DNA from: Bacteroidales bacterium
GTDB lineage: Bacteria > Bacteroidota > Bacteroidia > Bacteroidales > UBA1402
Assembly: GCA_017468435.1 (NCBI GenBank)
Contig: JAFUIP010000009.1
Coordinates: 1 to 64,000 of the forward strand
Reading direction: 5' to 3'
Length of the DNA stretch: 64,000 nt
Part shown: positions 1-64,000 of the stretch, piece by piece
How the letters are laid out: each line of letters opens with the position of its first letter
Numbering within the stretch: position 1 is the first letter of the stretch
Notes under the pieces: generated by a model
Databases searched by the model: none
Told to the model about the DNA's origin: nothing
The model's input: only the letters and a program-made list of their open reading frames with translations
Translations under genes and position numbers: made by a program

Positions 1-39
1 CACATTGTGGACATCTTTCTCGTCGACTTTTTGCCATAA
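1..39 (+). CDS. Possible 3' end of a plus-strand gene (truncated)
   Basis: Reading from base 1 in frame 1 gives twelve residues (ending DFLP) and a TAA at 37-39. A perfect 34-bp palindrome that could act as terminator begins six bases later, which is the only support for a gene end here. The fragment is too short to identify and could equally be chance. Confidence 0.2.
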   Translation, partial: HIVDIFLVDFLP

Positions 40-44
40 AAAAA

Positions 45-78
45 ATAACTTTGATGAAAACGTTTTCATCAAAGTTAT
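45..78. terminator. 34-bp perfect palindrome, terminator or operator
   Basis: Two 17-nt arms meet at a central CG (bases 61-62), with no loop and no mismatch. It is AT-rich and flanked by an A run on the left and a T-rich stretch on the right, so it could terminate transcription in both directions between convergent genes. Its core TGAAAACGTTTTCA also resembles LacI-family operators, which have a central CG, so an operator role cannot be excluded. Confidence 0.5.
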
Positions 79-205
79 CTTATTTGTTTGTATTTTAATT
101 ACTTACAAAGGTTTTACCAACCGTTTTTGGCAATTATACCTTGTTTTTTATAGATGAAAGAACGGACTTAGATTATTTGGACGACCTCTTGCTAAGAAAA
201 ATTTC

Positions 206-228
206 GCCCAAACGGCTCGAACTTATCA
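206..228. repeat. Imperfect direct repeat, left copy
   Basis: This 23-nt stretch (starting GCCCAAACGGCTCGAA) matches 3265-3288 (starting GCCCAAAACGCCTCGAA) at about 20 positions with one gap. The two copies flank the unit made of the small peptide gene and the large secreted-protein gene. Function unknown. Confidence 0.4.
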
Positions 229-259
229 TCTCTTATTCACATAATCTTACAATTATCGC

Positions 260-382
260 TTACCATTCACCTTCTGGATCTTCTTCAGGTTCACCATAAC
301 GCATAGACATTGCAAAACCATTTTCAACTTCACATTCTACCACGAGTACTTCGGGAGTTTCGTATTCAATATAATTTTTCAT
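260..382 (-). CDS. Small acidic peptide, 40 aa, unknown function
   Basis: An ATG at 382 opens a 40-codon frame closed by TAA at 260. The peptide begins MKNYIEYETPEVLVVECEVE and continues NGFAMSMRYGEPEEDPEGEW. It has a short basic start, a hydrophobic VLVV core flanked by Glu, one Cys, an acidic Pro/Glu tail and a terminal Trp. Short Bacteroidales proteins with a similar pattern (ExEVVEVEVExGFAxS, then an acidic or Gly-rich tail) are common and mostly unnamed; I recognise the pattern, not a function. No signal peptide or Shine-Dalgarno site is visible. It lies 88 nt downstream of the large secreted protein on the same strand and may share its transcript. Peptide precursor, small regulatory protein and chance frame are all possible, but the codon use and composition look genuine. 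Confidence 0.6.
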   Translation of the reverse strand: MKNYIEYETPEVLVVECEVENGFAMSMRYGEPEEDPEGEW

Positions 383-470
383 ATTTGATAATGATGCATT
401 AACCGATGCATCTGCGGATATTATTCGTTATTACTAAAGATTTACTTATGTTGTTTATGAAGGATACTTA

Positions 471-3090
471 TCAATAAAGCACTTTTTCACCATTGACAAT
501 GTAGAAATTACCTTCAATCATCTGCTGTACAGGACGGCCCATCAAGTCGTAGATAACAGCACCTTCGATTTGGTCGGGAGTAATGACTTCTTCAATACCG
601 GTGACACCACCATCGATCACCACGCGCAGCGTAGGAGCAGAAGCTGCCACCACTTGGTTACACTTGAAGTAAGCACGATAGGGCCACATGGTCAAGCTGT
701 TCAATGCTTCAACAATGAGATCTTCACCGCTGGTGGGCTTATAAATATACAGATTGGCGTTCAATTCGGCCGGTTTGAAAACAGTTTTCGCAAATACGCC
801 TGCGAATGACCAATTGCCCACAACTTGTGCTCCGGCTTCGGTGTTTACTGTGGTTTCACCACCGGTGAAGGTATGTGTAGTTGCTTCTCTATCTTTTGCG
901 CTGTAGAGATAAGGCATATTGGCTTGAGGCTCGGCCACTTCTACAAAAGTAATGGTATTATTCGTTGCAGCGCTCAAGGTATAGAAAGTATATTGTTCAC
1001 AAGTTTCTGCATCGGGAGTGAAAGGCAGGCAGATGGTTCCATAGTTATAGGCAGGATCCACCGTACGGCTATAAGTAGCTTGGGCATAAGTACCTTCAGC
1101 CACCAAGTCTTCACGATCGACAACCTCAAGCGTACGAGCCGGAAGCGTAAGTGTCACCGTACGCCAGTATGAACCGTCACCAATGACAATGTCAATTTGT
1201 TCTTCCGTACCTTCATAGGTATATGAGGGAGTTTTAGTGCCTTGATCGATAACATCACCGGCGATAGTGGTCGTTGTTGTGGCGCTATAAGATTCCAATT
1301 GGATGGTAGCGCCCTTATAGGCCGGAATGCTCAGAACGGTTCCTCCATTGAGCTGTGCCCAATCTTCCCAGTTGGCATTAGCCACTTTACCGGAAGCGGC
1401 ATTCACACCCATTTTCACGTCGATGGTTTCGCCATTAACTTTCACTTGAGAAACCCATGCCATATTTTCACAAGAGCCTCCTTGCCAAGCTACCGTGGGT
1501 GCACCATTTTTGCGTTGGAAGTCCCAGGTGATGGTCACAGCATCGTTTCTTGTTGCCAAAGACACGTTGTTTTGTGTAAAGACAGGCGTAAGGCTTACAT
1601 TAGAAGTGACAGTCATCTTGTCGCCCAAGTCGTATGTATTAACACCATCGGTCCATCCGGTCAGGGTGTAGCCTTCTTTGTACAGGGTAAAGTTGGCAGG
1701 AATGGTGATAGTCTTTCCAGACTTCAAACTTTCTGCAGCAGGAGCAGCACCCACGGCGCCCGTTTCACCCAAACCATAGGTAACGGTATAAGTTGGAGTG
1801 ACATCACCTACGCGGACAACAGCCATTTCAAACACATTCACACAATAGCTACCATTTGCGTGACAAAGCATTTTAAAGGTATACAATTTACCAGGTTCTT
1901 CTAAGTCGAATTCCCAAGTATAATTCTCACCACTATTCCAGTTGCCGCTATTCGTGATGTCTTTCTTTTCAGATTCCACATAGTTACCACCAGCATCCAC
2001 ATAGCCAAGGGTAACACCCATACCATCGTTCTTGGTACCAATCATAGAAGTGAAGGAATACTTGCCGGCTACCGCAGGGATAACATCAAACTTAATGTAG
2101 TCCCCATCGTGAGAAGAATCGATCAACTGATTGTCGCCCTTTGTCACACAGCCGGTAACATCGTAAACATGCTTCACCAACACCGTGGCGGGTGTTGCAC
2201 TTACAGGCAAAGCCGTACTTTCAAACACAGCCACGTACGCTGCATCAGCTTTAATACTATCCGTGTAGGGAGTGGTTGTTGACAAGGTGTTTCCTTCGGC
2301 ATCTTGCCATTCTTTGAATGCATAACCTTTATTCGGATTGGCATAAAGAGTCACCACTTCCGTCACACCGTCTTGCTGAGGTTCTTGTACTGCACTTACC
2401 AAACCACCTTCAACAGGGCTTGCGCTTACAGTCACCTCATAAAGTGATTCAACCGGAGGTAATTCTACAATGATATAGCTAAAAAAGGCATCTCCGTTAT
2501 ACGATCCAATGTACAAAACCTTTTCTCCATCAAAATCTTCCGGCACTTCGAATTTGTAAACATAAGTACCACTTGCAGGATGATCTGCACCGGGAGTCGC
2601 ATTCAAAGCAGACGACAAAGCCGCATCGGTAGCAAATTTTGGAATACGGGCTTCAGCACCTGTTTTATTATTACCTTGACCAAACAAATAAATAACAGAG
2701 CCTGCTACCGGTTTCAAGGCAATGACATCTTGTGCATTTTTCAGGCGTAAAGAATTAAGTTGCGAGCCATAAGTGCTGTATTTGGCAGACAAATAATCTA
2801 CGTCAGCACCATTGATAGCGGAATATGTATCACTAACAGAAATATCTATAGAACCCTTTCCAGTTGATACAGATCCGCCCGTTACATCTAAGAAAAAATC
2901 ATTTCCAAATAAAGTTCCTTTAGCTCTTGTACCCCCCCCCATTTTGGGTGTATGCATCAAACGCGTACACATAGGTACCTCTGATCGTTTGAAGGTCATT
3001 CACCGTAGAAGCCTTCATGCTTGCCATACCGGCACAAAGCAGCGCTGCAAATAATAACAGCCTCCTTCTCGATTTCGTAAAAAAGTTCAT
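471..3090 (-). pseudogene. Large secreted InlB-repeat-like surface protein, frameshifted at a G9 tract
   Basis: The natural start is the ATG at 3090: it opens a signal peptide (MNFFTKSRRRLLLFAALLCA, then GMASMKAS) and a mature start TVNDLQTIRGTYVYAFDAY. After TQNGGG the frame stops at once, while the -1 frame continues for over 800 residues to the TGA at 471. The break is exactly at nine G (plus-strand C, 2932-2940); eight would join both parts into a protein of about 870 aa. The body has two segments resembling divergent InlB B-repeats (each with a GYxxxxW motif, VTVSASPVEGG... and YTVTYGLGETG...), possible beta-sandwich carbohydrate-binding segments, and a C-terminal tail (YDLMGRPVQ, then FYIVNGEKVLY) of a kind common in secreted Prevotella proteins. 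Function is probably adhesion or glycan binding. Alternatives for the break are phase variation, a true null, or a sequencing error. Confidence 0.7.
2932..2940 (-). repeat. G9 homopolymer, slippage site in coding sequence
   Basis: Nine consecutive C on the plus strand read as three Gly codons in the signal-peptide frame, followed by Tyr-Lys-Ser-stop. Losing one base puts the signal peptide in frame with the long downstream reading frame. It lies about 50 codons into the gene, where a switch in tract length would turn the protein fully on or off. Confidence 0.8.
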
Positions 3091-3126
3091 AATTGTAAAG
3101 TTTATTAATAATAGGTAAAGTTGGCA

Positions 3127-3157
3127 CAATTTTAGTAAAAAAAACTTAATTCCACAA
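3127..3157 (-). promoter_or_regulatory. Possible promoter of the secreted-protein gene
   Basis: On the minus strand a TTG (3155-3157) lies 20 nt before TAAAATTG (3127-3134), close to the Bacteroidota TAnnTTTG -7 box but with one mismatch. It lies 37 nt before the proposed ATG at 3090. Confidence 0.35.
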
Positions 3158-3264
3158 CTCAATATTAAAACTTACAATTTGACACTAAACTGATAATTTT
3201 AAGATTCTTGAATGAAACCATCCTTGAAAGTTCGATAAGCAATTTACCATGATTTTAAAACATT

Positions 3265-3288
3265 GCCCAAAACGCCTCGAATATATCA
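3265..3288. repeat. Imperfect direct repeat, right copy
   Basis: Partner of 206-228, upstream of the secreted-protein promoter region. The remaining bases from 3158 to 3378 are AT-rich on the left and show no gene. Confidence 0.4.
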
Positions 3289-3378
3289 AATCTGAAATCC
3301 GAAAAGTCAGTTTTGAATTGAATCCTTGCTCGCAAGGTTCGGCTGACCGCTCGAAAGCTTAGAGAATGTTTTCCAAGT

Positions 3379-3551
3379 TTGGAGAGTGCGTGAGCCGCAG
3401 CGGGCGCGGCAGATCACGCGCTATACAGACTTGGAATCAAAATTGGAGAGTGCGTGAGATGTCGCGGCCGCAAGGCGAAGACGACGGGAGCGTACTGAAG
3501 TACGTGACCGAGGATGAGCCGCAGCGGGCGCGGCAGATCGCGCGCTATACA
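3379..3551. repeat. GC-rich noncoding region with internal direct repeats
   Basis: This stretch is clearly richer in G and C than its surroundings. A 37-nt unit beginning TGAGCCGCAGCGGGCGCGGC occurs at 3391-3427 and 3515-3551 with one difference. A 16-nt unit (TTGGAGAGTGCGTGAG) occurs at 3379-3394 and 3443-3458. A short open frame crosses it on the plus strand, but it is basic, low in complexity and unsupported. I take it as an intergenic repeat element of unknown role, placed just beyond the rpoC terminator. Confidence 0.6.
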
Positions 3552-3558
3552 ATTTTGA

Positions 3559-3588
3559 AAGGCCGTATCAGAATTCTGATACGGCCTT
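3559..3588 (-). terminator. Terminator of the rpoBC operon
   Basis: A 30-bp perfect palindrome centred on GAATTC, with GGCC at both ends, begins 42 nt after the rpoC stop. The following T run on the minus strand is short (TTTC). Its symmetry may also stop transcription arriving from the other side. Confidence 0.75.
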
Positions 3589-3630
3589 CCAGTTTTTAGT
3601 TTTATATCAGCCTTACGCTCGGGCTAGAGC

Positions 3631-6600
3631 TTAAGCTTCGACAACTTCCAAAACTTCGTCTGCGTCGGTAATGTCGTTTCTGCGGGCAGCTTCCATCATG
3701 TCGTGTTCTTCTTGAGAACCTACAATGAGCTTCGAGAACGAACGCTGACCGGTACCGGCAGGAATCAAGTTACCAGTGATTACATTTTCCTTCATACCTT
3801 CCAAGTAGTCAACCTTACCTTGGATAGCGGCTTCGTTGAGTACCTTGGTGGTTTCCTGGAATGATGCGGCAGACATAAAGCTTGAGGTCTGCAATGCAGC
3901 ACGGGTAATACCTTGCAAAATCTGATTTGAAGTAGCGGGCACTGCATCACGAACTTCTACCAAACGGAGGTCACGACGCTTCAAGCTTGAGTTTTCGTCG
4001 CGCAACTTGCGGGCGGTAACAATCATACCGGGCTTCATAGTTTGTGAATCACCGGCATCGACTACTACCTTCTTGCCCCAGATGCGATCGTTTTCTTCCA
4101 TGAACTCGTTTCTATCCACTTCCTGTTGTTCGAGGAAACGGGTATCACCGGCGTCCACAATTTCAACCTTACGCATCATCTGGCGTACAATCACTTCAAA
4201 GTGCTTGTCGTTGATCTTTACATCCTGCAAACGATATACGTTCTTCACTTCGTTTACGATATATTCCTGCACAGCCGTGGGGCCCTTGATAGCCAAGATA
4301 TCCGAAGGAGTGATGACACCGTCAGAAAGAGGCGTACCGGCACGAACCACGTCGTTCACCTGTACCAATACCTGCTTTGACAGGGGGACCAAATACTTCT
4401 TGATATCACCGGTCTTAGATTGGATAACGATTTCACGGTTACCACGCTTGATGCGACCGAATTCGATAACATCGCCATCGATTTCAGATACAACAGCAGG
4501 GTTAGAAGGATTACGAGCCTCGAACAATTCGGTTACACGAGGCAAACCACCCGTGATATCGCCGGCCTTTGCAACGGCACGAGGAATCTTCACCAAAATC
4601 TGACCGGCTTCGATAGATTCACCATGTTCCTTGAGCAAGTGAGCACCGGCAGGCAGGTTGTATGAGTGGATACGTTCACCGGCAGCATCCAAAATGTGGA
4701 TGGCAGGCACTTTGTTACGATCTTTGGGTTCGATGATAATCTTATCCTTCACCTTGGTGGTATCGTCCACATAAGTCTGGAAGGTCACACCATCGATGAT
4801 AGATTCGAATTCAAGCTTACCGGATTCTTCACAAATGATAACAGCGTTATAGTTATCCCATTCGCAGATAAGCGTTCCCATAGGAACAATCTGACCGGGT
4901 TTCACATACAACTTAGAACCGTATGACAATTGGTGAGTGGTCACAGAGTTGCTCTTGGTATCGATCAATTTGATTTCACCATAACGGCCAACAACGATTT
5001 GTGCATTGGGATCTTCGTGAGAAGGCACTACATGCAGTTCTTCAATTTCTACACGACATTCGTAAGGAGCCTTCAAGTCGGAAGCAATGGTATCGCTCTT
5101 GGCCACACCACCGGCGTGGAAAGTACGAAGCGTCAACTGAGTACCAGGTTCACCGATAGACTGGGCTGCGATAACACCCACAGCTTCACCCTTCTGTACC
5201 ATGCGTCCGGTAGCCAGGTTGCGGCCATAACACTTGGCACAAACACCCTTCTTCGATTCACAAGTCAATACTGAACGGATTTCCACGCGTTCGATACCGG
5301 CCTTCTGAATTCTTTCGGCAATAGGTTCGGTGATTTCTTCACCGGCAGAAACAATGCGTTCGTCGGTTTCAGGATCGTTGATATCGTGTACCGATACACG
5401 GCCCAAAATGCGTTCGTACAAAGTACATACGCCCTTGATACCTACAGCGGTAAGACCACGCAAAGTACCACAGTCTTCTTCGTTGATGATCACATCGTGC
5501 GATACGTCCACCAAACGACGAGTCAAGTAACCGGCGTCAGCCGTCTTCAAAGCGGTATCTGACAAAGACTTACGAGCACCGTGGGTAGAGATGAAGTATT
5601 CCAATACCGACAGACCTTCCTTAAAGTTGGCCAAAATCGGGTTTTCAATAATCTGAGCACCTTCAGAACCGGCTTTTTGAGGTTTGTTCATCAAACCACG
5701 CATACCGGACAACTGACGAATCTGTTCCTTAGAACCACGAGCACCAGAGTCCATCATCATGTGAACTGAGTTGAAACCTTGGTTGTCTTCTTCCAATTGC
5801 TTGATAAGTATTTCAGATAATTTCTTGTTGACATCGGTCCAAACGTCGATTACCTTGTTGTAACGTTCGTTGTTGGTGATAAGACCCATGGTATATTCCT
5901 CAGAAATAGCTTCTACGGCATCGTAACCTTCTTGTACCAAACCAGCTTTTTCTTCCGGAACCAATACGTCGGCAAGGTTGAACGACAAACCACCCTTGAA
6001 GGCCATTTTGTAACCGAGGTTCTTGATATCGTCGAGGAACTGGGCGGTACGAGCCACACCACATTTGGCGATAACGTCAGAAATAATGTTACGCAACTCC
6101 TTCTTTGAGAGCAATTTATTTACGTAGCCCACTTCTTCGGGAACGAATTCGTTGGCAATGACACGGCCAATGGTGGTATCGATCAATTCTCCGTTGATGC
6201 GCACTTTCACCTTGGCATGCATATCTGCACGACCTTCGTTAAGCGCGATCTTTGCTTCTTCGGGAGAATAGAATACCAATCCTTCGCCCTTCACACCGGG
6301 ACGTTCTTTGGTGATATAATAGAGACCCAAAACCATATCCTGAGAAGGAACGGTGATAGGCGAACCATTACTCGGGTTCAAGATGTTATGAGAAGCCAGC
6401 ATCAACAATTGAGCTTCAGCGATAGCTTCGTTGCCAAGGGGAAGGTGAACAGCCATCTGGTCACCGTCGAAGTCGGCGTTGAAAGCGGTACATGCCAGCG
6501 GGTGCAATTGAATAGCCTTACCTTCGATCATCTTGGGCTGGAAGGCCTGGATACCCAAACGGTGCAAGGTAGGTGCACGGTTCAAGAGTACGGGGTGACC

Positions 6601-7896
6601 CTTCATGACGTGTTCCAGGATATCCCAAACCACGGGATCCTTACGATCGACAATCTTCTTGGCAGATTTTACGGTCTTGACGATACCACGTTCAATGAGT
6701 TTACGGATGATAAACGGCTTGTACAATTCGGCTGCCATATCCTTGGGCAAACCACATTCGTGCATCTTCAATTCAGGACCGACAACGATAACCGAACGAG
6801 CAGAATAGTCAACACGCTTACCCAACAAGTTCTGACGGAAACGACCCTGCTTACCCTTCAAAGAGTCTGACAAAGACTTCAAAGGACGGTTAGAATCGGT
6901 CTTAACGGCGCTGGCCTTGCGTGAGTTATCGAACAATGAATCGACAGCTTCCTGCAACATACGCTTTTCGTTACGCAAAATCACTTCAGGAGCCTTGATT
7001 TCGATAAGCTTCTTCAGACGATTGTTACGGATAATCACACGGCGGTACAAATCGTTCACGTCGGTGGTAGCAAAACGGCCACCATCCAGGGGAACCAAGG
7101 GACGCAATTCGGGAGGAATAACGGGAATCACCGTCAAAATCATCCATTCGGGCTTGCTCAAATCCTTGGCAGAACGGAAAGATTCTACCACTTGCAAACG
7201 CTTCAATGCTTCGTTCTTACGCTGTACAGAAGTTTCTCTGTTGGCGCGGTCACGCAATTCGTATGAGAGTTCATCGAGATTAACTCGCTGCAACATATCC
7301 AAAATAGCTTCGGCACCCATCTTGGCAATGAACTTGTTAGGATCGCTATCGTCCAACATTTGGTTTTCGCGAGGCAACTTGTCCAAGATATCCAAGTATT
7401 CTTCTTCCGAGAGAAGATCGTTAGCCTTCAAAGGATTTTCTTCCTGATCGGCCAAAATACCGGGCTGGATGACGATGTATCTTTCGTAATAGATGACAGC
7501 ATTCAATTTTTTGGTAGGCAATCCGAGCAGATAACCCATCTTGTTGGGCAATGAACGGAAGTACCAGATATGAGCCACAGGAACCACCAATTGAATGTGT
7601 CCCATGCGTTCACGACGGACTTTCTTTTCGGTAATCTCAACACCGCAACGGTCGCAGACAATACCTTTATAACGGATGCGTTTGTACTTTCCGCAATGAC
7701 ATTCGTAATCCTTTACCGGACCGAAAATACGTTCGCAGAACAAACCATCGCGTTCGGGTTTGTAGGTACGGTAGTTAATCGTTTCGGGTTTCAGAACCTC
7801 ACCCTTCGACATTGACTTGATTTCTTCGGGAGAAGCCAAGCCGATGGTGATTTTCTGAAAATTACCGTTTTGTTTGATATCTTTCTTAAAAGCCAT
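3631..7896 (-). CDS. rpoC: RNA polymerase beta' subunit
   Basis: The 1421-residue product has the expected length for Bacteroidota beta'. The N-terminal zinc site is visible as C66, C68, C81 and C84. The catalytic magnesium loop NADFDGD is at 473-479, with its three Asp at 475, 477 and 479. A second Cys cluster ([11 protein letters not shown]) lies in the C-terminal half, followed by the trigger-loop region [13 protein letters not shown]. The gene starts 25 nt after the rpoB stop and ends with TAA at 3631, before the palindromic terminator. It is the last gene of the tRNA-tuf-secE-nusG-rplKAJL-rpoBC block. The start [11 protein letters not shown] fits the family. No anomalies seen. Confidence 0.98.
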
Positions 7897-7921
7897 ATTG
7901 TATCTAAAATAGTATCGTTAA

Positions 7922-10900
7922 TTAATCCCAATGAATACTCAAACCTAAACCTCTCAATTCGTGTACCAACACGTTCAAAGATTCGGGAACACCTGCCGGT
8001 GGCATAGGATCGCCCTTCACAATGGCTTCGAAAGCCTTGCTACGGCCGGTTACGTCATCCGACTTGATAGTCAAGATTTCTTGCAGGATATGTGCGGCAC
8101 CGAAAGCTTCGAGTGCCCAAACTTCCATTTCACCGAAACGCTGACCACCAAACTGAGCTTTACCACCCAAAGGCTGTTGCGTAATCAATGAGTAAGGACC
8201 AATAGAACGAGCGTGCATCTTGTCGTCAACCATGTGACCGAGCTTCAACATATAAATCACACCCACGGTAGCAGGCTGGTCGAAGCGTTCACCGGTACCA
8301 CCATCGTAGAGATAAGTCTTACCATAACGAGGAATACCGGCCTTGTCAGCCCATTCATTCAAATCGTCGAGCGTAGCACCATCGAAAATAGGCGTTGCAA
8401 ACTTCACACCCAGTTCCTTACCGGCCCAACCCAAAACGGTTTCGAAAATCTGACCAAGGTTCATACGAGAAGGCACACCCAGAGGGTTCAATACGATATC
8501 AACGGGCGTTCCGTCGGCCAAGAAAGGCATATCTTCCTGACGTACAATACGAGATACGATACCCTTGTTACCGTGACGACCTGCCATCTTATCACCTACT
8601 CTAATCTTACGCTTCTTAGCCACGTAAATCTTAGCCATTTGGATAATGCCAGAAGGCAATTCATCACCGATGGTCAAGTTGAATTTCTCACGTTTCAATT
8701 TAGCGTCGAGTTCTTTAACCTTCTTCAAGTAGTTGATAACCAATGAACGAACCATTTCGCTACGACGAGCGTCAGAAGTCCACTTGCTCAACTGAACGGT
8801 TTCGTAATTGATTTCGGCCAAAGATTTCTGGTTGAATTTCACACCCTTAGGAATGATTTCCAAGTCCATGTTATCCTTCACACCTTGAGAAGTCTTACCA
8901 TTCAACAAGGTCCAAAGTTTGCTCAAAAGGATTTCTTTCAATTCGGCCACCTGTGCTTCGAATTCGGCATCCAACTGAGGCAACAAAGCCTTGTCGGCAG
9001 CCTGGCTCTTGCGAGTCTTGATAGCCTTTGAATACAATTTCGAATCGATGATGACACCGCGCAAAGAAGGACTTGCCTTCAAAGAAGCATCTTTCACGTC
9101 ACCGGCCTTGTCACCGAAAATGGCACGAAGCAATTTTTCTTCGGGAGAAGGATCCGATTCACCCTTAGGTGTAATCTTACCGATCAGGATATCTCCGGGC
9201 ACCACATGAGCACCAACACGGATGATACCATTTTCGTCCAAATCCTTGGTAGCTTCTTCGCTCACGTTAGGAATATCAGAAGTCAATTCTTCCAAACCGC
9301 GCTTGGTTTCACGTACTTCCAAGGTGTATTCATCAACGTGCACAGAGGTGAAGATATCTTCGCGAACCATGCGTTCGTTCAGCACGATAGCATCTTCGTA
9401 GTTGTAACCCTGCCAAGGCATGAAAGCCACTTTCAAATTGCGACCCAAGGCCAATTCGCCCTTTTCGGTAGCGAAACCTTCCGTCATCAACTGACCTTCA
9501 ACCACACGATCGCCGGTGCGTACGATAGGACGCAAGTCGATGGTGGTGCTTTGGTTGGTCTTCTGGAATTTGGTAATATGATAGGTCTTTTCGGGACTTT
9601 CGAAACTTACGAAATCTTCGTCTTCGGTGCGATCGTAACGAACCTTGATGGTATCGGCATCGACATAAATAACTTCACCGCTACCTTCGGCCGTAATCTG
9701 GGTACGCGAATCACGAATAATCTGACCTTCCACACCGGTACCTACGATAGGAGCTTCGGGACGGAGAAGAGGTACTGCCTGGCGCATCATGTTTGAACCC
9801 ATCAATGCACGGTTGGCGTCATCGTGTTCCAAGAAAGGAATCAAAGAAGCAGCAATAGAGGCAATCTGTGAAGGAGAAACGTCCATCAAATCGACTTCTG
9901 AAGGTTCTACAACAGGGAAGTCGGCTTCCAAACGAGCTTTCACACGGTTGCGGATAAAGGTACCGTCTTCTCTCAAAGGAGCGTTACCCTGGGCCACTAC
10001 TTTATTTTCTTCTTCTTCTGCGGTCAGATATTCAACCTGATCGAGCACAACCTTGCCATTTTCAACCTTACGATAAGGTGTTTCGATGAAACCGAGTTCG
10101 TTGATCTTGGCATATACACAAAGAGAAGAAATCAAACCGATGTTCGGACCTTCAGGCGTTTCGATAGGACAAAGACGACCATAATGCGTATAGTGAACGT
10201 CACGAACTTCGAAACCGGCACGGTCACGAGACAAACCGCCAGGACCCAATGCCGACAAACGACGCTTATGAGTCATTTCTGCCAAGGGGTTGGTCTGGTC
10301 CATGAACTGTGACAAAGCATTGGTTCCGAAGAATGAGTTGATAACGGACGAAATGGTCTTGGCGTTGATCAGGTCAACGGGATAGAACGTTTCATTGTCG
10401 CGCACATTCATGCGGTCGCGGATAGTACGAGCCATACGAGCCAAACCGATACCGAACTGAGTATTCAGCTGTTCGCCTACGGTTCTTACACGACGGTTGC
10501 TCAAGTGGTCGATATCGTCAACATCAGCCTTAGAGTTAACCAACTCGATAAGGTAAGTGATAATGTTGATGATGTCTTCCTTGGTGAGTACCTTCACATC
10601 CATATCGACCGTCTGTCCCAACTTTCTGTTGATACGATAACGACCTACTTCTCCCAAATCGTAACGTTTTTCAGAGAAGAACAAGTTCTGGATCACTTCG
10701 CGAGCCGTGGCATCATCGGCAGGATCAGCATTACGCAACTGACGATAAATATAGTTGATAGCCTCTTTTTCAGAGTTGCTCGGGTCTTTTTGCAAAGTAT
10801 TGAAGATGACGCTGTAGTCAGAACGGCCTTCTTCTTCCTTGTGGAGGAGGATGGTCTGAGCGCCAGATTCGATAATATCTTCGATGTGACTGTTTTCCAA

Positions 10901-11728
10901 TACGGTTTCACGTTCGATAATCACATCGTTACGTTCGATGGAAACCACTTCACCGGTATCTTCATCAACAAAGTCTTCTACCCAGCTCTTCAGCACACGT
11001 GCAGCCAACTTACGGCCAACCATACGCTTCAAGCCGGTCTTGGTTACCTTCACTTCTTCAGCAAGGTCGAAAATCTTAAGGATATGCTTATCCGTTTCGA
11101 AACCGATGGCACGCAACAAAGTGGTCACGGGCAATTTCTTCTTTCGGTCGATGTAAGCATACATCACATTGTTGATATCAGTAGCAAATTCTATCCATGA
11201 ACCCTTGAAAGGAATAATACGGGCTGAATACAATTTTGTACCGTTGGCGTGCAAGCTTTGTCCGAAGAATACACCGGGTGAACGATGCAACTGCGACACA
11301 ATAACACGTTCTGCACCATTAATCACAAAAGTTCCCTTAAGCGTCATGTAAGGAATGGCACCCAAGTAAACGTCTTGAATCTTCGTTTCGAAGTCTTCGT
11401 GATCGGGATCAGTGCAGTATAATTTCAATTTGGCCTTGAGAGGCACACAATAAGTCAATCCACGTTCGATGCACTCTTCGAGCGAGTAGCGCGGCGGATC
11501 GATATAGTAATCTAAGAATTCGAGTACAAAATTATTGCGGGTATCGGTAATGGGAAAACTTTCAGCGAATACCTTGTACAATCCTTCGTTTTTTCTTTTT
11601 TCAGGAGGGGTATCTAATTGTAAGAAGTCTTGGAACGACTTCAATTGCACTTCAAGGAAGTCCGGATAGGAAATCGGACTCTGGATAGATGCAAAATTGA
11701 CTCTTTGTTTTTGGGTAGTTGAAGACAT
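7922..11728 (-). CDS. rpoB: RNA polymerase beta subunit
   Basis: The 1268-residue product matches Bacteroidota beta throughout. Recognisable segments include the rifampicin-pocket region ([20 protein letters not shown], then ALGPGGL), the EGPNIGLI stretch that follows it, [15 protein letters not shown], the [13 protein letters not shown] segment and the C-terminal [18 protein letters not shown]. The Asp, Gln and His of the rifampicin pocket look wild type (MDQTN, THKRRLS), and the serine following KRR is present. It is preceded by a 106-nt gap with two hairpins after rplL, and followed after 25 nt by rpoC, so the two subunits are co-transcribed. Confidence 0.98.
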
Positions 11729-11776
11729 TTATCGAGGGATTTGAATCATACTATAGAATATAGACACAAAAAGGCA

Positions 11777-11801
11777 TAGAATCCCCACTATGGGGATTCT
11801 A
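11777..11801 (-). terminator. Attenuator-like hairpin between rplL and rpoB
   Basis: Eleven-base perfect arms (TAGAATCCCCA and its complement) enclose a 3-nt loop; on the minus strand the hairpin is followed after three bases by TTTTT. It lies in the rplL-rpoB gap, where other bacteria have a partial terminator that lowers rpoBC expression relative to ribosomal proteins. A second hairpin, CACCTG-ATTTA-CAGGTG, is at 11810-11826. Confidence 0.65.
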
Positions 11802-11834
11802 AGCCAAAGCACCTGATTTACAGGTGAGTAACTT

Positions 11835-12212
11835 TTATTTAAGTTCGATTTCTGCGCCTGCTTCTTCCAAAGCTTTCTTCAAAGCTTCAGCTTCGTCCTT
11901 ACCTACACCTTCCTTAACGGTAGAAGGAGCAGCGTCAACCAAGTCCTTAGCTTCCTTCAAGCCAAGACCACATGATTCCTTAACAGCCTTAACAACTGCC
12001 AACTTAGCAGCACCAGCTGACTTCAAGATAACATCGAAAGAAGTTTTTTCAGCAACAGCTTCAGCAGCGCCAGCAACAGGACCAGCAGCAACAGCTACAG
12101 CAGCAGCAGCGGGTTCGATACCATATTCTTCTTTCAAAATCGTAGCAAGTTCGTTAACTTCCTTAACGGTCAAATTTACTAATTGTTCAGCAAAAGCTTT
12201 CAAATCTGCCAT
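11835..12212 (-). CDS. rplL: Ribosomal protein L7/L12
   Basis: The 125-residue acidic, Ala-rich protein has the normal L12 organisation. The N-terminal dimerisation helix ([20 protein letters not shown]) is followed by an Ala/Pro/Val hinge at about 33-53 and a C-terminal domain with KTSFDVIL, the factor-binding helix [19 protein letters not shown] and a terminal EAGAEIELK. It forms the ribosomal stalk with L10. It sits 66 nt after rplJ and before the attenuator-like hairpin ahead of rpoB. Confidence 0.98.
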
Positions 12213-12278
12213 TGTCGTAATGTATTAAATAGTTTTTAAAAATTTGTTGTTTGATAATGTTGTAGGCGAATCCTACGC

Positions 12279-12797
12279 TTATTCTCTTTCGCCGAGAGTC
12301 TTCAACACTCCGTGAAGTGTCTGACCTCCGCTCTGGAGTGCAGAAACCACGTTTTTGGCCGGTGATTGCAACAAGGCAACAACGTCTGCAATAAGATCGT
12401 TTTTGCTCTTGACATGTACCAACGTTTCCAACTGGTCAGGACCAAGGTAGAAGCATTCTTCTACACAAGCAGCCTTCAAAGCAGGGATACCGGTTTCCTT
12501 ACCTTCTTCCTTAATCAGCTTAGCAGGAACATTACCCGTGTTACAGAACATCAAGGCAGTGTTACCCTTCAAAGCGGGATACAAAGCAGAATAATCGGTT
12601 TCGAGGCTATCCAAAGCTTTGATAAGAAGCGTGTTCTTGACAACCATCAACTTGATGCCGTCCTTGTAGCAACGTCTTCTCAGCGCGCTTGTCTTTTCAG
12701 AATTCAATGCAGTAATATCAGTCACATAAAAGTGGCTATATTCCTGTACCAAAGATGCGATATTCGCAATAACAAGGCTTTTATCTTCCTTCTTCAT
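12279..12797 (-). CDS. rplJ: Ribosomal protein L10
   Basis: The 172-residue protein has the L10 pattern: MKKEDKSLVIANIASLVQEY at the start, the RNA-binding LRRRCYKDGIKLMVVKNTL segment, and a C-terminal helix that anchors L12 dimers (SALQSGGQTLHGVLKTLGERE). The gene begins 11 nt after the rplA stop. A small hairpin at 12262-12276 lies in the gap to rplL and may help set the extra L12 copies made per L10, which is inference. Confidence 0.97.
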   Translation of the reverse strand: MKKEDKSLVIANIASLVQEYSHFYVTDITALNSEKTSALRRRCYKDGIKLMVVKNTLLIKALDSLETDYSALYPALKGNTALMFCNTGNVPAKLIKEEGKETGIPALKAACVEECFYLGPDQLETLVHVKSKNDLIADVVALLQSPAKNVVSALQSGGQTLHGVLKTLGERE

Positions 12798-12808
12798 AGT
12801 TCTTAATT

Positions 12809-13504
12809 TTATTCATCAATGCTCTTTGGGTCAACTTTGATACCGCGGCTCATTGTAGTTGAAAGATAAATGCTCTTGATATAAGTACCTTTAGAAACGG
12901 TAGGTTTCAGCTTAATCAAAGTCTGAATGAATTCCTTAGCATTACCGAAGATTTGTTCAGGAGTGAAAGAAATCTTACCGATAGAAGTATGAACGATACC
13001 GGTCTTATCTACCTTGAAGTCAATCTTACCTTGTTTTACTTCTTGTACTGCTTTACCAATTTCCATGGTTACGGTACCACTCTTGGGATTAGGCATCAAA
13101 CCTCTGGGACCCAAGACACGTCCTAAAGCACCAATTTTACCCATGATGGAAGGCATTGTGATGATTACATCCACATCCGTCCAACCGCCTTTGATCTTTT
13201 CGATATATTCGTCAAGACCTACATAATCAGCTCCGGCTTCTTTAGCTTCAGCTTCTTTATCCGGAGTACATAATGCCAACACGCGAACTTGCTTACCAGT
13301 ACCATTAGGTAATGAAACAACGCCACGTACCATTTGATTAGCTTTTCTTGGGTCAACACCAAGGCGAACATCTACGTCAACAGAAGCATCGAACTTGGTG
13401 AAAGTAATTTCTTTCAAGAGTTCTGAAGCTTCTTTCAAGGTATATGTCTTACCCACCTCAAGCTTCTCCAAAGCCAATTTCTGATTTTTCGTCAATTTAC
13501 TCAT
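12809..13504 (-). CDS. rplA: Ribosomal protein L1
   Basis: The 231-residue product shows the standard L1 features: [16 protein letters not shown] at the start, the [18 protein letters not shown] segment, the [15 protein letters not shown] loop, and a C-terminal [11 protein letters not shown]. It binds 23S rRNA in the L1 stalk, and in many bacteria it also represses its own operon with rplK. It starts 14 nt downstream of rplK. Confidence 0.98.
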
Positions 13505-13518
13505 GTTCGTAGAAGTTT

Positions 13519-13962
13519 TTAATTGTTAGTGGGAAATTCACCTTGTACCGTAATACCCATACTTCTAGCCGTACCAGCCACCAATTTCATGGCAGCTTCT
13601 ACAGTGAAGCAGTTGAGGTCAGCCATCTTGTCTTCGGCAATCGCTTTAACTTGTTCCCAAGTAACAGAGGCAACTTTTTTACGGTTGGGCTCTGCAGAAC
13701 CAGTCTTCACCTTTGCAGCTTCAAGCAATTGAACGGCTGCTGGAGGAGTCTTGATAACGAAGTCGAAAGACTTGTCTGTGTAGTACGTAATAACAACAGG
13801 CAAAACCTTACCGGCCTTTTCCTGTGTTCTGGCATTGAATTGCTTGCAAAAGTCCATGATGTTTACACCCTTAGAACCCAAAGCGGGACCTACTGGCGGA
13901 GCAGGGTTTGCAGCCCCACCCTTAATCTGCAATTTAATTTGTCCGGCAATTTCTTTAGCCAT
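13519..13962 (-). CDS. rplK: Ribosomal protein L11
   Basis: The 147-residue protein is full length for L11. It has the proline-rich N-terminal segment [20 protein letters not shown] and the C-terminal rRNA-binding domain ending [14 protein letters not shown]. It belongs to the GTPase-associated centre of the large subunit. It is first of the ribosomal protein genes after nusG, separated from it by 63 nt. Confidence 0.98.
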
Positions 13963-14025
13963 TTTCTTCTAATTTTAAAAATTTGTGGATTGTGTGTTGG
14001 AAAAAACAATTACTCGTAACCGTAA

Positions 14026-14568
14026 CTATTCCTTCTCTACTTGCATGAAACCCAATTCGAGCGGAGTCTTTCGCCCGAAAATTTTCACCATAACTTTCAG
14101 TTTCTTCTTCTCTGCGTTCACTTCCTCGATAACACCGCTGAAGCCGCTGAAAGGACCATGATTTACCTTAACGCTTTCGCCTACATAGTAAACAATGCTC
14201 ATTTCTTCGCCAACTTCTTGCAGTTCATCAACTTTACCCAAGATTCTATTCATCTCGGATGCGTGAACAACCTGAGGTGCATCCATACCGCCCAAGAATC
14301 CGAGGACATTGGGAACATTACGGAGCACATGAGGCACTTCACCCACGAGTTCAGCTTCAACCAAAACATAACCAGGCAAATAAGGCTTCTCTTTGAGAAC
14401 CTTCTTGCCATTACGCTGTTGGTAAACTTTCTCGGTAGGAATCAAAACTTGATATACATGTTGTCCAAGAGGTGTATTAGCTACCGCTTGATCGATATAC
14501 TCCTTCACCTTGGACTCCTTACCACTAATGGCACGCAAAACGTACCAATTCTTAGATGTATCAGGCAT
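14026..14568 (-). CDS. nusG: Transcription termination/antitermination factor NusG
   Basis: The 180-residue product has an N-terminal NGN domain ([20 protein letters not shown], and the later [12 protein letters not shown]) and a C-terminal KOW domain (about 125-175, [20 protein letters not shown]). NusG couples RNA polymerase to ribosomes and Rho. The gene lies 12 nt after secE and 63 nt before rplK, the conserved order. Confidence 0.97.
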
Positions 14569-14580
14569 TGCGTATCAAAT

Positions 14581-14784
14581 TTAGAGAACCTTGTAAATGA
14601 AGGTCATCAGATTTTCGAAACCCAAATCTATCACAAAAACAATCAGCGCAATCACCAAGGAAGCAGTTAAAACGACAACTGCGCTATTGGTCAACTCTGA
14701 TGCAGTAGGCCATGAAACCTTATGCACGAGTTCATTGTAAGACTCGGAGATAAAAGTTCCGATTTTATTAAAAAACTTCTTCAT
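14581..14784 (-). CDS. secE: Preprotein translocase subunit SecE
   Basis: The chosen ATG at 14784 gives 67 residues, MKKFFNKIGTFISESYNELV followed by a basic VSWPT motif and one membrane helix (SAVVVLTASLVIALIVFVID). This is the usual short single-span SecE. The open frame extends upstream to 14835, but that extension runs into the tRNA-Trp gene and is not used. Spacing to nusG is 12 nt. Confidence 0.95.
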   Translation of the reverse strand: MKKFFNKIGTFISESYNELVHKVSWPTASELTNSAVVVLTASLVIALIVFVIDLGFENLMTFIYKVL

Positions 14785-14805
14785 TATAGTGTGGTTTTTA
14801 TTAAG

Positions 14806-14878
14806 CACGGGAAGAGAGGCTCGAACTCCCGACACCTGGTTTTGGAGACCAGTGCTCTACCAACTGAGCTATTCCCGT
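14806..14878 (-). tRNA. trnW: tRNA-Trp (CCA)
   Basis: The 73-nt cloverleaf has acceptor ACGGGAA paired with TTCCCGT, D arm GCTC...GAGC, anticodon arm CTGGT-CTCCAAA-ACCAG with anticodon CCA, and T arm GGGAG-TTCGAGC-CTCTC (outer pairs partly wobble). CCA is not encoded. It lies between tuf and secE, as in other Bacteroidota. Confidence 0.97.
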
Positions 14879-14883
14879 ATATT

Positions 14884-14911
14884 AGAAGAGCCTCCGTTGA
14901 GAGACTCTTCT
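14884..14911 (-). other. Hairpin between tuf and tRNA-Trp
   Basis: AGAAGAG at one end pairs with CTCTTCT at the other across a 14-nt loop; a smaller AGCAT/ATGCT hairpin follows at 14915-14926. There is no T run, so a processing signal or weak terminator between tuf mRNA and tRNA-Trp is more likely than a full stop. Confidence 0.45.
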
Positions 14912-14936
14912 ATCAGCATTTATGCTAGACTATTAA

Positions 14937-16124
14937 TTAGTCAAACAATTTGGTAATCTGACCAGAACCAACGGTACGTCCACCTTCACGGATAGCGAAA
15001 CGCAAACCTTCGCTACAAGCTACGGGATAGATCAATTCTACCTTGATTTCCAAGTTATCACCAGGCATTACCATTTCAGTACCTTCGGGCAAAGAAATTT
15101 CACCGGTAACATCCAAAGTACGGATGTAGAACTGAGGACGATATTTGTTGTGGAAAGGAGTGTGACGACCACCTTCCTTCTGAGTCAAGATATAAACAGA
15201 AGCTTGGAATGAGGTATGAGGAGTAACCTGACCGGGGTGGGTAATAACCATACCACGCTTGATCTGATCCTTGTCGATACCACGGAGCAACAAACCTACG
15301 TTATCGCCAGCTTCACCTTGATCCAAAATCTTACGGAACATTTCAACACCGGTAACAACTGATTTCAGTTTTTCAGCACCCAAACCAATGATTTGAACTT
15401 CGTCACCAGTCTTGATGATACCGGTTTCAATACGACCAGTAGCAACAGTACCACGACCAGTAATTGAGAATACGTCTTCAACAGGCATCAAGAAGGGCTT
15501 ATCGGTAGCACGAACGGGCAGGTCGATCCATTCGTCAACAGCAGCCATCAATTCCATTACCTTTTCTTCCCACTTAGCTTCACCGTTCAAAGCACCGAGA
15601 GCAGAACCGCGGATGAAAGGAGTATTGTCAGCGTCAAAGTTGTAAGAATCCAACAAATCACGCATTTCCATTTCTACCAAGTCCAACATTTCAGCGTCGT
15701 CAACCATATCGCACTTGTTCAAGAAAACAACCAACTTAGGAACGTTTACCTGACGAGCCAAAAGGATGTGTTCGCGAGTCTGAGGCATAGGACCATCAGT
15801 AGCAGCACAAACGATGATAGCACCGTCCATCTGAGCAGCACCAGTAACCATGTTCTTAACGTAGTCAGCGTGACCAGGACAGTCAACGTGAGCATAGTGA
15901 CGGTTAGCGGTTTCGTATTCTACGTGAGCAGTGTTGATGGTGATACCACGTTCCTTTTCTTCGGGAGCGTTATCGATAGAGTCGAATGAACGCAATTCAG
16001 AAAGACCAGCCTTAGCCAATACAGTAGTGATGGCAGCGGTCAAAGTGGTTTTACCGTGGTCAACGTGACCAATAGTACCAATGTTAACGTGAGGTTTAGT
16101 TCTCACAAATTGTTCTTTTGCCAT
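14937..16124 (-). CDS. tuf: Elongation factor Tu
   Basis: The 395-residue product carries all GTPase motifs: P-loop GHVDHGKT at 19-26, the switch-[22 protein letters not shown], and NKCDMVDD for guanine recognition. Domains 2 and 3 end in [15 protein letters not shown]. It delivers aminoacyl-tRNA to the ribosome. It is embedded in a tRNA operon, with tRNA-Thr 38 nt upstream and tRNA-Trp 58 nt downstream, so all are probably cut from one transcript. Length and sequence are normal. Confidence 0.99.
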
Positions 16125-16162
16125 AATCGAAATCTTTATAAAAGTTATTCACTAAAAAAAAG

Positions 16163-16234
16163 AGCCGGTGCCGAGAGTTGAACTCGGGACCTCTTCCTTA
16201 CCAAGGAAGCGCTCTACCACTGAGCTACACAGGC
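16163..16234 (-). tRNA. trnT: tRNA-Thr (GGT)
   Basis: The 72-nt gene has anticodon arm CTTCC-TTGGTAA-GGAAG with anticodon GGT, and T arm CCGAG-TTCAACT-CTCGG. The acceptor GCCTGTG pairs with CACCGGC through one U-G wobble. CCA is not encoded. Confidence 0.96.
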
Positions 16235-16243
16235 AAAAAAAAG

Positions 16244-16316
16244 AGCGGGAAACGGGACTCAAACCCGCGACCCTCAGCTTGGAAGGCTAATGCTCTATCA
16301 ACTGAGCTATTCCCGC
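16244..16316 (-). tRNA. trnG: tRNA-Gly (TCC)
   Basis: The 73-nt gene has acceptor GCGGGAA/TTCCCGC, anticodon arm TTAGC-CTTCCAA-GCTGA with anticodon TCC, and a T arm with GTTTGAGTC. It lies 9 nt upstream of tRNA-Thr. CCA is not encoded. Confidence 0.97.
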
Positions 16317-16408
16317 AAATTTAGGTTCTCGAATCTAATTAGGTAATTAGCATTTGGAGATTCAGAAATTCCGAGATTTCCTCAATTAGACTCTGCAATA
16401 CTCTTTAG

Positions 16409-16491
16409 TGGGCAGTGATGGATTCGAACCACCGAAGGTAAAAACCAGCAGATTTACAGTCTGCCCCATTTGGCCACTCTGGTAACTGCCC
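16409..16491 (-). tRNA. trnY: tRNA-Tyr (GTA)
   Basis: The 83-nt class II tRNA has acceptor GGGCAGT/ACTGCCC, anticodon arm CAGA-CTGTAAA-TCTG with anticodon GTA, and a long variable arm. It is the first gene of the tRNA-tuf transcript; 92 nt separate it from tRNA-Gly. Confidence 0.96.
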
Positions 16492-16521
16492 TAATACTAA
16501 TAATTTACCGCGAACACTATC

Positions 16522-16563
16522 GCAGCCGTCGCTTTGGTTTTGTAACCTCGGCTAAACGGCTGC
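16522..16563 (-). other. 5' leader hairpin of the tRNA-tuf transcript
   Basis: GCAGCCGT at the 5' end of the expected transcript pairs with ACGGCTGC 26 nt later. The helix starts at the edge of the -7 box, so the nascent RNA would begin with a stable stem-loop before tRNA-Tyr. Confidence 0.5.
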
Positions 16564-16592
16564 AAAGATAGATACTTTTTTTAAATCACAAA
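16563..16592 (-). promoter_or_regulatory. Promoter of the tRNA-Tyr/Gly/Thr-tuf operon
   Basis: TTTG (16589-16592) is separated by 18 nt from TATCTTTG (16563-16570), an exact match to the Bacteroidota TAnnTTTG box. It lies 71 nt before tRNA-Tyr and probably drives the whole block through secE or further. Confidence 0.8.
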
Positions 16593-16610
16593 AACTTTTC
16601 TATAAAAATT

Positions 16611-16910
16611 TTATTTGGCACGTATTTTTTCTTTGAACTTGATCAATTGTTTCTGCAAAGCGTCCACATTACCATCAATAGCTTCTTCGAAGGTATCGCT
16701 TGTCTTTGAAGCAAATAGGTCTTGTCCGGCCACCACTAAACGTATCTGAGCTTCCTTGTTGGCGGCGGTTTCGGGTTTGACCACTTTTAAAGTGACTTCT
16801 GCTGCAATAATGCCGTCGTAGTACTGTTCCAACTTAGAAACTTTCTTCTGAATAAAGCTTTTCAAAGCTTCCGTTGCATCGAAATGCACGTCCTGAATTC
16901 TGATTTCCAT
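16611..16910 (-). CDS. hpf: Ribosome hibernation promoting factor, short form
   Basis: The product (99 aa from the ATG at 16910) begins MEIRIQDVHFDATEALKSFI and has the S30AE/RaiA fold pattern: KKVSKLEQYYD, then the beta strand AEVTLKVVK and the C-terminal helix FEEAIDGNVDALQKQLIKFK. It lacks the long dimerisation domain, so it is the short type that works with or without RMF-like partners in stationary phase. An upstream ATG at 16922 would overlap xerC; the internal one is preferred because family members start MEIRIQ. Confidence 0.93.
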   Translation of the reverse strand: MEIRIQDVHFDATEALKSFIQKKVSKLEQYYDGIIAAEVTLKVVKPETAANKEAQIRLVVAGQDLFASKTSDTFEEAIDGNVDALQKQLIKFKEKIRAK

Positions 16911-16918
16911 AGTAATTT

Positions 16919-17833
16919 TCAATAATCTGCTCGGGGATGAGCTTGTTTATACACTTTTTTTAACTCCTCGAAAGTGGTATGGGTATACACTTCCGTCGCC
17001 GACAGGTTGGCGTGCCCTAACAATTCCTTCACCGCATTCAGCTCAGCACCATTATTTAATAAGGTAGTGGCGAAAGTATGACGAAGCACATGCGGACTCT
17101 TTTTTGCCAACGTGCTGCTTTTCGACAATGTATCATGCACCAAGCGATAAACCAACTGTGGATACAAGGGTCTTCCATTTTCACGCACAAACAGACAATC
17201 GGAAAATTCGTACAAACCTTCACATTCTGCCTGCCATTGATTGCGAGACTGCAAGTAATCTTGTATCATCGACTGCAACATCGGGCCGAAAGGAATCAGA
17301 CGCTGCTTGTCGCGTTTCCCCTTAACACGCAACAAACAAGACGACATATCTACATCGGACAGAGCCAAACCCATCAACTCTGAGCGTCTCATTCCAGTCT
17401 GCAACAACATTTCAATCATCAGTCGATTTCTTTTCTCTACAAAGGGCGAGCCCGAAGCCTCTTCCGCCGAAGACTCTTCTAACAGCGCATCCATTTCTTC
17501 GGCTTTCAAAAACGATGGCAAAGATTTATGCACCTTGGGCGACAAGACACCACGCGTGGGATTCTCTTTGACATAGCCTTTAGACTGAAGAAAACGCCAA
17601 AACGATTTCAAAGACGAGAGCTTTCGATTAACCGAACGGGCACTTACACCCGACTCCATCAGCGAAAGCAACCAAAATCGAATCATATCGGCGTCTGCCT
17701 GAGAAAGATCTTGTTCATGATATTCATTGGAAAGAAACAAGGAAAATTGTTCGAGATCTTTTTTATAAGCAAGAACGGTATGAGAAGAATAATTCCTCTC
17801 ATACCGTAAGTACTGTATAAATTGCTCCACCAT
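16919..17833 (-). CDS. xerC: Tyrosine recombinase XerC/XerD type
   Basis: Starting at the ATG at 17833 (MVEQFIQYLRYERNYSSHTV) gives 304 residues, the normal Xer length. The N-terminal SAM-like DNA-binding domain spans about 1-90. The catalytic domain shows Arg in TGMRRSEL, Lys in RVKGKRDK, HVLRHTFA (His-x-x-Arg), GHANLSATEVYTH with the second His and the nucleophile Tyr. It should resolve chromosome dimers at dif. The gene lies just upstream of hpf, 8 nt apart. Earlier in-frame ATGs at 17851 and 17872 are less likely. A second Xer gene elsewhere is expected but not visible here. Confidence 0.92.
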   Translation of the reverse strand: MVEQFIQYLRYERNYSSHTVLAYKKDLEQFSLFLSNEYHEQDLSQADADMIRFWLLSLMESGVSARSVNRKLSSLKSFWRFLQSKGYVKENPTRGVLSPKVHKSLPSFLKAEEMDALLEESSAEEASGSPFVEKRNRLMIEMLLQTGMRRSELMGLALSDVDMSSCLLRVKGKRDKQRLIPFGPMLQSMIQDYLQSRNQWQAECEGLYEFSDCLFVRENGRPLYPQLVYRLVHDTLSKSSTLAKKSPHVLRHTFATTLLNNGAELNAVKELLGHANLSATEVYTHTTFEELKKVYKQAHPRADY

Positions 17834-17972
17834 AGTTTCCTCCCGATTCATTATCGGCAACGAATATAGCAAAGCCTTTTTTCTAAAACAAGTTTTTAAG
17901 GAATAAAAATCCTTAATTTTTTATAAACTACACCTCCTGAATTCAGGGTTAAACAATCAATTGACATAAAAA

Positions 17973-17991
17973 TCTGCTCTTCTCAGGCAGA
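17973..17991 (-). terminator. Terminator after rpsU
   Basis: A TCTGC stem, a 9-nt loop and GCAGA are followed on the minus strand by TTTTT. It lies 15 nt beyond the rpsU stop, separating it from xerC. Confidence 0.7.
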
Positions 17992-18006
17992 AAGAATCTG
18001 AAAATC

Positions 18007-18198
18007 TTATTCTTCAGACTGTTGGAGTTGCTGCACGTAAATAGCCTTCATCTTCTGTTGACGCTTGATAACAGAGGGTTTAATGAAAGCTTGTCTGCTT
18101 CTCAGTTCTTTTACCGTGCCGGTCTTTTCAAATTTGCGTTTGAATTTCTTCAAAGCTCTTTCGATGTTTTCTCCTTCTTTAATGGGTACGACAATCAT
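18007..18198 (-). CDS. rpsU: Ribosomal protein S21
   Basis: The 63-residue basic protein begins MIVVPIKEGENIERALKKFK and has the S21 pattern KFEKTGTVKELRSRQAFIKPSV. In Bacteroidota S21 helps to hide the anti-Shine-Dalgarno end of 16S rRNA, which fits the near absence of Shine-Dalgarno sites in this window. It is a single-gene unit with its own promoter and terminator. Confidence 0.97.
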   Translation of the reverse strand: MIVVPIKEGENIERALKKFKRKFEKTGTVKELRSRQAFIKPSVIKRQQKMKAIYVQQLQQSEE

Positions 18199-18249
18199 AG
18201 TTGTTTGTTAATAGGTTTATTAAAAATTTTAGTTTATAAATTCGGGCTG

Positions 18250-18280
18250 CAAAAATAGTCATTGTAATTGATTTGACAAA
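18250..18280 (-). promoter_or_regulatory. Promoter of rpsU
   Basis: TTTG (18277-18280), 19-nt spacer, TATTTTTG (18250-18257): an exact Bacteroidota consensus promoter, 51 nt before the rpsU ATG. Confidence 0.85.
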
Positions 18281-18340
18281 ATATTCGTAAAAATTTATAC
18301 CCAATTTTCAACAATCTCTCCGCAAGCCCACGTCTGCATC

Positions 18341-18371
18341 TTTGTTTTTCTCTCGGCTTGCACTAACTTTG
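18341..18371 (+). promoter_or_regulatory. Promoter of the aminopeptidase P gene
   Basis: TTTG (18341-18344), 19-nt spacer, TAACTTTG (18364-18371), 35 nt before the ATG. It is divergent from the rpsU promoter. Confidence 0.85.
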
Positions 18372-18406
18372 CCCCCAAACGAATTCAAATTAAAAACATT
18401 AAGCAT

Positions 18407-20200
18407 ATGAGCCTTATTCCAGAACGCCTGTCGCGACTGCGATTGTATATGAAAACCTTCGACATCGAACTGTGCATCGTTCCCACTTCTGATTATCATC
18501 AGAGCGAATACGTAGCCGATTATTTCAAATACCGCGCTTATCTGTCGGGCTTTACCGGAAGCGCCGGCACCCTGGCCGTAACGCAAGACGAAGCAAAACT
18601 TTGGACGGACTCACGCTATTTCCTCCAGGCAGAGCAGCAATTGCAAGGCAGCGGCATAGATCTGATGAAGATGCGCACGCCCGGCTTTCCCACTTTGCAC
18701 GAATGGATAGCCGAACAACAACCCAAGAGCATCGGCATAGACGCGGAAGTGTTTTCCGTGAGCGAGGTAAACGAAATTAAAAACTGTATCACCTGGAGCC
18801 ATGGACGCATCGACTGTGCATTTAAAAGCTACGATGCCGTTTGGAAGCATCGTCCGGCTCTGCCCCAATCGCCCGTGTTCTTGTTGGATGAAAGCATCAG
18901 CGGAGAATCCACACAAAGCAAGTTGACAAGAATTCGCAAGGAAATGGCCCAAACAGGCAGCCAAAGCTATCTACTCTGCGCGCTCGACGAAATTGCATGG
19001 GCTTTCAACCTTCGCGGCAGCGACATCGCCTACAATCCGGTGGCACTTTGCTACGCCATGATCGGCCTGGATGAATGCCGATTGTATATAGATGCCGATA
19101 AGGTGAACCAAGAAACGGCAGACAAACTTGCGCAAGACGGCATCAGCATTTCCGGTTATCAGGATTTTGCCAAAGATGTGCAAAAATTACCCCTATATAA
19201 TAAGGTATGTTTCGACGCTTCAAAAATCAACGGACTTGTGTTTGAAATGATTCCTCAAGCATGCGAAAAATCGGACAATGCCAAGATCATTTCCCGCTTG
19301 AAAGCCATCAAGAATTCCACTGAATTGGAGGGAACGCGTCGGGCAATGATAAAAGACGGCATTTGCTTTGTTCGTTTTTGGAAACATTTGGAGGAAAGCT
19401 TAGAGCGTGGCGAACAGCCCGGTGAATACGAATTGGCCGAAACGCTGGCTGCCGAAAGATTGAAGCAAAGTTCTTGCGTGAGCGAAAGTTTCGATGCCAT
19501 CGTGGCGTACGGAGCCAATGGTGCCATCGTACATTACTCGCCACAAGCGGACACACAGGCCAGAGTAGCTCCGGACAATATCCTGCTCATCGACCATGGC
19601 GGACAATATCGCTTTGACGGCACCACCGACATGACCAGAACTTTGGCCTTGTACAAGAACAAGGAAGACATTCCTCAAGCTTATCTGAAAGATTATGCCG
19701 CCGTTTTGAAAGGAAACATTGCATTGGCTTTGGCCGAATTTCCCGAAGGGACGAGGGGTTGTCAGTTGGATGTGCTGGCGCGTCAATTTCTGTGGAAGCA
19801 GGCTTGCAATTACGGACACGGCACAGGTCACGGCATAGGTCATTTTTTGAATGTGCACGAAGGGCCGCAAAGCATCCGCATGGAGGAAAACCCTGTCAAT
19901 CTGGAGCCCGGCATGATTTTATCTAACGAACCGGGACTTTACAAAAGTGGAGCCTACGGCATTCGATTAGAAACCATGATAGCTGTGGAAGAACGTCAGC
20001 AGAGCGATTTTGGCCGCTTCTTCGCTTTTGAAACCTTGACCATTTGCCCTTGGGATATCCGTTCCATTGCGCCGGAATATTACACAGAAGAGGAAATCAA
20101 TTACATCAATCAATATCATCAAACTGTTTATCAGAAACTTGCGCCTTATCTTAACGAAGAAGAAAAGCTTTGGTTGCAAGAAAAAACAAAACAATTATAA
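18407..20200 (+). CDS. Xaa-Pro aminopeptidase (M24B)
   Basis: The 597-residue product is the long eukaryote-like aminopeptidase P with two N-terminal creatinase-type domains (about 1-150 and 160-300) and a C-terminal pita-bread domain. Expected dimetal ligands are visible: D396 and D408 (in LIDHGG and GTTDMTRT), H475 (GTGHGIGHF), E508 (SNEPG) and E522 (RLETM). It removes N-terminal residues ahead of proline from peptides in the cytoplasm. No signal peptide. The loop between the two Asp ligands (IDHGGQYRFDGTTD) seems one residue longer than the usual spacing. It is followed after 2 nt by the carbonic-anhydrase-like gene, so the two are co-transcribed. Confidence 0.95.
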   Translation: MSLIPERLSRLRLYMKTFDIELCIVPTSDYHQSEYVADYFKYRAYLSGFTGSAGTLAVTQDEAKLWTDSRYFLQAEQQLQGSGIDLMKMRTPGFPTLHEWIAEQQPKSIGIDAEVFSVSEVNEIKNCITWSHGRIDCAFKSYDAVWKHRPALPQSPVFLLDESISGESTQSKLTRIRKEMAQTGSQSYLLCALDEIAWAFNLRGSDIAYNPVALCYAMIGLDECRLYIDADKVNQETADKLAQDGISISGYQDFAKDVQKLPLYNKVCFDASKINGLVFEMIPQACEKSDNAKIISRLKAIKNSTELEGTRRAMIKDGICFVRFWKHLEESLERGEQPGEYELAETLAAERLKQSSCVSESFDAIVAYGANGAIVHYSPQADTQARVAPDNILLIDHGGQYRFDGTTDMTRTLALYKNKEDIPQAYLKDYAAVLKGNIALALAEFPEGTRGCQLDVLARQFLWKQACNYGHGTGHGIGHFLNVHEGPQSIRMEENPVNLEPGMILSNEPGLYKSGAYGIRLETMIAVEERQQSDFGRFFAFETLTICPWDIRSIAPEYYTEEEINYINQYHQTVYQKLAPYLNEEEKLWLQEKTKQL

Positions 20201-20202
20201 TT

Positions 20203-20718
20203 ATGGCACTTATTAAATCGGTACGCGGCTTCGACCCGCAAATAGGAAAGAATTGTTTTTTGGCAGAAAATGCCAGCATCATCGGAGACGTGGTTTTGGG
20301 CGATGGCTGCACCATTTGGTTCAATGCGGTGCTTCGCGGCGATGTCAATTCCATCCGCATCGGAAATAATGTGAACATTCAGGACGGATCTGTGTTGCAT
20401 ACGCTTTACCAAAAATCGACCATTGAGATTGGCAACAATGTGTCGGTGGGACATAACGTCACCATTCACGGCGCCAAAATCGAGGACTTGGCTCTGATCG
20501 GCATGGGCTCGGTGGTAATGGACAATGCCGTGATAGGACAAGGCGCCATCGTGGCTGCAGGCTCTGTGGTACTGAGCAATACCGTGGTGGAACCCTACAG
20601 TATTTATGCCGGCGTTCCCGCAAAGTTTGTCAAGAAAGTAGATCCCGAACAAACCGAAACCATCAACAAACGCATTTCTGAGAATTATCAATTTTACGCA
20701 AGTTGGTATCAGGAATGA
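20203..20718 (+). CDS. Gamma-carbonic-anhydrase-like hexapeptide protein
   Basis: The ATG at 20203 gives 171 residues starting MALIKSVRGFDPQIGKNCFL. Repeated hexapeptides (IGDVVLGDGCTIWFNAVL, IEIGNNVSVGHNVTIHG) form a left-handed beta helix. Three His at 66, 84 and 89 match the zinc site of gamma carbonic anhydrases and YrdA/PaaY-type proteins. Carbonic anhydrase activity is uncertain, since many family members are inactive or act as thioesterases. An upstream in-frame start at 20170 would overlap the aminopeptidase gene and is not preferred. Confidence 0.88.
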   Translation: MALIKSVRGFDPQIGKNCFLAENASIIGDVVLGDGCTIWFNAVLRGDVNSIRIGNNVNIQDGSVLHTLYQKSTIEIGNNVSVGHNVTIHGAKIEDLALIGMGSVVMDNAVIGQGAIVAAGSVVLSNTVVEPYSIYAGVPAKFVKKVDPEQTETINKRISENYQFYASWYQE

Positions 20719-20748
20719 TTGCTAATTGGCAATTTATTAGTACTTTTG
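20719..20748 (+). promoter_or_regulatory. Promoter of topA
   Basis: TTG (20719-20721), 19-nt spacer, TACTTTTG (20741-20748), 39 nt before the topA ATG. It begins right after the stop of the preceding gene. Confidence 0.75.
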
Positions 20749-20787
20749 CGCCGTTTTTGCAAAAAATTTACCTTAAGTAGTTGCTTT

Positions 20788-23292
20788 ATGCAGAAAAATC
20801 TAGTTATCGTTGAGTCTCCCGCCAAAGCTAAAACCATTGAAGGTTTTCTCGGTTCCGAATATAAGGTGATGTCGAGTTTCGGTCATATCCGAGACTTGCA
20901 GAAGAAAGGATTAGGAATCGATATTGATGATAGTTTCCAACCTTTATATGAGATTGCATCCGACAAGGAAAAATTAGTAAACGATCTGAAAAAAGCTGCC
21001 AAGTCGGCCGAAACCATTTGGTTGGCTTCCGATGAAGACCGCGAAGGAGAAGCCATCGCATGGCATTTGTATAAAGTACTCGATTTGAAGGAAAGCAACA
21101 CAAAACGCATTGTGTTTCACGAAATTACCAAGAACGCCATTACCGAGGCCATCCAATCGCCCCGTTCCATCGACGAAAACTTGGTCAATGCACAGCAAGC
21201 CCGCCGTGTCCTGGACCGACTGGTTGGTTTCGAGGTATCGCCCATTTTGTGGAAACGCATCAAGCCCGCGCTCTCTGCCGGCCGCGTGCAATCGGTAGCT
21301 GTTCGTCTCATTGTGGAAAGAGAACGTGAAATCCTCAATTTCGAATCGGAAAGTTTCTATCGCCTGCAGCTGACTTTCTCGCTCAGCGGTGCCGACGGCC
21401 AAAACATCGAATTGAAAGCCGATTATCCCGAACGCCTGAATACCAAGGAAGAAGCCTTGGCCTTGATGGAGAAACTGAAAAACGCAAGTTTTAAAATCGC
21501 CTCTGTGAGCACCAAACCAGGCAAGAAATCGCCGGCAGCTCCTTTCACCACTTCTACCTTGCAACAAGAAGCGGCCAGAAAGTTGGGATTCTCTATCAGC
21601 CAAACCATGCGCGTGGCACAAAGCCTGTACGAATCGGGAAAAATCACCTACATGCGTACCGACTCTGTACATTTGTCTAAGCTCGCATTGGCCACAGCTA
21701 AGGCAGCCATCGAGGAAATTCATGGTGCAGAATATTGCAAAACGCGTCAGTATCAGACAAAAAGCAAGGGTGCCCAAGAAGCTCACGAAGCCATTCGCCC
21801 TGCCTATATGAACCAAAGCCAGATTGAGGGAAGCAGCGCCGAAAAGCGTTTGTACGAACTTATCTGGAAACGTACACTTGCCTCGCAGATGGCAGACGCC
21901 AAGGTTGAAAAAACCACTATCAGTATCAGCTATTCCGGTGGCGAAGAACTTTTCATTGCCAACGGAGAAGTGGTTACCTTCGATGGTTTCTTGCGCGTGT
22001 ACGACAATCCCGACAATCATCAGGAAGAAGCCGACAGCAGCGTCATCTTGCCCAAGGTAAAGAAAGGCCAGGAATTGCAATTCAACAAAGCCGCAGCCAC
22101 TCAGCGTTTTACACAGAAGCCGGCGCGTTACAACGAAGCTTCTTTGGTACACAAATTAGAAGAATTGGGTATTGGCCGTCCTTCTACCTACGCGCCTACC
22201 ATCTCTACCATCCAACAACGCGAATACATTGTCCGCGGCAACCGAGATGGCGAAAAACGCGAATACAACTTGTTGGAAATGAACAAGAAATTCGCCATCA
22301 ACGAAAAGGTGAAGACGGAAACCACCGGCGCCGAAAAATCGAAACTTTTCCCCACCGACATAGGCATTGTGGTAAACGATTTCCTGATGGAACACTTTGC
22401 CAATATCATGGATTATCATTTTACTGCCTCCATCGAAAAGCAATTCGACGAAGTGGCCGAAGGAAAAGTGGAATGGCGCAAGATGATGAACAAATTCTAC
22501 AAAGCTTTCCATCCTTGCGTGGATTTGGCCAATACTTACTCAAAGGAAAAAGTAGGTGCCCGACTGCTTGGTACCGATCCTAAATCGGGTCGTCCGGTAT
22601 CGGTGCGCATCGGTCGTTTTGGCCCAATCGCCCAGATCGGCACCGCCGAAGACGAAGAAAAGCCCTTGTTCGCATCGCTGAAAAAGAATCAGTTGATGGA
22701 GACTTTGAGTTTGGAAGAAGCTCTCGATTTGTTTAAGTTGCCGCGTCAGCTGGGCGATTTCGAAGACAAGACCGTAGTGGTGGGCACCGGACGTTTCGGT
22801 CATTACATCCGTCACAACAACAAATTCGTTTCTATGCCCAAAGACAAAGATCCGCTGGAAATCTCCCTGGAGGAAGCGGTTGCCCTGATTCAGGAAAAGC
22901 GCGCAGCCGATGCCAAAAAACTCATCAAGACATTCAGCGAAGATGCTGACATGCAGGTGCTTAACGGACGTTTCGGCCCGTACATCTGTAAAGCCGGAAA
23001 CAATTACAAGATTGCCAAATCGGTAGATGCCGCTTCGCTCAGCTACGAAGATTGCCTCGGTATTATCGAAAGCCAAACTTCAAGCAACGACAAGAAGAAA
23101 GTCTCTGCAAAATCTACCGGCAAAACGGCAAGCAAAACCACCGGCAAAACAGCAAGCAAGTCGGCCGGCAAAACAGCTGTCGGCAAGACCGCAGCAAAGA
23201 CCTCGACGAAAAAGGCCGCTGCCAAAACAACGACCAAGAAAACAACGGCTAAGAAAGCGACGGCCAAAAAGACAACAAGCAAGAAAGCTTAG
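20788..23292 (+). CDS. topA: DNA topoisomerase I with Lys/Ala-rich tail
   Basis: The ATG at 20788 gives 834 residues beginning MQKNLVIVESPAKAKTIEGF. The TOPRIM domain has E9 and the DED motif at 82-84 (ASDEDREGEA). The active-site tyrosine is Y288 in ITYMRTDS. After the core come C-terminal topoisomerase repeats (VRIGRFGPIAQIG, VVGTGRFGHYIRHN, VLNGRFGPYICK) without the Cys4 zinc fingers of E. coli TopA. Residues from about 770 are almost only Lys, Ala, Thr, Ser and Gly (KSTGKTASKTTGKTASK and similar), like histone H1 tails, and probably bind DNA non-specifically. The enzyme relaxes negative supercoils. The upstream in-frame ATG at 20719 lies on the promoter. Confidence 0.97.
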   Translation: MQKNLVIVESPAKAKTIEGFLGSEYKVMSSFGHIRDLQKKGLGIDIDDSFQPLYEIASDKEKLVNDLKKAAKSAETIWLASDEDREGEAIAWHLYKVLDLKESNTKRIVFHEITKNAITEAIQSPRSIDENLVNAQQARRVLDRLVGFEVSPILWKRIKPALSAGRVQSVAVRLIVEREREILNFESESFYRLQLTFSLSGADGQNIELKADYPERLNTKEEALALMEKLKNASFKIASVSTKPGKKSPAAPFTTSTLQQEAARKLGFSISQTMRVAQSLYESGKITYMRTDSVHLSKLALATAKAAIEEIHGAEYCKTRQYQTKSKGAQEAHEAIRPAYMNQSQIEGSSAEKRLYELIWKRTLASQMADAKVEKTTISISYSGGEELFIANGEVVTFDGFLRVYDNPDNHQEEADSSVILPKVKKGQELQFNKAAATQRFTQKPARYNEASLVHKLEELGIGRPSTYAPTISTIQQREYIVRGNRDGEKREYNLLEMNKKFAINEKVKTETTGAEKSKLFPTDIGIVVNDFLMEHFANIMDYHFTASIEKQFDEVAEGKVEWRKMMNKFYKAFHPCVDLANTYSKEKVGARLLGTDPKSGRPVSVRIGRFGPIAQIGTAEDEEKPLFASLKKNQLMETLSLEEALDLFKLPRQLGDFEDKTVVVGTGRFGHYIRHNNKFVSMPKDKDPLEISLEEAVALIQEKRAADAKKLIKTFSEDADMQVLNGRFGPYICKAGNNYKIAKSVDAASLSYEDCLGIIESQTSSNDKKKVSAKSTGKTASKTTGKTASKSAGKTAVGKTAAKTSTKKAAAKTTTKKTTAKKATAKKTTSKKA

Positions 23293-23320
23293 CCATAATT
23301 ACGGCATAATCACCAAAAAC

Positions 23321-23351
23321 AGAGGCTGTATCCTTCGCGGACACAGCCTCT
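23321..23351. terminator. Terminator between topA and rhaA
   Basis: AGAGGCTGT pairs with ACAGCCTCT, and the inner TCC/GGA encloses a UUCG-type loop. It lies 28 nt after the topA stop between convergent genes and can serve both directions. Confidence 0.75.
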
Positions 23352-23370
23352 TGCTTTATATGGAAAGAAA

Positions 23371-23390
23371 CTCTGAGGCGAAACTCAGAG
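23371..23390 (-). terminator. Second terminator hairpin, rhaA side
   Basis: CTCTGAG-GCGAAA-CTCAGAG, a 7-bp perfect stem 16 nt after the rhaA stop. There is no long T run; it may work together with the hairpin at 23321-23351. Confidence 0.55.
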
Positions 23391-23406
23391 GCTATAATTC
23401 CATGTT

Positions 23407-24660
23407 TTATCTCTTGGATGTCACTTCCTTTTCGTAAGCATCGATGCAAGCGATAAAATCGTCGGCTACGGGAACATTGTTCTTCAAGCAGAACATATCG
23501 TAAACGGCAGCCCAAGGCAGAGCCTTGCATTCTTCCAAAACAGCCATAGCCTGATAGCCCTTGCCTTCCAATTCGTATTGACCGATGATAGCGGGTTCGA
23601 GCAAAGCACGCAACATACACTTCTGGGCAGCGCGGCTACCGATAACGTAAGCACCCAAACGATTGATGGCGCCGTCGAAGAAGTCAAGACCATAATGAAC
23701 GCGGTCGAGAGCTCCGGCGCGAACGATTTCGTAGAACAATTCCAAAGTAGGATCGTCCATCAAAGTAACGTGGTCTGAATCCCAACGTACAGGACGGCTC
23801 ACGTGCAACATCAGTTCGGGAACGAATTGCAGCACGGCAGAAACCTTATCGGCAGGGCTTTCGGTGGGATGATAGTGACCCGTGTCGATGGTGAGCATCT
23901 TGTTGTTCTTGGCAGCATAAGCCGTGTAGAAATCGTGCGAACCAACAGTGAAACTTTCCAAACCGATACCGAATACCTTACCTTCGATACAATCCTTCAT
24001 GTTGTCGTACTTGGTGGCGAAAATTTCATCCAAAGAATTCTTCAGATTTTCACGATAGAGATAGTGCTTTACAGAATTGTCCTTGCAACCATCGTGAACC
24101 CAAAGGTTCATGATACAAGGATCGCCCTGAGCCTTACCGATTTCTTCGGAAATGGCACGACAACGCTTGGTGTGTTCAATCCAGAATTCGCGGATAGCCT
24201 TATCGGGGCTTGACAAAGACAAATTGCCGCTCTTGGGATGTGCAAATGAAGTAGAGTTGAAGTCCAACTTGGTATCGTTTTCCTTAGCCCAATCGATCCA
24301 GCTTTGGAAATGTTTGAGTTCCACTTCGTTACGATCTACCACTTCGCCCTTGAAATCGCCATAGATTTCGTGGAGGTTCAAACGATGATTACCGGGAATC
24401 AAAGATTTTGCCTTGAGGATATCAGCACGCAATTCATCGATATTGCGAGCTTTACCGGGATAATTACCGGTAGATTGGATACCGCCCGACAAATCGCCGG
24501 CCTGTACTTCGAAACCGGTCACGTCGTCGGCTTGCCAGCAGTGCATAGACAAATGGAAATTCTGCAATTGTTCCAATACCTTGTCGGTATCAACGCCATA
24601 AGCAGCGTAACGTTCCTTAGCAACTTCGTATGCTTTCAGAACCAAAGATTCGTTTACCAT
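23407..24660 (-). CDS. rhaA: L-rhamnose isomerase
   Basis: The ATG at 24660 gives 417 residues. The start (MVNESLVLKAYEVAKERYAA, then YGVDTDKVLEQLQNFHLSMH) and segments such as CWQADDVTGFE, LDFNSTSFAHPKSGNL, LWVHDGCKD and DTGHYHPTESPADK are typical of RhaA, including His and Asp residues of the metal site. It converts L-rhamnose to L-rhamnulose in the cytoplasm. It follows rhaB by 35 nt and ends the GH51-rhaB-rhaA operon. No aldolase (rhaD) or transporter is seen next to it. Confidence 0.97.
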   Translation of the reverse strand: MVNESLVLKAYEVAKERYAAYGVDTDKVLEQLQNFHLSMHCWQADDVTGFEVQAGDLSGGIQSTGNYPGKARNIDELRADILKAKSLIPGNHRLNLHEIYGDFKGEVVDRNEVELKHFQSWIDWAKENDTKLDFNSTSFAHPKSGNLSLSSPDKAIREFWIEHTKRCRAISEEIGKAQGDPCIMNLWVHDGCKDNSVKHYLYRENLKNSLDEIFATKYDNMKDCIEGKVFGIGLESFTVGSHDFYTAYAAKNNKMLTIDTGHYHPTESPADKVSAVLQFVPELMLHVSRPVRWDSDHVTLMDDPTLELFYEIVRAGALDRVHYGLDFFDGAINRLGAYVIGSRAAQKCMLRALLEPAIIGQYELEGKGYQAMAVLEECKALPWAAVYDMFCLKNNVPVADDFIACIDAYEKEVTSKR

Positions 24661-24695
24661 AAATGTAAGTGTTAAGTTGTTTATATTTTCAATGA

Positions 24696-26180
24696 TTAAT
24701 TTTGTCCAATAATCTGACAATAACGACGATAAGCCAGTTCCCAAGCCGTATGGTCTTCGGGAAGATAAATATTCGTCTGGATAGATTTGGCGATGAGCTG
24801 ACGCATTTCAGGCAAAGTATCAACCACGCCCACTGCCTTAGCCTGCATCATCACGTTACCGATGGCAGTAGCTTCGCCCGGTCCGCAAACCACAGGAATA
24901 CCCACCGCATTGGCCGTCAGCTGACTCATCAATTTATTCACGGCGCCACCACCGATGATATGCAGTTTCTCAATCTTGAAAGGAGCCACGTTCTGCAAAT
25001 TGTTCAGTACGCACTTGTATTTCAAGGCCAAACTATCGTAGATACAACGGATGAACTGAGCATGATTCTGAGGCACAGGTTGAGCGGTTTTCTTGCAATA
25101 ATCTTCGATAGCCTGCGTCATGCTAGGTGGATTGGCAAAACAAGGATCGTCGGGATCTACCAAAGAGCGGAAAGCATCGGCCGAGGTACCCAATTGTTCG
25201 ATAACGGGATACGAATACGAAACGTTCTGTTTTTTCTTCCATTCCTTGCGGCATTGTTCAAGCAGCCACATACCGGTGATATTCTTCAGGAAACGAGTGG
25301 TGCCTTCTACCCCGCCCTCGTTGGTAAAGTTCATGGCGAAAGAGTCTTCGGTGATGATAGGATCCTTCACTTCTATACCCATGAGCGACCAAGTACCCGA
25401 ACTGAGATAAGCAAAACCTTCACCTTCGGCAGGAACTGCAGCCACAGCCGATGCGGTATCGTGTCCGGCCACAGCCACCACAGGCACCTTACCCAATCCG
25501 GTTTCTTCGGCCAAAGCATCGGTGAGCGTACCGATAACCGTACCGGGCAGAATGATTTCCGGCAAAAGCGATTCTTTCACGCCGGCAGCATCCAACAATT
25601 TCTTTTCGAATTGTTTGGTCTTCGGATTCAACATCTGTGAGGTAGAAGCGATGGTATATTCGCAAACCTGTTTTCCGGTGAGCATATACGACAAAGCATC
25701 AGGCATGAAGAGAATCTTGTCGGCAGATTCCAAAGCCGAACTACCCTCGTTCTTGGCCGTAAACAACTGATACAGGCTATTGAAATTCATAATCTGGATA
25801 CCGGTAGCATCATACACTTCCTTGCGAGAAACTTTCTGGAAGAACTTTTCGGGAGCGCCCTCGGTATAAGGATCTCTGTATGCACGCGGACAACCAAGGA
25901 AAGAACCGTCTTTACCAACATAAACAAAGTCAACACCCCAGGTATCAATACCGATCGAATCGATTTTTACACCTTCCTTGGCTGCAGCGAACAAGCCGGC
26001 ACGCAAGGCTTCGTAAAGACCGTAAATATTCCAGTAAAACTTTCCGTCGAGAGGCAGAAGGACATTGGGAAAACGCGTCAATTCCTTCATTTCCAATTTA
26101 TCACCACCGACAGTAGCCAAAATAGAACGACCGCTGGTTGCTCCAAGGTCAAAGGCCAAAAAATGATGTAATTTTTCCAT
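24696..26180 (-). CDS. rhaB: Rhamnulokinase
   Basis: The 494-residue FGGY-family kinase begins MEKLHHFLAFDLGATSGRSI with the N-terminal phosphate motif. GIDTWGVDFVYV and YLSSGTWSLMGIE are RhaB hallmarks, and HIIGGGAVNKLMSQLTANA is the C-terminal ATP-binding segment. It phosphorylates L-rhamnulose at C1. It starts 11 nt after the GH51 gene and precedes rhaA. Rhamnose release from pectin elsewhere in the window fits this job. Confidence 0.97.
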   Translation of the reverse strand: MEKLHHFLAFDLGATSGRSILATVGGDKLEMKELTRFPNVLLPLDGKFYWNIYGLYEALRAGLFAAAKEGVKIDSIGIDTWGVDFVYVGKDGSFLGCPRAYRDPYTEGAPEKFFQKVSRKEVYDATGIQIMNFNSLYQLFTAKNEGSSALESADKILFMPDALSYMLTGKQVCEYTIASTSQMLNPKTKQFEKKLLDAAGVKESLLPEIILPGTVIGTLTDALAEETGLGKVPVVAVAGHDTASAVAAVPAEGEGFAYLSSGTWSLMGIEVKDPIITEDSFAMNFTNEGGVEGTTRFLKNITGMWLLEQCRKEWKKKQNVSYSYPVIEQLGTSADAFRSLVDPDDPCFANPPSMTQAIEDYCKKTAQPVPQNHAQFIRCIYDSLALKYKCVLNNLQNVAPFKIEKLHIIGGGAVNKLMSQLTANAVGIPVVCGPGEATAIGNVMMQAKAVGVVDTLPEMRQLIAKSIQTNIYLPEDHTAWELAYRRYCQIIGQN

Positions 26181-26191
26181 TATGCTTGTAT

Positions 26192-27742
26192 TTATTTCAA
26201 TGTTACAGTAATCACGGATTTAGCAGGAATGGTCAGCACAAGGCTTCCGTCCTTTTTGAGTTTCACTTGCTTGAATTCCTTCAAAACGATGTTTTCGGGC
26301 TGTTCGAAGGTATTGCAGACATTCAGTTCGTTGGCCGTCAGAATATTGGCCGAAACCTGCGTGGCTGCCACATCTTCCAGACGACAAGAAATTTCCACCG
26401 CATTGTGAGGATCTATATTCACCAAAGAAATATGAGTCAAACCATCTTTCGTAGATGCACTGGCATTAACAGCCGGCAGCGAACGCGTACCGCAGGTATA
26501 TTGAGGCACCAACAATTCCACCGGAATCATCTTGGCATCCTGATGCACCTTGTACATGTTGTAGATATGATAGGTAGGCGTCAGCACCATTTTGTCGTCT
26601 TTGGTCAGGATGATAGCCTGCAGAACATTCACCATCTGAGCGATATTGGCCATGCGTACACGGTCGCAATGATGATGGAAAATATTCAAGATGGAAGCAC
26701 AAAGCAAGGCATCGCGCAAGGTATTCTGCTGATACAGAAATCCGGGATTCGTACCAGGCTCCACATCGTACCAAGCGCCCCATTCGTCCACGCAAAGCGC
26801 CACTCTTTTCTGCGGATCGTACATATCCATGATTTCGGTATGGCGTTTGATAAGCTCGTCCATGTGAAGACTTTTTTGCATGGTAATCATGTATTCTTCT
26901 TCGCTGAAATCGGTAGCAGAGCCTTTTCCGCCGGGGCCCCAGCCTTTAGGCACCGTGTAATAGTGCATGGACATTCCCCACATGCGGCCACTTCCCACGT
27001 TTTTCATCAAAGTTTCAGACCAATGCACATCGCCACCGTTCGGACCACCGGCAATTTTCAGCAGACGATTGTCGCCGTAATTGCGGCAATACGTAGCATA
27101 ACGACGATATTGATCGCTATAGAATTGAGCCGTCATATTGCCACCGCAGCCCCAGTTTTCGTTGCCAACGCCCCAGAATTTCACTTTCCAAGGTTTGTCA
27201 CGACCGTTTTCTCTACGCAGATTGGCCATGGGCGACTCGCCGTCGAAAGTGATGTATTCCACCCATTTCGACATTTCTTCCACCGTTCCGCTACCTACAT
27301 TTCCACAGATATAAGGCTCGGTGCCAAGCAATTCGCAGAAATTCAAGAATTCGTGTGTACCGAAGGAATTATCTTCTACCACGCCGCCCCAATGCGTATT
27401 GATCATTTTCGGACGACTTTCGCGCGGACCGATACCATCCTGCCAATGATACTCGTCGGCAAAGCAACCGCCGGGCCAACGAAGATTAGGAATCTGTATT
27501 TCTTTCAATGCAGCCACGATATCATTACGATAACCATCCGTGTTTGGAATGGATGACTCAGGGCCCACCCAGATACCGCCGTAAATGCAATGTCCGAGAT
27601 GTTCTGCAAAATGTCCGTAAATATGTCGTGAAATCTTATGCTCTGCCTGATTTCCTTTTACCACCATACTTGCTTTTTCTGCCGCAAATAGTTGTAAACC
27701 AAAGCAGAAAGTCAAAACTAACAAGATTGAAAACTTTTTCAT
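26192..27742 (-). CDS. Secreted alpha-L-arabinofuranosidase, GH51
   Basis: The ATG at 27742 opens a signal peptide ([20 protein letters not shown]), giving 516 residues. The catalytic barrel shows the GH51 acid/base Glu195 in GVGNENWG and the nucleophile Glu320 in [28 protein letters not shown] is a strong family motif. A C-terminal beta-sandwich covers about 400-516. It removes L-arabinofuranose from arabinan, arabinoxylan or pectin side chains, in the periplasm or at the surface. It leads the operon with rhaB and rhaA, which suggests coordinated use of arabinose- and rhamnose-containing pectin (RG-I). Confidence 0.94.
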
Positions 27743-27799
27743 ACGACTACAATTGATTGTTAAGAAACAAAAATCCCGCATCCTGACGGACACGAGAGA

Positions 27800-27807
27800 C
27801 AAAGATA
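27800..27807 (-). promoter_or_regulatory. Possible -7 box of the GH51-rhaBA operon
   Basis: TATCTTTG matches TAnnTTTG exactly, 57 nt before the GH51 ATG. No good -33 TTTG is found at the right spacing (only TTCG), which would fit a promoter needing an activator. Confidence 0.45.
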
Positions 27808-27857
27808 AAGAAAGCTGCCAAAAAAGCGAACTTTTCTATCAAAATTTCTAAGAAAAA

Positions 27858-29108
27858 TCAATCGAAACGAATAGCCTTGACGGGCGCGATTTTACCCACC
27901 AATCCGGAGGGAAGCAACATCATCAGGAAAGAGACGAAGGCAACGCCCACATTCAGCAAGAGCAAGAGCCAGACATTGAACTCTACCGGAACACTCGAAA
28001 CGTAGTACACAGCGGGATCGAGCGGAATCAGATGAAAATAGTATTGCAAGGCGCAAAGCCCGATGCCGAGCACATTTCCCCACAGCATTCCCCTACCGAT
28101 GAGCATGGCTGACAGCCAAAGGAAAATTTTCCGTACCGAAACGTTGGCGGCGCCCATTGCCTTGAGCATGCCTATCAGGTTGGTTCGTTCCAGAATGAGA
28201 ATCAGCAGACCGGAAATCATGTTGAAACCCGACACGAAAATCATCAGTGCCAAAATGAGCCAGACATTCATGTCGAGCAAGTCGAGCCAGCCGAAAATTT
28301 GCGGATTAAGTTCGTACACCGACTGAGTGTAATAGGCAATGTTTCTTTCCGAGCCGAAGGCAAACAAGCGATTATAGACTTCCACATCGGTGTCGGAGAG
28401 CTTGCGGATATCCTGCACGAAAATCTCCATACCACCGGTTTCGCCCGCATCCCATCCGTTCAGACGCGCCAACTGACGATTGTCCACCAAAACAAAGTGG
28501 CGGTCGAATTCACTGAAATGCGTGTCGAAGATGGCCGCCACGCGCCACTTTCTAGCCAAAATTTGTTCGTCGCGGGTAAAATAGGCAAAGAAACTGTCGC
28601 CCACGCCAAGGCGCATTTGTCGTGCCGTGTAGCTGGAAATGAGCACCTGATCGGACATTTTTTCGGCTCGATAATCGGGCACATCGCCTTCTTCTATCCG
28701 AGCTTCCAGAAAGGTCCAATCAAAATCGTCGGCTATACCTTTGAAGACCATCGCCTGCACTTCTTCGTCGGTTTTGAGCATGCCGGTTTTGGTGGTAAAT
28801 TGTTGGACATGAGCCACATTCGGAATATCACTCAACAAAGCCGGCAAGGTATCCGGACGTTCGATGGGCAACATTTCGTAAGAATAGTTGGAATGATAGT
28901 TGCTCACCTGAATATGCGAACTCAGGCCCATCACATTGGCTTCCACTTCGTGCTTGAATCCGATAACGATACAGACTGCCGCAATCATCACCGCCAGGCC
29001 CACCGCAATACCAATTAGAGCAATGCGCACCGCCGGACGCGAGACTTGCTTGCCTTGTTGTCTGTCGAAAAAAAGACGACTCGCGATATGATATTCGAAA
29101 GAAGCCAT
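27858..29108 (-). CDS. FtsX/LolC-E family ABC permease
   Basis: The 416-residue protein begins MASFEYHIASRLFFDRQQGK and has the MacB/FtsX layout: one N-terminal membrane helix (about 28-50), a large periplasmic domain (about 50-270), and three C-terminal helices (about 275-400). ASRLFF and the final GLVGKIAPVKAIRFD are typical of LolC/LolE-type lipoprotein-releasing permeases of Bacteroidota. An ATPase partner (LolD) is not adjacent. It lies 18 nt after the aminotransferase gene and may share its transcript. Substrate is inferred only. Confidence 0.85.
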   Translation of the reverse strand: MASFEYHIASRLFFDRQQGKQVSRPAVRIALIGIAVGLAVMIAAVCIVIGFKHEVEANVMGLSSHIQVSNYHSNYSYEMLPIERPDTLPALLSDIPNVAHVQQFTTKTGMLKTDEEVQAMVFKGIADDFDWTFLEARIEEGDVPDYRAEKMSDQVLISSYTARQMRLGVGDSFFAYFTRDEQILARKWRVAAIFDTHFSEFDRHFVLVDNRQLARLNGWDAGETGGMEIFVQDIRKLSDTDVEVYNRLFAFGSERNIAYYTQSVYELNPQIFGWLDLLDMNVWLILALMIFVSGFNMISGLLILILERTNLIGMLKAMGAANVSVRKIFLWLSAMLIGRGMLWGNVLGIGLCALQYYFHLIPLDPAVYYVSSVPVEFNVWLLLLLNVGVAFVSFLMMLLPSGLVGKIAPVKAIRFD

Positions 29109-29126
29109 CTGCTTGAGAATGAAACA

Positions 29127-30326
29127 CTACATAGTGCGGCCGGGATACACTTCCAATGCGCGGCGCAACAATTCCATGGAAATCTTCAAATCGTCTATGT
29201 TCATCACGTAAGCCATACGCACTTCGTTACGACCCATGCTGTTGGAAGAATAGAAGCCGGAAGCCGGCGCTATCATCAGGGTTTTTCCTTCGTATTCGAA
29301 AGATTCCAGCAACCAGGCACAGAACTTGTCGGCATCGTCAATGGGCAAACGGGCCACCGTGTAGAAAGCCCCCTTGGGCATGGGCGAATAGCAACCTGGA
29401 ATTTCGTTGATGGCGGCAATCATGTAATTGCGTCTTTCCAAATATTCGTCGTACACCGATTTCATATAAGCATCGGAAGCGTCCATGGAAGCCTCAGCCA
29501 CAATCTGTCCGATAAGCGGCGGACACAGACGAGCCTGACAGAATTTCATCACATCCTTGCGCACTTGCTTGTTCTTGGTGATGAGCGCGCCTATGCGGAT
29601 ACCACATTCGCTGTATCGTTTTGAAACAGAGTCAATCAGAATAACATTATCCTCAATACCCTTCAGTTGCATGGCAGAAATATGCGGCGTATCGGTGTAG
29701 CAAAATTCGCGATACACTTCGTCCGAGAACAGGTACAGGTCGTACTTCTTCACCAACTGACGGATGTGCTCCATTTCTTCGGGCGTATAGATATGTCCCG
29801 TCGGATTATTGGGATTGCAGAGCAGAATGGCGCGCGTCCGCTTGGTAATCATGCGTTCGAATTCCTCGAAAGGTGGCAAGGCAAAATCGTTTTCGATAGA
29901 GCAAAGCAAGGGACGGATAATAGCTCCTCCGGAGATGGCAAATGCCGTGTAGTTGGCGTAGGCCGGTTCAGGTACAATAATTTCGTCGCCCTGATCCAAG
30001 CAAGCCATGAAAGCAAACAACACCGCCTCGGAACCGCCGGTGGTGATGATGATTTCTTCGGGAGCCACATCTATATTGAAACCGCGATAATAATCGGCCA
30101 ACTTGGTGCGCAAACTCAGAAGACCTTCACTCTGGGTATATTCCAAAATGCTTCGGTCGATGTTTTTCAGGGCATCCAAGCCTTCCTGCGGCGTTTTAAT
30201 ATCTGGCTGACCAATGTTCAAATGATAGATTTTCAAACCCTTGGCTTCTGCTTGACGAGCTAAGGGAACCAACTTTCTGATAGGCGACTCGGGCATGATC
30301 CAGCCACGATGTGAAGGCATTGGCAT
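29127..30326 (-). CDS. Class I/II PLP-dependent aminotransferase
   Basis: The ATG at 30326 gives 399 residues starting MPMPSHRGWIMPESPIRKLV. The PLP lysine is K236 (SVSKRYSECGIRIG), with NPNNPTG at 171-177 and the PLP Asp in SDEVY (D202). It belongs to the aspartate aminotransferase superfamily, a group common in Bacteroidales with this MPESPIRKLVPLA start. The amino acid substrate cannot be told from sequence. It lies between the deaminase gene (51 nt upstream) and the permease gene. Confidence 0.9.
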   Translation of the reverse strand: MPMPSHRGWIMPESPIRKLVPLARQAEAKGLKIYHLNIGQPDIKTPQEGLDALKNIDRSILEYTQSEGLLSLRTKLADYYRGFNIDVAPEEIIITTGGSEAVLFAFMACLDQGDEIIVPEPAYANYTAFAISGGAIIRPLLCSIENDFALPPFEEFERMITKRTRAILLCNPNNPTGHIYTPEEMEHIRQLVKKYDLYLFSDEVYREFCYTDTPHISAMQLKGIEDNVILIDSVSKRYSECGIRIGALITKNKQVRKDVMKFCQARLCPPLIGQIVAEASMDASDAYMKSVYDEYLERRNYMIAAINEIPGCYSPMPKGAFYTVARLPIDDADKFCAWLLESFEYEGKTLMIAPASGFYSSNSMGRNEVRMAYVMNIDDLKISMELLRRALEVYPGRTM

Positions 30327-30377
30327 ATTTGTATCGTTTAAAAAAGTTCCTAAAAATTCAGAAGGCACAAAAGTAAA

Positions 30378-31646
30378 TTATTTCACACGTTTCACCAAAT
30401 CGTGGGCCACGCGCATGGCATTTTCCTTGATTTCGTCTTCGTGAGGCACTACATGGTTTTCCATCAGGAAACGTCCGTTGCACAAAACACTTTCTATGGC
30501 GGAGCTGTCGGCGGCATACACCCAGTTGGACACTAAATGATGGTTGGGAATGAGCCTGTCGTTAGACAAATCCACGATAATGGCATCGGCCAATTTTCCT
30601 TCGGCAATCTCACCGGCATTCAAACCGAAAGCACGCGCCGCATCGACGGTGGCCCACTGTAAAACCTTGTCGGCAGGCAAGGCCTCGGCACCATAACGAA
30701 CCTTGGCCATCAGGGCGGCAAACTTCATTTCTTCGCGCATATCCAGATTGTTGTTGGAAGACACACCATCGGTGCCCAAAATCACCTTCAATTCATTATC
30801 TATCAAATTTTTAGAAGGAAAGATTCCGGAAGCCAGCTTCATATTGGAACAAGGATTATGCACCAACACCGAAGCGCTTTCCTTGAGCAAATCCATATCA
30901 TGTTGCGACAACCAGACAGAATGCGCCAAAATGGTTTTCGGCCCCAAAAGACCCAAGGAATGCAGATACTCGGTGGGCGTCATACCATGCTGCGAAAGAC
31001 AATCTTTCACTTCCTGTTCGGTTTCTGCCAAGTGTATATGCAAGAAAGTATCCGATTCGCGCGCCACTTCCGCACAACGTTTCAACATATCTTCGCCCAC
31101 CGTATAAATAGCATGAGGCGCCACTGCAAAACGCAGCATATCAGTGTTTTTAGATTGTTGAGCCTTGCATTTGGCAATATACTTATCCTTATACGATTCG
31201 CTTCCATGGTCAATGAAACTATCAGCCACGACGGCACGGAGACCCATTTCTTCGACAGCCGACATACACTCATCCCAAGAAAAATACATATCGTTAAAGA
31301 AAACCGTACCGGTTTTTATCATTTCCAATATCGCCAGCTTGACTCCGTGATACATGTCTTCGCTCGTCATTTTGGCTTCGATGGGCCAGATATGTTCGTT
31401 CAACCACAGCGACAGAGGCATATCGTCGGCATAACCGCGCAAGAGGTTCATGGCCGCGTGCGTGTGTCCGTTGTAGAAAGCCGGAAGAATGGCTTTTCCT
31501 TTACATTCCACCACTTTGAGTGGCGAATAGCCGGCGTAGTTTTCGAGCGCTTCGCTTTCCTTGATGGAGGCAAATTGATTCCCTTGAATGAGAATATCTT
31601 GCTCTTTTCCTTGATGCCAGATCTGATGTAGAAGAATGCTTGTCAT
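30378..31646 (-). CDS. mtaD: MTA/SAH-type amidohydrolase deaminase
   Basis: The ATG at 31646 gives 422 residues. It is an amidohydrolase of the TrzN/MtaD group: GHTHAAMNLLRG has the metal His61 and His63, HIHLAETEQE the third His, and GTDGVSSNNNLDM the metal Asp with the SSNN motif of 5'-methylthioadenosine/S-adenosylhomocysteine deaminases. It would deaminate the adenine ring of MTA, SAH or a related nucleoside; aminodeoxyfutalosine deaminase (menaquinone route) is a close alternative. It is preceded by a structured leader ending in an intrinsic terminator 42 nt before the ATG, so readthrough probably sets its expression. Confidence 0.88.
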   Translation of the reverse strand: MTSILLHQIWHQGKEQDILIQGNQFASIKESEALENYAGYSPLKVVECKGKAILPAFYNGHTHAAMNLLRGYADDMPLSLWLNEHIWPIEAKMTSEDMYHGVKLAILEMIKTGTVFFNDMYFSWDECMSAVEEMGLRAVVADSFIDHGSESYKDKYIAKCKAQQSKNTDMLRFAVAPHAIYTVGEDMLKRCAEVARESDTFLHIHLAETEQEVKDCLSQHGMTPTEYLHSLGLLGPKTILAHSVWLSQHDMDLLKESASVLVHNPCSNMKLASGIFPSKNLIDNELKVILGTDGVSSNNNLDMREEMKFAALMAKVRYGAEALPADKVLQWATVDAARAFGLNAGEIAEGKLADAIIVDLSNDRLIPNHHLVSNWVYAADSSAIESVLCNGRFLMENHVVPHEDEIKENAMRVAHDLVKRVK

Positions 31647-31687
31647 ACGTATCGAATTTGAGAATGAATATGTATAAAATAAAAAAG

Positions 31688-31723
31688 CGTAAAGATAAGG
31701 CAAAAATTGCCACTATCTTCACG
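31688..31723 (-). terminator. Intrinsic terminator in the mtaD leader
   Basis: CGTGAAGATA pairs with TATCTTTACG (one G-U), with an inner GGCAA/TTGCC around a 3-nt loop, followed on the minus strand by C, six T, A, four T. It ends about 30-40 nt before the mtaD ATG and would stop transcripts from the promoter at 31874-31903. Confidence 0.75.
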
Positions 31724-31856
31724 TTTGGAAATATATTGAGATAAATGTATTTAATATAGATTTCATAAAGATCAGCAAGGGAGACTCACTTTTACAATCT
31801 TTACCTAACAACTTAACTACTAACTTTTTACAACTTTCCCTCGCTTGGGAAATCAT
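31719..31856 (-). CDS. Possible leader peptide, 45 aa
   Basis: An ATG at 31856 opens MISQARESCKKLVVKLLGKD followed by CKSESPLLIF and ends at a TGA (31719-31721) that lies inside the 5' arm of the terminator stem. A longer version starts at 31925, but that ATG is upstream of the promoter. No Shine-Dalgarno site beyond AAGG. The frame overlaps paired regions of the leader RNA, so it may be chance; if translated, a ribosome at the stop codon would open the terminator. Confidence 0.3.
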   Translation of the reverse strand: MISQARESCKKLVVKLLGKDCKSESPLLIFMKSILNTFISIYFQT

Positions 31857-31868
31857 CCTTATGAAATC
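31759..31868 (-). ncRNA. Structured leader RNA upstream of mtaD
   Basis: Starting about five bases after the -7 box, GATTTCATAAGGAT (31855-31868) pairs with ATCTTTATGAAATC (31759-31772) over 14 bp with a single G-U. Inside it, AGCGAGGGA (31837-31845) pairs with TCCCTTGCT (31774-31782), again with one G-U. The latter competes with a local TTTCCC/GGGAAA hairpin (31835-31852), so two folds are possible. The enclosed 50-odd nt contain no C. A terminator follows at 31688-31723. Promoter, folded domain, terminator and gene give the layout of a riboswitch or attenuator; an independent small RNA is the alternative. I do not recognise a known class. Confidence 0.6.
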
Positions 31869-31873
31869 GGGTG

Positions 31874-31903
31874 CAAAAGTACTACATTTTTTATAATTGA
31901 CAA
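31874..31903 (-). promoter_or_regulatory. Promoter of the mtaD leader RNA
   Basis: TTG (31901-31903), 19-nt spacer, TACTTTTG (31874-31881): a full Bacteroidota promoter about 228 nt before mtaD. Confidence 0.75.
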
Positions 31904-31933
31904 GTATTTTTTGAAAAATTTTCAAAATAAAAA

Positions 31934-31970
31934 CATTCGCCTGATAACCAACAGATTACCAGGCGAAATG
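31934..31970 (-). terminator. Terminator of the large pectin operon
   Basis: CATTTCGCCTG pairs with CAGGCGAATG (one bulge), followed on the minus strand by GTTTTTATTTT. It lies 38 nt after the PL9 stop. Confidence 0.8.
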
Positions 31971-32008
31971 AGCTATATCAGGCTTCGTTTTAAGCAACAA
32001 AGAAAGTA

Positions 32009-34783
32009 TTATTGAAGCATCAAACGAGTAGCCAATGGCTTGGATAATCCCTTCAACTGAAGCAAATAGGCGCCTTTTTTCAAGTTTGAAATATCGAAAG
32101 GCAGGCTATAATCGGCACCGGCCACGGTCTGAATGTCGTACAGATTGGCCAACAAACGACCTTGCATATCGTACAGTTGCAAAGAAACCTTGGCTGCCAC
32201 AGGGGTAGAGAATTGAACCATCGCCTGAGAAGCGTGCTCGGCCGCACTCACTTTCAACGAAGCCTCGGCACGGTGATTGAGAATGAGCTGCGGCACCTGA
32301 AGTACCTCGCCTTCTTCCAATTCGTAAGGGCCGATATCGGGAGCCGAGCCATACAAGGTTTGCGCAATGAACGGAAACTCGTCGGTAAAGGGCATCTCCT
32401 GATAAATACCCGCATCAATCAATTTGCTGCCGGATTTCAATCGAGCAAAACGTTTGGGCAGACTTCCGTCCTCGCCGCGGGGAGCCTTGGCATCTTCTTC
32501 GCTCAAGCTGACATAGTCGGCAGCCGAAATACCTGTTTGCAAATTGTTCTTCCATCCCTTGTCGGTAGCTGTTCCAATCGCATTGTGGCTTTCCTTTCCG
32601 CCGGCAATTTCCTGACGACCCAAACAAACATTGTTGTAATATTCACTGTTGCTGCTGGCGCGTTCGAACATAAAATCGTAACCGTTGCCGAAGGCCAAGC
32701 AATTCACCAACTTTTCACCATCGGAGTGGCTGTTTTGGTCGAAGCCCTTCACCGAACCACTCTTGTCGCAGTTGAAAGCCACACAACGCCAAGCTTCATG
32801 TTTACCTTTAGAGCTTCCGCCGGTACCATTTCCGCCCATCTTGATGGCATTGCCATTGCCTGAAAATCCGTGGGACACTGCCACCACATCGCGCACCCAT
32901 TCATGGTCTTCAGCCTTTCCGGAACGCCAAGCCCAACACTCGATCAAGATAACGGGATAATCGGTTTCGTACAAGTCCCAGGCATCGTCGGAGTTTTCCC
33001 AAGCGCGGCAACGGATAAAGCGATTGCCTTTTCCATTGTGCATTTTGCAGGCAAAACCATCGGCATCGGAGCCGTAATTGGTGTCGTAATCGCAGTTACG
33101 GTAAGAATCACAATCGACAATATCGTTGTAGGCGCACCAAGAACCATCGTTCGAAGAGCCGTGGCCGCTGTCGGAGAAATCATGGCCGAAACCCAATTGC
33201 AAGCCGGTATCGAAATTGTAACTGAACGTGCATGAACGAATCAGGTTGTGGCTTCCTTCCAATTTGATGGCATTGTCGCCGGCTCTCGTAAAGTGAATAC
33301 CGATGATGTGCCAATAATTACCCGTCAGCAAGACACCGCGTTGTCCGTTCAGTTGGGGTTGCTGCGACTTGAAGTTCATCACGGGCATTTCATCTTCGTA
33401 AGCCATGATGGTGATGGGGTCTTCTGCTGTTCCCGAAGTACTGATGCGAACCGTCGTTTTGCTGCCGTCTTTCATCATATCGGGAAAATATTCTCCACCG
33501 CGACAATAAATAATGTCGCCAGGAAGTGCCACATCCACCGCCTTCTGCAGATTGTACCAGGGAGATTCCATGGATCCGTCGCCCATATCGTCGCTGCCAT
33601 TGGGAGCCAAGAAATAAATATGATTGTCTTTCTCTGCACCCTGCCCTTTCAAAAGCATCTTACAAGAAAGTTCTCCAAGGCTTACGGTAAGAGTATCTTG
33701 GTAAAGCTTATATTCTTCGGGGCTGAAACTTAGGGTCAACACCTTAGAAAACGCTGTTGTATCTACTTCTATGACAGATGGTTCCACCGTGAAAAATTCA
33801 CTATTCGTATAACATTCCAAGGCTTTGACATCCTTCGGAAGATACTTGGCCTTCAAGGTGACGTTCATAGATTTGCTCGAAGCCAACTTCGTATTCTTGA
33901 AATCGAGCTGAGACTTTGAAAGCGTCAGGCTAGGTACTTCCAGGGTTCCTTGGGTAAGAGAAAATCCCGGTGTCAGATAATTGCGATCGGCGCCATCGCC
34001 ATTGTATTCAAAAATGCTAAAACGATAATTTTCACCGGCTTCCAAAGAAGAAACGCGTATGGTGTCGGCATCGTCGCTGGCAATGATCCAGGTGTCGGCA
34101 TCTATGGTTTTCGGAAAGGAGCCCGTGTAGGCATATCCATCTTCGGGCAACCAGGGCTCGGCACTTTCTTTCTGGCAAAGCAACAATCGTCCTTGGCCAT
34201 CGCCTTTTTGAATACTCAGCACCAAATCGTTTCCACTCAGCATAGGCGTGGAATCGGACTGCAAAGCCAAACGCATGGCTGCTTGTTGCTTGGGCTGGGC
34301 CGCCATGGTGGAATACGAAATGCTCACATTGTCTATATAGACGGTGGCATTGGCACAACGGAATCGAAAGAGCACATTGTCCTCGTCATCGGCTTTCAAG
34401 GCCGCAGAAGCCTGTACGAAAGAGCCGGAACCCGACTTGAACGACTGCAGAATCTGCCAGGTCTGGCCGCCGTCTGTGGATTTTTCCACATAGAGATCTT
34501 TGTAATTGCCGCTGGCCTTGTGCGAGAAACTCATCACCGAAGCCTTGCTGATGGCCGGTGTGGTAAGTGTGGCACCGGAAGTGTTCATACGCGCCACCGC
34601 GTTGCCGTTTTGCGTACTGGCACAAACGCCTTGAATGCTCCATTCACCCGAGGATAGATTCACTTTGGTCTCTGTAGCCGGCGCAGAAGAAGGCAAACCT
34701 TTAGAAAAATCTTCCACAAAATCGGCTGCGCACAACGACACCGACGACAGCCAAAGCATCGCCAAAAGCAGGTTAGTTTTCAT
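32009..34783 (-). CDS. Secreted PL9 pectate lyase with T9SS sorting domain
   Basis: The 924-residue protein has a signal peptide (MKTNLLLAMLWLSSVSLCAA), a beta-sandwich (about 21-160), fibronectin/Ig-like segments (about 160-385), a right-handed beta helix (about 388-800) and a C-terminal type IX secretion domain (850-924, VSLQLYDMQGRLL ... KKGAYLLQL). Family PL9 is shown by the calcium-site acids D573, D575, D599, D600 and D603 (GSDADGFA, NSDDAWDLYE) and the catalytic Lys K648 in GNAIKMGGNG. It cleaves polygalacturonate by beta-elimination, outside the cell. It is the last gene of the 51173-32009 operon, 12 nt after the GH141-like gene. It is the only enzyme of the locus with a visible T9SS domain, so it should act first, on whole polymer. 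Confidence 0.9.
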   Translation of the reverse strand: MKTNLLLAMLWLSSVSLCAADFVEDFSKGLPSSAPATETKVNLSSGEWSIQGVCASTQNGNAVARMNTSGATLTTPAISKASVMSFSHKASGNYKDLYVEKSTDGGQTWQILQSFKSGSGSFVQASAALKADDEDNVLFRFRCANATVYIDNVSISYSTMAAQPKQQAAMRLALQSDSTPMLSGNDLVLSIQKGDGQGRLLLCQKESAEPWLPEDGYAYTGSFPKTIDADTWIIASDDADTIRVSSLEAGENYRFSIFEYNGDGADRNYLTPGFSLTQGTLEVPSLTLSKSQLDFKNTKLASSKSMNVTLKAKYLPKDVKALECYTNSEFFTVEPSVIEVDTTAFSKVLTLSFSPEEYKLYQDTLTVSLGELSCKMLLKGQGAEKDNHIYFLAPNGSDDMGDGSMESPWYNLQKAVDVALPGDIIYCRGGEYFPDMMKDGSKTTVRISTSGTAEDPITIMAYEDEMPVMNFKSQQPQLNGQRGVLLTGNYWHIIGIHFTRAGDNAIKLEGSHNLIRSCTFSYNFDTGLQLGFGHDFSDSGHGSSNDGSWCAYNDIVDCDSYRNCDYDTNYGSDADGFACKMHNGKGNRFIRCRAWENSDDAWDLYETDYPVILIECWAWRSGKAEDHEWVRDVVAVSHGFSGNGNAIKMGGNGTGGSSKGKHEAWRCVAFNCDKSGSVKGFDQNSHSDGEKLVNCLAFGNGYDFMFERASSNSEYYNNVCLGRQEIAGGKESHNAIGTATDKGWKNNLQTGISAADYVSLSEEDAKAPRGEDGSLPKRFARLKSGSKLIDAGIYQEMPFTDEFPFIAQTLYGSAPDIGPYELEEGEVLQVPQLILNHRAEASLKVSAAEHASQAMVQFSTPVAAKVSLQLYDMQGRLLANLYDIQTVAGADYSLPFDISNLKKGAYLLQLKGLSKPLATRLMLQ

Positions 34784-34795
34784 CGTAAATAAAAA

Positions 34796-36637
34796 TTATT
34801 GTCTTTTTCTTTGTCCGGCGCGAGCCTTGATTTCCTCGCTCACCATCGGACCATTGTTTTCCCAAGTATTACCCGGACCATTGGCATTCTGCAAGAATTT
34901 TTCCGCAGGACACCAGTTGTCTTTCACCATCATGAAGGAAGAGCCCTCGTCGGTGTAGAGATAAAACCAATGATGCGGATCGTGCACATACCATGGCGTA
35001 TAGATGCTGTCCACCACGTTTTCCACAATGGTCGTTTTAGGCTGGGCAGACAGAGTGTAGATACCTGCCACATCGTACATATGCTTGGCGTAATGATGGA
35101 TGTAATTGCCTTTCACCACATTTTCACGCATGCAATTGAGCGCTTTCTGCCAACCCCATCCCAAGCTGATGCCGGAATAAGATACCTCGCTGATTTCGTT
35201 GTATTCGATGGTGGCGTTACGCACATAGCCGGCACAAATAGCCACACAGCCCCAATCTTCGTTGGTAATATCGTGGAGAATGTTGTCACCTATATAAAGA
35301 TGTGTACAAAGCTCGCGCGTATCTTTCGGATCGTAAGGCAAATGACTTTCGGTACCTATATCGGAGAAACGTCCGGCCTGAATGGCATTACCGCCCACAT
35401 CTTCGAAATGACAATAGATGATGCTGTCGTAGGCCGTATTTTCTACATAATCGATGGCACAAGATGCCATGTGCTCGAAACGACAATTGTCGAAAGCCGT
35501 ATGACTGACCGATTGCAAACGCACTGCCGCTGCGGGACGTCCCAGCCAGGCCTGATTCTCCAAGCCTTTGTTAGGATTGCCGGGCACACCGTGAGGACGC
35601 AATTTATAGGCATCCAGCAGATACATACCGGCTTGCAAAGGCACATGACCTTGTTCGGAGGGACGCATCCAAGTGGTATGGCGGAAGGAGATATTCTCGA
35701 AACGGATATGAGAAACGGAACTTTCCTTACTACCTTGAACATCGACAAGGTTTTCCAGATAAGGAACGATGGCCTCAGCCTTGCTCATCACTTCTCCCTT
35801 GCGCGGCCAATAATACAACAAATGTTTGTCTTCGTCGAGATACCATTCGCCGGGCATATCCAAAAATTCGATGGCATTGCACATATAATAAGGAGACTCC
35901 ACGCCTTTTACCGTCATGGGACAAGGCCAGGGATGTTCTGCTTGAATACGGCTTTCCGGTTGATGAAAACGCACTTCGGTGGAATCAGCATTTCGGGTGA
36001 GCGAAGCCACTCTCAAATTGGCAATGGCCCACATCTGATGCAATACAAGTTCCACACCGTCAAGGGTTTGGAATTCTTTCACCTTGGGCGTGGGAATGGT
36101 CAGCACTTGTTGATGTTTATCCCAAGCCAACATTCGTTTCATATCGTCGAAGTCGTTCACGTCGCGAGCGCGTACAGCCTTTTGACCATTCACCCACAAC
36201 TGACGGAAACTCAGATAGCGACCGGCCACCTTGGGCTGCGGACAAACATACACTTTCGACTGAGCTACTGCGGGCAATCCGGGCACTCTTGAAGCCTTTT
36301 TCCAAGATTTGGCAGGCAAGACTCGTCCACCGCTCAAGACGGTTTGTCCATTGGCAGCACCGCGGATAATGGTAGGACTCTGGGCCGTTCCGGAATCTTC
36401 GGGTCTAAGAAAAACTGCCTCATCCAAAAAGAACTGACCGGCCGGCAATTCTATGATAACGCCTTTGCTCAGATCCACTCCGGTAGATTTGCCTACATTT
36501 TCCAATCGACGCCATTCCCTGACAGTACGTATGGCCTGATGAACATCCGAACAATCTTCTCCAAGTTGAAGAATGGTCTGCGCACCAAGACTCCAAGACA
36601 TGGCAATCAATAAAACGATAATGAAACTTTTTTTCAT
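34796..36637 (-). CDS. Secreted beta-helix glycosidase, GH141-like
   Basis: The ATG at 36637 opens a signal peptide (MKKSFIIVLLIAMSWSLGAQ), 613 residues in all. It is a right-handed parallel beta helix with an inserted beta-sandwich near 150-270 (RQLWVNGQKAVRARDVNDFD), then repeats rich in Asn and Tyr (SYSGISLGWGW, ENVVKGNYIHHYAKHMYDVAGIYTL). This layout and the LWVNGxKAxRAR motif fit family GH141, whose RG-II member in B. thetaiotaomicron is an alpha-L-fucosidase; xylanase activity is also known there. Family label from memory. It lies between the propeller-TIM fusion (71 nt, with hairpin) and the PL9 gene (12 nt). Confidence 0.75.
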   Translation of the reverse strand: MKKSFIIVLLIAMSWSLGAQTILQLGEDCSDVHQAIRTVREWRRLENVGKSTGVDLSKGVIIELPAGQFFLDEAVFLRPEDSGTAQSPTIIRGAANGQTVLSGGRVLPAKSWKKASRVPGLPAVAQSKVYVCPQPKVAGRYLSFRQLWVNGQKAVRARDVNDFDDMKRMLAWDKHQQVLTIPTPKVKEFQTLDGVELVLHQMWAIANLRVASLTRNADSTEVRFHQPESRIQAEHPWPCPMTVKGVESPYYMCNAIEFLDMPGEWYLDEDKHLLYYWPRKGEVMSKAEAIVPYLENLVDVQGSKESSVSHIRFENISFRHTTWMRPSEQGHVPLQAGMYLLDAYKLRPHGVPGNPNKGLENQAWLGRPAAAVRLQSVSHTAFDNCRFEHMASCAIDYVENTAYDSIIYCHFEDVGGNAIQAGRFSDIGTESHLPYDPKDTRELCTHLYIGDNILHDITNEDWGCVAICAGYVRNATIEYNEISEVSYSGISLGWGWQKALNCMRENVVKGNYIHHYAKHMYDVAGIYTLSAQPKTTIVENVVDSIYTPWYVHDPHHWFYLYTDEGSSFMMVKDNWCPAEKFLQNANGPGNTWENNGPMVSEEIKARAGQRKRQ

Positions 36638-36660
36638 GATGATATCCGTAAGAGATGAAG

Positions 36661-36697
36661 CGGCCCGCCTCTGCAACTTCGTTGCGCCGGCGGGCCG
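36661..36697 (-). terminator. Strong intergenic hairpin inside the operon
   Basis: CGGCCCGCC pairs with GGCGGGCCG, and an inner GCAAC/GTTGC stem is stacked within. There is no T run after it. It lies between the fusion gene and the GH141-like gene and probably stabilises or partly ends the upstream mRNA rather than closing the operon. Confidence 0.5.
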
Positions 36698-36708
36698 ACC
36701 CATAATAA

Positions 36709-38697
36709 TTATTCAGGTTGGAAAATTGATTTCAGATAAGTACAGTTGGCGGTATAATTGCCTCTGACATTGCGAACCTGCGAGGCATCGCGCGAGCGTT
36801 CCATTACCAAGTAGCCATGATAACCGATTTCTTCCAAAGTCTTCTTGATGGCCGGCATATCTACTTGCGGATCGTTCTGCAACCATTGTCCGTCGGTATT
36901 GGTACAGTGAATCTGGCAAATATTCTCGGCACCCAATGTGCGCAATTCCTGGTGAATGTCTCGATTGTTCTTCCAGGCATTGGCGAAATTGTAGTAAATC
37001 TTGATGGCCGGTGAATTCACTTCTTTCAGCAAGGCCAAATCGCCCTGAGCATCCATCGTGGTTTCTATACCGATAATCACATTGGCAGCCTCAGCCATCT
37101 TTCCAACTTCTCTTAAACGGGTAACCACCGCGGGATACAGTTCAGGATTCTTCACCACATCGCTATTCACGCCCAAAGGCAAGAATGCCACTTTGGCGCC
37201 CAAACCCTTCATCACTTCGATACAGTCGGCCACAGGCTGAATATAGCTTTCGCGGGTGGCAAAAGACTGAGCATAAAAACCGGACATGGCCACCGAAGCA
37301 ATCTTCACACCACTCTGAGCAGCCAAACGCTTGTACGACTGCAAAGCTTCGGGATTATCCTTGAAACGACTCTGGAAAGTAGGATGCGAGCTCAATGAAT
37401 TCATATCCACTTCGATACCGTTACAACCGATGATTCTTGCCAAAGGAATGGCCGATTCTTTCTGACGTTTGAGAATCATCCAATCGCAAACGGCAATGGG
37501 GAAACGAGTTTCTCCGGCGCCTTCCACGGCCAAAGGCGTATCATGACCCGGCCAGCAAAGGTCTTTTATCTTCACCATCTGCATTTTCTTAGGATCTACC
37601 TTCACATATTTCATGCGTTCACGACGCCAGGTGTAAAGAATATGGATATAACCATCAGAACCCTGAATAACAGCCGGATATGAATACTGACTGATGGGAG
37701 AATCTTCCAACACCAAAGAAGCATACCAATGGATACCATCTTTAGACAAAGCTACATTCAAGGGCGTACGGGCTCCCTTAAACTTGTCGCCATCGGGCAA
37801 TACGTGATTATATACCAACAAATGACGGCCGTCTTGCAAGGTAACGGCATCCGTTCCGGAGTTGTTCTGAGGCAATTCCAAACTATCGAGTTTGCTCCAG
37901 GTTGCACCGCCATCACTCGACCAGGTGGTACCTACGCGACGATTGCGGGTGCGGAATACCATCTGCAAATCGCCATTCTTATGCTTGAGAATACTGGGCT
38001 GGATTGCCAACCAAGGGGCTCTTTCGTTGATAGGACCCACCTGACGCCAAGTTTTACCATAATCGGGAGTGATATCCAAGAACAAGCGCCATCCATTACC
38101 TTCCTGGCTCGATGGACAAACCAATTCACCATTGATCATTTCGGGTTTGTTCTTTACCGGACCTATAATGCCATCGGGCAAGGTATCGGGTTTAGACCAA
38201 GTATGACCATTGTCGGATGAGCGAATCAAACGACCTTTCCAAGAACTTGGATGGGCACCCACTTTATAGAAAAGCAGCAAATCGCCACCGGGAATCTGGT
38301 ACAACACAGGATTCCAGCACGGATAACGTTCCACGCTGCCGGCTTCGGGCCAATATCCGGGATCTTCGGCCAAAATACATTCAGCCACCTTTTCGGGAGC
38401 TTGCCAAACATCACTTCCCTTAGGTTTGCGCGATACATAAATACTCACATCGGGGAAACGTTCCTTGGTACCACCGAAATAAGTGGCAATCAAACCTTCG
38501 GGCGTTTCGGCCAATGAGGCAGAGTGACATTCGGCAAAGTCGGCCTTTTCATACAAGAACTGACTTTCTACGATACCCTTTTTCCAATCGTACTCATTGT
38601 TGTTGATGAAAAACATCACAACGGCCATTGCCAAAAAGAACAAGCCGATAATCAGGCAACAACATGAGCATTTTTTCATACATTGTTTCTTTTCCAT
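36709..38697 (-). CDS. Sialidase-type beta-propeller fused to xylose-isomerase-like TIM barrel
   Basis: The 662-residue protein has a Cys-rich membrane anchor (about 8-31, CSCCCLIIGLFFLAMAVVMFF) and no clear cleavage site. Residues 40-375 form a sialidase-like propeller with Asp boxes at 160-167 (SSDNGHTW), 210-217 (TPDYGKTW), 260-267 (SSDGGATW) and 318-324 (SKDGIHW). Residues 400-660 are an AP-endonuclease-2/xylose-isomerase-like barrel (FQSRFKD, IGIETTM, QIHCTNTDGQW, YLVMERS). The usual second metal ligand region reads YYNFANA, with Asn where Asp is common. The propeller may hydrolyse a ketosidic or other acidic sugar bond and the barrel may isomerise or epimerise the product; both are inference. 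It sits in the RG-II-like operon, 7 nt after the GH140 gene. An alternative start is at 38679. Confidence 0.8.
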   Translation of the reverse strand: MEKKQCMKKCSCCCLIIGLFFLAMAVVMFFINNNEYDWKKGIVESQFLYEKADFAECHSASLAETPEGLIATYFGGTKERFPDVSIYVSRKPKGSDVWQAPEKVAECILAEDPGYWPEAGSVERYPCWNPVLYQIPGGDLLLFYKVGAHPSSWKGRLIRSSDNGHTWSKPDTLPDGIIGPVKNKPEMINGELVCPSSQEGNGWRLFLDITPDYGKTWRQVGPINERAPWLAIQPSILKHKNGDLQMVFRTRNRRVGTTWSSDGGATWSKLDSLELPQNNSGTDAVTLQDGRHLLVYNHVLPDGDKFKGARTPLNVALSKDGIHWYASLVLEDSPISQYSYPAVIQGSDGYIHILYTWRRERMKYVKVDPKKMQMVKIKDLCWPGHDTPLAVEGAGETRFPIAVCDWMILKRQKESAIPLARIIGCNGIEVDMNSLSSHPTFQSRFKDNPEALQSYKRLAAQSGVKIASVAMSGFYAQSFATRESYIQPVADCIEVMKGLGAKVAFLPLGVNSDVVKNPELYPAVVTRLREVGKMAEAANVIIGIETTMDAQGDLALLKEVNSPAIKIYYNFANAWKNNRDIHQELRTLGAENICQIHCTNTDGQWLQNDPQVDMPAIKKTLEEIGYHGYLVMERSRDASQVRNVRGNYTANCTYLKSIFQPE

Positions 38698-38704
38698 ATC
38701 TCAA

Positions 38705-40753
38705 TTATTTTTTGTTGGCAGCTTCTTTAGCAGCTTTTTCTGCTTTGCGACGTTCAGCCCAAGCCTTGTAGTAAGTTTTCCAATCACGACCACTCTTGGT
38801 GAAATATTGCTCGTTCTTGGTTTTATAAATTTCGAAGACTTGGTTAATCAGATTCATATTCTTGTAATTCATCGCCATCAGACGAGCCTCTTTAAGGTTC
38901 GCCAAAACAACGGCTTCGTCTTCGGGCGTAAATTCGTCGAGGAACATATCCTTATAACCCTGCAGGGTGAAGGCAACTTTGCCAATGGTGTGTTTGTCAA
39001 GTATTTGTTCCACCTGTTCGGGCGTCAGTTCAGCGCTCAAACCATCGATGAGGTTTTGGGTGACAGAAGCAGGAATGTTAGAAATGGCAATCATCTGACG
39101 ATACACATCGTTGAGGGGTTTTCCGGTGGCCGGATCGATGCTTCCCTTAGGGATATCGTTTACATGAGCATTGTGCCAGTCGCGGATAGCCTTTTGATGC
39201 GTAGCGATGATGGCAGCCACGCGAGCTTCTTTTTCAGCATCGTTCAAATTGAGCGAAGCAGCCCATTCAGCAGCCTTCTTTTCCAATTGTCCGTCAGAGC
39301 GGGCATTGTTTTCAGCTTGGATACGAGCTTGGTCTTCGGCAGAAATTTCCACATATTTCTTATCGGCATCGAAAACCACCAGCACCTTATCCTTGCCGGC
39401 GCCATAACCGCCTTCTGGCGTAAAGGTCTGCTGACCGCGCTTTCTGCCAACGTACTTGAATTCACCATTTTCAGGATTAAACCAGAACACGTGCTTGTTT
39501 CTTCCAGCAACCTTGTCCAAATCGATGCGGATGGCACGGTTGGTATAGGTATAAACCAAAGCATAATCTTCACCACGGGTAGCCACCAAGCGATCGTACT
39601 TCTCGCCTACTTCGTTCAGAATCAAACTCTGATCGGGACGACCTTGGGTAAAGGGGAAACGAGTCATCAAAGCTTTCAAGTGCTGCATCTGAGCAGAACC
39701 GGGTTCCTGCATAGCTTCGTACCAAGGCAACTTGGGTGCAAACGAACCGATAATGCTCGGCACATAGAACTGCATCACCGCATTGTCGCCGTAGGTATGT
39801 CCGAAAGAGCCGGCAAACACCGACCAATAAGCATAACGACGAATTTCGGGAGCCGTCCAATAAGGCTCGTCACCACTATGCAGGCCATGAGGAATACCTT
39901 CGTAGCTGGGTTCACCATCAATAACGGGCTTGGCGGGCGTCAAAGCATAAGCTTTTTCCACATAGCGCCAGTTGTCTTCTTCCGTATCCTGCTCGATGGG
40001 GTAACCTTCTATCTGACCGTTGTTCTGACCATAACGACGATGTCCCGACTGGAACATATGGAAATCCAGCCATTCGGCATCGTGGAACCAATTGGCCGAA
40101 GAAGTTCTGCCCACGGGATGATAAGTCATCAGGTGGTTCTTGTCGTATTTCTTGATGGTTTCGGCCATGGCATGCCAAACATCCATATTGCTTTCGGGAT
40201 TGACATCGCCACCAATCATCCAGATAATGTTGGGTCTGTCGGCATAACGTTTAGCCAAAAACTCAGCATATTTCTTGGCTTCATCCACATTCATGTGGCC
40301 GTTCTTCACGGTTTCAGAACCCCAGGTACAAACGATGGCCACGTACATACCGCGTTTTGCGGCAGCATCAATCACATAATCCACATGATTCCAATAGCCA
40401 TAATAACCCGGTCGATCTATTTTCTTGAAATCGTAACCGAAAGGCGTGGCACATTCTCCATACACATTATACTGCGGATAGCTATGAAAAACAGACACTT
40501 GAATCACATTATAGCCTTTTTTATCGCGATCGCGCAGATAGAAATCCACTTCCTCACGCAAAAGACGCGAAGTCAACAACCAAGCCGTTTCTCCCAACCA
40601 GAAGAAAGGTTCTCCGTCTTCGTGAATGAGGTAACGACCATTCTCACTTACCTGCAATTTTCCATGATCCCAGGGTTTGGCTCTTTCTGCCGAGAAAGCC
40701 GTCAAGGCCACGAGCGACAAAAGCGCTCCGAATAAAATCTTTTTCATTTTCAA
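38705..40753 (-). CDS. GH140 apiosidase-like enzyme fused to DUF3826
   Basis: The 682-residue protein begins with a signal peptide (MKMKKILFGALLSLVALTAF). Residues 25-375 are a DUF4038/GH140 TIM barrel with the two expected acids D183 (IGGDVNPES) and E281 (VIDGEPSYEG), followed by the small PF12904-type beta domain (about 380-475). GH140 cleaves the apiose-galacturonate bond that joins side chains to the RG-II backbone. Residues 485-675 are an added helical domain of the DUF3826 type (KAIRDWHNAH, LTPEQVEQILDKHTIGKVAF, FEIYKTKNEQYFTKSGRDWK). The same family occurs alone at 59384-60034. The domain's role is unknown. The start could also be the ATG at 40747. Confidence 0.85.
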   Translation of the reverse strand: MKMKKILFGALLSLVALTAFSAERAKPWDHGKLQVSENGRYLIHEDGEPFFWLGETAWLLTSRLLREEVDFYLRDRDKKGYNVIQVSVFHSYPQYNVYGECATPFGYDFKKIDRPGYYGYWNHVDYVIDAAAKRGMYVAIVCTWGSETVKNGHMNVDEAKKYAEFLAKRYADRPNIIWMIGGDVNPESNMDVWHAMAETIKKYDKNHLMTYHPVGRTSSANWFHDAEWLDFHMFQSGHRRYGQNNGQIEGYPIEQDTEEDNWRYVEKAYALTPAKPVIDGEPSYEGIPHGLHSGDEPYWTAPEIRRYAYWSVFAGSFGHTYGDNAVMQFYVPSIIGSFAPKLPWYEAMQEPGSAQMQHLKALMTRFPFTQGRPDQSLILNEVGEKYDRLVATRGEDYALVYTYTNRAIRIDLDKVAGRNKHVFWFNPENGEFKYVGRKRGQQTFTPEGGYGAGKDKVLVVFDADKKYVEISAEDQARIQAENNARSDGQLEKKAAEWAASLNLNDAEKEARVAAIIATHQKAIRDWHNAHVNDIPKGSIDPATGKPLNDVYRQMIAISNIPASVTQNLIDGLSAELTPEQVEQILDKHTIGKVAFTLQGYKDMFLDEFTPEDEAVVLANLKEARLMAMNYKNMNLINQVFEIYKTKNEQYFTKSGRDWKTYYKAWAERRKAEKAAKEAANKK

Positions 40754-40761
40754 GTTAGTAT

Positions 40762-42228
40762 TTATTGTCCGTAAGTATGAAACATTTTATATAGGTTTTC
40801 AATTCCTTTAAGCGCGTTTTCCGGCAAATTTTCTCCGTTCTCTCCCCAGACTTTCAACAACTTGGCATCTTCTTCCACGCAGGAAGATTCGTCAAAGAGT
40901 CCGTTTTCGTCTTGGAGTTTCTTCACGTTCAAGCCCCAATGTTTTGCCAAAAAGGCATAAGTAGCCTGACGCTTAGAAGGTCCGTAATCGTGTCCTTCCT
41001 TGGGGAAATGGGCATTTTCCACCATGTCGCCGGCGCCATAAAAACCATAGGTTCTTTGAATGAAAGGAAATTCCAGCCAAGGCACATCTTTGGTCCAATC
41101 CTTACCGTCGGAAACAATCAGCATGGGACGAGGCGCGCACATGGCGGCAATTTCGGCATTGTTGGTACCATTGGCACTCAGATGAATGGGATTTCCGCTC
41201 TCGCAAGGACAACCTCCCACAAAGTAAGAAGAAGTCATCACCACCGGCATGCTGAGCGTGATACGGTCGTCTATGGCCGTGATGAACATGGTCTGGCTGC
41301 CACCGCCACTTCCGCCGGTAATAGCGATACGGGTAGTGTCGGCTTCACGAAGCGAGCAAAGATAATCCAACATACGAATGGCGTTCAGGCTCTGAATGGT
41401 ATGCGCCATGGCCGTACGATGCGCGCGAGGTTCGAACTGCAAGAGCTGTTCATCCCAAGAGAAAAGATCGTAACTCACAGCTATACAACCCATTTTGGCC
41501 TGCATGGCACAGCGCACCTGATGGTCGTAACGATAACGTCCTTTACCGAAATGTCCGTTGGGATTCAAGACAATAGGACAAGAACCTTTCTTATATTTTA
41601 CCGGATGATAAATACTTCCCGTGCAATACACGCCCGGCAAGATTTCCAGACCGATGTTCTGCACATAATAGTCGCCATACACACGCTTGGGGCCCAGATA
41701 AGGCTTGCCGGCAGGCGCAGGAGGAAGATTGTTCAAACCGGCATTCTCGCGCAGTTCTTTCTGCAATTGCGAGCGACGTGCTTCCCAAGATTCCTTGTCG
41801 GTATATACCGTCTGTAAATAGTTCAAGATATCCTGGCCATCTTCCGGCAAACGACGCGCATACTCAAAAGGCTTAATTTCATAGACGCCCTCTTTTTGTT
41901 TCACATACTTCAAGTCGAGAGGCTTGAGCACATTGTCGAGGGTTTCTTCCACACTCCAAGGACGATAACGATATTCCGCATGTTTCAGCATGACGCCGTT
42001 CACATCGTTTTTGGAATAACGCAACTTCACAGAAAACTGTTCTTCTATATCCTTGAGAACATCCACCAAAGGCTTGGCGAACTTAGTGTCGCTGGTGGGA
42101 CGATGCAACTGCAAATCGCGCTTGGCCAGGGTGTCGGAATGCCAAAGTTCCCACGAAGTCTGGGCCCAAGCCGAGAAGCTCGTGCAAATAGTCAGACAAA
42201 TTAACAGACTGAGGCTCTTCGATTTCAT
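40762..42228 (-). CDS. Secreted alpha/beta-hydrolase esterase with N-terminal STN-like domain (CE19-like)
   Basis: A signal peptide (1-22) is followed by an STN-like segment (about 50-120, VDVLKDIEEQFSVKLRYSKN, KPLDLKYVKQKEGVYEIKP), the small domain otherwise seen before TonB receptors, secretins and FecR-type sensors. Residues 170-470 are an alpha/beta hydrolase with nucleophile S307 (GGSGGG), Asp374 or Asp377 (SDGKDW) and His413 (EGHDYG). The catalytic part resembles the CE19/AXE1 group, whose RG-II member removes methyl esters from the galacturonan backbone. Its place between GH140 and GH28 fits that role. Acetyl rather than methyl esterase activity remains possible. It starts 1 nt after GH28. 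Confidence 0.78.
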   Translation of the reverse strand: MKSKSLSLLICLTICTSFSAWAQTSWELWHSDTLAKRDLQLHRPTSDTKFAKPLVDVLKDIEEQFSVKLRYSKNDVNGVMLKHAEYRYRPWSVEETLDNVLKPLDLKYVKQKEGVYEIKPFEYARRLPEDGQDILNYLQTVYTDKESWEARRSQLQKELRENAGLNNLPPAPAGKPYLGPKRVYGDYYVQNIGLEILPGVYCTGSIYHPVKYKKGSCPIVLNPNGHFGKGRYRYDHQVRCAMQAKMGCIAVSYDLFSWDEQLLQFEPRAHRTAMAHTIQSLNAIRMLDYLCSLREADTTRIAITGGSGGGSQTMFITAIDDRITLSMPVVMTSSYFVGGCPCESGNPIHLSANGTNNAEIAAMCAPRPMLIVSDGKDWTKDVPWLEFPFIQRTYGFYGAGDMVENAHFPKEGHDYGPSKRQATYAFLAKHWGLNVKKLQDENGLFDESSCVEEDAKLLKVWGENGENLPENALKGIENLYKMFHTYGQ

Positions 42229-42229
42229 C

Positions 42230-43816
42230 TTATTTCAAAAGAATTAAAGCATTCCTTTTCTTCATCACTTCAGGAGCCACCATCCACTTCGTATCCATAC
42301 GATCGAGGTAATTGCCTTGCAAAACAACCTTTTCAGTTTCAGCACCTCTCAGTTCGAGGAAAGCAGCACTTCCGGCCTTGGGGAAACAATTGGCAATGAA
42401 TACGTTCTTGGCATTTTCCATACGGATAACAGGCACTTGGTCGTTCACTTCCATGGTGCGGACATTGTCGAAATACAATTCTTCCGAGTTGCGTACATCC
42501 AATACCGGACCCTTGTCGGAATTCACGATAAAATCGCTGATGGTCACGTTCTTGGCTTCTTGAATAAAGAAACCGTTTTCAGCCTGAATGTTAACATTAT
42601 TGATACTGATGTCGCTCACGGGCATTTCGGGAATACCGCGAATACCACCGGCAGCTTTCACTTCGGTACCTGTCATATTGGAAATGTGAATATTGCGGAA
42701 AATGGGCGTACGCTCGCTCACGGGTTCCTGGGGCACATTCGAATAGAAAAGGTTGAAGATGATGGCTTCCTTTTGGATATTCTTCATCACGATGTTGTCC
42801 ACGCGGATTTCTTCGACGATACCGCCACGTCCGCGGGTAGATTTCAGGCGGATACCACGGTCGGTGCCATCGAACACACAGTTGCTGATGGTGATTTTGC
42901 GCACGTCGCCCGACATTTCGCTACCGATCACCACGCCACCGTGACCACTCAACATGGTACAATTGGTGATGGTGATGTTTTCGCAAGGCACGCCGTATTG
43001 ACGTCCCTGAAGGTCACGACCCGACTTGATGGTGATACAATCGTCGCCCACGCTGATATGGCAATTGGAGATATGCACATTCTTACAAGAAGAAGGATTG
43101 ATACCGTCGGTGTTGGGCGATTCAGGATTATAGATGGTCAAATCCTTGATGTTCAGATTTTCACAAAATTCGGGATTCACCGTCCAGAAAGGAGAGTTCT
43201 GAATGTGCAAACCTTCGATAAGAATATTCTTGCAACGATAGAATTGGATAAAAGGAGGACGGAAAAATTCGCGGGCCAAGGTTCTCTTCCAGTCTGATTG
43301 TTCTTCGAGTTTCAAATCGGGATTAGCTTCTACCCAAGCTTGCTGATATTTATTGCGTTTCTTTTCACCGGCCTTCACGTTGCCTTCGTTGCGCCAGGCC
43401 TCGTTCCACCATTCACGGCCATTGCCTTCGAGCGTACCGCGACCTTTAATGGCGATGTTTTCAGCATCGTAAGCAGCAATAAGCGGATGGAAACTATTCA
43501 TCACCACGCCCTCGTAACGCATTTCCACATAAGGCATATAATGATCGAAGTTATCTGAGAAACAAAGACTTGCGCCAGCTTCTACCTCGATGGTGACATT
43601 ACTTTTCAAGGTGATAGGACCTGTCAGATAATCGCCTGCAGGAAAATACAAGGTACCACCGCCATGGGCTTCCAGGGTGTCGATGGCTTGCGCAATGATT
43701 TCCGTATTGAGGAAAACACTGTCGTTCTTGGCACCAAAATCCAACATATTGATAAACTTGGCCTGGGCCACATTAAGGCTCAATGCGAGCAAGATCAAAG
43801 TGAGAAATTTCTTCAT
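42230..43816 (-). CDS. Secreted polygalacturonase-family enzyme, GH28
   Basis: The 528-residue protein has a signal peptide (MKKFLTLILLALSLNVAQA) and a complete GH28 active site: NTD at 235-237, the acid pair D258-D259 (VGDDCITIKSG), H292 (GHGGVVIG) and R323-x-K325 (GIRLKS). It hydrolyses alpha-1,4 bonds between galacturonic acids; exo-acting galacturonidase for RG-II backbone is likely from context. It follows the kinase gene by 17 nt and precedes the esterase by 1 nt, so catabolic and depolymerising genes share one mRNA. Confidence 0.95.
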   Translation of the reverse strand: MKKFLTLILLALSLNVAQAKFINMLDFGAKNDSVFLNTEIIAQAIDTLEAHGGGTLYFPAGDYLTGPITLKSNVTIEVEAGASLCFSDNFDHYMPYVEMRYEGVVMNSFHPLIAAYDAENIAIKGRGTLEGNGREWWNEAWRNEGNVKAGEKKRNKYQQAWVEANPDLKLEEQSDWKRTLAREFFRPPFIQFYRCKNILIEGLHIQNSPFWTVNPEFCENLNIKDLTIYNPESPNTDGINPSSCKNVHISNCHISVGDDCITIKSGRDLQGRQYGVPCENITITNCTMLSGHGGVVIGSEMSGDVRKITISNCVFDGTDRGIRLKSTRGRGGIVEEIRVDNIVMKNIQKEAIIFNLFYSNVPQEPVSERTPIFRNIHISNMTGTEVKAAGGIRGIPEMPVSDISINNVNIQAENGFFIQEAKNVTISDFIVNSDKGPVLDVRNSEELYFDNVRTMEVNDQVPVIRMENAKNVFIANCFPKAGSAAFLELRGAETEKVVLQGNYLDRMDTKWMVAPEVMKKRNALILLK

Positions 43817-43833
43817 ATTCGTTAGGTAAATGA

Positions 43834-44988
43834 TTATTCAAATTCGGGCCAGGCATAGCTTCCCGGCTTCAGGGTAATATAACAATATGGTTCGGTATTC
43901 AGTTTCAGCTGTACCACACCGGGAGTCCATTCCCTTACAGGCGTAAAACTGTTCCAACCAAGACGTTGCAAGAGGCTATATGCCGTAGCACCACCCTCTA
44001 TGAGCAAATGTGAGGGATTGATTTTCTGCAAGAGAAGGAACATGGATTCCGTCATACGATAACGCAGATGTTCGGCACAAGAATCGAACTTCACGGGCTT
44101 CGGACCAAAACGCACCAAGAGTCTTTGTGAGATTTCCCAAGTGGTGGCACAAGCTTCTACAAAAGCCTGAATGTCGGCATCCGTCACCTTATCTTCCTGC
44201 AACATCGATGCGGGCAGATTCATCAGTGGCATACCTTCTGCAGCCAAGCGTTCAGAACCTTGCATACTGTTCAGGTGTGCGCTACCGCAAATCATCAGGC
44301 AATCTTGCAATGGAGAAAGTTCAGAAGCATCCTCGTCTTTGGGAAAAGCTTTCACCTTGCCCAGTTCGATTTGTTCTTCCAAATATTCACGCCAGAAATC
44401 GGCACTGCCACCGGGCAACACGCCTTCTTGACAAAGACGCACGCTGGCTCGCAAGTCTTCGCTGGTGACAGCATCGGGCACCATGTAATTGATGGGCGAA
44501 GAAGAAGCCACCACGTTGCGCGACTCTATGATACTGTGTACCTGAGAACTCTTGACCGGAAACTCCGGATCGTTGGCGAAAGCAGTTTCGGCTAAAAGCT
44601 TGTCTTCCACATAGTACAAACCGTTTTTGATGGAACGATGTGTAGCTGTATTGGCCGGTTGGATGAGCAGTTCCTTCATACCGAAAACATCGGCGATGGC
44701 ACGCATCTCCAACAAGACCCAACCGCGAAGTGCCGAATCGATTTTCTTGACGACATGCGTCACGCCGGCTGCCTTGAGGTTTTCCGCCAAAATGCGGGAA
44801 ATCTTCACAGCACCTTCTGCCGTAAAGGAACGGGTATCTTCAGCGACAACCAGTACATCGGTATCGACATCTTGAATGGTTTCCACTTCGGGAATATCCG
44901 TCAGGAAACTCACAGAAACGCCGCGACGCAAACAAATGCCTGCCACTTCGGCTGCCCCGGTAAAATCGTCAGCAATAATGGTTATCAT
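43834..44988 (-). CDS. DUF1537 four-carbon acid-sugar kinase
   Basis: The 384-residue protein begins MITIIADDFTGAAEVAGICL, the hallmark of the family's N-terminal sugar-binding domain (about 1-225). The C-terminal nucleotide-binding domain (about 235-380) shows CGSAHLNSMQG and IEGGATAYSLLQRLGW. Known members phosphorylate the terminal hydroxyl of D-threonate, D-erythronate or 3-oxo-tetronate in the cytoplasm. The neighbour is PdxA2-type (1 nt apart) and no OtnC/OtnI genes are present, which fits direct tetronate 4-kinase activity rather than 3-oxo-tetronate kinase. With the aldolase and alcohol dehydrogenase upstream, D-threonate derived from DHA is my preferred substrate (inference). Confidence 0.9.
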   Translation of the reverse strand: MITIIADDFTGAAEVAGICLRRGVSVSFLTDIPEVETIQDVDTDVLVVAEDTRSFTAEGAVKISRILAENLKAAGVTHVVKKIDSALRGWVLLEMRAIADVFGMKELLIQPANTATHRSIKNGLYYVEDKLLAETAFANDPEFPVKSSQVHSIIESRNVVASSSPINYMVPDAVTSEDLRASVRLCQEGVLPGGSADFWREYLEEQIELGKVKAFPKDEDASELSPLQDCLMICGSAHLNSMQGSERLAAEGMPLMNLPASMLQEDKVTDADIQAFVEACATTWEISQRLLVRFGPKPVKFDSCAEHLRYRMTESMFLLLQKINPSHLLIEGGATAYSLLQRLGWNSFTPVREWTPGVVQLKLNTEPYCYITLKPGSYAWPEFE

Positions 44989-44989
44989 A

Positions 44990-46015
44990 TCATTGTTTGT
45001 TTTGAGCCATTTTCAAAGCATAATCAATAGAAATAAGCATGGCGTCTTCGCAAGCAATACCTTGTCCGGCAATTTCGAAAGCGGTACCATGATCGACAGA
45101 GGTTCGGATAATAGGCAATCCCAAAGTGATGTTCACGCCCTTGACACTATCCATTTTCTGCTTTTCGTTGTTCCATTTGAAACCCACGAGTTTGAAAGGA
45201 ATATGACCCTGATCGTGATACATGGCCACGCAACCATCGAATTTACCTTGGACAGCCTTGGCGAAAATCGTATCCGGGGGCACAGGGCCTTCCACATCAT
45301 AACCTTGGGCTTTGGCCTCTTGAATGGCAGGGATGATTTCCTCGATTTCTTCCTGACCGAACAAACCATTTTCTCCACTATGCGGATTCAACCCGGCCAC
45401 GGCCAAATGCGGCTTTTCAATACCGAACTGGCGACAAGCATTGTGCAAAAGACCGATAACATTGAGCACGCGTTCCTTCTTGGCACGGTCACAAGCCTCG
45501 CGCAAAGACACATGCGTGCTGACATGAATCACGCGCAAAGAATCGTCGGCCAAGAGCATGGCGTAGTTGTTGGTGTTGGTAAAGTGAGCATAGATTTCGG
45601 TATGTCCGGAGAAGTTGAAACCGGCCATGTGAATAGCTTCCTTGTTGATGGGAGCCGTCACGGTGGCATCGATTTCGTGCTTCATGGCCAGTTCAATATT
45701 GCAACGAACTGCTTCGAAGGCCGCGCGTCCGCACATGGCCGAGACTTGCCCGTATTGCAACTGGCTCATATCCACGTTATCTAAGTCGTACACATCTATG
45801 CAGCCTTGCTCAAATTGAGCCTCTGCCACAGACTTGATAGCGCGGACACTCATGTTCAGACCCAAGAAATCGATGGCAGCCTGCATGACTTTCGCATCGC
45901 CCACCACCATGGGACGGCATTTTTCGTACACCTTGGCATCCTGCAAAGCCTTGACGGTAATTTCAGGGCCTATACCGGCAGGATCGCCCATGCTTATACT
46001 AACAATTGGTTTCAT
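44990..46015 (-). CDS. pdxA2: PdxA2-type 4-phospho-tetronate 3-dehydrogenase
   Basis: The ATG at 46015 gives 341 residues starting MKPIVSISMGDPAGIGPEIT. Metal-site His are seen at H138 (FSGHTE), H168 (VSTHVS) and in AMYHDQGHIPFK, as in PdxA. In vitamin B6 synthesis PdxA oxidises 4-phosphohydroxythreonine; PdxA2 members next to DUF1537 kinases oxidise 4-phospho-D-threonate or 4-phospho-D-erythronate to a 3-oxo acid that loses CO2 to give dihydroxyacetone phosphate. The kinase 1 nt downstream and the absence of pdx genes support PdxA2. It follows the alcohol dehydrogenase by 7 nt. Confidence 0.9.
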   Translation of the reverse strand: MKPIVSISMGDPAGIGPEITVKALQDAKVYEKCRPMVVGDAKVMQAAIDFLGLNMSVRAIKSVAEAQFEQGCIDVYDLDNVDMSQLQYGQVSAMCGRAAFEAVRCNIELAMKHEIDATVTAPINKEAIHMAGFNFSGHTEIYAHFTNTNNYAMLLADDSLRVIHVSTHVSLREACDRAKKERVLNVIGLLHNACRQFGIEKPHLAVAGLNPHSGENGLFGQEEIEEIIPAIQEAKAQGYDVEGPVPPDTIFAKAVQGKFDGCVAMYHDQGHIPFKLVGFKWNNEKQKMDSVKGVNITLGLPIIRTSVDHGTAFEIAGQGIACEDAMLISIDYALKMAQNKQ

Positions 46016-46022
46016 ATTTCGA

Positions 46023-47171
46023 TCAATAAATATTTTCGTAAATGCTGATGACATCTTCACGGGTAATCTCACGCGGATTGTTGGTGAGCAAGCGGGTCAC
46101 GTTCATTGCCATATCGGCCATTTCGGGAATATCTTCCTTCTTGATGCCGATTTCAGACAGATGCTGAGGAATACCACATTGAGCCGACAATTGCTGGATA
46201 TAATCAATCACAGCGTCTGCATTCTGCTGGTTATCATAACGATAAGGCAAACCTATTTCCTTGGCCATGGCGCCAAAACGAGCCAGACAATTGGGCTTAT
46301 TGAAACGCAACACCTCCGGCAAAAGCAAGGCATTGGCCAAACCGTGCGACATATGATATTTTCCGGCCAAACCATAGGACAAGGCATGCACACCGCAAGT
46401 GTTCACCGGGCCCAGACAAAGACCTCCCATCATGGAAGCCATGGCAAGCGCCTCACGGGCCGGTTTATTTCTACCATCGCGGCAAGCCTTCAGCAAATTC
46501 TTGCAAACCAAGCCGATACCACGCAATGCATAGGTATCTACAAAGGGATGAGCATTCTTATTGATAAAAGCTTCCACGCAATGACAAAGCGCGTCCATAC
46601 CGGTTTCTGCCGTAATCTTGGCAGGCAGGCTCAAAGTAAACATAGGATCGATGAGCGTGCAATCGGGCAAGAGATACGGACTGATGATACCCTTCTTTTC
46701 GCCATCCTGAGAATCGAGCAGAATAGCATTGGGAGAGACTTCGCTTCCGGTGCCCGCCGTGGTGGGTGCGCAATAAAGCGCCACGCTACGTTTGTCGAGC
46801 ATACCCTTGCCAAAGCACTTGTTAATCGGGGTTTTTCTGTCGCAAAGGGCCGCCAACAATTTGGCTACGTCCAGCACGCTACCACCACCCACACCCAAAA
46901 CCAGGTCGGGACGGAAAGAAGCAGCCTCTTTGCGCAGCACGTCGAAATAATCGGTGGTAGGCTCGCCGGGAAGCGTATAATCAATCTTTTTCAGTTTCAA
47001 GCCCTTGTCGGCGGCCTGCTGGAGAGAATTCTCCAACATCGGCCAGATGGGACCCACAGAGAGCACCAGTACTTTCTTAAAACCCGACTGCTGGGCTTCC
47101 TGAATCCAGGAATCGAAACAATCTGTACCAATCAACACCTTGGCAGGCGTCATTATTTCTACTTGATTCAT
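46023..47171 (-). CDS. Iron-containing (group III) alcohol dehydrogenase
   Basis: The 382-residue protein has the NAD motif GVGGGSVLDVAK, APTTAGTGSEVSPNAI, and the metal ligands in TGMDALCHCVEAF and HALSYGLAGKYHMSHGLANALLLP. It reduces aldehydes or oxidises alcohols with NAD(P)H. Its ATG overlaps the last base of the symporter stop codon. Between an aldolase and a tetronate kinase, the simplest role is reduction of the four-carbon aldehyde acid produced by aldol cleavage to a tetronate. Butanol-type or lactaldehyde reductase activity (rhamnose pathway) is an alternative. Confidence 0.88.
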   Translation of the reverse strand: MNQVEIMTPAKVLIGTDCFDSWIQEAQQSGFKKVLVLSVGPIWPMLENSLQQAADKGLKLKKIDYTLPGEPTTDYFDVLRKEAASFRPDLVLGVGGGSVLDVAKLLAALCDRKTPINKCFGKGMLDKRSVALYCAPTTAGTGSEVSPNAILLDSQDGEKKGIISPYLLPDCTLIDPMFTLSLPAKITAETGMDALCHCVEAFINKNAHPFVDTYALRGIGLVCKNLLKACRDGRNKPAREALAMASMMGGLCLGPVNTCGVHALSYGLAGKYHMSHGLANALLLPEVLRFNKPNCLARFGAMAKEIGLPYRYDNQQNADAVIDYIQQLSAQCGIPQHLSEIGIKKEDIPEMADMAMNVTRLLTNNPREITREDVISIYENIY

Positions 47172-48721
47172 TACTTCAATTCTTTAGTGTTGTAATCGTA
47201 AATAGTCAAACCCTTTTCAAGATTGGGCTTGGGGAAAAGGAAGCTGGCAAAATAGCCAACCACCAAAACAATGAGGTGACTGTAAACACCCAACATATAT
47301 CTGTGATGCGGGAAGTTCCACTTGCCCAGGTCGAGAATCAGACGCTTGGCGCCATCCACTTCGATGCTGGTGGTGGTCAGAACGGCGTAAGCAGTGAACA
47401 ACACGCAGACAATCAAACCGATGTACAAACCTTGCTTGTTGGCACGCTTGCTGAACAGACCCAAGAGGAAGATACCCACGATACCGGCCGAGAAGATGGC
47501 ATACAAATCGAAGATAACGCCCAGCACGCCTTCGCCTTCCCAAGCATAATAAAGCATGGCCACACCTACCGTTGCCAAACCAGATACAGCCACCATGGCA
47601 CGACCTATATACAATCTTTGTTTGTCGGTGCAATCGGGTTTGAAACGTTGATAATAGTCTTCTACGATAATGGCAGACAGACAGTTCATATCAGAGTCGA
47701 GACTGGAAATGGCGGCAGCCACCAATGCGGCAATCACGATACCGGCAATACCCACAGGCAGTTGCGTCACAATGAAGTGCGGGAACACTTGGTCTGAATT
47801 AATACCGGCAGGCAGCACAGCCTCGCCAGAGTTGTAGAAGAAATACAAAAGCGTACCGATCAACATGAACATGGCCCAAATGGGAACACTCAGACCCACA
47901 CCGATATAAGCAGCCTTCTTGGCTTCCTTGTCAGATTTGGCAGTGAGATAACGTTGAACGATGGTTTGGTCGGTACCATATTTCTGCAAAGCATAGAAAG
48001 CACCGTTAATCACCATCACCCAGAAGGTCAGTTCGGCAAAACTGAAGTTGTACGGGCCGAAATCTATCTTCTTCATGGCGATGGCATCGTGGAAAATCTG
48101 AGCAGGACCGGCTTCCGGTGCCACCAACAAGACAACCACACAGATAATACCACCCAGAATAAGCAACAGACCCTGGATAACATCCATCCAGATGACGCCT
48201 TCCATACCACCCACGAAGGTAACAGCCACGATAAGAATACCCAGAACGACAATCACCCAAAGAGCATCTATACCTGTCATGCTATACACTGCCAAAGAGA
48301 TGAGATACAACACGGTACCCATCTTCGAGAAGTGCGTCAGGATGAAAGCCAAAGAAGAATAGATACGGGCAGCCAAACCGAAACGACGTTCGAAATATTC
48401 GTAGGTACTCAAACGAATCATCTTACGGAAAAGCGGCACGATAGCCCAAATAAGGAAAATCAGCACCACCGGCACCATCAATCCCTGAACCAGGAGAATC
48501 CAGTTGCCCTTGTAAGCGGCCGAGGGATAAGACAAGAAAGTCACGCTACTGATAAGCGTGGCAAAAATAGACAGACCGATGGCCCATGAGGGAATCTTGT
48601 TGCTTCCTGAAAAATAAGTATCTGAATCTTTGTTCTTGCGAGAGGCATAAATACCCACACCCAAGGTAAACACAAGCGTCAGAAGAACGATGATAATATC
48701 TACCCAATGAATGCTACTCAT
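47171..48721 (-). CDS. Sodium/solute symporter (SSS family)
   Basis: The 516-residue protein has about 13 hydrophobic helices and the SSS pattern (GVGIYASRKNKDSDTYFSGS, WAIGLSIFATLISSVTFLSYP, and GMEGVIWMDVIQGLLLI, with an Asp/Gln pair typical of family members). It should import an acidic sugar with sodium across the inner membrane. It overlaps the upstream aldolase gene by 4 nt and the alcohol dehydrogenase by 1 nt, so the three are translationally linked. About 30% of positions appear shared with the second symporter at 60055-61548 (estimated by eye). Confidence 0.93.
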   Translation of the reverse strand: MSSIHWVDIIIVLLTLVFTLGVGIYASRKNKDSDTYFSGSNKIPSWAIGLSIFATLISSVTFLSYPSAAYKGNWILLVQGLMVPVVLIFLIWAIVPLFRKMIRLSTYEYFERRFGLAARIYSSLAFILTHFSKMGTVLYLISLAVYSMTGIDALWVIVVLGILIVAVTFVGGMEGVIWMDVIQGLLLILGGIICVVVLLVAPEAGPAQIFHDAIAMKKIDFGPYNFSFAELTFWVMVINGAFYALQKYGTDQTIVQRYLTAKSDKEAKKAAYIGVGLSVPIWAMFMLIGTLLYFFYNSGEAVLPAGINSDQVFPHFIVTQLPVGIAGIVIAALVAAAISSLDSDMNCLSAIIVEDYYQRFKPDCTDKQRLYIGRAMVAVSGLATVGVAMLYYAWEGEGVLGVIFDLYAIFSAGIVGIFLLGLFSKRANKQGLYIGLIVCVLFTAYAVLTTTSIEVDGAKRLILDLGKWNFPHHRYMLGVYSHLIVLVVGYFASFLFPKPNLEKGLTIYDYNTKELK

Positions 48722-49614
48722 AATGACAATGCTTTAAATTGTTCTATAATACGTTGATTTTCTTCGGAAGACAATTCCGTCAATGGAGGCATCATGACGG
48801 TTGAGCACAGACCGGCATCCTGCATCAGTACCTTCAGCGCGGCCAGGGATTCGCCCAAAGTGCGTCCCTTTTGGTAAACCACGGCCACCTTGTCGGTAAG
48901 TTCCTGATAATAATCAGCTTTTGCAAAATCACCGGCCAAATAAGCCTGATACAATTTTCCGTACAATTCAGGAACGATGTTACCCGTGCTGGGAACAATA
49001 CCGTCAGCACCGAGTTTCAAGCTGTTGGCACCTTGTGCGCCCCATCCGCAGAAGAAAGAGAAATCTTCACGGTTTTGGAACATTTCGATGCTCTTTTTCA
49101 TCTTGTCTTCGTCGCGTTCCGAATCTTTCAGGCCTGCCATGTTTTCGTGATGACTCAAAGCTTCCACCACTTCAAGAGGAATAGACATCTGCGTGGTAGC
49201 CTTGATATTGTACATGAACACAGGCGCTTTAGCCTCGTCGGCCAGACGCAGGTAAAAGTTCTTCATCTGTTCAGGCGTAAGGATGTAATACGAGGGCAAA
49301 GTGGCCACCACGGCATCCACACCCAAAGCGGCATATTCGTTGGCCAACTTGATGAGCGATTGCACATCGTTGCCCACCAAACCGGCATACACCATCTGGC
49401 CATCGGCCTTCGATTCCACAGCCGCCTGCATGAAGCGGAGACTTTCCTGAGCGCCCACCGAAGCCGATTCACCGGTAGTTCCCAAAACCAACGGCGAAAT
49501 CTGATGCGCTGCAAACTGTTTCATGATACGGGCCACAGCCTGCGTATCGATGCTCAAATCCGGGCAAAGCGGCGTGATCATGGGCACCACCACCCCTTGA
49601 AATTTTTTCTTCAT
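48718..49614 (-). CDS. DapA/NanA-family pyruvate aldolase
   Basis: The 298-residue TIM barrel has the pyruvate-binding GTTGES (45-50), Tyr135 (VFMYNIK) and the Schiff-base Lys163 (AGLKDSE). This family condenses or cleaves pyruvate with aldehydes: dihydrodipicolinate synthase, sialic acid lyase, 2-keto-3-deoxy sugar acid aldolases and dehydratases. Partnership with a symporter and tetronate genes argues for cleavage of an imported 2-keto-3-deoxy acid. DHA would give pyruvate plus a four-carbon aldehyde acid. It starts 20 nt after the glycosidase gene and ends overlapping the symporter by 4 nt. Confidence 0.9.
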   Translation of the reverse strand: MKKKFQGVVVPMITPLCPDLSIDTQAVARIMKQFAAHQISPLVLGTTGESASVGAQESLRFMQAAVESKADGQMVYAGLVGNDVQSLIKLANEYAALGVDAVVATLPSYYILTPEQMKNFYLRLADEAKAPVFMYNIKATTQMSIPLEVVEALSHHENMAGLKDSERDEDKMKKSIEMFQNREDFSFFCGWGAQGANSLKLGADGIVPSTGNIVPELYGKLYQAYLAGDFAKADYYQELTDKVAVVYQKGRTLGESLAALKVLMQDAGLCSTVMMPPLTELSSEENQRIIEQFKALSL

Positions 49615-49634
49615 AATCTGAATATCTTATTGTT

Positions 49635-51173
49635 TTATTTCAATTCCACTTCAATCTTCTGCAAATGTGCGCTGGAAGCCACTTTCTTACCATTCACAAA
49701 GACTTGGAAACCCTTTCCCTTCTTGAAGTGCTTACCATCCTTATCCCAAAGAATCGTCACAGATTTTCCATGATAAGGAATGCCATCCATACAGAACCAA
49801 TCCCATTGATTTTCAGGAACCAAAGGATTCACTTCGAGCACATTGTCCTGACGAGGACGCAAGCCCATCAAACCGGTCACCATCAAATCGGCAAAGGTAG
49901 AGTGATTGTAATAACGGCTGCGCAACTGATCGCCTTTGAGCCAATAGCCCGTCACTTCATCCAAATACTCGCCGATGTAAGGACGACCTCTATGATACTG
50001 AGACTCAACGTACAAATTCATGTGCATAAAGTAAATGCTGTCGTTGATGTAGCTTTGGGGATAATCGTTCAAGACATTGGCCATGGCCGTCAAAGTCTGA
50101 GAAGAAGCAAAAGGCCAGATGGCGCCGTCCCATTCGCACTTGCCCACACCGCGGGTTCTGAATTCCGGGTGACGACGTTCGGCCGTGGTCAAGCCATAAG
50201 GCGCGAGAAAACCTTTGGTATCGCATACTTGCAACCAAGCTTTTTCATAATCTTTTCCGCTTTCGGGCAAATGGAAAATCCAAGGAATATAACCGATGGC
50301 TTCGCGTACCTGAGCCAGTTCGCCATCCTTGATGCGACGGGTTTCGAAAAATTCGTGTTCAGTGTTCCACAAACGATTCTGCACCAAAGTTCTCAGCGTG
50401 TCGGCCTTGGCCTGATACAAAGCCGCTTTTTCGGCATTGCCGGCCATCTTGAACATTTCAGACAAAGCCACAGCATTTCCGTACATGTAGCTATTGATGG
50501 TAGGACGCGCATTCTTGATACGACGGCCACCGCTGATAGATTCTTCCATACCATCCTGCACATCACCTTGCCAATACAGACCTTCCGGCCAACGTTGCAC
50601 GTCCCAGGCTTGATAATGAGCTTCCAAATCGGGCAGCAAGTCGAGCAGATAATCCTTATCCTGATGCACCAGGTAGCGATCGTAGAGCGCATAAGGGAAC
50701 CACGAACTGAACTTCATCAAGCGGTTCATGGGCTTTCCTTCGTTGCCACGAAGCCAGATGTGCATATACTGATCTATGTAAGACTGATCTTGAATCCAGC
50801 GGAGTTCGTTGATATGATGACCGATGGCGCAAGCAATCATGTTGTACTTGTCGGCGTAGGAACGCTTCACCAAAAATTCGTTCACCACATAACCCTGGGG
50901 CGTCAGTTGCAAACCTTTGCGCAAAGACCACCAACGGAAATACCACATTTCCTCGAAATTATCCTGCGGACAAGCAAACAAAGGAATATTTTCTTCCATC
51001 CAAGCCCAAGCCTCTGCATTAGGAATGGCCTGAACGATGGGTTCGTCTTCCATACGGTTAAAATACGACACATAGTGTTCAAAATCAGATGCTTTCAGAA
51101 TCTTGGCCGGAGACTTTGCCTGCATGGCAAACAGAGGCAAAAGCAACAAAAGGGATAGAAATAATCTCTTCAT
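49635..51173 (-). CDS. Secreted (alpha/alpha)6-barrel glycosidase, GH63/GH142-like
   Basis: The 512-residue protein has a signal peptide (MKRLFLSLLLLLPLFAMQAK) and an all-helical barrel of the MGH1/GH63-like type. Conserved acids occur in WQGDVQDGMEESISGGRR, INSYMYGNAVALSEM and CEWDGAIWPFASSQTL, the last two motifs typical of that clan, and a beta-sandwich ends the protein (VFVNGKKVASS). Exact family uncertain. As first gene of the DHA-type operon it may be GH142-like, an arabinofuranosidase that removes the sugar capping DHA in RG-II; this is inference from context. Confidence 0.72.
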   Translation of the reverse strand: MKRLFLSLLLLLPLFAMQAKSPAKILKASDFEHYVSYFNRMEDEPIVQAIPNAEAWAWMEENIPLFACPQDNFEEMWYFRWWSLRKGLQLTPQGYVVNEFLVKRSYADKYNMIACAIGHHINELRWIQDQSYIDQYMHIWLRGNEGKPMNRLMKFSSWFPYALYDRYLVHQDKDYLLDLLPDLEAHYQAWDVQRWPEGLYWQGDVQDGMEESISGGRRIKNARPTINSYMYGNAVALSEMFKMAGNAEKAALYQAKADTLRTLVQNRLWNTEHEFFETRRIKDGELAQVREAIGYIPWIFHLPESGKDYEKAWLQVCDTKGFLAPYGLTTAERRHPEFRTRGVGKCEWDGAIWPFASSQTLTAMANVLNDYPQSYINDSIYFMHMNLYVESQYHRGRPYIGEYLDEVTGYWLKGDQLRSRYYNHSTFADLMVTGLMGLRPRQDNVLEVNPLVPENQWDWFCMDGIPYHGKSVTILWDKDGKHFKKGKGFQVFVNGKKVASSAHLQKIEVELK

Positions 51174-51197
51174 ATTTGATAAAATTAGACTTTGCTA

Positions 51198-51205
51198 CAA
51201 ATATA
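51198..51205 (-). promoter_or_regulatory. -7 box of the large pectin operon, with upstream direct repeats
   Basis: TATATTTG matches TAnnTTTG, 25 nt before the ATG at 51173. No TTTG lies at the usual 18-21 nt; instead two direct TTTGAG repeats separated by 6-7 nt occur between about 51216 and 51235, a possible activator site. Confidence 0.5.
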
Positions 51206-51264
51206 CTACCCTTTTCTCAAATTTGCGCTCAAAATCACACAAAATATACAGCCTGAAAAGCAAA

Positions 51265-51306
51265 AAAGAAGCCGTGCCAAACATATTGATTGACACGGAC
51301 TTCTTT
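51265..51306 (-). terminator. Terminator of the upstream pectin operon
   Basis: AAAGAAGTCCGTG-type and CACGGCTTCTTT arms (one or two mismatches) are followed on the minus strand by TTTTTTGCTTTT. It lies 29 nt after the stop at 51336. Confidence 0.75.
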
Positions 51307-51335
51307 ATCAAATAAAAGTTTTCTCAGAAATCTTG

Positions 51336-53204
51336 CTATTTGGCCGAAGTTTCCAAAGAATAGATTCTGAATACAGCTTCCTTGGCTTCCACAGAAGAGG
51401 CATTTTCCATATCGGTGAAGCGGTCGGCAGGCGTATCAGGCGTAGGATCGAAACGAACGGCACCGGTGCGGAACATCACGCGTTCCAAAGTGGCAGCGGG
51501 CGCATAGAAAATACGACGAACTTCTCGACCTCCGTTCACACGCACGGTGTACGAGCGAAATTCGCAATCCACGTTCAAATCGATACGATAAGTCTTGCCG
51601 GCTTCGTAAGTGCCCAGACTGTTGTAACGAGCGCCCGACTTAGAGTAAATACGACCATCAGGATCGAAACTGATACGGATAGAAGGTTGACCCTTAGCAT
51701 CTTGAATCTCCACCTGCAACTGGCCATGATCGGTCTGCTCGGGACGCACTTCGAAGCTGACAGAGAAGGCAGAAGAAGCAGGAATGATTTTTTCAGCCTT
51801 GCCATAATCGAAGGGATCCTTGTCACGCATGGTCAGACACTTCACGCCCTGAGCATCTTTTTCCATCTTGACGGGTGCCCAAACCAGGTCGTACGTATTC
51901 CAGTAATCGAGTTCCTTACCATCTTCCATCTGGTTGAAGACATCTTTCTGGTGGGCAGCCGCCTTGCAAACGATGGGTACAGGCACAGAGCTTACCCAGA
52001 TATCTTCCTTGTTCATGCTATACGTGAGCCACATCTTGCCATCGGCAGGCTGGCCATTACCTTCCTGAATACCACGCACATACTGCGGACCACGGCTCTT
52101 GTACTGACCACCATATCGCATGGGAGAAATCTCACCATGAACCAACATCATATCCGTGTAATTCAAGCCATCTTCAGAAGTTGAAACAGCCAAAGGCCAA
52201 CGATATTCCGAAGGATTGTACACCGTGGCGAACTTGCCGTCCGTGGTGCGTTGTCCCCAGATTTTCGCATTGCTGTTCACAAAGCCGTAAGCACGTTGCA
52301 CAGGCTCGTACCAAGTCTTTCCACCATCCTTGCTGATAGAAGTGAGCGCATGTTTCCAAAGACCCACCACATCTCCATTATCCAAATGATAATACGAGAA
52401 AGCCTTGTATTGTTTTTTCAGAGGAATCAATTCGTCATCACGGTCGGCTTCTTCCACCATCTGCATCATATACAGCGGATTAGCCAGAATTTCATCGCAA
52501 GCGGCCACAAACTTTTTGTCACGACTCTTTTTGTAGAAAGGATAATCGGTGTTCTTGGCATTGAAAGCATGGTTGTAACGCAAGAAATAAATGGGACCAT
52601 AAGTGCCGTCCTTCTTGATTTCGCGCACCACGCGGCCTATACCGTTACCATCGTTGGGATCGTCCTTGGCAAACAGCGCGATGCCATAGTAAGCAATGGC
52701 AATGAGTTTGTCGTATTTTTCCGAAACATAGAAGCCCACACGTTGATGCATCAAGGCTGAAGTCTTGCCATCGGCCTTAGGTCCGTCGGGTGTTTTCTGC
52801 AAACCTTCGGGCATGATATAGGGCGGGAAAATCACTTCTGGTTTCGACCAATTTTGACCATCTTTGGAATGAATGAGCAAGGTCTGGCAAGGCGGAATAT
52901 GTTCGCTCACAGAGTCACTGAGATATTCCACATAAAAGGTCTCGTTCCAATAAGCCATCATGGAAGCATGATTGTAGGTCCAACCGAAGCCATCGCTTTC
53001 CTCGGGCATTTCTCTGTTGGCACGCATAATCTGCTGATTGTGAACTCCGATTGCGGGCTGCAACTGTCCATGATGATAATCCACGTTAGACATCGTCTTG
53101 CCGGTGTAATGCACCAGATCCTTCTTGATATCTAAGGTTTCCTGAGCTGTCAGAGGCAATAAGGCAAGAGCCATCATCACCAGTAAGGCATTCATTTTTT
53201 TCAT
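51336..53204 (-). CDS. Secreted beta-propeller enzyme, sialidase-like (possible GH143)
   Basis: From the ATG at 53204 the protein has 622 residues, with a signal peptide (MKKMNALLVMMALALLPLTA). Residues 30-420 form a propeller with Asp-box-like motifs SKDGQNW, SKDGGKTW and SEDGLNY and a conserved start (LVHYTGKTM, AIGVHNQQIMRA, GWTYNHASMMAYWN). Residues 420-610 are a beta-sandwich. It is not a standard GH33. A propeller next to DHA-type catabolic genes suggests GH143, the RG-II DHA hydrolase family, in B. thetaiotaomicron joined to GH142 in one protein but here perhaps split over two neighbouring genes. I cannot confirm the family by reading. It ends the first operon. Confidence 0.65.
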   Translation of the reverse strand: MKKMNALLVMMALALLPLTAQETLDIKKDLVHYTGKTMSNVDYHHGQLQPAIGVHNQQIMRANREMPEESDGFGWTYNHASMMAYWNETFYVEYLSDSVSEHIPPCQTLLIHSKDGQNWSKPEVIFPPYIMPEGLQKTPDGPKADGKTSALMHQRVGFYVSEKYDKLIAIAYYGIALFAKDDPNDGNGIGRVVREIKKDGTYGPIYFLRYNHAFNAKNTDYPFYKKSRDKKFVAACDEILANPLYMMQMVEEADRDDELIPLKKQYKAFSYYHLDNGDVVGLWKHALTSISKDGGKTWYEPVQRAYGFVNSNAKIWGQRTTDGKFATVYNPSEYRWPLAVSTSEDGLNYTDMMLVHGEISPMRYGGQYKSRGPQYVRGIQEGNGQPADGKMWLTYSMNKEDIWVSSVPVPIVCKAAAHQKDVFNQMEDGKELDYWNTYDLVWAPVKMEKDAQGVKCLTMRDKDPFDYGKAEKIIPASSAFSVSFEVRPEQTDHGQLQVEIQDAKGQPSIRISFDPDGRIYSKSGARYNSLGTYEAGKTYRIDLNVDCEFRSYTVRVNGGREVRRIFYAPAATLERVMFRTGAVRFDPTPDTPADRFTDMENASSVEAKEAVFRIYSLETSAK

Positions 53205-53246
53205 ATCCATTGTTTTATATTAAAATTCGCTGCGTAAAGATAGGCT

Positions 53247-56189
53247 TTATCGGTAAAGCCACAAAATATATTCTTTCGTATGACGGAATACTTCTCCCGC
53301 TTTGATACGGAAAACTTTACCCACAGGTTCTCCCGTTTTGACATCCAAATATTGCGCCTTGTACTCGCCGGTTTTCTGGTAACGCAAATCTATCTCGGCT
53401 TTTTCCGAAGGATAGAGAATATAACCTACGTCAGGGTTACTCATCATATAAATGCCATTCATGCCGATAGGTGACATTTTCGTAGCGTCTTGCAAGAATT
53501 TTTCGGGCAATCCGGCCGGCAGATCACAGATGGAAGCACCCGCCAGAAAAGTCGCCCAAGCCAGTTCAGGATAACGGCTCGCCGAGTAAATGACGGCCTT
53601 TTCGGGATAAGCCTGACGATATTCCAAGACCATGTCGTACACACTTTGCCAAGAAGCAGGAGAGGGCTTCATGATGCGTTCGAATTGTCGGGGCGAAAGG
53701 TTCAGTCCGCCTTCGGGAGCAAAGAGTTTTCCATTGCCATCCATGTACCAATATTTGATATCGATAGCATCGATCACTTCGGCATAACGAGGATTTTTCA
53801 TAATGCTGTCTTGCACATCTTTGGTACAACTCAAAGCCACCAGCACCTGCTTATTGTTTTCCTTTTCCCAAGCAATGATTTCATCCAACCAGAAAGCCAC
53901 AAAATGATAAGGTCCGGTAAATTCCTCGCTGATAAAATGAATCACACTGCCCTTGTCGGCAAAATTATCCAAGCATTTTCGGATATAATTGCGATGCAAT
54001 TCCCTGCGCACCGGATGATTGACATCGTAGAAATGTTCGGCCATGAAGACGCGCTTGTTGCCGGCGTAAGGCGTTGGTTCGGGAAATCCTGTTTCGTTCA
54101 CGTTGTTGGCAGAACGCCAGGGAAAATCGGCCCAATGGCCTCCGGCCTCCAAGATATTGTGCTGAAAATAATGCTGATAGAACAACATCAAACCTTTTTC
54201 GTCGGCCAAGTCGGCGTAAGTAGCCAGGCGGTTCCAGTACCAATTGTTCCATCGGGTCAGATCGTATTTGCTCAAACCGTCCCAGGCACGGCCCTGTCCG
54301 CTGCGGGCAAAGGGCAATTCGTAGAAGGGAACGCGTTGTTCGCCGTCGATGCGGGCCGTACGCTGATGATCGTCGCGACGTCTGTCAAGCCAAAGAGCAT
54401 AATGGAAATCGGTCACCAAGATATTTTTCTCTTTCATGAAATCGGTAACATCCTTCAAATCGTCCACCATACCGTAGCCTTCCGGGCCCAAAGCATAGCG
54501 CACCAAATGCGGATCGTTTTGCGCCGACATGCGAGGATTGCCTCTCCACCAGGTACACTGACGACGTCCGCCCGTCAAAATCTGGCCATCTCTTTGCAGG
54601 ATGCCGTCTTTGAGTTCCACGGCCGGATATGGTTGTTTCTCCTGAACCTGCGCCACATAGGGCTTCCAAGCATCTTTCAATGGCTCGCTTTCGTAAGTAA
54701 GGACAAAAGGCTCGAGTATCAAGAGAGAGTCTATCCACTCAGACAACATGAGCAATGGTTTACGGGCTTTAGCCGTCTGATAGGCAGCGTCTTCGAAAGA
54801 AGAAGTGCCGCCATCGCCACGCGTCATCAACTTATCGCCTTCGGGCGAAGCCTTGCCCAAACGTTTTTCCAACTGCGAATAATACAGACTCCAAGGATTC
54901 ACGTGATTATTGCTCGATTCCCAATGTCCGCGACCATTGAACTGTCCCCAAGCGCCGAATGCATAGTTATTGCCTGAAACCTCGGGCTTTACACAAGACA
55001 CCATAGATGCCGTCGAATTCCAGAAAGTGGTATTGGTAGTGGTCCAGCCGGCAAAAGCATCGGCATAATTGGGCACATTGGTACGCAAGGCATTGCCGCT
55101 CACGCTACAGATATCGAAGAGCACACCGCTCGACCAGGCATCCACGCAGCCACTATAACTGTGAGGCATCAAAGACCAACATTGCACAAAAGCATTGGGT
55201 CCGTGCGTGGCGCCCACGGCAAAATCGTGATAACCTTCCTGAGCTTGAATACGCAGGCAAAGTACTTGAGAGCCTTTTACATAGAAAGAATAACGACGCT
55301 GTGAACCTATTTCAGAAACCGGCTCCAGGCTCTTACAATCTTGAATGCTGACACGCGATGCCGTTTCGGCCACAAACACGGCGGAACCGGCCAGATGACG
55401 AAATTCCACTGCCCTCACCCAGGCGTCTCTCACATGTTCAAGGGCGATGCCTATCCAAGCATGGTTTTCGTCTTTGAGATTATTCTCGTCGTACACAGAA
55501 TGTATGCAAAGGTTTTCAACACCCACATTTTCAATGCGTCCCGGCCATTCCATCCGAGAAAGGGAAACCTTGTTCTCGGGCAGCAATTCGTAAGTGATGG
55601 GCGCATCCAGATGAATGCTTTTACCGCGAACTTCGCTCACTTCTCTTTCCCAGCTGATATTCGGGAACTGTGAAATAAAAATTCTATCTCCTTGACGGAA
55701 AGAATGTTTCTCCAAATCCAAACTCAAAGCACCTACGGGAGCGGCCTTCGCAAGTGACACAGCATTTTTCTTATCGAAACTGGCATCGTTTTCACCTTTG
55801 ATGCGGATGATGCTCAAACGGTCGCGCGAAGTAGAAAGCAATTTTGTTCCATTGTCGTCTATGCCACTGCCTCGCAACACCACGCCGGAAGCCTTTATCC
55901 ACAGAGTGTTGGAAATGCAATACGTACCTTTTTCCAAAAGCACTGCGCCACGAAATCCATCTTCGTTCATGGGCAAGGACGATACATAATCCAAAGCCGC
56001 CTGAATGTTTTGCGTGGCATCTTCTTTCGTTGCCGGAACCACTGCTTTAATCGCCACCATGGGAATGGAAGATTCGCTGGCCTTGTATCCGCAATACGAA
56101 TAATCCGGCAAGGGCAAAGCTCTACCCCTCTGCGCCATCAAAGGCATGGCCAGACATAAAACAAGTAAGAATAAGCTATATTTTTTCAT
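53247..56189 (-). CDS. Secreted beta-helix plus TIM-barrel-like protein (DUF4955/DUF6298 type), copy B
   Basis: The ATG at 56189 is chosen for its signal peptide (MKKYSLFLLVLCLAMPLMAQ) and GGAGGA 8-9 nt upstream; 980 residues. Residues 25-450 are a pectate-lyase-like beta helix (ASGVVLRGSGIDDNGT, EPVSEIGSQRRYSFYVKG, GYHDFAVGATHGPNAFVQCW). Residues 540-880 look like a TIM-barrel hydrolase: WLDRRRDDHQR, ELPFARSGQG, SKYDLTRWNNWYWNRL, VIHFISEEFTGP with possible catalytic Glu. A C-terminal beta domain follows (YLDVKTGEPVGKVFRIKAGE). No activity is known to me for this family. It is a tandem paralogue of 56204-59311, 14 nt apart. Confidence 0.8.
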   Translation of the reverse strand: MKKYSLFLLVLCLAMPLMAQRGRALPLPDYSYCGYKASESSIPMVAIKAVVPATKEDATQNIQAALDYVSSLPMNEDGFRGAVLLEKGTYCISNTLWIKASGVVLRGSGIDDNGTKLLSTSRDRLSIIRIKGENDASFDKKNAVSLAKAAPVGALSLDLEKHSFRQGDRIFISQFPNISWEREVSEVRGKSIHLDAPITYELLPENKVSLSRMEWPGRIENVGVENLCIHSVYDENNLKDENHAWIGIALEHVRDAWVRAVEFRHLAGSAVFVAETASRVSIQDCKSLEPVSEIGSQRRYSFYVKGSQVLCLRIQAQEGYHDFAVGATHGPNAFVQCWSLMPHSYSGCVDAWSSGVLFDICSVSGNALRTNVPNYADAFAGWTTTNTTFWNSTASMVSCVKPEVSGNNYAFGAWGQFNGRGHWESSNNHVNPWSLYYSQLEKRLGKASPEGDKLMTRGDGGTSSFEDAAYQTAKARKPLLMLSEWIDSLLILEPFVLTYESEPLKDAWKPYVAQVQEKQPYPAVELKDGILQRDGQILTGGRRQCTWWRGNPRMSAQNDPHLVRYALGPEGYGMVDDLKDVTDFMKEKNILVTDFHYALWLDRRRDDHQRTARIDGEQRVPFYELPFARSGQGRAWDGLSKYDLTRWNNWYWNRLATYADLADEKGLMLFYQHYFQHNILEAGGHWADFPWRSANNVNETGFPEPTPYAGNKRVFMAEHFYDVNHPVRRELHRNYIRKCLDNFADKGSVIHFISEEFTGPYHFVAFWLDEIIAWEKENNKQVLVALSCTKDVQDSIMKNPRYAEVIDAIDIKYWYMDGNGKLFAPEGGLNLSPRQFERIMKPSPASWQSVYDMVLEYRQAYPEKAVIYSASRYPELAWATFLAGASICDLPAGLPEKFLQDATKMSPIGMNGIYMMSNPDVGYILYPSEKAEIDLRYQKTGEYKAQYLDVKTGEPVGKVFRIKAGEVFRHTKEYILWLYR

Positions 56190-56190
56190 A

Positions 56191-56204
56191 CGTATATCCT
56201 CCAT
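56191..56204 (-). promoter_or_regulatory. Unusually strong Shine-Dalgarno site
   Basis: On the minus strand GGAGGATATACGT precedes the ATG at 56189. Such sites are rare in this genome and here decide between two starts (56204 and 56189). The stop of the upstream paralogue lies on the same bases. Confidence 0.6.
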
Positions 56205-59200
56205 TATCTATACAACCAAAGAACACCTTTTTTCTCGAAAGAATAAGTTTTTCCGCCCTTCATTTTGAAGGCTTCTCCTACGGGCAGGCCGTTACGAGGA
56301 TTAATCCATTTGGCATTATAAGTCCTGCCATCGCCCTCAAGGTTGAGGCTCAATTGTTCTGCGGAAGGAGCATACACCACGTAACCCAAACCAGGTTTTC
56401 CTATTTGCATGGCTTCCTTGTTTTCTACAGGACGCATCTGCGGAACCGCTTTCTTGAAATCTTGCGGCAGGGCCGAAGGCAAAGCACAAAGCGAAGCACC
56501 GCCCATCATGGCAGCCCAAACATCGCCGTTGGCAGAAACGATGAAAGCCTTTTCAGGGAAACGTTGACGATAATCCGACACCACTTCGTAGGTACGTTCG
56601 GAAGCATTGCGAGCCTTCACTTCGGCCTTTTCGGTGTAATCCCTGCGCAAACGTCCATACTGACGGGGGGCCATATGCACACCTCCGGGCGGTGCATGGA
56701 AACCATTCATGGTAGGATGCCAATACTTCATATCGATGATATCCACGGTTTTAGCGCGAGCTTCGTCGGCCAGGATGGCATCCTGCACATCTTTCGTACA
56801 GCTCAGGGCCACCTTGGCATCCTTGCCGGTTTCGGCTTCCCATTCCGCAATCACATCCAACCAGAATTGTACAAAATGAAGCGGACCGGTATATTCTTCA
56901 CTGATAAAGTGGATGACACTTCCGTTATCGGCAAATTCGTCCAAAGATTTTCTGATATAATTGCGATACATAGCGCGACGTCCTTCGTGGCTCACATCGT
57001 AGAAATGTTCCGACATATACACGCGCTTGTCCACGGCATAAGGCACCGGTTCGGGAAATCCCATATCGTTGATATTGTTGGCACTACGCCAAGGACTGTC
57101 GGCCCAATGCGCACCGGCTTCTATGATATTGTGCTGGAAGAAATGCTGATGATAAAGCATCAGACCTTTTTCATCGGCCAGGTCGGCATAGGTCTTCAGA
57201 CGATTCCAATACCAGACATTCCATTTGGTAAGGTCGTACTTGCTCAGGCCGTCGTAGGCGACGCCCTGTCCGCTGCGGGCAAATGGCTGTTCGTAGAAAG
57301 GCGCCCATACATAGCCGTCCATGCGGCGGATGCGCTCGTGGTCGTCGCGGCGACGATCGTACCAAAGTCCGTAGTGATGGTCCATGGTAAGCACGCCACG
57401 CGCCTTCATGTTGTTGGTAAGTTCTTCCAGATCGTCGGTAAATCCGGTACCGGTACGGCCGGGCACCCAACGGGTGATATGCGGAGCCTTGCTGTTGAAA
57501 AGATAACGGGCTTTGGTCGAGCCATTCCACCAGACAATGCCATTTTTGGTACCGGTAAGAATGGCATCGTCTTTGGTGATGATACCGTTTTCAATCACAG
57601 CCAAGGAAGCAGATTTCTTCGTGTTTTTCTTAGCAGCTTGCTTATACGATTTCAGCCAAAGCGTATTTTCTTTGGTTTGCGAAGCCAAGGTCAAAGGATA
57701 TTTCACTTGCAGGCTATCTATCCAATCTTTCAGTTCCAATGCCGCTTGACGCGCCTCAGCCACAAAAACTTGCGCCTTACTGATGGGCGGATTGCTGGCA
57801 GACTGCGTATCAATGGGCATCAACTTGCGCACTTCGTCTTTGGTGGCGGCATTACGAGCGGCCAATTGCGCGTAAAAAAGACTCTGCGGCTTGACAAAAG
57901 AATCGGCCGATTCGAAACGACCCTGCATCTGTCCCCAAGCGCCGTAAGCCCAGTTGTGGGCCGTGGGCGGATTAGGATTGGCCAACATGGCTGCCGAGCA
58001 ATTCCACATCATGGAGTTGGCGGCCGTCCAGCCGGCACCCATATTGTCCTGACCGCGATTTCCGTACGAAAGCAAGACGCCCACACCATTGAAATTGTCG
58101 AACAAAAGCCCCGTGGACCAAGCTGCGATAGCGCCGCTCATGTGATGCGACCAATCGGCCTGACATTGTACGAATGCGTTCGGACCCGGCGCGATATGAC
58201 CGGTAGAAAAATCGTGAAAACCTTGCTGGGCATACAGACGTTGGAAAAGGCATTGTCCACCCAAAGTATGGAAAGTATAACGACGAGAACCACCAATTTC
58301 AGACACCGGCGCATACGACTGACAATCTTCCACCGTCACGCGACGCACATTGTCGGTAACAAACACCGCAGAACCCGCAAAATGACGGAATTGCACGCGA
58401 CGCACCCAAGCATCTTCGGCATTGTCGAGCTCGATAGCGTTCCAACGGTGATTTTCGTCGTATGGATTCGATTCATCGTAAACGGAAGTAAGGCGCAGGT
58501 TTTCAACGGCCACTTGCGCAATACGACCCGGCCATGTCTGCACTTGCACCATTCCTTCTTCAAGACTGATATCGCAGGTGAGCGGCGCATCCAAAAACAG
58601 CGTATCGCCACGCAGGGCAAGCACTTGTCTTTCCCAACGCACTTCCACGTCGCCGGGACGGCCTTTGGTTTTATCGCCGGGTTTCCAACCGATATAGGAT
58701 GATTCGCCACCGAAATCGTTCATATCCATTGCATCTATCCATTCCTTGGTCACCCAACGGGAAATGAGCAAAGTCTGACCCGGACTGTAGGTTTCCACCT
58801 CGTTCACACGGATGAACATATCGCCCATGGCCACCGGCGCCGACAAAGTACGCACCTTGTCCAAACGACGGTCGGCGCGGCCTGCCAAGCGAATCATGGT
58901 GGTACGATCTTGTCCCAGTCCGAGCAATTCCGTGCCGTTTTCGTCACTGCCACTACCGCGCAACACCACGCCCGAGGCCGACAGCAGCAAGCCGCCTTCT
59001 ATTTGAAATTGTCCTTTATCCAATTGCACGGCGCCGCGGAATCCGTTTTCATCCACAGGCAAAGAAGACACATAATCGATAGCTGCCTGAATGTAGGCCG
59101 TTGCATCGCCGGAGCGATAAGGCACGAAAGCCTTCACAGCCACTTCCGGAATCAATTCATCGGAAGCCTTGTAGCCACAATACGAATAGTCCGGAATTTT

Positions 59201-59311
59201 GTTCCCTCTCTTGTCCACTTTCGGATAAGAAGCCTGCGCCATCGCCGTCAAAGGCAGGAAGATAGCCGTCAACGACAAGAGCGAAATAAATGAAACAATG
59301 CTTTTTTTCAT
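56204..59311 (-). CDS. Secreted beta-helix plus TIM-barrel-like protein (DUF4955/DUF6298 type), copy A
   Basis: The ATG at 59311 opens a signal peptide (MKKSIVSFISLLSLTAIFLP), 1035 residues. It has the same plan as copy B: N-terminal DYSYCGYKASDELIPEVAVK, beta helix with VSEIGGSRRYTFH and FSTGHIAPGPNAFVQC, barrel with YDRRRDDHERIRR, EQPFARSGQG, SKYDLTKWNVWYWNRLKTY and VIHFISEEYTGP, and a C-terminal beta domain. An insertion rich in Lys (about 575-595, KQAAKKNTKKSASLA) and one near 195-225 are specific to this copy. Conserved acids lie mainly in the barrel, so that is the likely catalytic part. It follows the DUF3826 gene by 72 nt. Confidence 0.8.
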   Translation of the reverse strand: MKKSIVSFISLLSLTAIFLPLTAMAQASYPKVDKRGNKIPDYSYCGYKASDELIPEVAVKAFVPYRSGDATAYIQAAIDYVSSLPVDENGFRGAVQLDKGQFQIEGGLLLSASGVVLRGSGSDENGTELLGLGQDRTTMIRLAGRADRRLDKVRTLSAPVAMGDMFIRVNEVETYSPGQTLLISRWVTKEWIDAMDMNDFGGESSYIGWKPGDKTKGRPGDVEVRWERQVLALRGDTLFLDAPLTCDISLEEGMVQVQTWPGRIAQVAVENLRLTSVYDESNPYDENHRWNAIELDNAEDAWVRRVQFRHFAGSAVFVTDNVRRVTVEDCQSYAPVSEIGGSRRYTFHTLGGQCLFQRLYAQQGFHDFSTGHIAPGPNAFVQCQADWSHHMSGAIAAWSTGLLFDNFNGVGVLLSYGNRGQDNMGAGWTAANSMMWNCSAAMLANPNPPTAHNWAYGAWGQMQGRFESADSFVKPQSLFYAQLAARNAATKDEVRKLMPIDTQSASNPPISKAQVFVAEARQAALELKDWIDSLQVKYPLTLASQTKENTLWLKSYKQAAKKNTKKSASLAVIENGIITKDDAILTGTKNGIVWWNGSTKARYLFNSKAPHITRWVPGRTGTGFTDDLEELTNNMKARGVLTMDHHYGLWYDRRRDDHERIRRMDGYVWAPFYEQPFARSGQGVAYDGLSKYDLTKWNVWYWNRLKTYADLADEKGLMLYHQHFFQHNIIEAGAHWADSPWRSANNINDMGFPEPVPYAVDKRVYMSEHFYDVSHEGRRAMYRNYIRKSLDEFADNGSVIHFISEEYTGPLHFVQFWLDVIAEWEAETGKDAKVALSCTKDVQDAILADEARAKTVDIIDMKYWHPTMNGFHAPPGGVHMAPRQYGRLRRDYTEKAEVKARNASERTYEVVSDYRQRFPEKAFIVSANGDVWAAMMGGASLCALPSALPQDFKKAVPQMRPVENKEAMQIGKPGLGYVVYAPSAEQLSLNLEGDGRTYNAKWINPRNGLPVGEAFKMKGGKTYSFEKKGVLWLYR

Positions 59312-59383
59312 CGTCATAGGAGAAAAAACCGCCCGTCTCTCCAAACAGAAAGACTAAGGCGGTTGATAATACTTTGGTGTAAA

Positions 59384-60034
59384 TTAGTGCTTGTTCTGCG
59401 CTTGCTTGATACGCTCGTTCCAAGCTTCGCGTTCTTTCTTCAAGTCGTAACCTCTCTTAGAAAGATAATTGTTGATACGGCCTTTGTACTTGCCGAACCA
59501 AGCGTGCTTCACTTTAGAATCCGAACAATCCATCGCATATTCGCGGGCTTCCATCAAGGCAGCTTTGATATAAGCGATTTCTTCGGGCTTCAAGGTGGGA
59601 ATCATTTCCAGATGAGCTTGGAAAGTCTTAGGAAAAACGCCCATGGTCATGCCGTCCTTTACCTTTTCAACTTGTTCGGGCGTAAGGTTGGCATTCAGTT
59701 GAGAAACAAAATAATAATGCTTGGCCTGCAATTGGTAACGCTGATTGTGGAAAGCCTTTTCGAGCAAAGCAGACTGTTCTTCCTTAGAAATTTCCATCGC
59801 CTTGATTTCCTTTTCCTTGGCAGCATACTCATCGTTGATTTTACCCAATTCGATATATTGGGTAGCAATCAATTCTTTCATAAACTCTTGCATTTCGGCC
59901 TGGTCAAGTTCAAGAGTCTTGACAATTTTGTCGGCTCTACCATACATTACCTGACGGTACTCGTCTTGTGATTGTTCTGCTCTCATACCCAACACAACAG
60001 CAGCCATCATCAACATCATCATTAATTTTTTCAT
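59384..60034 (-). CDS. Secreted stand-alone DUF3826 protein
   Basis: The 216-residue protein has a signal peptide (MKKLMMMLMMAAVVLGMRAE) and is otherwise helical: KTLELDQAEMQEFMKELIAT, LNANLTPEQVEKVKDGMTMG, LKPEEIAYIKAALMEAREYA and SKRGYDLKKEREAWNERIKQ. It matches the C-terminal domain of the GH140 protein (both with LTPEQVE, LKEAR/LMEAREYAM, and a final Trp-rich helix). It is probably periplasmic. Possible roles are scaffold, chaperone or binding partner for neighbouring enzymes; none is shown. It lies between the symporter (20 nt) and copy A. Confidence 0.82.
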   Translation of the reverse strand: MKKLMMMLMMAAVVLGMRAEQSQDEYRQVMYGRADKIVKTLELDQAEMQEFMKELIATQYIELGKINDEYAAKEKEIKAMEISKEEQSALLEKAFHNQRYQLQAKHYYFVSQLNANLTPEQVEKVKDGMTMGVFPKTFQAHLEMIPTLKPEEIAYIKAALMEAREYAMDCSDSKVKHAWFGKYKGRINNYLSKRGYDLKKEREAWNERIKQAQNKH

Positions 60035-60054
60035 ATCGATTCTCTTTAAAATGG

Positions 60055-61548
60055 TTAGTTATTTTTCGAAGATTTTTTCAGTAAAGCGGTAAACAGGAAT
60101 CCCACAATGAAAATCACCATCGTACCAATGACAATGGTCAGGTTTCCATTCAGCTTGCACTGATAAGGTTCCCAAGCACCGGTGAAGAGATATTGGCTCA
60201 AGCTCATCCAGAAGATGACAAGCAAACCGGCCACTACGCCAAGAATGGCTGCCACTTTGTTGATACGCTTGCACAGGAAGCCCAAAAGGAACAATCCGAG
60301 CATACCGCCGCTGAAGATGGAAGCCAGTTTCCACCATGTGTCGAGTACGCCGTCAACACCCATCATGAGCAGAGCTACCACCACGCCGAGCACGCCCAGA
60401 ATAATCGTGGTCGAATACAGCACCACCATGCTTTCCTTTTCACTCACGTCCTTCTTGAAATGCTTGTAGAAGTCGGTCAGGATAATGGTAGAAGAACTGT
60501 TCAGACTGGTTGAAACGGTACTCATGCCGGCGGCCATGATAGAGGCAATCATCAAACCGGTGATACCTGTGGGAAGTCCGTTCACGATAAAGTAGGGGAA
60601 AACGCTGTCGCCGGTAACATCGGCAGGAAGCGTACCGGAAGTTTTATAATACACGAACAAAGCCGTTCCGATATATACAAAAACCAATGACACAGGCACA
60701 TAGAGCAAACCGCCCAACAAGGTAGAGTTCTTGGCGCTCTTGTCGTCCTTGGCCGTCATGTAACGCTGAATGTAGTTCTGGTCGATACCGTAGTTTTGCA
60801 AGTTGGTGAACAAGCCGTAGATAAGCAACACCCAGAAAGTTTTCTCTGTCAAGCTGCTGCTCAAGCTTCCCATGCTGAATTTGTTGTATTCGTTACCTAC
60901 TTCTATTAATTGTCCGAGGCCTCCGGGAATCTTCACCGTCAGAACGATGGCGCAGGCCACGGCTCCCACAATCAGAATAATACCTTGAATGGCATCCGTC
61001 CAGATAACGGCCTTGATACCACCCATGGCAGAGAAAAGCAACACGGCCACGCCCGTAACAATGATGATGGTAGGAATGCTCCAACCCAACATGTAATTGA
61101 GAGGCAAAGCCAAGAGGAAAAGAATGGATCCCATGCGCGCCAACTGGGTAAGCAAGTAGCAGACAGCCACATACACACGTGCCCAATAACCGAACTTCAC
61201 TTCCAGGTAGTGGTATGCCGACACGCTGTTCATACTGCGATAGAGCGGCACGAACAATTTAGCAGCCAGCCATGCGGCCACAGGAATGGAAATACTGAAC
61301 ACAAAAGGATTCCAGTTGTTGGAGTAAGCCTCGCCCGGATAGCCCAAGAAACTGATACTGCTCACGAAAGTGGCGAAAATGGACATTCCCACTACCCAAG
61401 AAGGCAAACTACCATTGGCCTTGGTAAACTGATCGGTAGCATCTTTGTTTTTTCTGCCTCTGAAATAGAAAGAGCAACCGAACAAGACGATGCCTACGAT
61501 AAAACCAATAAAAACAATATAGTCTATAACCGTAATATTCGTTACCAT
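60055..61548 (-). CDS. Sodium/solute symporter (SSS family), second copy
   Basis: The 497-residue protein has about 13 hydrophobic helices and clear SSS motifs (VGMSIFATFVSSISFLGYPGE, GGIKAVIWTDAIQGIILIVG, NYGIDQNYIQRYMTAKDDKSA). It should import an acidic sugar with sodium. It starts 4 nt after the aldolase stop. The pairing with a DapA/NanA-type aldolase repeats the pattern of 47171-49614, with a different alignment of downstream genes. Confidence 0.93.
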   Translation of the reverse strand: MVTNITVIDYIVFIGFIVGIVLFGCSFYFRGRKNKDATDQFTKANGSLPSWVVGMSIFATFVSSISFLGYPGEAYSNNWNPFVFSISIPVAAWLAAKLFVPLYRSMNSVSAYHYLEVKFGYWARVYVAVCYLLTQLARMGSILFLLALPLNYMLGWSIPTIIIVTGVAVLLFSAMGGIKAVIWTDAIQGIILIVGAVACAIVLTVKIPGGLGQLIEVGNEYNKFSMGSLSSSLTEKTFWVLLIYGLFTNLQNYGIDQNYIQRYMTAKDDKSAKNSTLLGGLLYVPVSLVFVYIGTALFVYYKTSGTLPADVTGDSVFPYFIVNGLPTGITGLMIASIMAAGMSTVSTSLNSSSTIILTDFYKHFKKDVSEKESMVVLYSTTIILGVLGVVVALLMMGVDGVLDTWWKLASIFSGGMLGLFLLGFLCKRINKVAAILGVVAGLLVIFWMSLSQYLFTGAWEPYQCKLNGNLTIVIGTMVIFIVGFLFTALLKKSSKNN

Positions 61549-61552
61549 GACA

Positions 61553-62473
61553 TTACGGATTTACAACTTCAACATTCAATTGTTCAAGAATCTGACGCAC
61601 CTTGGCACGTTCCGGCTCGTTGAATTTCTGGAAGGGCAAAGCCATGTAATCGCTACAGATGCCCATCAGAGAACAAGCACATTTAACACCCTTCAGATAG
61701 CTCGATCCATAACGGCCTACTTTGTAGATGCTGTTGCTGATGAACATAATCTTTTCCTGGATTTCGTTCAACTTGGCAATATTCTTGCTTGCAGCCGCAT
61801 TGTACATATCCACATAGAGTTGGGGAAACATATTGGCACCACCGTTCACACCGCCATCGCCTCCGAACAAGACAGATTCACCGGTCAATTCTTCAGGACC
61901 CATCAACAAAGAAAAATCAGGACGATCCTTCATGATTTGGATAAGAGAATGGAAGTACACCAAGTTGGCTGAGCTATCTTTCAAACCAATCACATTGGGA
62001 TGTTCGGCAATGGCTCTGGCCGTGGCGGGTTCAATCATTACCTTAACGTGAGAAGGCATATTGTAGAGAAACATGGGAAGGGGCAAAACTTCTGCCAATC
62101 CATGATAGAAATCGATCAATTCCTGCTGGGCGGGAGCATAGTAATATGGCGGAGCAGAAACCACGGCAGAAGCGCCGCAATGGAAAGCCTTTTCGGCCAG
62201 ATTGACGCTTTCGGTGAGCGAAGTATCGGTGATACCCACCAGCACGGGCACGCGACCGGCCACTTGGCTACAAGTTCTCTCAATCAATTCCTTACGCAAA
62301 TCGTAGCTGATGCTTTGAGCTTCACCGGTCGTACCCAGAATAAACAGACCATGTACGCCACCGGCCAAAATATGTTCAATCAAGCGTTCCAAACCGGCAA
62401 CGTCCAATGTATTCATATCGGACAGCGGAGTAATCATAGGGGGAACGATGCCCTGAATCTTTGTTTGGTTCAT
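61553..62473 (-). CDS. DapA/NanA-family pyruvate aldolase, second copy
   Basis: The 306-residue barrel has GTTGEA (47-52), Tyr137 (MFLYNMP) and Schiff-base Lys165 (IGLKDSS). Tyr-Asn-Met-Pro and the YYYAPAQQELIDFYHGLAE segment are closer to classical DapA/KdgA-type enzymes than the first copy. Likely substrate is an imported 2-keto-3-deoxy acid; Kdo of RG-II (giving pyruvate and D-arabinose) or a keto-deoxy uronate are candidates. Lysine-biosynthetic DapA is less likely next to a symporter and glycan enzymes. It is the first gene of the operon ending at 51336. Confidence 0.88.
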   Translation of the reverse strand: MNQTKIQGIVPPMITPLSDMNTLDVAGLERLIEHILAGGVHGLFILGTTGEAQSISYDLRKELIERTCSQVAGRVPVLVGITDTSLTESVNLAEKAFHCGASAVVSAPPYYYAPAQQELIDFYHGLAEVLPLPMFLYNMPSHVKVMIEPATARAIAEHPNVIGLKDSSANLVYFHSLIQIMKDRPDFSLLMGPEELTGESVLFGGDGGVNGGANMFPQLYVDMYNAAASKNIAKLNEIQEKIMFISNSIYKVGRYGSSYLKGVKCACSLMGICSDYMALPFQKFNEPERAKVRQILEQLNVEVVNP

Positions 62474-62510
62474 ATCTCTACCTATTTTGTGTGATTATTT
62501 TCTTTTGATT

Positions 62511-62527
62511 TTAATGTTTTACATTAA
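62511..62527 (-). promoter_or_regulatory. Inverted repeat overlapping the predicted transcript start
   Basis: TTAATGT-TTT-ACATTAA, 7-bp perfect arms, begins about 6 nt after the -7 box. A repressor bound there would block initiation. No cognate regulator is in the window. Confidence 0.45.
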
Positions 62528-62532
62528 TCGAG

Positions 62533-62562
62533 CAAAAATAAAACAAAAAGCCGTATAACAAA
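62533..62562 (-). promoter_or_regulatory. Promoter of the first pectin operon
   Basis: TTTG (62559-62562), 18-nt spacer, TATTTTTG (62533-62540), about 60 nt before the aldolase ATG. Confidence 0.8.
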
Positions 62563-62617
62563 AAAATGATTCTATAATAAAACCTAAAAAATCATCCACC
62601 CGAAAGACATAAAACAA

Positions 62618-62653
62618 GAAGCCCGGAAACTCCCAATGGAATTTCCGGACTTC
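62618..62653 (-). terminator. Terminator of the decarboxylase operon
   Basis: GAAGTCCGGAAA pairs with TTTCCGGGCTTC (one mismatch), followed on the minus strand by TTGTTTTATG. It lies 42 nt after the stop at 62696. Confidence 0.75.
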
Positions 62654-62695
62654 GTCTTATGATAAGTACAGCAAAAACGCTGTCTATCTAAACAA

Positions 62696-63874
62696 TTAAC
62701 CCAACATGGTAAGCAGAATACCAGCAGCCACAGCCGAACCGATCACACCGGCTACGTTGGGACCCATGGCGTGCATCAACAAGAAGTTGCTGGGGTTTTC
62801 TTCCTGACCCACGGTCTGAGAAACACGGGCAGCCATAGGCACGGCAGAAACACCGGCAGAACCGATAAGCGGATTGATTTTTTCCTTGCTGAACACGTTC
62901 ATCAACTTAGCCAAGAGAACACCACCTGCAGAACCGCAAGAGAAGGCGATGATACCCATGGCGAGAATCATCAAAGTTCTGATATTCAAGAACGAAGCAG
63001 CAGTAGCGGTAGCACCTACCGACAAACCGAGGAAAATCACCACGATGTTCATCAATTCGTTCTGGGCGGTCTTGCTCAAACGATCTACCACACCACATTC
63101 TTTCATCAAGTTACCCAACATCAAGCAGCCGATCAGGGGAGCCGCATCGGGCAAAATCAAAGCCACAACAGCCGTGATAACGATGGGGAAAACAATCTTT
63201 TCGGTCTTGCTCACCGTACGCAACTGACGCATCTTGATGGCACGTTCTTTCTTGGTTGTAAGAGCGCGCATGATAGGCGGTTGGATAACGGGAACCAAAG
63301 CCATGTAACTATAAGCCGCGATAGCAATAGGGCCGAGCAAATGGGGAGCCAACTTAGAAGTCAAGAAGATAGAGGTAGGACCGTCAGCACCACCGATGAT
63401 ACCGATAGAACCTGCTTCAGCTTCGTTAAAACCAAGGGCATTGGCGGCCAAGAAGGTCAAGAAAATACCCAACTGAGCGGCGGCACCCAACAGAAGGCTC
63501 TTAGGATTGGCAATGAGCGGACCGAAGTCGGTCATAGCACCCACACCGATAAAGATCAAACAAGGATAAACACCGGCTTTCACACCGATATAGAGAATGT
63601 CGAGCAAACCACCTTCGCGCATGATGGCGCCATAGCTGTGATAGTCGGGATGGGTTGCATCGAGGAAGTTTGTCCACAATTCACTATGATACATGCCGGC
63701 ATTAGGCAAGTTGGTGAGCAGCATACCGAAAGCGATGGGGAGCAGCAAGAGTGGCTCGTATTGCTTCTTGATAGCCAAGTACAACAGGAAGAATGAAATA
63801 ATCAGCATCACACCCTGTTGCCACGACATATTCATGAAGCCCATCGTCTGGAAAAATTCTAAAATTTCAGCCAT
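62696..63874 (-). CDS. Sodium-translocating decarboxylase beta subunit
   Basis: The 392-residue membrane protein matches OadB/MmdB/Gcd[21 protein letters not shown], the [19 protein letters not shown] motif with the functional Asp, and [20 protein letters not shown] with [19 protein letters not shown]. About nine to eleven membrane segments. It pumps sodium while a biotin-bound carboxyl group is released; methylmalonyl-CoA decarboxylase is the usual complex in Bacteroidales, oxaloacetate decarboxylase an alternative. The sodium gradient could power the SSS transporters nearby. It starts 18 nt after the biotin carrier gene. Confidence 0.94.
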
Positions 63875-63892
63875 AATACTTCTTTTTCAGGA

Positions 63893-64000
63893 TTATCCAA
63901 GAATGAGCAACAAATCTTCCTGCATCACGGTCTGACCGGCGCTGACAACGATTTTACTTACCGTACCGTCGCATTCAGCCATGATGGCATTTTCCATTTT
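63893..64000 (-). CDS. Biotin carboxyl carrier subunit, 3' end (cut by window)
   Basis: The last 35 residues are visible: KMENAIMAECDGTVSKIVVS then AGQTVMQEDLLLILG and a TAA at 63893. The biotin-lysine lies in the first visible codon (AMKMEN motif). It would be the carrier subunit of the same decarboxylase. The 5' part lies beyond 64000. Confidence 0.9.
   Translation of the reverse strand, partial: KMENAIMAECDGTVSKIVVSAGQTVMQEDLLLILG

Follow-up and report, generated by a model that had tools for sequence, protein, structure and literature searches.

What kind of RNA lies ahead of an amidohydrolase gene is the question raised by a short intergenic element on the minus strand of the window, the whole 64,000-nucleotide stretch of Bacteroidales DNA analysed here. 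The initial annotation read the element as a structured leader with the layout of a riboswitch or attenuator, placed before an MTA/SAH deaminase gene. The reading preferred here, to which we assign about even probability, is a strongly transcribed RNA of approximately 190 nt that is normally terminated, with read-through into the amidohydrolase gene and regulation of that gene possible. In any of these readings, the element is a conserved, structured RNA candidate in a little-studied Bacteroidales lineage.

Layout and fold of the element

The promoter, two helices (P1 and P2), local hairpin, C-free run and terminator that the annotation had described were all found on the minus strand where it had placed them. 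The promoter (31874-31903) consists of TTG at 31903-31901, a spacer of 19 nt and TACTTTTG at 31881-31874, followed by CACCCG. P1 is a 14-nt helix formed by segment 1, GATTTCATAAGGAT (31868-31855), and segment 2, ATCTTTATGAAATC (31772-31759); its pairs are 93% Watson-Crick and the rest G-U, in line with the claim that differences between the helix arms are G-U compatible. P2 comprises 9 bp between AGCGAGGGA (31845-31837) and TCCCTTGCT (31782-31774). The 3′ portion of its 5′ strand doubles as a strand of the local hairpin, a competitor of P2 in which TTTCCC (31852-31847) pairs with GGGAAA (31840-31835).

The inner segment without C, originally put at about 55 nt, measures 59 nt (31842-31784, minus strand). 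Runs of at least 55 nt that lack C or G occur three times in 464 kb of the window's own genome (G000) and once in 396 kb of a second genome of the same genus (G002); the run in the RNA is one of the three, because the G000 sample includes the window. Its central 40 nt (31830-31791), the loop core, show 100% identity to G002 and are predicted to be largely unpaired except for a weak apical hairpin. Pairing of the loop core with the 3′ spacer is weaker than with shuffled spacers.

Segments 3 and 4 form an intrinsic terminator hairpin of −17.8 kcal/mol (31723-31688), followed by the T tract TTTTTTATTTTA (31686-31675, including TTTTTT at 31686-31681). The terminator stem ends 41 nt before the ATG of the neighbouring gene (31646-31644). 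About 75 nt of RNA extend beyond P1, and the 5′ and 3′ ends are not paired with each other. On the other side, the upstream gene has a terminator of its own (31967-31936, minus strand), which isolates the RNA unit.

The element folds more stably than its composition predicts, with z = −4.36 in G000, where none of 200 dinucleotide shuffles equalled it, and z = −4.49 for the 5′ domain by itself. The G002 homologue gives z = −4.33, again with no shuffle of 200 as good, and a plus-strand control stretch of comparable kind gives z = −0.77. An Rfam search of the entire window at gathering scores returned only tRNAs, and a search of 31550-31960 at E ≤ 10 returned eight matches, all far below gathering scores. 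The annotation had recognised no RNA class here, and the Rfam search likewise gave no family match: the RNA is a structured candidate outside all 4227 Rfam families.

Conservation in one relative and the competing helices

Blastn finds the RNA in two of six genus genomes, G000 and G002, the latter recorded as a metagenome-assembled genome from dairy-cattle colon. In G002 it occupies the same position, before the same gene. The same two are its only carriers among 13 family genomes, by blastn and likewise by covariance model. Across 393 genomes of the order, blastn found two at comparable strength, and four other order genomes gave short promoter-like or chance matches only. The covariance model R1, run on 295 order genomes, also places the RNA in two, with chance-level matches in five others (E 0.27-0.82). 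A further weak hit of the homologue searches overlaps the G002 copy on the opposite strand. No homologue came from collections of plasmids, phages and viruses. Single absences within the genus carry little weight because four of its genomes are only 70-83% complete; the RNA is also absent from family genomes of 93-99% completeness.

The downstream gene provides the measure of divergence between G000 and G002. Its product is identical at 298 of 422 amino acids and its fourfold-degenerate sites at 60 of 117 (51%), and the longest identical run inside the gene is 23 nt. The RNA, by comparison, holds identical runs of 40 nt (the loop core), 34 nt and 33 nt (terminator plus flank). Pairs are unchanged at 12 of 13 positions in P1 and at all 14 in the terminator. 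In P2, six of nine pairs are unchanged, one is changed on one side and two on both sides, and all nine stay paired despite five changed positions. Sliding the partner strands against each other lowers pairing from 100% to 39-56%, and a pair-shuffle control, weak with two sequences only, attains the observed score in 125 of 500 shuffles. The alignment with relatives that the annotation had proposed as a check thus finds its helices kept in G002, the one homologue; the covariation statistics are thin because only two sequences are known.

A chance fold of AT-rich intergenic DNA, flanked by an ordinary promoter and terminator, would fit the base composition and the single homologue. However, the shuffles in both genomes, the three long identical runs set against 51% fourfold-site identity, and the full retention of P2 already disfavour it, leaving this explanation next to no probability.

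P2 and the local hairpin behave as two mutually exclusive helices, for which the comparison of the two sequences gives moderate support. The middle strand differs between the genomes at alignment columns 39 and 40, and its hairpin partner and its P2 partner both carry compatible changes; these concerted changes on three strands support the competition that the annotation had proposed. In 200,000 trials with the substitutions randomised within strands, all nine P2 pairs are retained in 0.05%, and both helices survive together in 0.006%. If the observed columns are kept and just the new bases are drawn at random, the corresponding values are 6.6% and 1.7%. Prediction for the full 5′ domain puts the hairpin state at a disadvantage of 1.9 kcal/mol in G000 and 7.1 kcal/mol in G002, which makes the local hairpin a probable folding intermediate or minor state.

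Promoter class, downstream gene and possible attenuation

The 14-nt promoter motif TACTTTTGCANCCG occurs at 31 sites in the six genus genomes, against none for the reversed pattern. The 30 loci that were read divide into 11 before tRNAs, eight at presumed rRNA-operon leaders, two at this RNA, six before protein genes (including, by eye, rpsP and rimP) and three inside coding sequence; the rRNA assignment is presumptive, as these leaders stand at contig ends and the 16S gene is not on the contig. A related pattern, TASTTTTGCANCCG, has six sites in G000, namely this RNA, three tRNA genes, and rpsP and rimP (both by eye). Judged by the genes it precedes, TACTTTTGCANCCG represents a stable-RNA promoter class of the genus that serves tRNA genes, translation genes such as the rpsP/rimP-like ones, and presumed rRNA leaders (loci L106, L108, L110, L109, L107 and L191). 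From this tRNA/rRNA class we infer strong, growth-linked transcription. At L107 and L191, a GC-rich conserved leader beginning GGAGGGCCC follows just after the promoter, before the rimP-like gene of G000 and G002.

The first gene past the RNA (30378-31646, minus strand) encodes an amidohydrolase of the MTA/SAH-deaminase superfamily with a match to PF01979. No NCBIfam model reaches its cut-off (the best scores 419.7 of 609 bits), so "mtaD" is a family-level label. The superfamily assignment of the annotation holds; the narrower identity as an MTA/SAH deaminase falls short, with 278.8 of 779 bits for that model. A protein search finds the gene in eight of 13 family genomes, and six of these eight have no such leader. 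By eye, the gene follows almost directly behind another reading frame in three of them (G003, G007 and G008), lies behind a gap of roughly 40-50 nt in two (G004 and G005), and in one (G006) starts about 20 nt after a simple promoter. A contig search with the protein returned 72 loci, of which only the one on the G002 contig (L018) was used. The genes upstream of the RNA (32009-38697, minus strand) resemble a polysaccharide-degradation cluster, with a PL9-like beta-helix protein carrying a weak T9SS sorting-domain match, a GH141-domain protein and a fusion of BNR repeats with a TIM barrel; in G002, by eye, no PL9-like gene separates the GH141-type gene from the RNA.

The strongest rival of the preferred reading is regulation of the amidohydrolase operon in cis by an attenuator or riboswitch, in which P1 plus the terminator would form the OFF state and opening of P1 would free segment 2 to pair with segment 3, allowing transcription to continue. 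We consider it possible, though doubtful. In both genomes, no upstream stretch pairs better with the terminator 5′ arm than the P1 3′ arm does (−11.4 and −11.6 kcal/mol), an energy matched by 17 and 10 of 300 shuffles, respectively. Against shuffled arms, the 2:3 pairing has p values of 0.010 and 0.009, which are not independent because the arms are nearly identical between the two genomes. With it, the element acquires the 1:2, 2:3, 3:4 topology of an attenuator. Placement also suits a cis-regulator: the same gene stands behind the leader in both RNA-bearing genomes, the upstream gene is terminated separately, and the sequence shows no second strong promoter. In addition, the exclusivity of P2 and the local hairpin survives changes on three strands, and the P1 and terminator pairs are almost invariant, beyond the need of a plain helix; an interlocked attenuator would explain that near-invariance.

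The predicted energies run against attenuation. As the terminator 5′ arm emerges, the P1 state is ahead by about 6 kcal/mol (−33.6 versus −27.5 in G000; −33.0 versus −27.2 in G002). Once the terminator is complete, the minimum free energies are −49.2 and −50.4 kcal/mol; forcing the antiterminator raises them to −33.6 and −31.1, a margin of 15.6 and 19.3 kcal/mol. With P1 predicted to be the more stable of the two, the RNA should terminate by default without ligand, and reading on would therefore need a factor that opens P1. The tRNA/rRNA-type promoter and the six family genomes that have the gene but not the leader also count against a dedicated regulator of this gene.

Known leader classes resemble the element in part. 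Attenuators of the trp-leader type are built from 1:2, 2:3 and 3:4 segments, and the element shares with them four segments, predicted exclusive pairings and an intrinsic terminator just ahead of a gene. Unlike them, it has no conserved leader peptide and its 1:2 pairing is predicted to dominate. A leader peptide in the loop core was considered and rejected: the core frame is open in both genomes but has its ATG start in G000 alone, and conservation of the core extends to each nucleotide. Likewise, the only long ATG-started frame of the RNA in the window is not ATG-started in G002, which leaves no conserved reading frame. SAH, SAM, SAM/SAH and purine riboswitches share with the element a position before a nucleoside- or SAM-recycling-type gene and, potentially, a P1 3′ arm used in an antiterminator. 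They differ in that none of these families matches 31550-31960 even at E ≤ 10, and in that the element has no multi-helix junction and a ligand-free default of termination. The layout proposed in the annotation gains a candidate antiterminator with p of about 0.01 against shuffled arms, whereas its suggestion of ligand sensing finds no backing in the family searches, the default state, the promoter or the distribution of the leader.

Were attenuation true, MTA/SAH-type nucleoside recycling would gain a layer of RNA control; text searches of the literature gave no described leader for such recycling among the entries listed. A more elaborate version, which we regard as unlikely, is a new class of bistable leader RNA in which a tRNA/rRNA-type promoter feeds the nucleoside-deaminase operon through the attenuator. 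The invariant 40-nt C-free loop would then be the sensor, the local hairpin, P2, P1, antiterminator and terminator would be interlocked, and purine-nucleoside recycling would depend on growth rate or on a ligand or protein able to open P1.

The preferred reading, a normally terminated RNA with read-through, treats default termination as the working state. A strong promoter of the stable-RNA type would drive the structured minus-strand RNA; the local hairpin would form first in the nascent transcript and be displaced as the P1/P2 rod closes, and the closed rod would present a conserved, mostly single-stranded C-free loop. Because transcription would end by default at the intrinsic terminator, the short RNA would be the main product and probably abundant. 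The amidohydrolase operon would be fed by read-through, perhaps aided by a weak candidate promoter inside the terminator (31704-31674, minus strand; TTTG-19-TATTTTAT), which has two mismatches to TAnnTTTG. The loop core is the likely functional site; its binding partner may be a protein or another RNA and, with lower probability, a ligand. In favour of this reading are the promoter class, which for a stand-alone RNA suggests growth-linked abundance, the RNA's own terminator, z values near −4.4 in both genomes and default termination, together with the invariant core, the lack of a conserved reading frame and the upstream terminator. Against it stand the small number of sequences (two), the position of the RNA before the same gene in both genomes, as expected of a cis-regulator, the near-invariant arms of P1 and terminator, and the absence of enrichment for core complements before translation starts in the sampled genome stretches.

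Possible 6S-like function and base-pairing targets

6S RNA is widespread and consists of a rod with a large internal loop and a rearranging 5′ hairpin. The element resembles 6S and 6S-Flavo (RF00013 and RF01685) in these respects, as well as in its length of about 190 nt and its stable-RNA promoter, and could be a diverged relative that binds RNA polymerase. No 6S-Flavo lies above cut-off in the six genus genomes, and the 6S RNA of this lineage may be undetected. In contrast to 6S, the ends of the element are not paired with each other and about 75 nt extend past P1, no promoter mimic (TAnnTTTG-like, by eye) is seen on the 3′ side of the loop, neither model matches 31550-31960 at E ≤ 10, and the RNA is absent from 11 of 13 family genomes. 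These differences make a 6S-like function very unlikely. A weak 6S-Flavo match in G000, at C24, was set aside; by eye it looks like coding sequence. In B. thetaiotaomicron, 6S and its product RNAs are reported (PMC7366714).

A trans-acting small RNA that uses its C-free loop to pair with the 5′ leaders of mRNAs, in the way of Bacteroides FopS and GibS, has a small chance of being correct. FopS RNAs are reported to be about 65-70 nt long, with a 5′ seed that is single-stranded, and to have 14 paralogues (PMC11697453). The element is likewise intergenic with a terminator, and it might pair with a SusC-type leader; it differs in its length of about 190 nt, single copy, large 5′ fold and putative targets. 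The sequence elements of an independent promoter and intrinsic terminator are present, and the loop core is conserved as a seed would be, but candidate leaders are few and target enrichment is absent. Among 343 gene starts in the sampled genome stretches, each having 30 nt or more of intergenic DNA, 8-mer complements of the core precede 20 genes versus 23.7 in shuffles, and 9-mer complements six genes versus 7.2. A duplex-energy search in G000 scored starts slightly better than shuffles; interior coding sequence likewise scored better than shuffles, so duplex energy gives no specific target signal in that genome.

One complement of part of the loop core, the 11-mer CTAACTTTTTA, has 11 sites in the six genus genomes, compared with 28 for the reverse pattern. 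Two of the sites are the RNA itself, and seven of the nine others lie 21-25 nt before an ATG (L201, L202, L194, L195, L197, L198 and L200), a placement that speaks for targeting. These seven represent at least four gene families, and five belong to genomes in which the RNA was not found. The same holds for the leaders that pair best (−30 kcal/mol), and CTAACTTTTTA therefore looks like a generic 5′-leader motif, possibly a translation-related one of the lineage rather than a target set. A SusC-type plug-domain gene (by eye) carries CTAACTTTTTA in both RNA-bearing genomes, where its duplex ranks tenth among 347 in G000 and 64th among 287 in G002, and this gene may serve as a lead to a candidate target.

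Follow-up and report, generated by a model that had tools for sequence, protein, structure and literature searches.

The window analysed here is the whole stretch of 64,000 nucleotides at positions 1 to 64,000 of contig JAFUIP010000009.1 (assembly GCA_017468435.1), from a gut Bacteroidales bacterium of the UBA1402 lineage. Gene families were assigned with Pfam and NCBIfam. Six genes lie back to back on the minus strand between 51173 and 43834 and encode a GH142 glycosidase, a DapA-type aldolase (DapA1), an SSS symporter (SSS1), an iron alcohol dehydrogenase (Fe-ADH), a PdxA2-type dehydrogenase and a DUF1537 kinase. The spacing between genes inside this operon is -4 to +20 nt, and 162 nt separate GH142 from a GH143 gene upstream. 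A preliminary description had placed a single operon here, running from glycosidase to kinase and followed by enzymes like those acting on the pectin rhamnogalacturonan-II (RG-II) of plants, and both parts of that description were borne out. The five genes from aldolase to kinase are called the cassette below.

The operon continues 17 nt past the kinase gene with a GH28 galacturonidase (42230..43816; PF00295). Further genes on the same strand encode an alpha/beta-hydrolase esterase of the glucuronoyl/acetyl-xylan type (40762..42228; weak match to PF22244), a GH140 apiosidase fused to DUF3826 (38705..40753; PF13204, E 2e-113, and PF12875) and a GH141-type beta-helix enzyme (34796..36703; PF21231, the GH141 insertion domain, E 2e-61). 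The esterase is possibly BT1017-like, a likeness judged without direct comparison to BT1017. On the other side, also on the minus strand, are two DUF6298 beta-helix proteins (53247..59344; PF19815, E about 1e-200 each), whose genes adjoin GH143 in most of the RG-II clusters examined. Upstream of them lies a second DapA/SSS pair (60055-62473). The co-directional cluster has its downstream end at about 34.8 kb and its upstream end at about 63.9 kb, and by its predicted enzymes the whole gene neighbourhood is an RG-II degradation cluster. As read off the sequence, signal peptide-like starts are seen in the extracellular enzymes and not in the aldolase, dehydrogenase, PdxA2 or kinase. A promoter and terminator scan gave counts modestly above those of shuffled sequence.

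The GH143 gene (51336..53210, minus strand) encodes a propeller protein with a signal peptide-like N-terminus, predicted to be exported. It matches PF24067 above the cut-off (E 1.5e-115) as well as PF22585, and aligns over its full length to residues 24-611 of structure 5mqr (E 1.7e-233). GH142 is a separate gene (49635..51173; PF22422), and its product aligns further along the same 5mqr chain, to residues 618-1098 (E 1.3e-229). This chain is BT1020 of Bacteroides thetaiotaomicron, after which PF24067 is named, and the propeller is assigned to GH143 on homology to the N-terminal domain of BT1020. The earlier reading of a propeller at 51336-53204 thus gains a full-length GH143 homologue, but the open reading frame starts at 53210.

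GH143 was founded on a B. thetaiotaomicron enzyme that cleaves the rare acid sugar 3-deoxy-D-lyxo-heptulosaric acid (DHA) from RG-II; a second site of that protein, a beta-L-arabinofuranosidase, acts before it (PMC6811678). The 51336-53210 protein is therefore a predicted DHA-releasing hydrolase, and the GH142 protein would remove arabinofuranose from DHA in side chain D. The two activities are those of BT1020 (Ndeh et al. 2017; summarised in PMC6811678), divided here between two genes. As summarised there, the BT1020 work concerns sugar release, whereas the window adds a predicted downstream catabolism.

The aldolase and its partners

DapA1 (48718..49614, minus strand; PF00701, E 4e-44) is, by its Schiff-base lysine, catalytic tyrosine and GTTGE motif, a predicted class I member of the DapA/NanA aldolase superfamily. 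The lysine (K163) and the tyrosine (Y135) occur in 76 of 76 orthologues, and the motif includes T46 (75/76), T47 (74/76), G48 and E49. In DHDPS, Arg138 binds the carboxylate of aspartate semialdehyde, and in NanA, Glu192 lies in the glycerol-binding pocket. The position of Arg138 is T140 in all 76 orthologues, and that of Glu192 is alanine in 74 of them. DapA1 also falls short of the NCBIfam models for DHDPS, or DapA proper (TIGR00674, 150.5 bits against a cut-off of 206), and for N-acetylneuraminate lyase (TIGR00683, 75 bits against 382). On these grounds both DapA proper (4-hydroxy-tetrahydrodipicolinate synthase) and NanA were ruled out. Directly after the catalytic lysine stand E166, which is invariant, and R167, found in 68/76 orthologues; it is a guess that they could hold the second carboxylate of the substrate. 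Orthologues score above 500 bits and all other matches in the genomes checked below 200 bits, so that DapA1 forms a separate subfamily.

SSS1 (47171..48721, minus strand; PF00474) is a candidate Na+/DHA symporter. Its best solved relative is 5nv9 (E 4.5e-82), a sialic acid symporter. For Fe-ADH (46023..47171, minus strand; PF25137 and PF00465), the nearest families and structures are of the lactaldehyde reductase and propanediol oxidoreductase types.

The PdxA2 gene (44990..46024, minus strand; PF04166, E 1e-109) has a longest open reading frame that reaches 46072 via a GTG overlapping Fe-ADH, with the conserved region starting from about 46024. Its product scores 314 bits with 2hi1, a PdxA2 structure, and 300 bits with 6e85, deposited as D-threonate 4-phosphate dehydrogenase, versus 199 bits with E. 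coli PdxA. It is thus a predicted PdxA2-like dehydrogenase, much closer to that type than to the biosynthetic PdxA (PdxA1). It lies below the NCBIfam equivalog NF002891 (352.7 bits against a cut-off of 583) and is not called a member of it.

The kinase (43834..44988, minus strand) belongs to a short subfamily of 384 aa. It carries SBD_N (PF07005, 116 bits, E 2.9e-33), its NBD_C match is just below the Pfam cut-off, and its profile reaches the DUF1537 structures 4xfm, 1yzy and 4xfr. In the motifs DDxTGA and K-DS-LRG, residues D7, D8, T10, G11, K82, D84, S85, R88 and G89 are invariant among five orthologues. With this domain and these motifs it classes as a predicted DUF1537 acid-sugar kinase. 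The best NCBIfam model is the D-threonate kinase NF047819 at 98.6 bits against a curated cut-off of 450, and because this match is so far below the cut-off, the exact substrate is put forward as a prediction. The kinase is not of the OiaK type: there is no RuBisCO-like gene in the cassette and OiaK is absent from its NCBIfam matches.

Conservation of the cassette and its tie to GH143

The window genes were searched by tblastn on random Bacteroidota genomes. The five-gene cassette is intact in genomes G031 and G074 and at a second locus of G033, and G176 has it without the symporter gene. A profile of the aldolase found 80 loci across Bacteroidota, Ignavibacteria, KSB1, Opitutales and Acidobacteria. 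All five genes are present at 53 loci, 35 with the order DapA-SSS-ADH-PdxA-kinase and 18 with the order ADH-DapA-PdxA-kinase-SSS, and all four partners share the strand of DapA1 in 45/51 loci where 5.5 kb or more is available to either side of it. Conservation in two arrangements at more than 50 loci excludes a chance grouping of these genes. The aldolase occurs without the remaining genes nearby at loci L144, L145 and L162, and a kinase of this short type was found nowhere in genome G354; alternative downstream routes may exist in these cases.

GH143 (PF24067) is present in 72 of the 77 genomes that carry the aldolase, a count that leaves out three short-contig loci (L088, L092 and L098), versus a strong match in 17 of 296 genomes sampled at random from the phylum. 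Fisher's test gives p = 7e-54, which ignores shared ancestry and is to be read as very strong rather than literally. Occurrence of the gene set mostly without RG-II enzymes had been named beforehand as the outcome that speaks against the pathway, and the proposed search for co-occurrence with GH142 and GH143 gave the opposite. Among the five exceptions, L102 and L111 are flanked by other RG-II genes, and L097 ends at a contig edge inside GH142. GH143 was not found in G074 and G176, which are 99-100% complete and have the cassette. A 380-aa BNR protein that stands beside GH143 in G031 and L144, considered as an enzyme that these two cassettes might use, lies on another contig in G176 and is absent from G074.

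The cassette tracks GH143 itself, beyond RG-II enzymes generally. DUF6298 occurs in 64/80 of the aldolase set; both GH142 and DUF6298 are absent from G031, G354, G366 and G369, all of which have GH143, and some Ignavibacteria and KSB1 genomes are among those with cassette and GH143 but without GH142/DUF6298. No RG-II homologue was found in 20 of the 47 loci with full 10-kb flanks, and nearly all of those genomes still encode GH143; L131 is one such case, with pectin genes absent from the 10 kb around its cassette. Since unlinked cassettes also occur in GH143 genomes, the tie is functional and not mere clustering. The RG-II framing of the preliminary description therefore suits the cluster found here but is slightly too narrow, as the cassette follows GH143 and DHA even where the other RG-II enzymes searched for are missing. 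The G031 cluster, which is co-directional and includes a sulfatase, has the cassette at 8 kb from GH143. Kdo and DHA are main components of green flagellate scales (PMC1413533), and such scales are a plausible substrate for this cluster.

The reverse does not hold. In the random sample, 14 of the 17 GH143 genomes were without the short-type DUF1537 kinase, and no DapA1 orthologue was found where checked; many of the GH143 genomes without DapA1 probably belong to one genus, Bacteroides. GH143 does not require the cassette, because most of these genomes are without it. The cassette is thus presumably not the sole way of handling DHA, and GH143 genomes that lack it would either skip DHA or use another route. 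Linkage of DUF1537 to GH143 in general (8/14 DUF1537 genomes, all within about 50 kb) was dropped as support, as most of these cases are OiaK-type kinases with a RuBisCO-like protein.

A predicted route for DHA and the competing readings

GH143 releases DHA, DUF1537 kinases with PdxA2 turn a tetronate (D-threonate) into dihydroxyacetone phosphate (DHAP), and a DapA-fold lyase frees pyruvate from a 2-keto-3-deoxy acid. For one reductase to link a pyruvate lyase to a tetronate kinase, the lyase has to yield a four-carbon aldehyde acid, and this requires a seven-carbon 2-keto-3-deoxy diacid as the substrate, which is DHA. In the proposed pathway, GH142 would take L-arabinofuranose off RG-II side chain D outside the cytoplasm, GH143 would free DHA there, and the SSS symporter would import it. 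The DapA-fold aldolase would break the C3-C4 bond of DHA, yielding pyruvate and D-threuronate (2,3-dihydroxy-4-oxobutanoate), and Fe-ADH, as a predicted D-threuronate reductase, would reduce the aldehyde to D-threonate. The kinase, a predicted D-threonate 4-kinase, would then form D-threonate 4-phosphate, and PdxA2, as the predicted dehydrogenase/decarboxylase, would oxidise C3 and release CO2, leaving DHAP. We infer the substrates of the aldolase and the symporter, the direction of the dehydrogenase and the specificity of the kinase.

The stereochemistry is consistent with this order of steps. The D-lyxo hydroxyls lie left, left and right at C4, C5 and C6, and C5 (left) and C6 (right) survive the cleavage. 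When the chain is turned so that C7 becomes C1, C5 and C6 become C3 and C2, and C2 left with C3 right is D-threonate. This independent redrawing led to the same D-threo product as the preliminary description, whose assignment of enzyme types to steps also fits the predicted PdxA2 type, the DUF1537 kinase, the lactaldehyde-reductase-type Fe-ADH and a DapA fold with the lysine and without the DHDPS arginine. Comparison of sequences supports the gene identities, the operon, the conserved five-gene unit and the genome-wide tie to GH143. We give the prediction that the cassette is a cytoplasmic route from DHA through pyruvate and threuronate, D-threonate and its 4-phosphate to DHAP a probability of about 0.8.

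The nearest structure of SSS1, that of a sialic acid transporter, would suit any ulosonic acid. The aldolase and symporter might accordingly act on Kdo from RG-II side chain C, yielding pyruvate and D-arabinose, with some other tetronate left to the kinase and PdxA2. Kdo does occur in RG-II together with DHA (PMC12168206) and in algal scales (PMC1413533). However, a Kdo aldolase needs no tetronate kinase or PdxA2, yet both constantly accompany the aldolase. Across genomes the tie is to GH143, the family that releases DHA, and the window has a second DapA/SSS pair available for a different ulosonic acid. We regard the Kdo reading as improbable. The same judgement applies to a generic D-threonate/D-erythronate operon that was merely placed in a pectin cluster, with DapA and Fe-ADH feeding it from another plant C7 or C6 acid. 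DUF1537 with PdxA2 is a known tetronate module, and the cassette stands without linked GH143 in G074, in G176 and at the second G033 locus. Against this reading, co-occurrence with GH143 at the genome level is near-complete even where the genes are unlinked, and the dedicated DapA subfamily is always included.

That the cassette degrades apiose or aceric acid, which are also rare sugars of RG-II, is more improbable still. A GH140 apiosidase adjoins the cassette region here and DUF1537 kinases also act in apionate catabolism, but other RG-II clusters (G021, G202, G033a, G080, G150 and G286) have a different DUF1537 protein of 450 aa beside a RuBisCO-like protein near GH143, and in G021, the set tested, NCBIfam matches this pair best to OiaK and OiaX from the apionate pathway. 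A gene set other than the cassette thus appears to serve apionate. The OiaK/OiaX system likewise places a DUF1537 kinase in an RG-II cluster, but of another subfamily and with a RuBisCO-like partner, unlike the cassette. This set in other RG-II clusters removes apiose as a likely substrate, and the persistence of the cassette in genomes without GH142 or DUF6298 argues against both sugars.

Relation to known systems and meaning

The predicted DHA route resembles two known ones. Sialic acid catabolism by NanA and SSS likewise combines a pyruvate-releasing lyase of the DapA/NanA fold and a symporter of the SSS type, the substrate being a 2-keto-3-deoxy acid. However, DapA1 is about 23% identical to E. 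coli NanA and is without its Glu192, and the sialic acid system has NanK/NanE downstream where the cassette has the alcohol dehydrogenase, kinase and PdxA2. The final two enzyme families are shared with D-threonate catabolism by the DUF1537 kinase DtnK and PdxA2 (Zhang et al. 2016, PNAS, PMC4961189, as cited in PMC10580937). Compared with that route as cited there, D-threonate is predicted here to be internal, made from a C7 keto-deoxy diacid through an aldolase and a reductase, and the cassette kinase differs from DtnK in belonging to a short, diverged subfamily that scores under the NCBIfam cut-off.

Searches of the open-licence literature for DHA or heptulosaric acid, GH143 and PdxA2/DUF1537 found the release of DHA by GH143 described and no description of DHA catabolism or of the bacterial fate of DHA afterwards, in agreement with the preliminary description. 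The enzyme families are known, and a pathway joining them was not found described in that literature. We consider it likely, with slightly less confidence than for the route itself, that this is an undescribed DHA pathway widespread in several phyla, serving RG-II degraders and users of other DHA-bearing glycans such as green-algal scales, with a new aldolase specificity for a C7 diacid and an internal D-threonate.

The many GH143 genomes without the cassette suggest that those bacteria may release DHA for others, a form of cross-feeding. If the pathway is true, substrates could be assigned to one subfamily each of aldolases and DUF1537 proteins, to a symporter and to an alcohol dehydrogenase, in dozens of species from gut, rumen, soil and water, and D-threonate metabolism would have a natural source.

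Further genes of the RG-II cluster

In addition to the predicted DHA aldolase (DapA1) and Na+/DHA symporter (SSS1), the window carries a second SSS/DapA pair, SSS2 and DapA2 (60055-62473), which is located at the head of the RG-II cluster and is co-directional with it. DapA2 is near 4xky (E 1e-122) and shares only about 28% identity with the DapA1 group. This pair might provide the RG-II cluster with a Kdo aldolase and its transporter. Two tandem DUF6298 proteins of 985 and 1046 aa are encoded at 53247-59344. DUF6298 is nearly constant in RG-II clusters and present in 64 of the 80 genomes searched, and is possibly an RG-II glycosidase. The gene at 36709-38697 encodes a fusion of a BNR sialidase-like domain with a xylose-isomerase-type TIM barrel; other genomes encode these two parts in a pair of adjacent genes.

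DUF1537 kinases outside the proposed DHA cassette

In an RG-II cluster at locus L046 (10948-14236), a 450-aa DUF1537 kinase is encoded together with a RuBisCO-like protein, a protein resembling Asp/Glu racemases, and a membrane protein; similar sets occur in RG-II clusters of other Bacteroidota (G202, G033, G080, G150 and G286). The RuBisCO-like protein and the kinase are best matched by OiaX and OiaK of apionate catabolism. This set is likely the apiose/apionate arm of RG-II utilization. The second DUF1537 kinase of genome G000 (457 aa) adjoins a 279-aa gene that by eye resembles a beta-keto acid cleavage enzyme; this pair (contig C13, L058:9478-11697) is unrelated to the proposed DHA cassette.

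Aldolase loci of Ignavibacteria

At locus L144 (3711-12486), DapA1 and SSS1 adjoin, as judged by eye, transketolase-like genes and an SDR-like gene, and neither PdxA2 nor the kinase is present. This arrangement possibly reflects another fate of the four-carbon aldehyde. The Ignavibacteria aldolase loci also have a sulfatase nearby, and a 380-aa BNR (sialidase-like) protein is encoded immediately upstream of GH143, the DHA-releasing family (L056:4227-5696 and 17548-18690; L144:6590-8050 and 18391-19545). Since the aldolase locus is accompanied by these two proteins, a sulfated, DHA-bearing algal glycan is suggested as the substrate.
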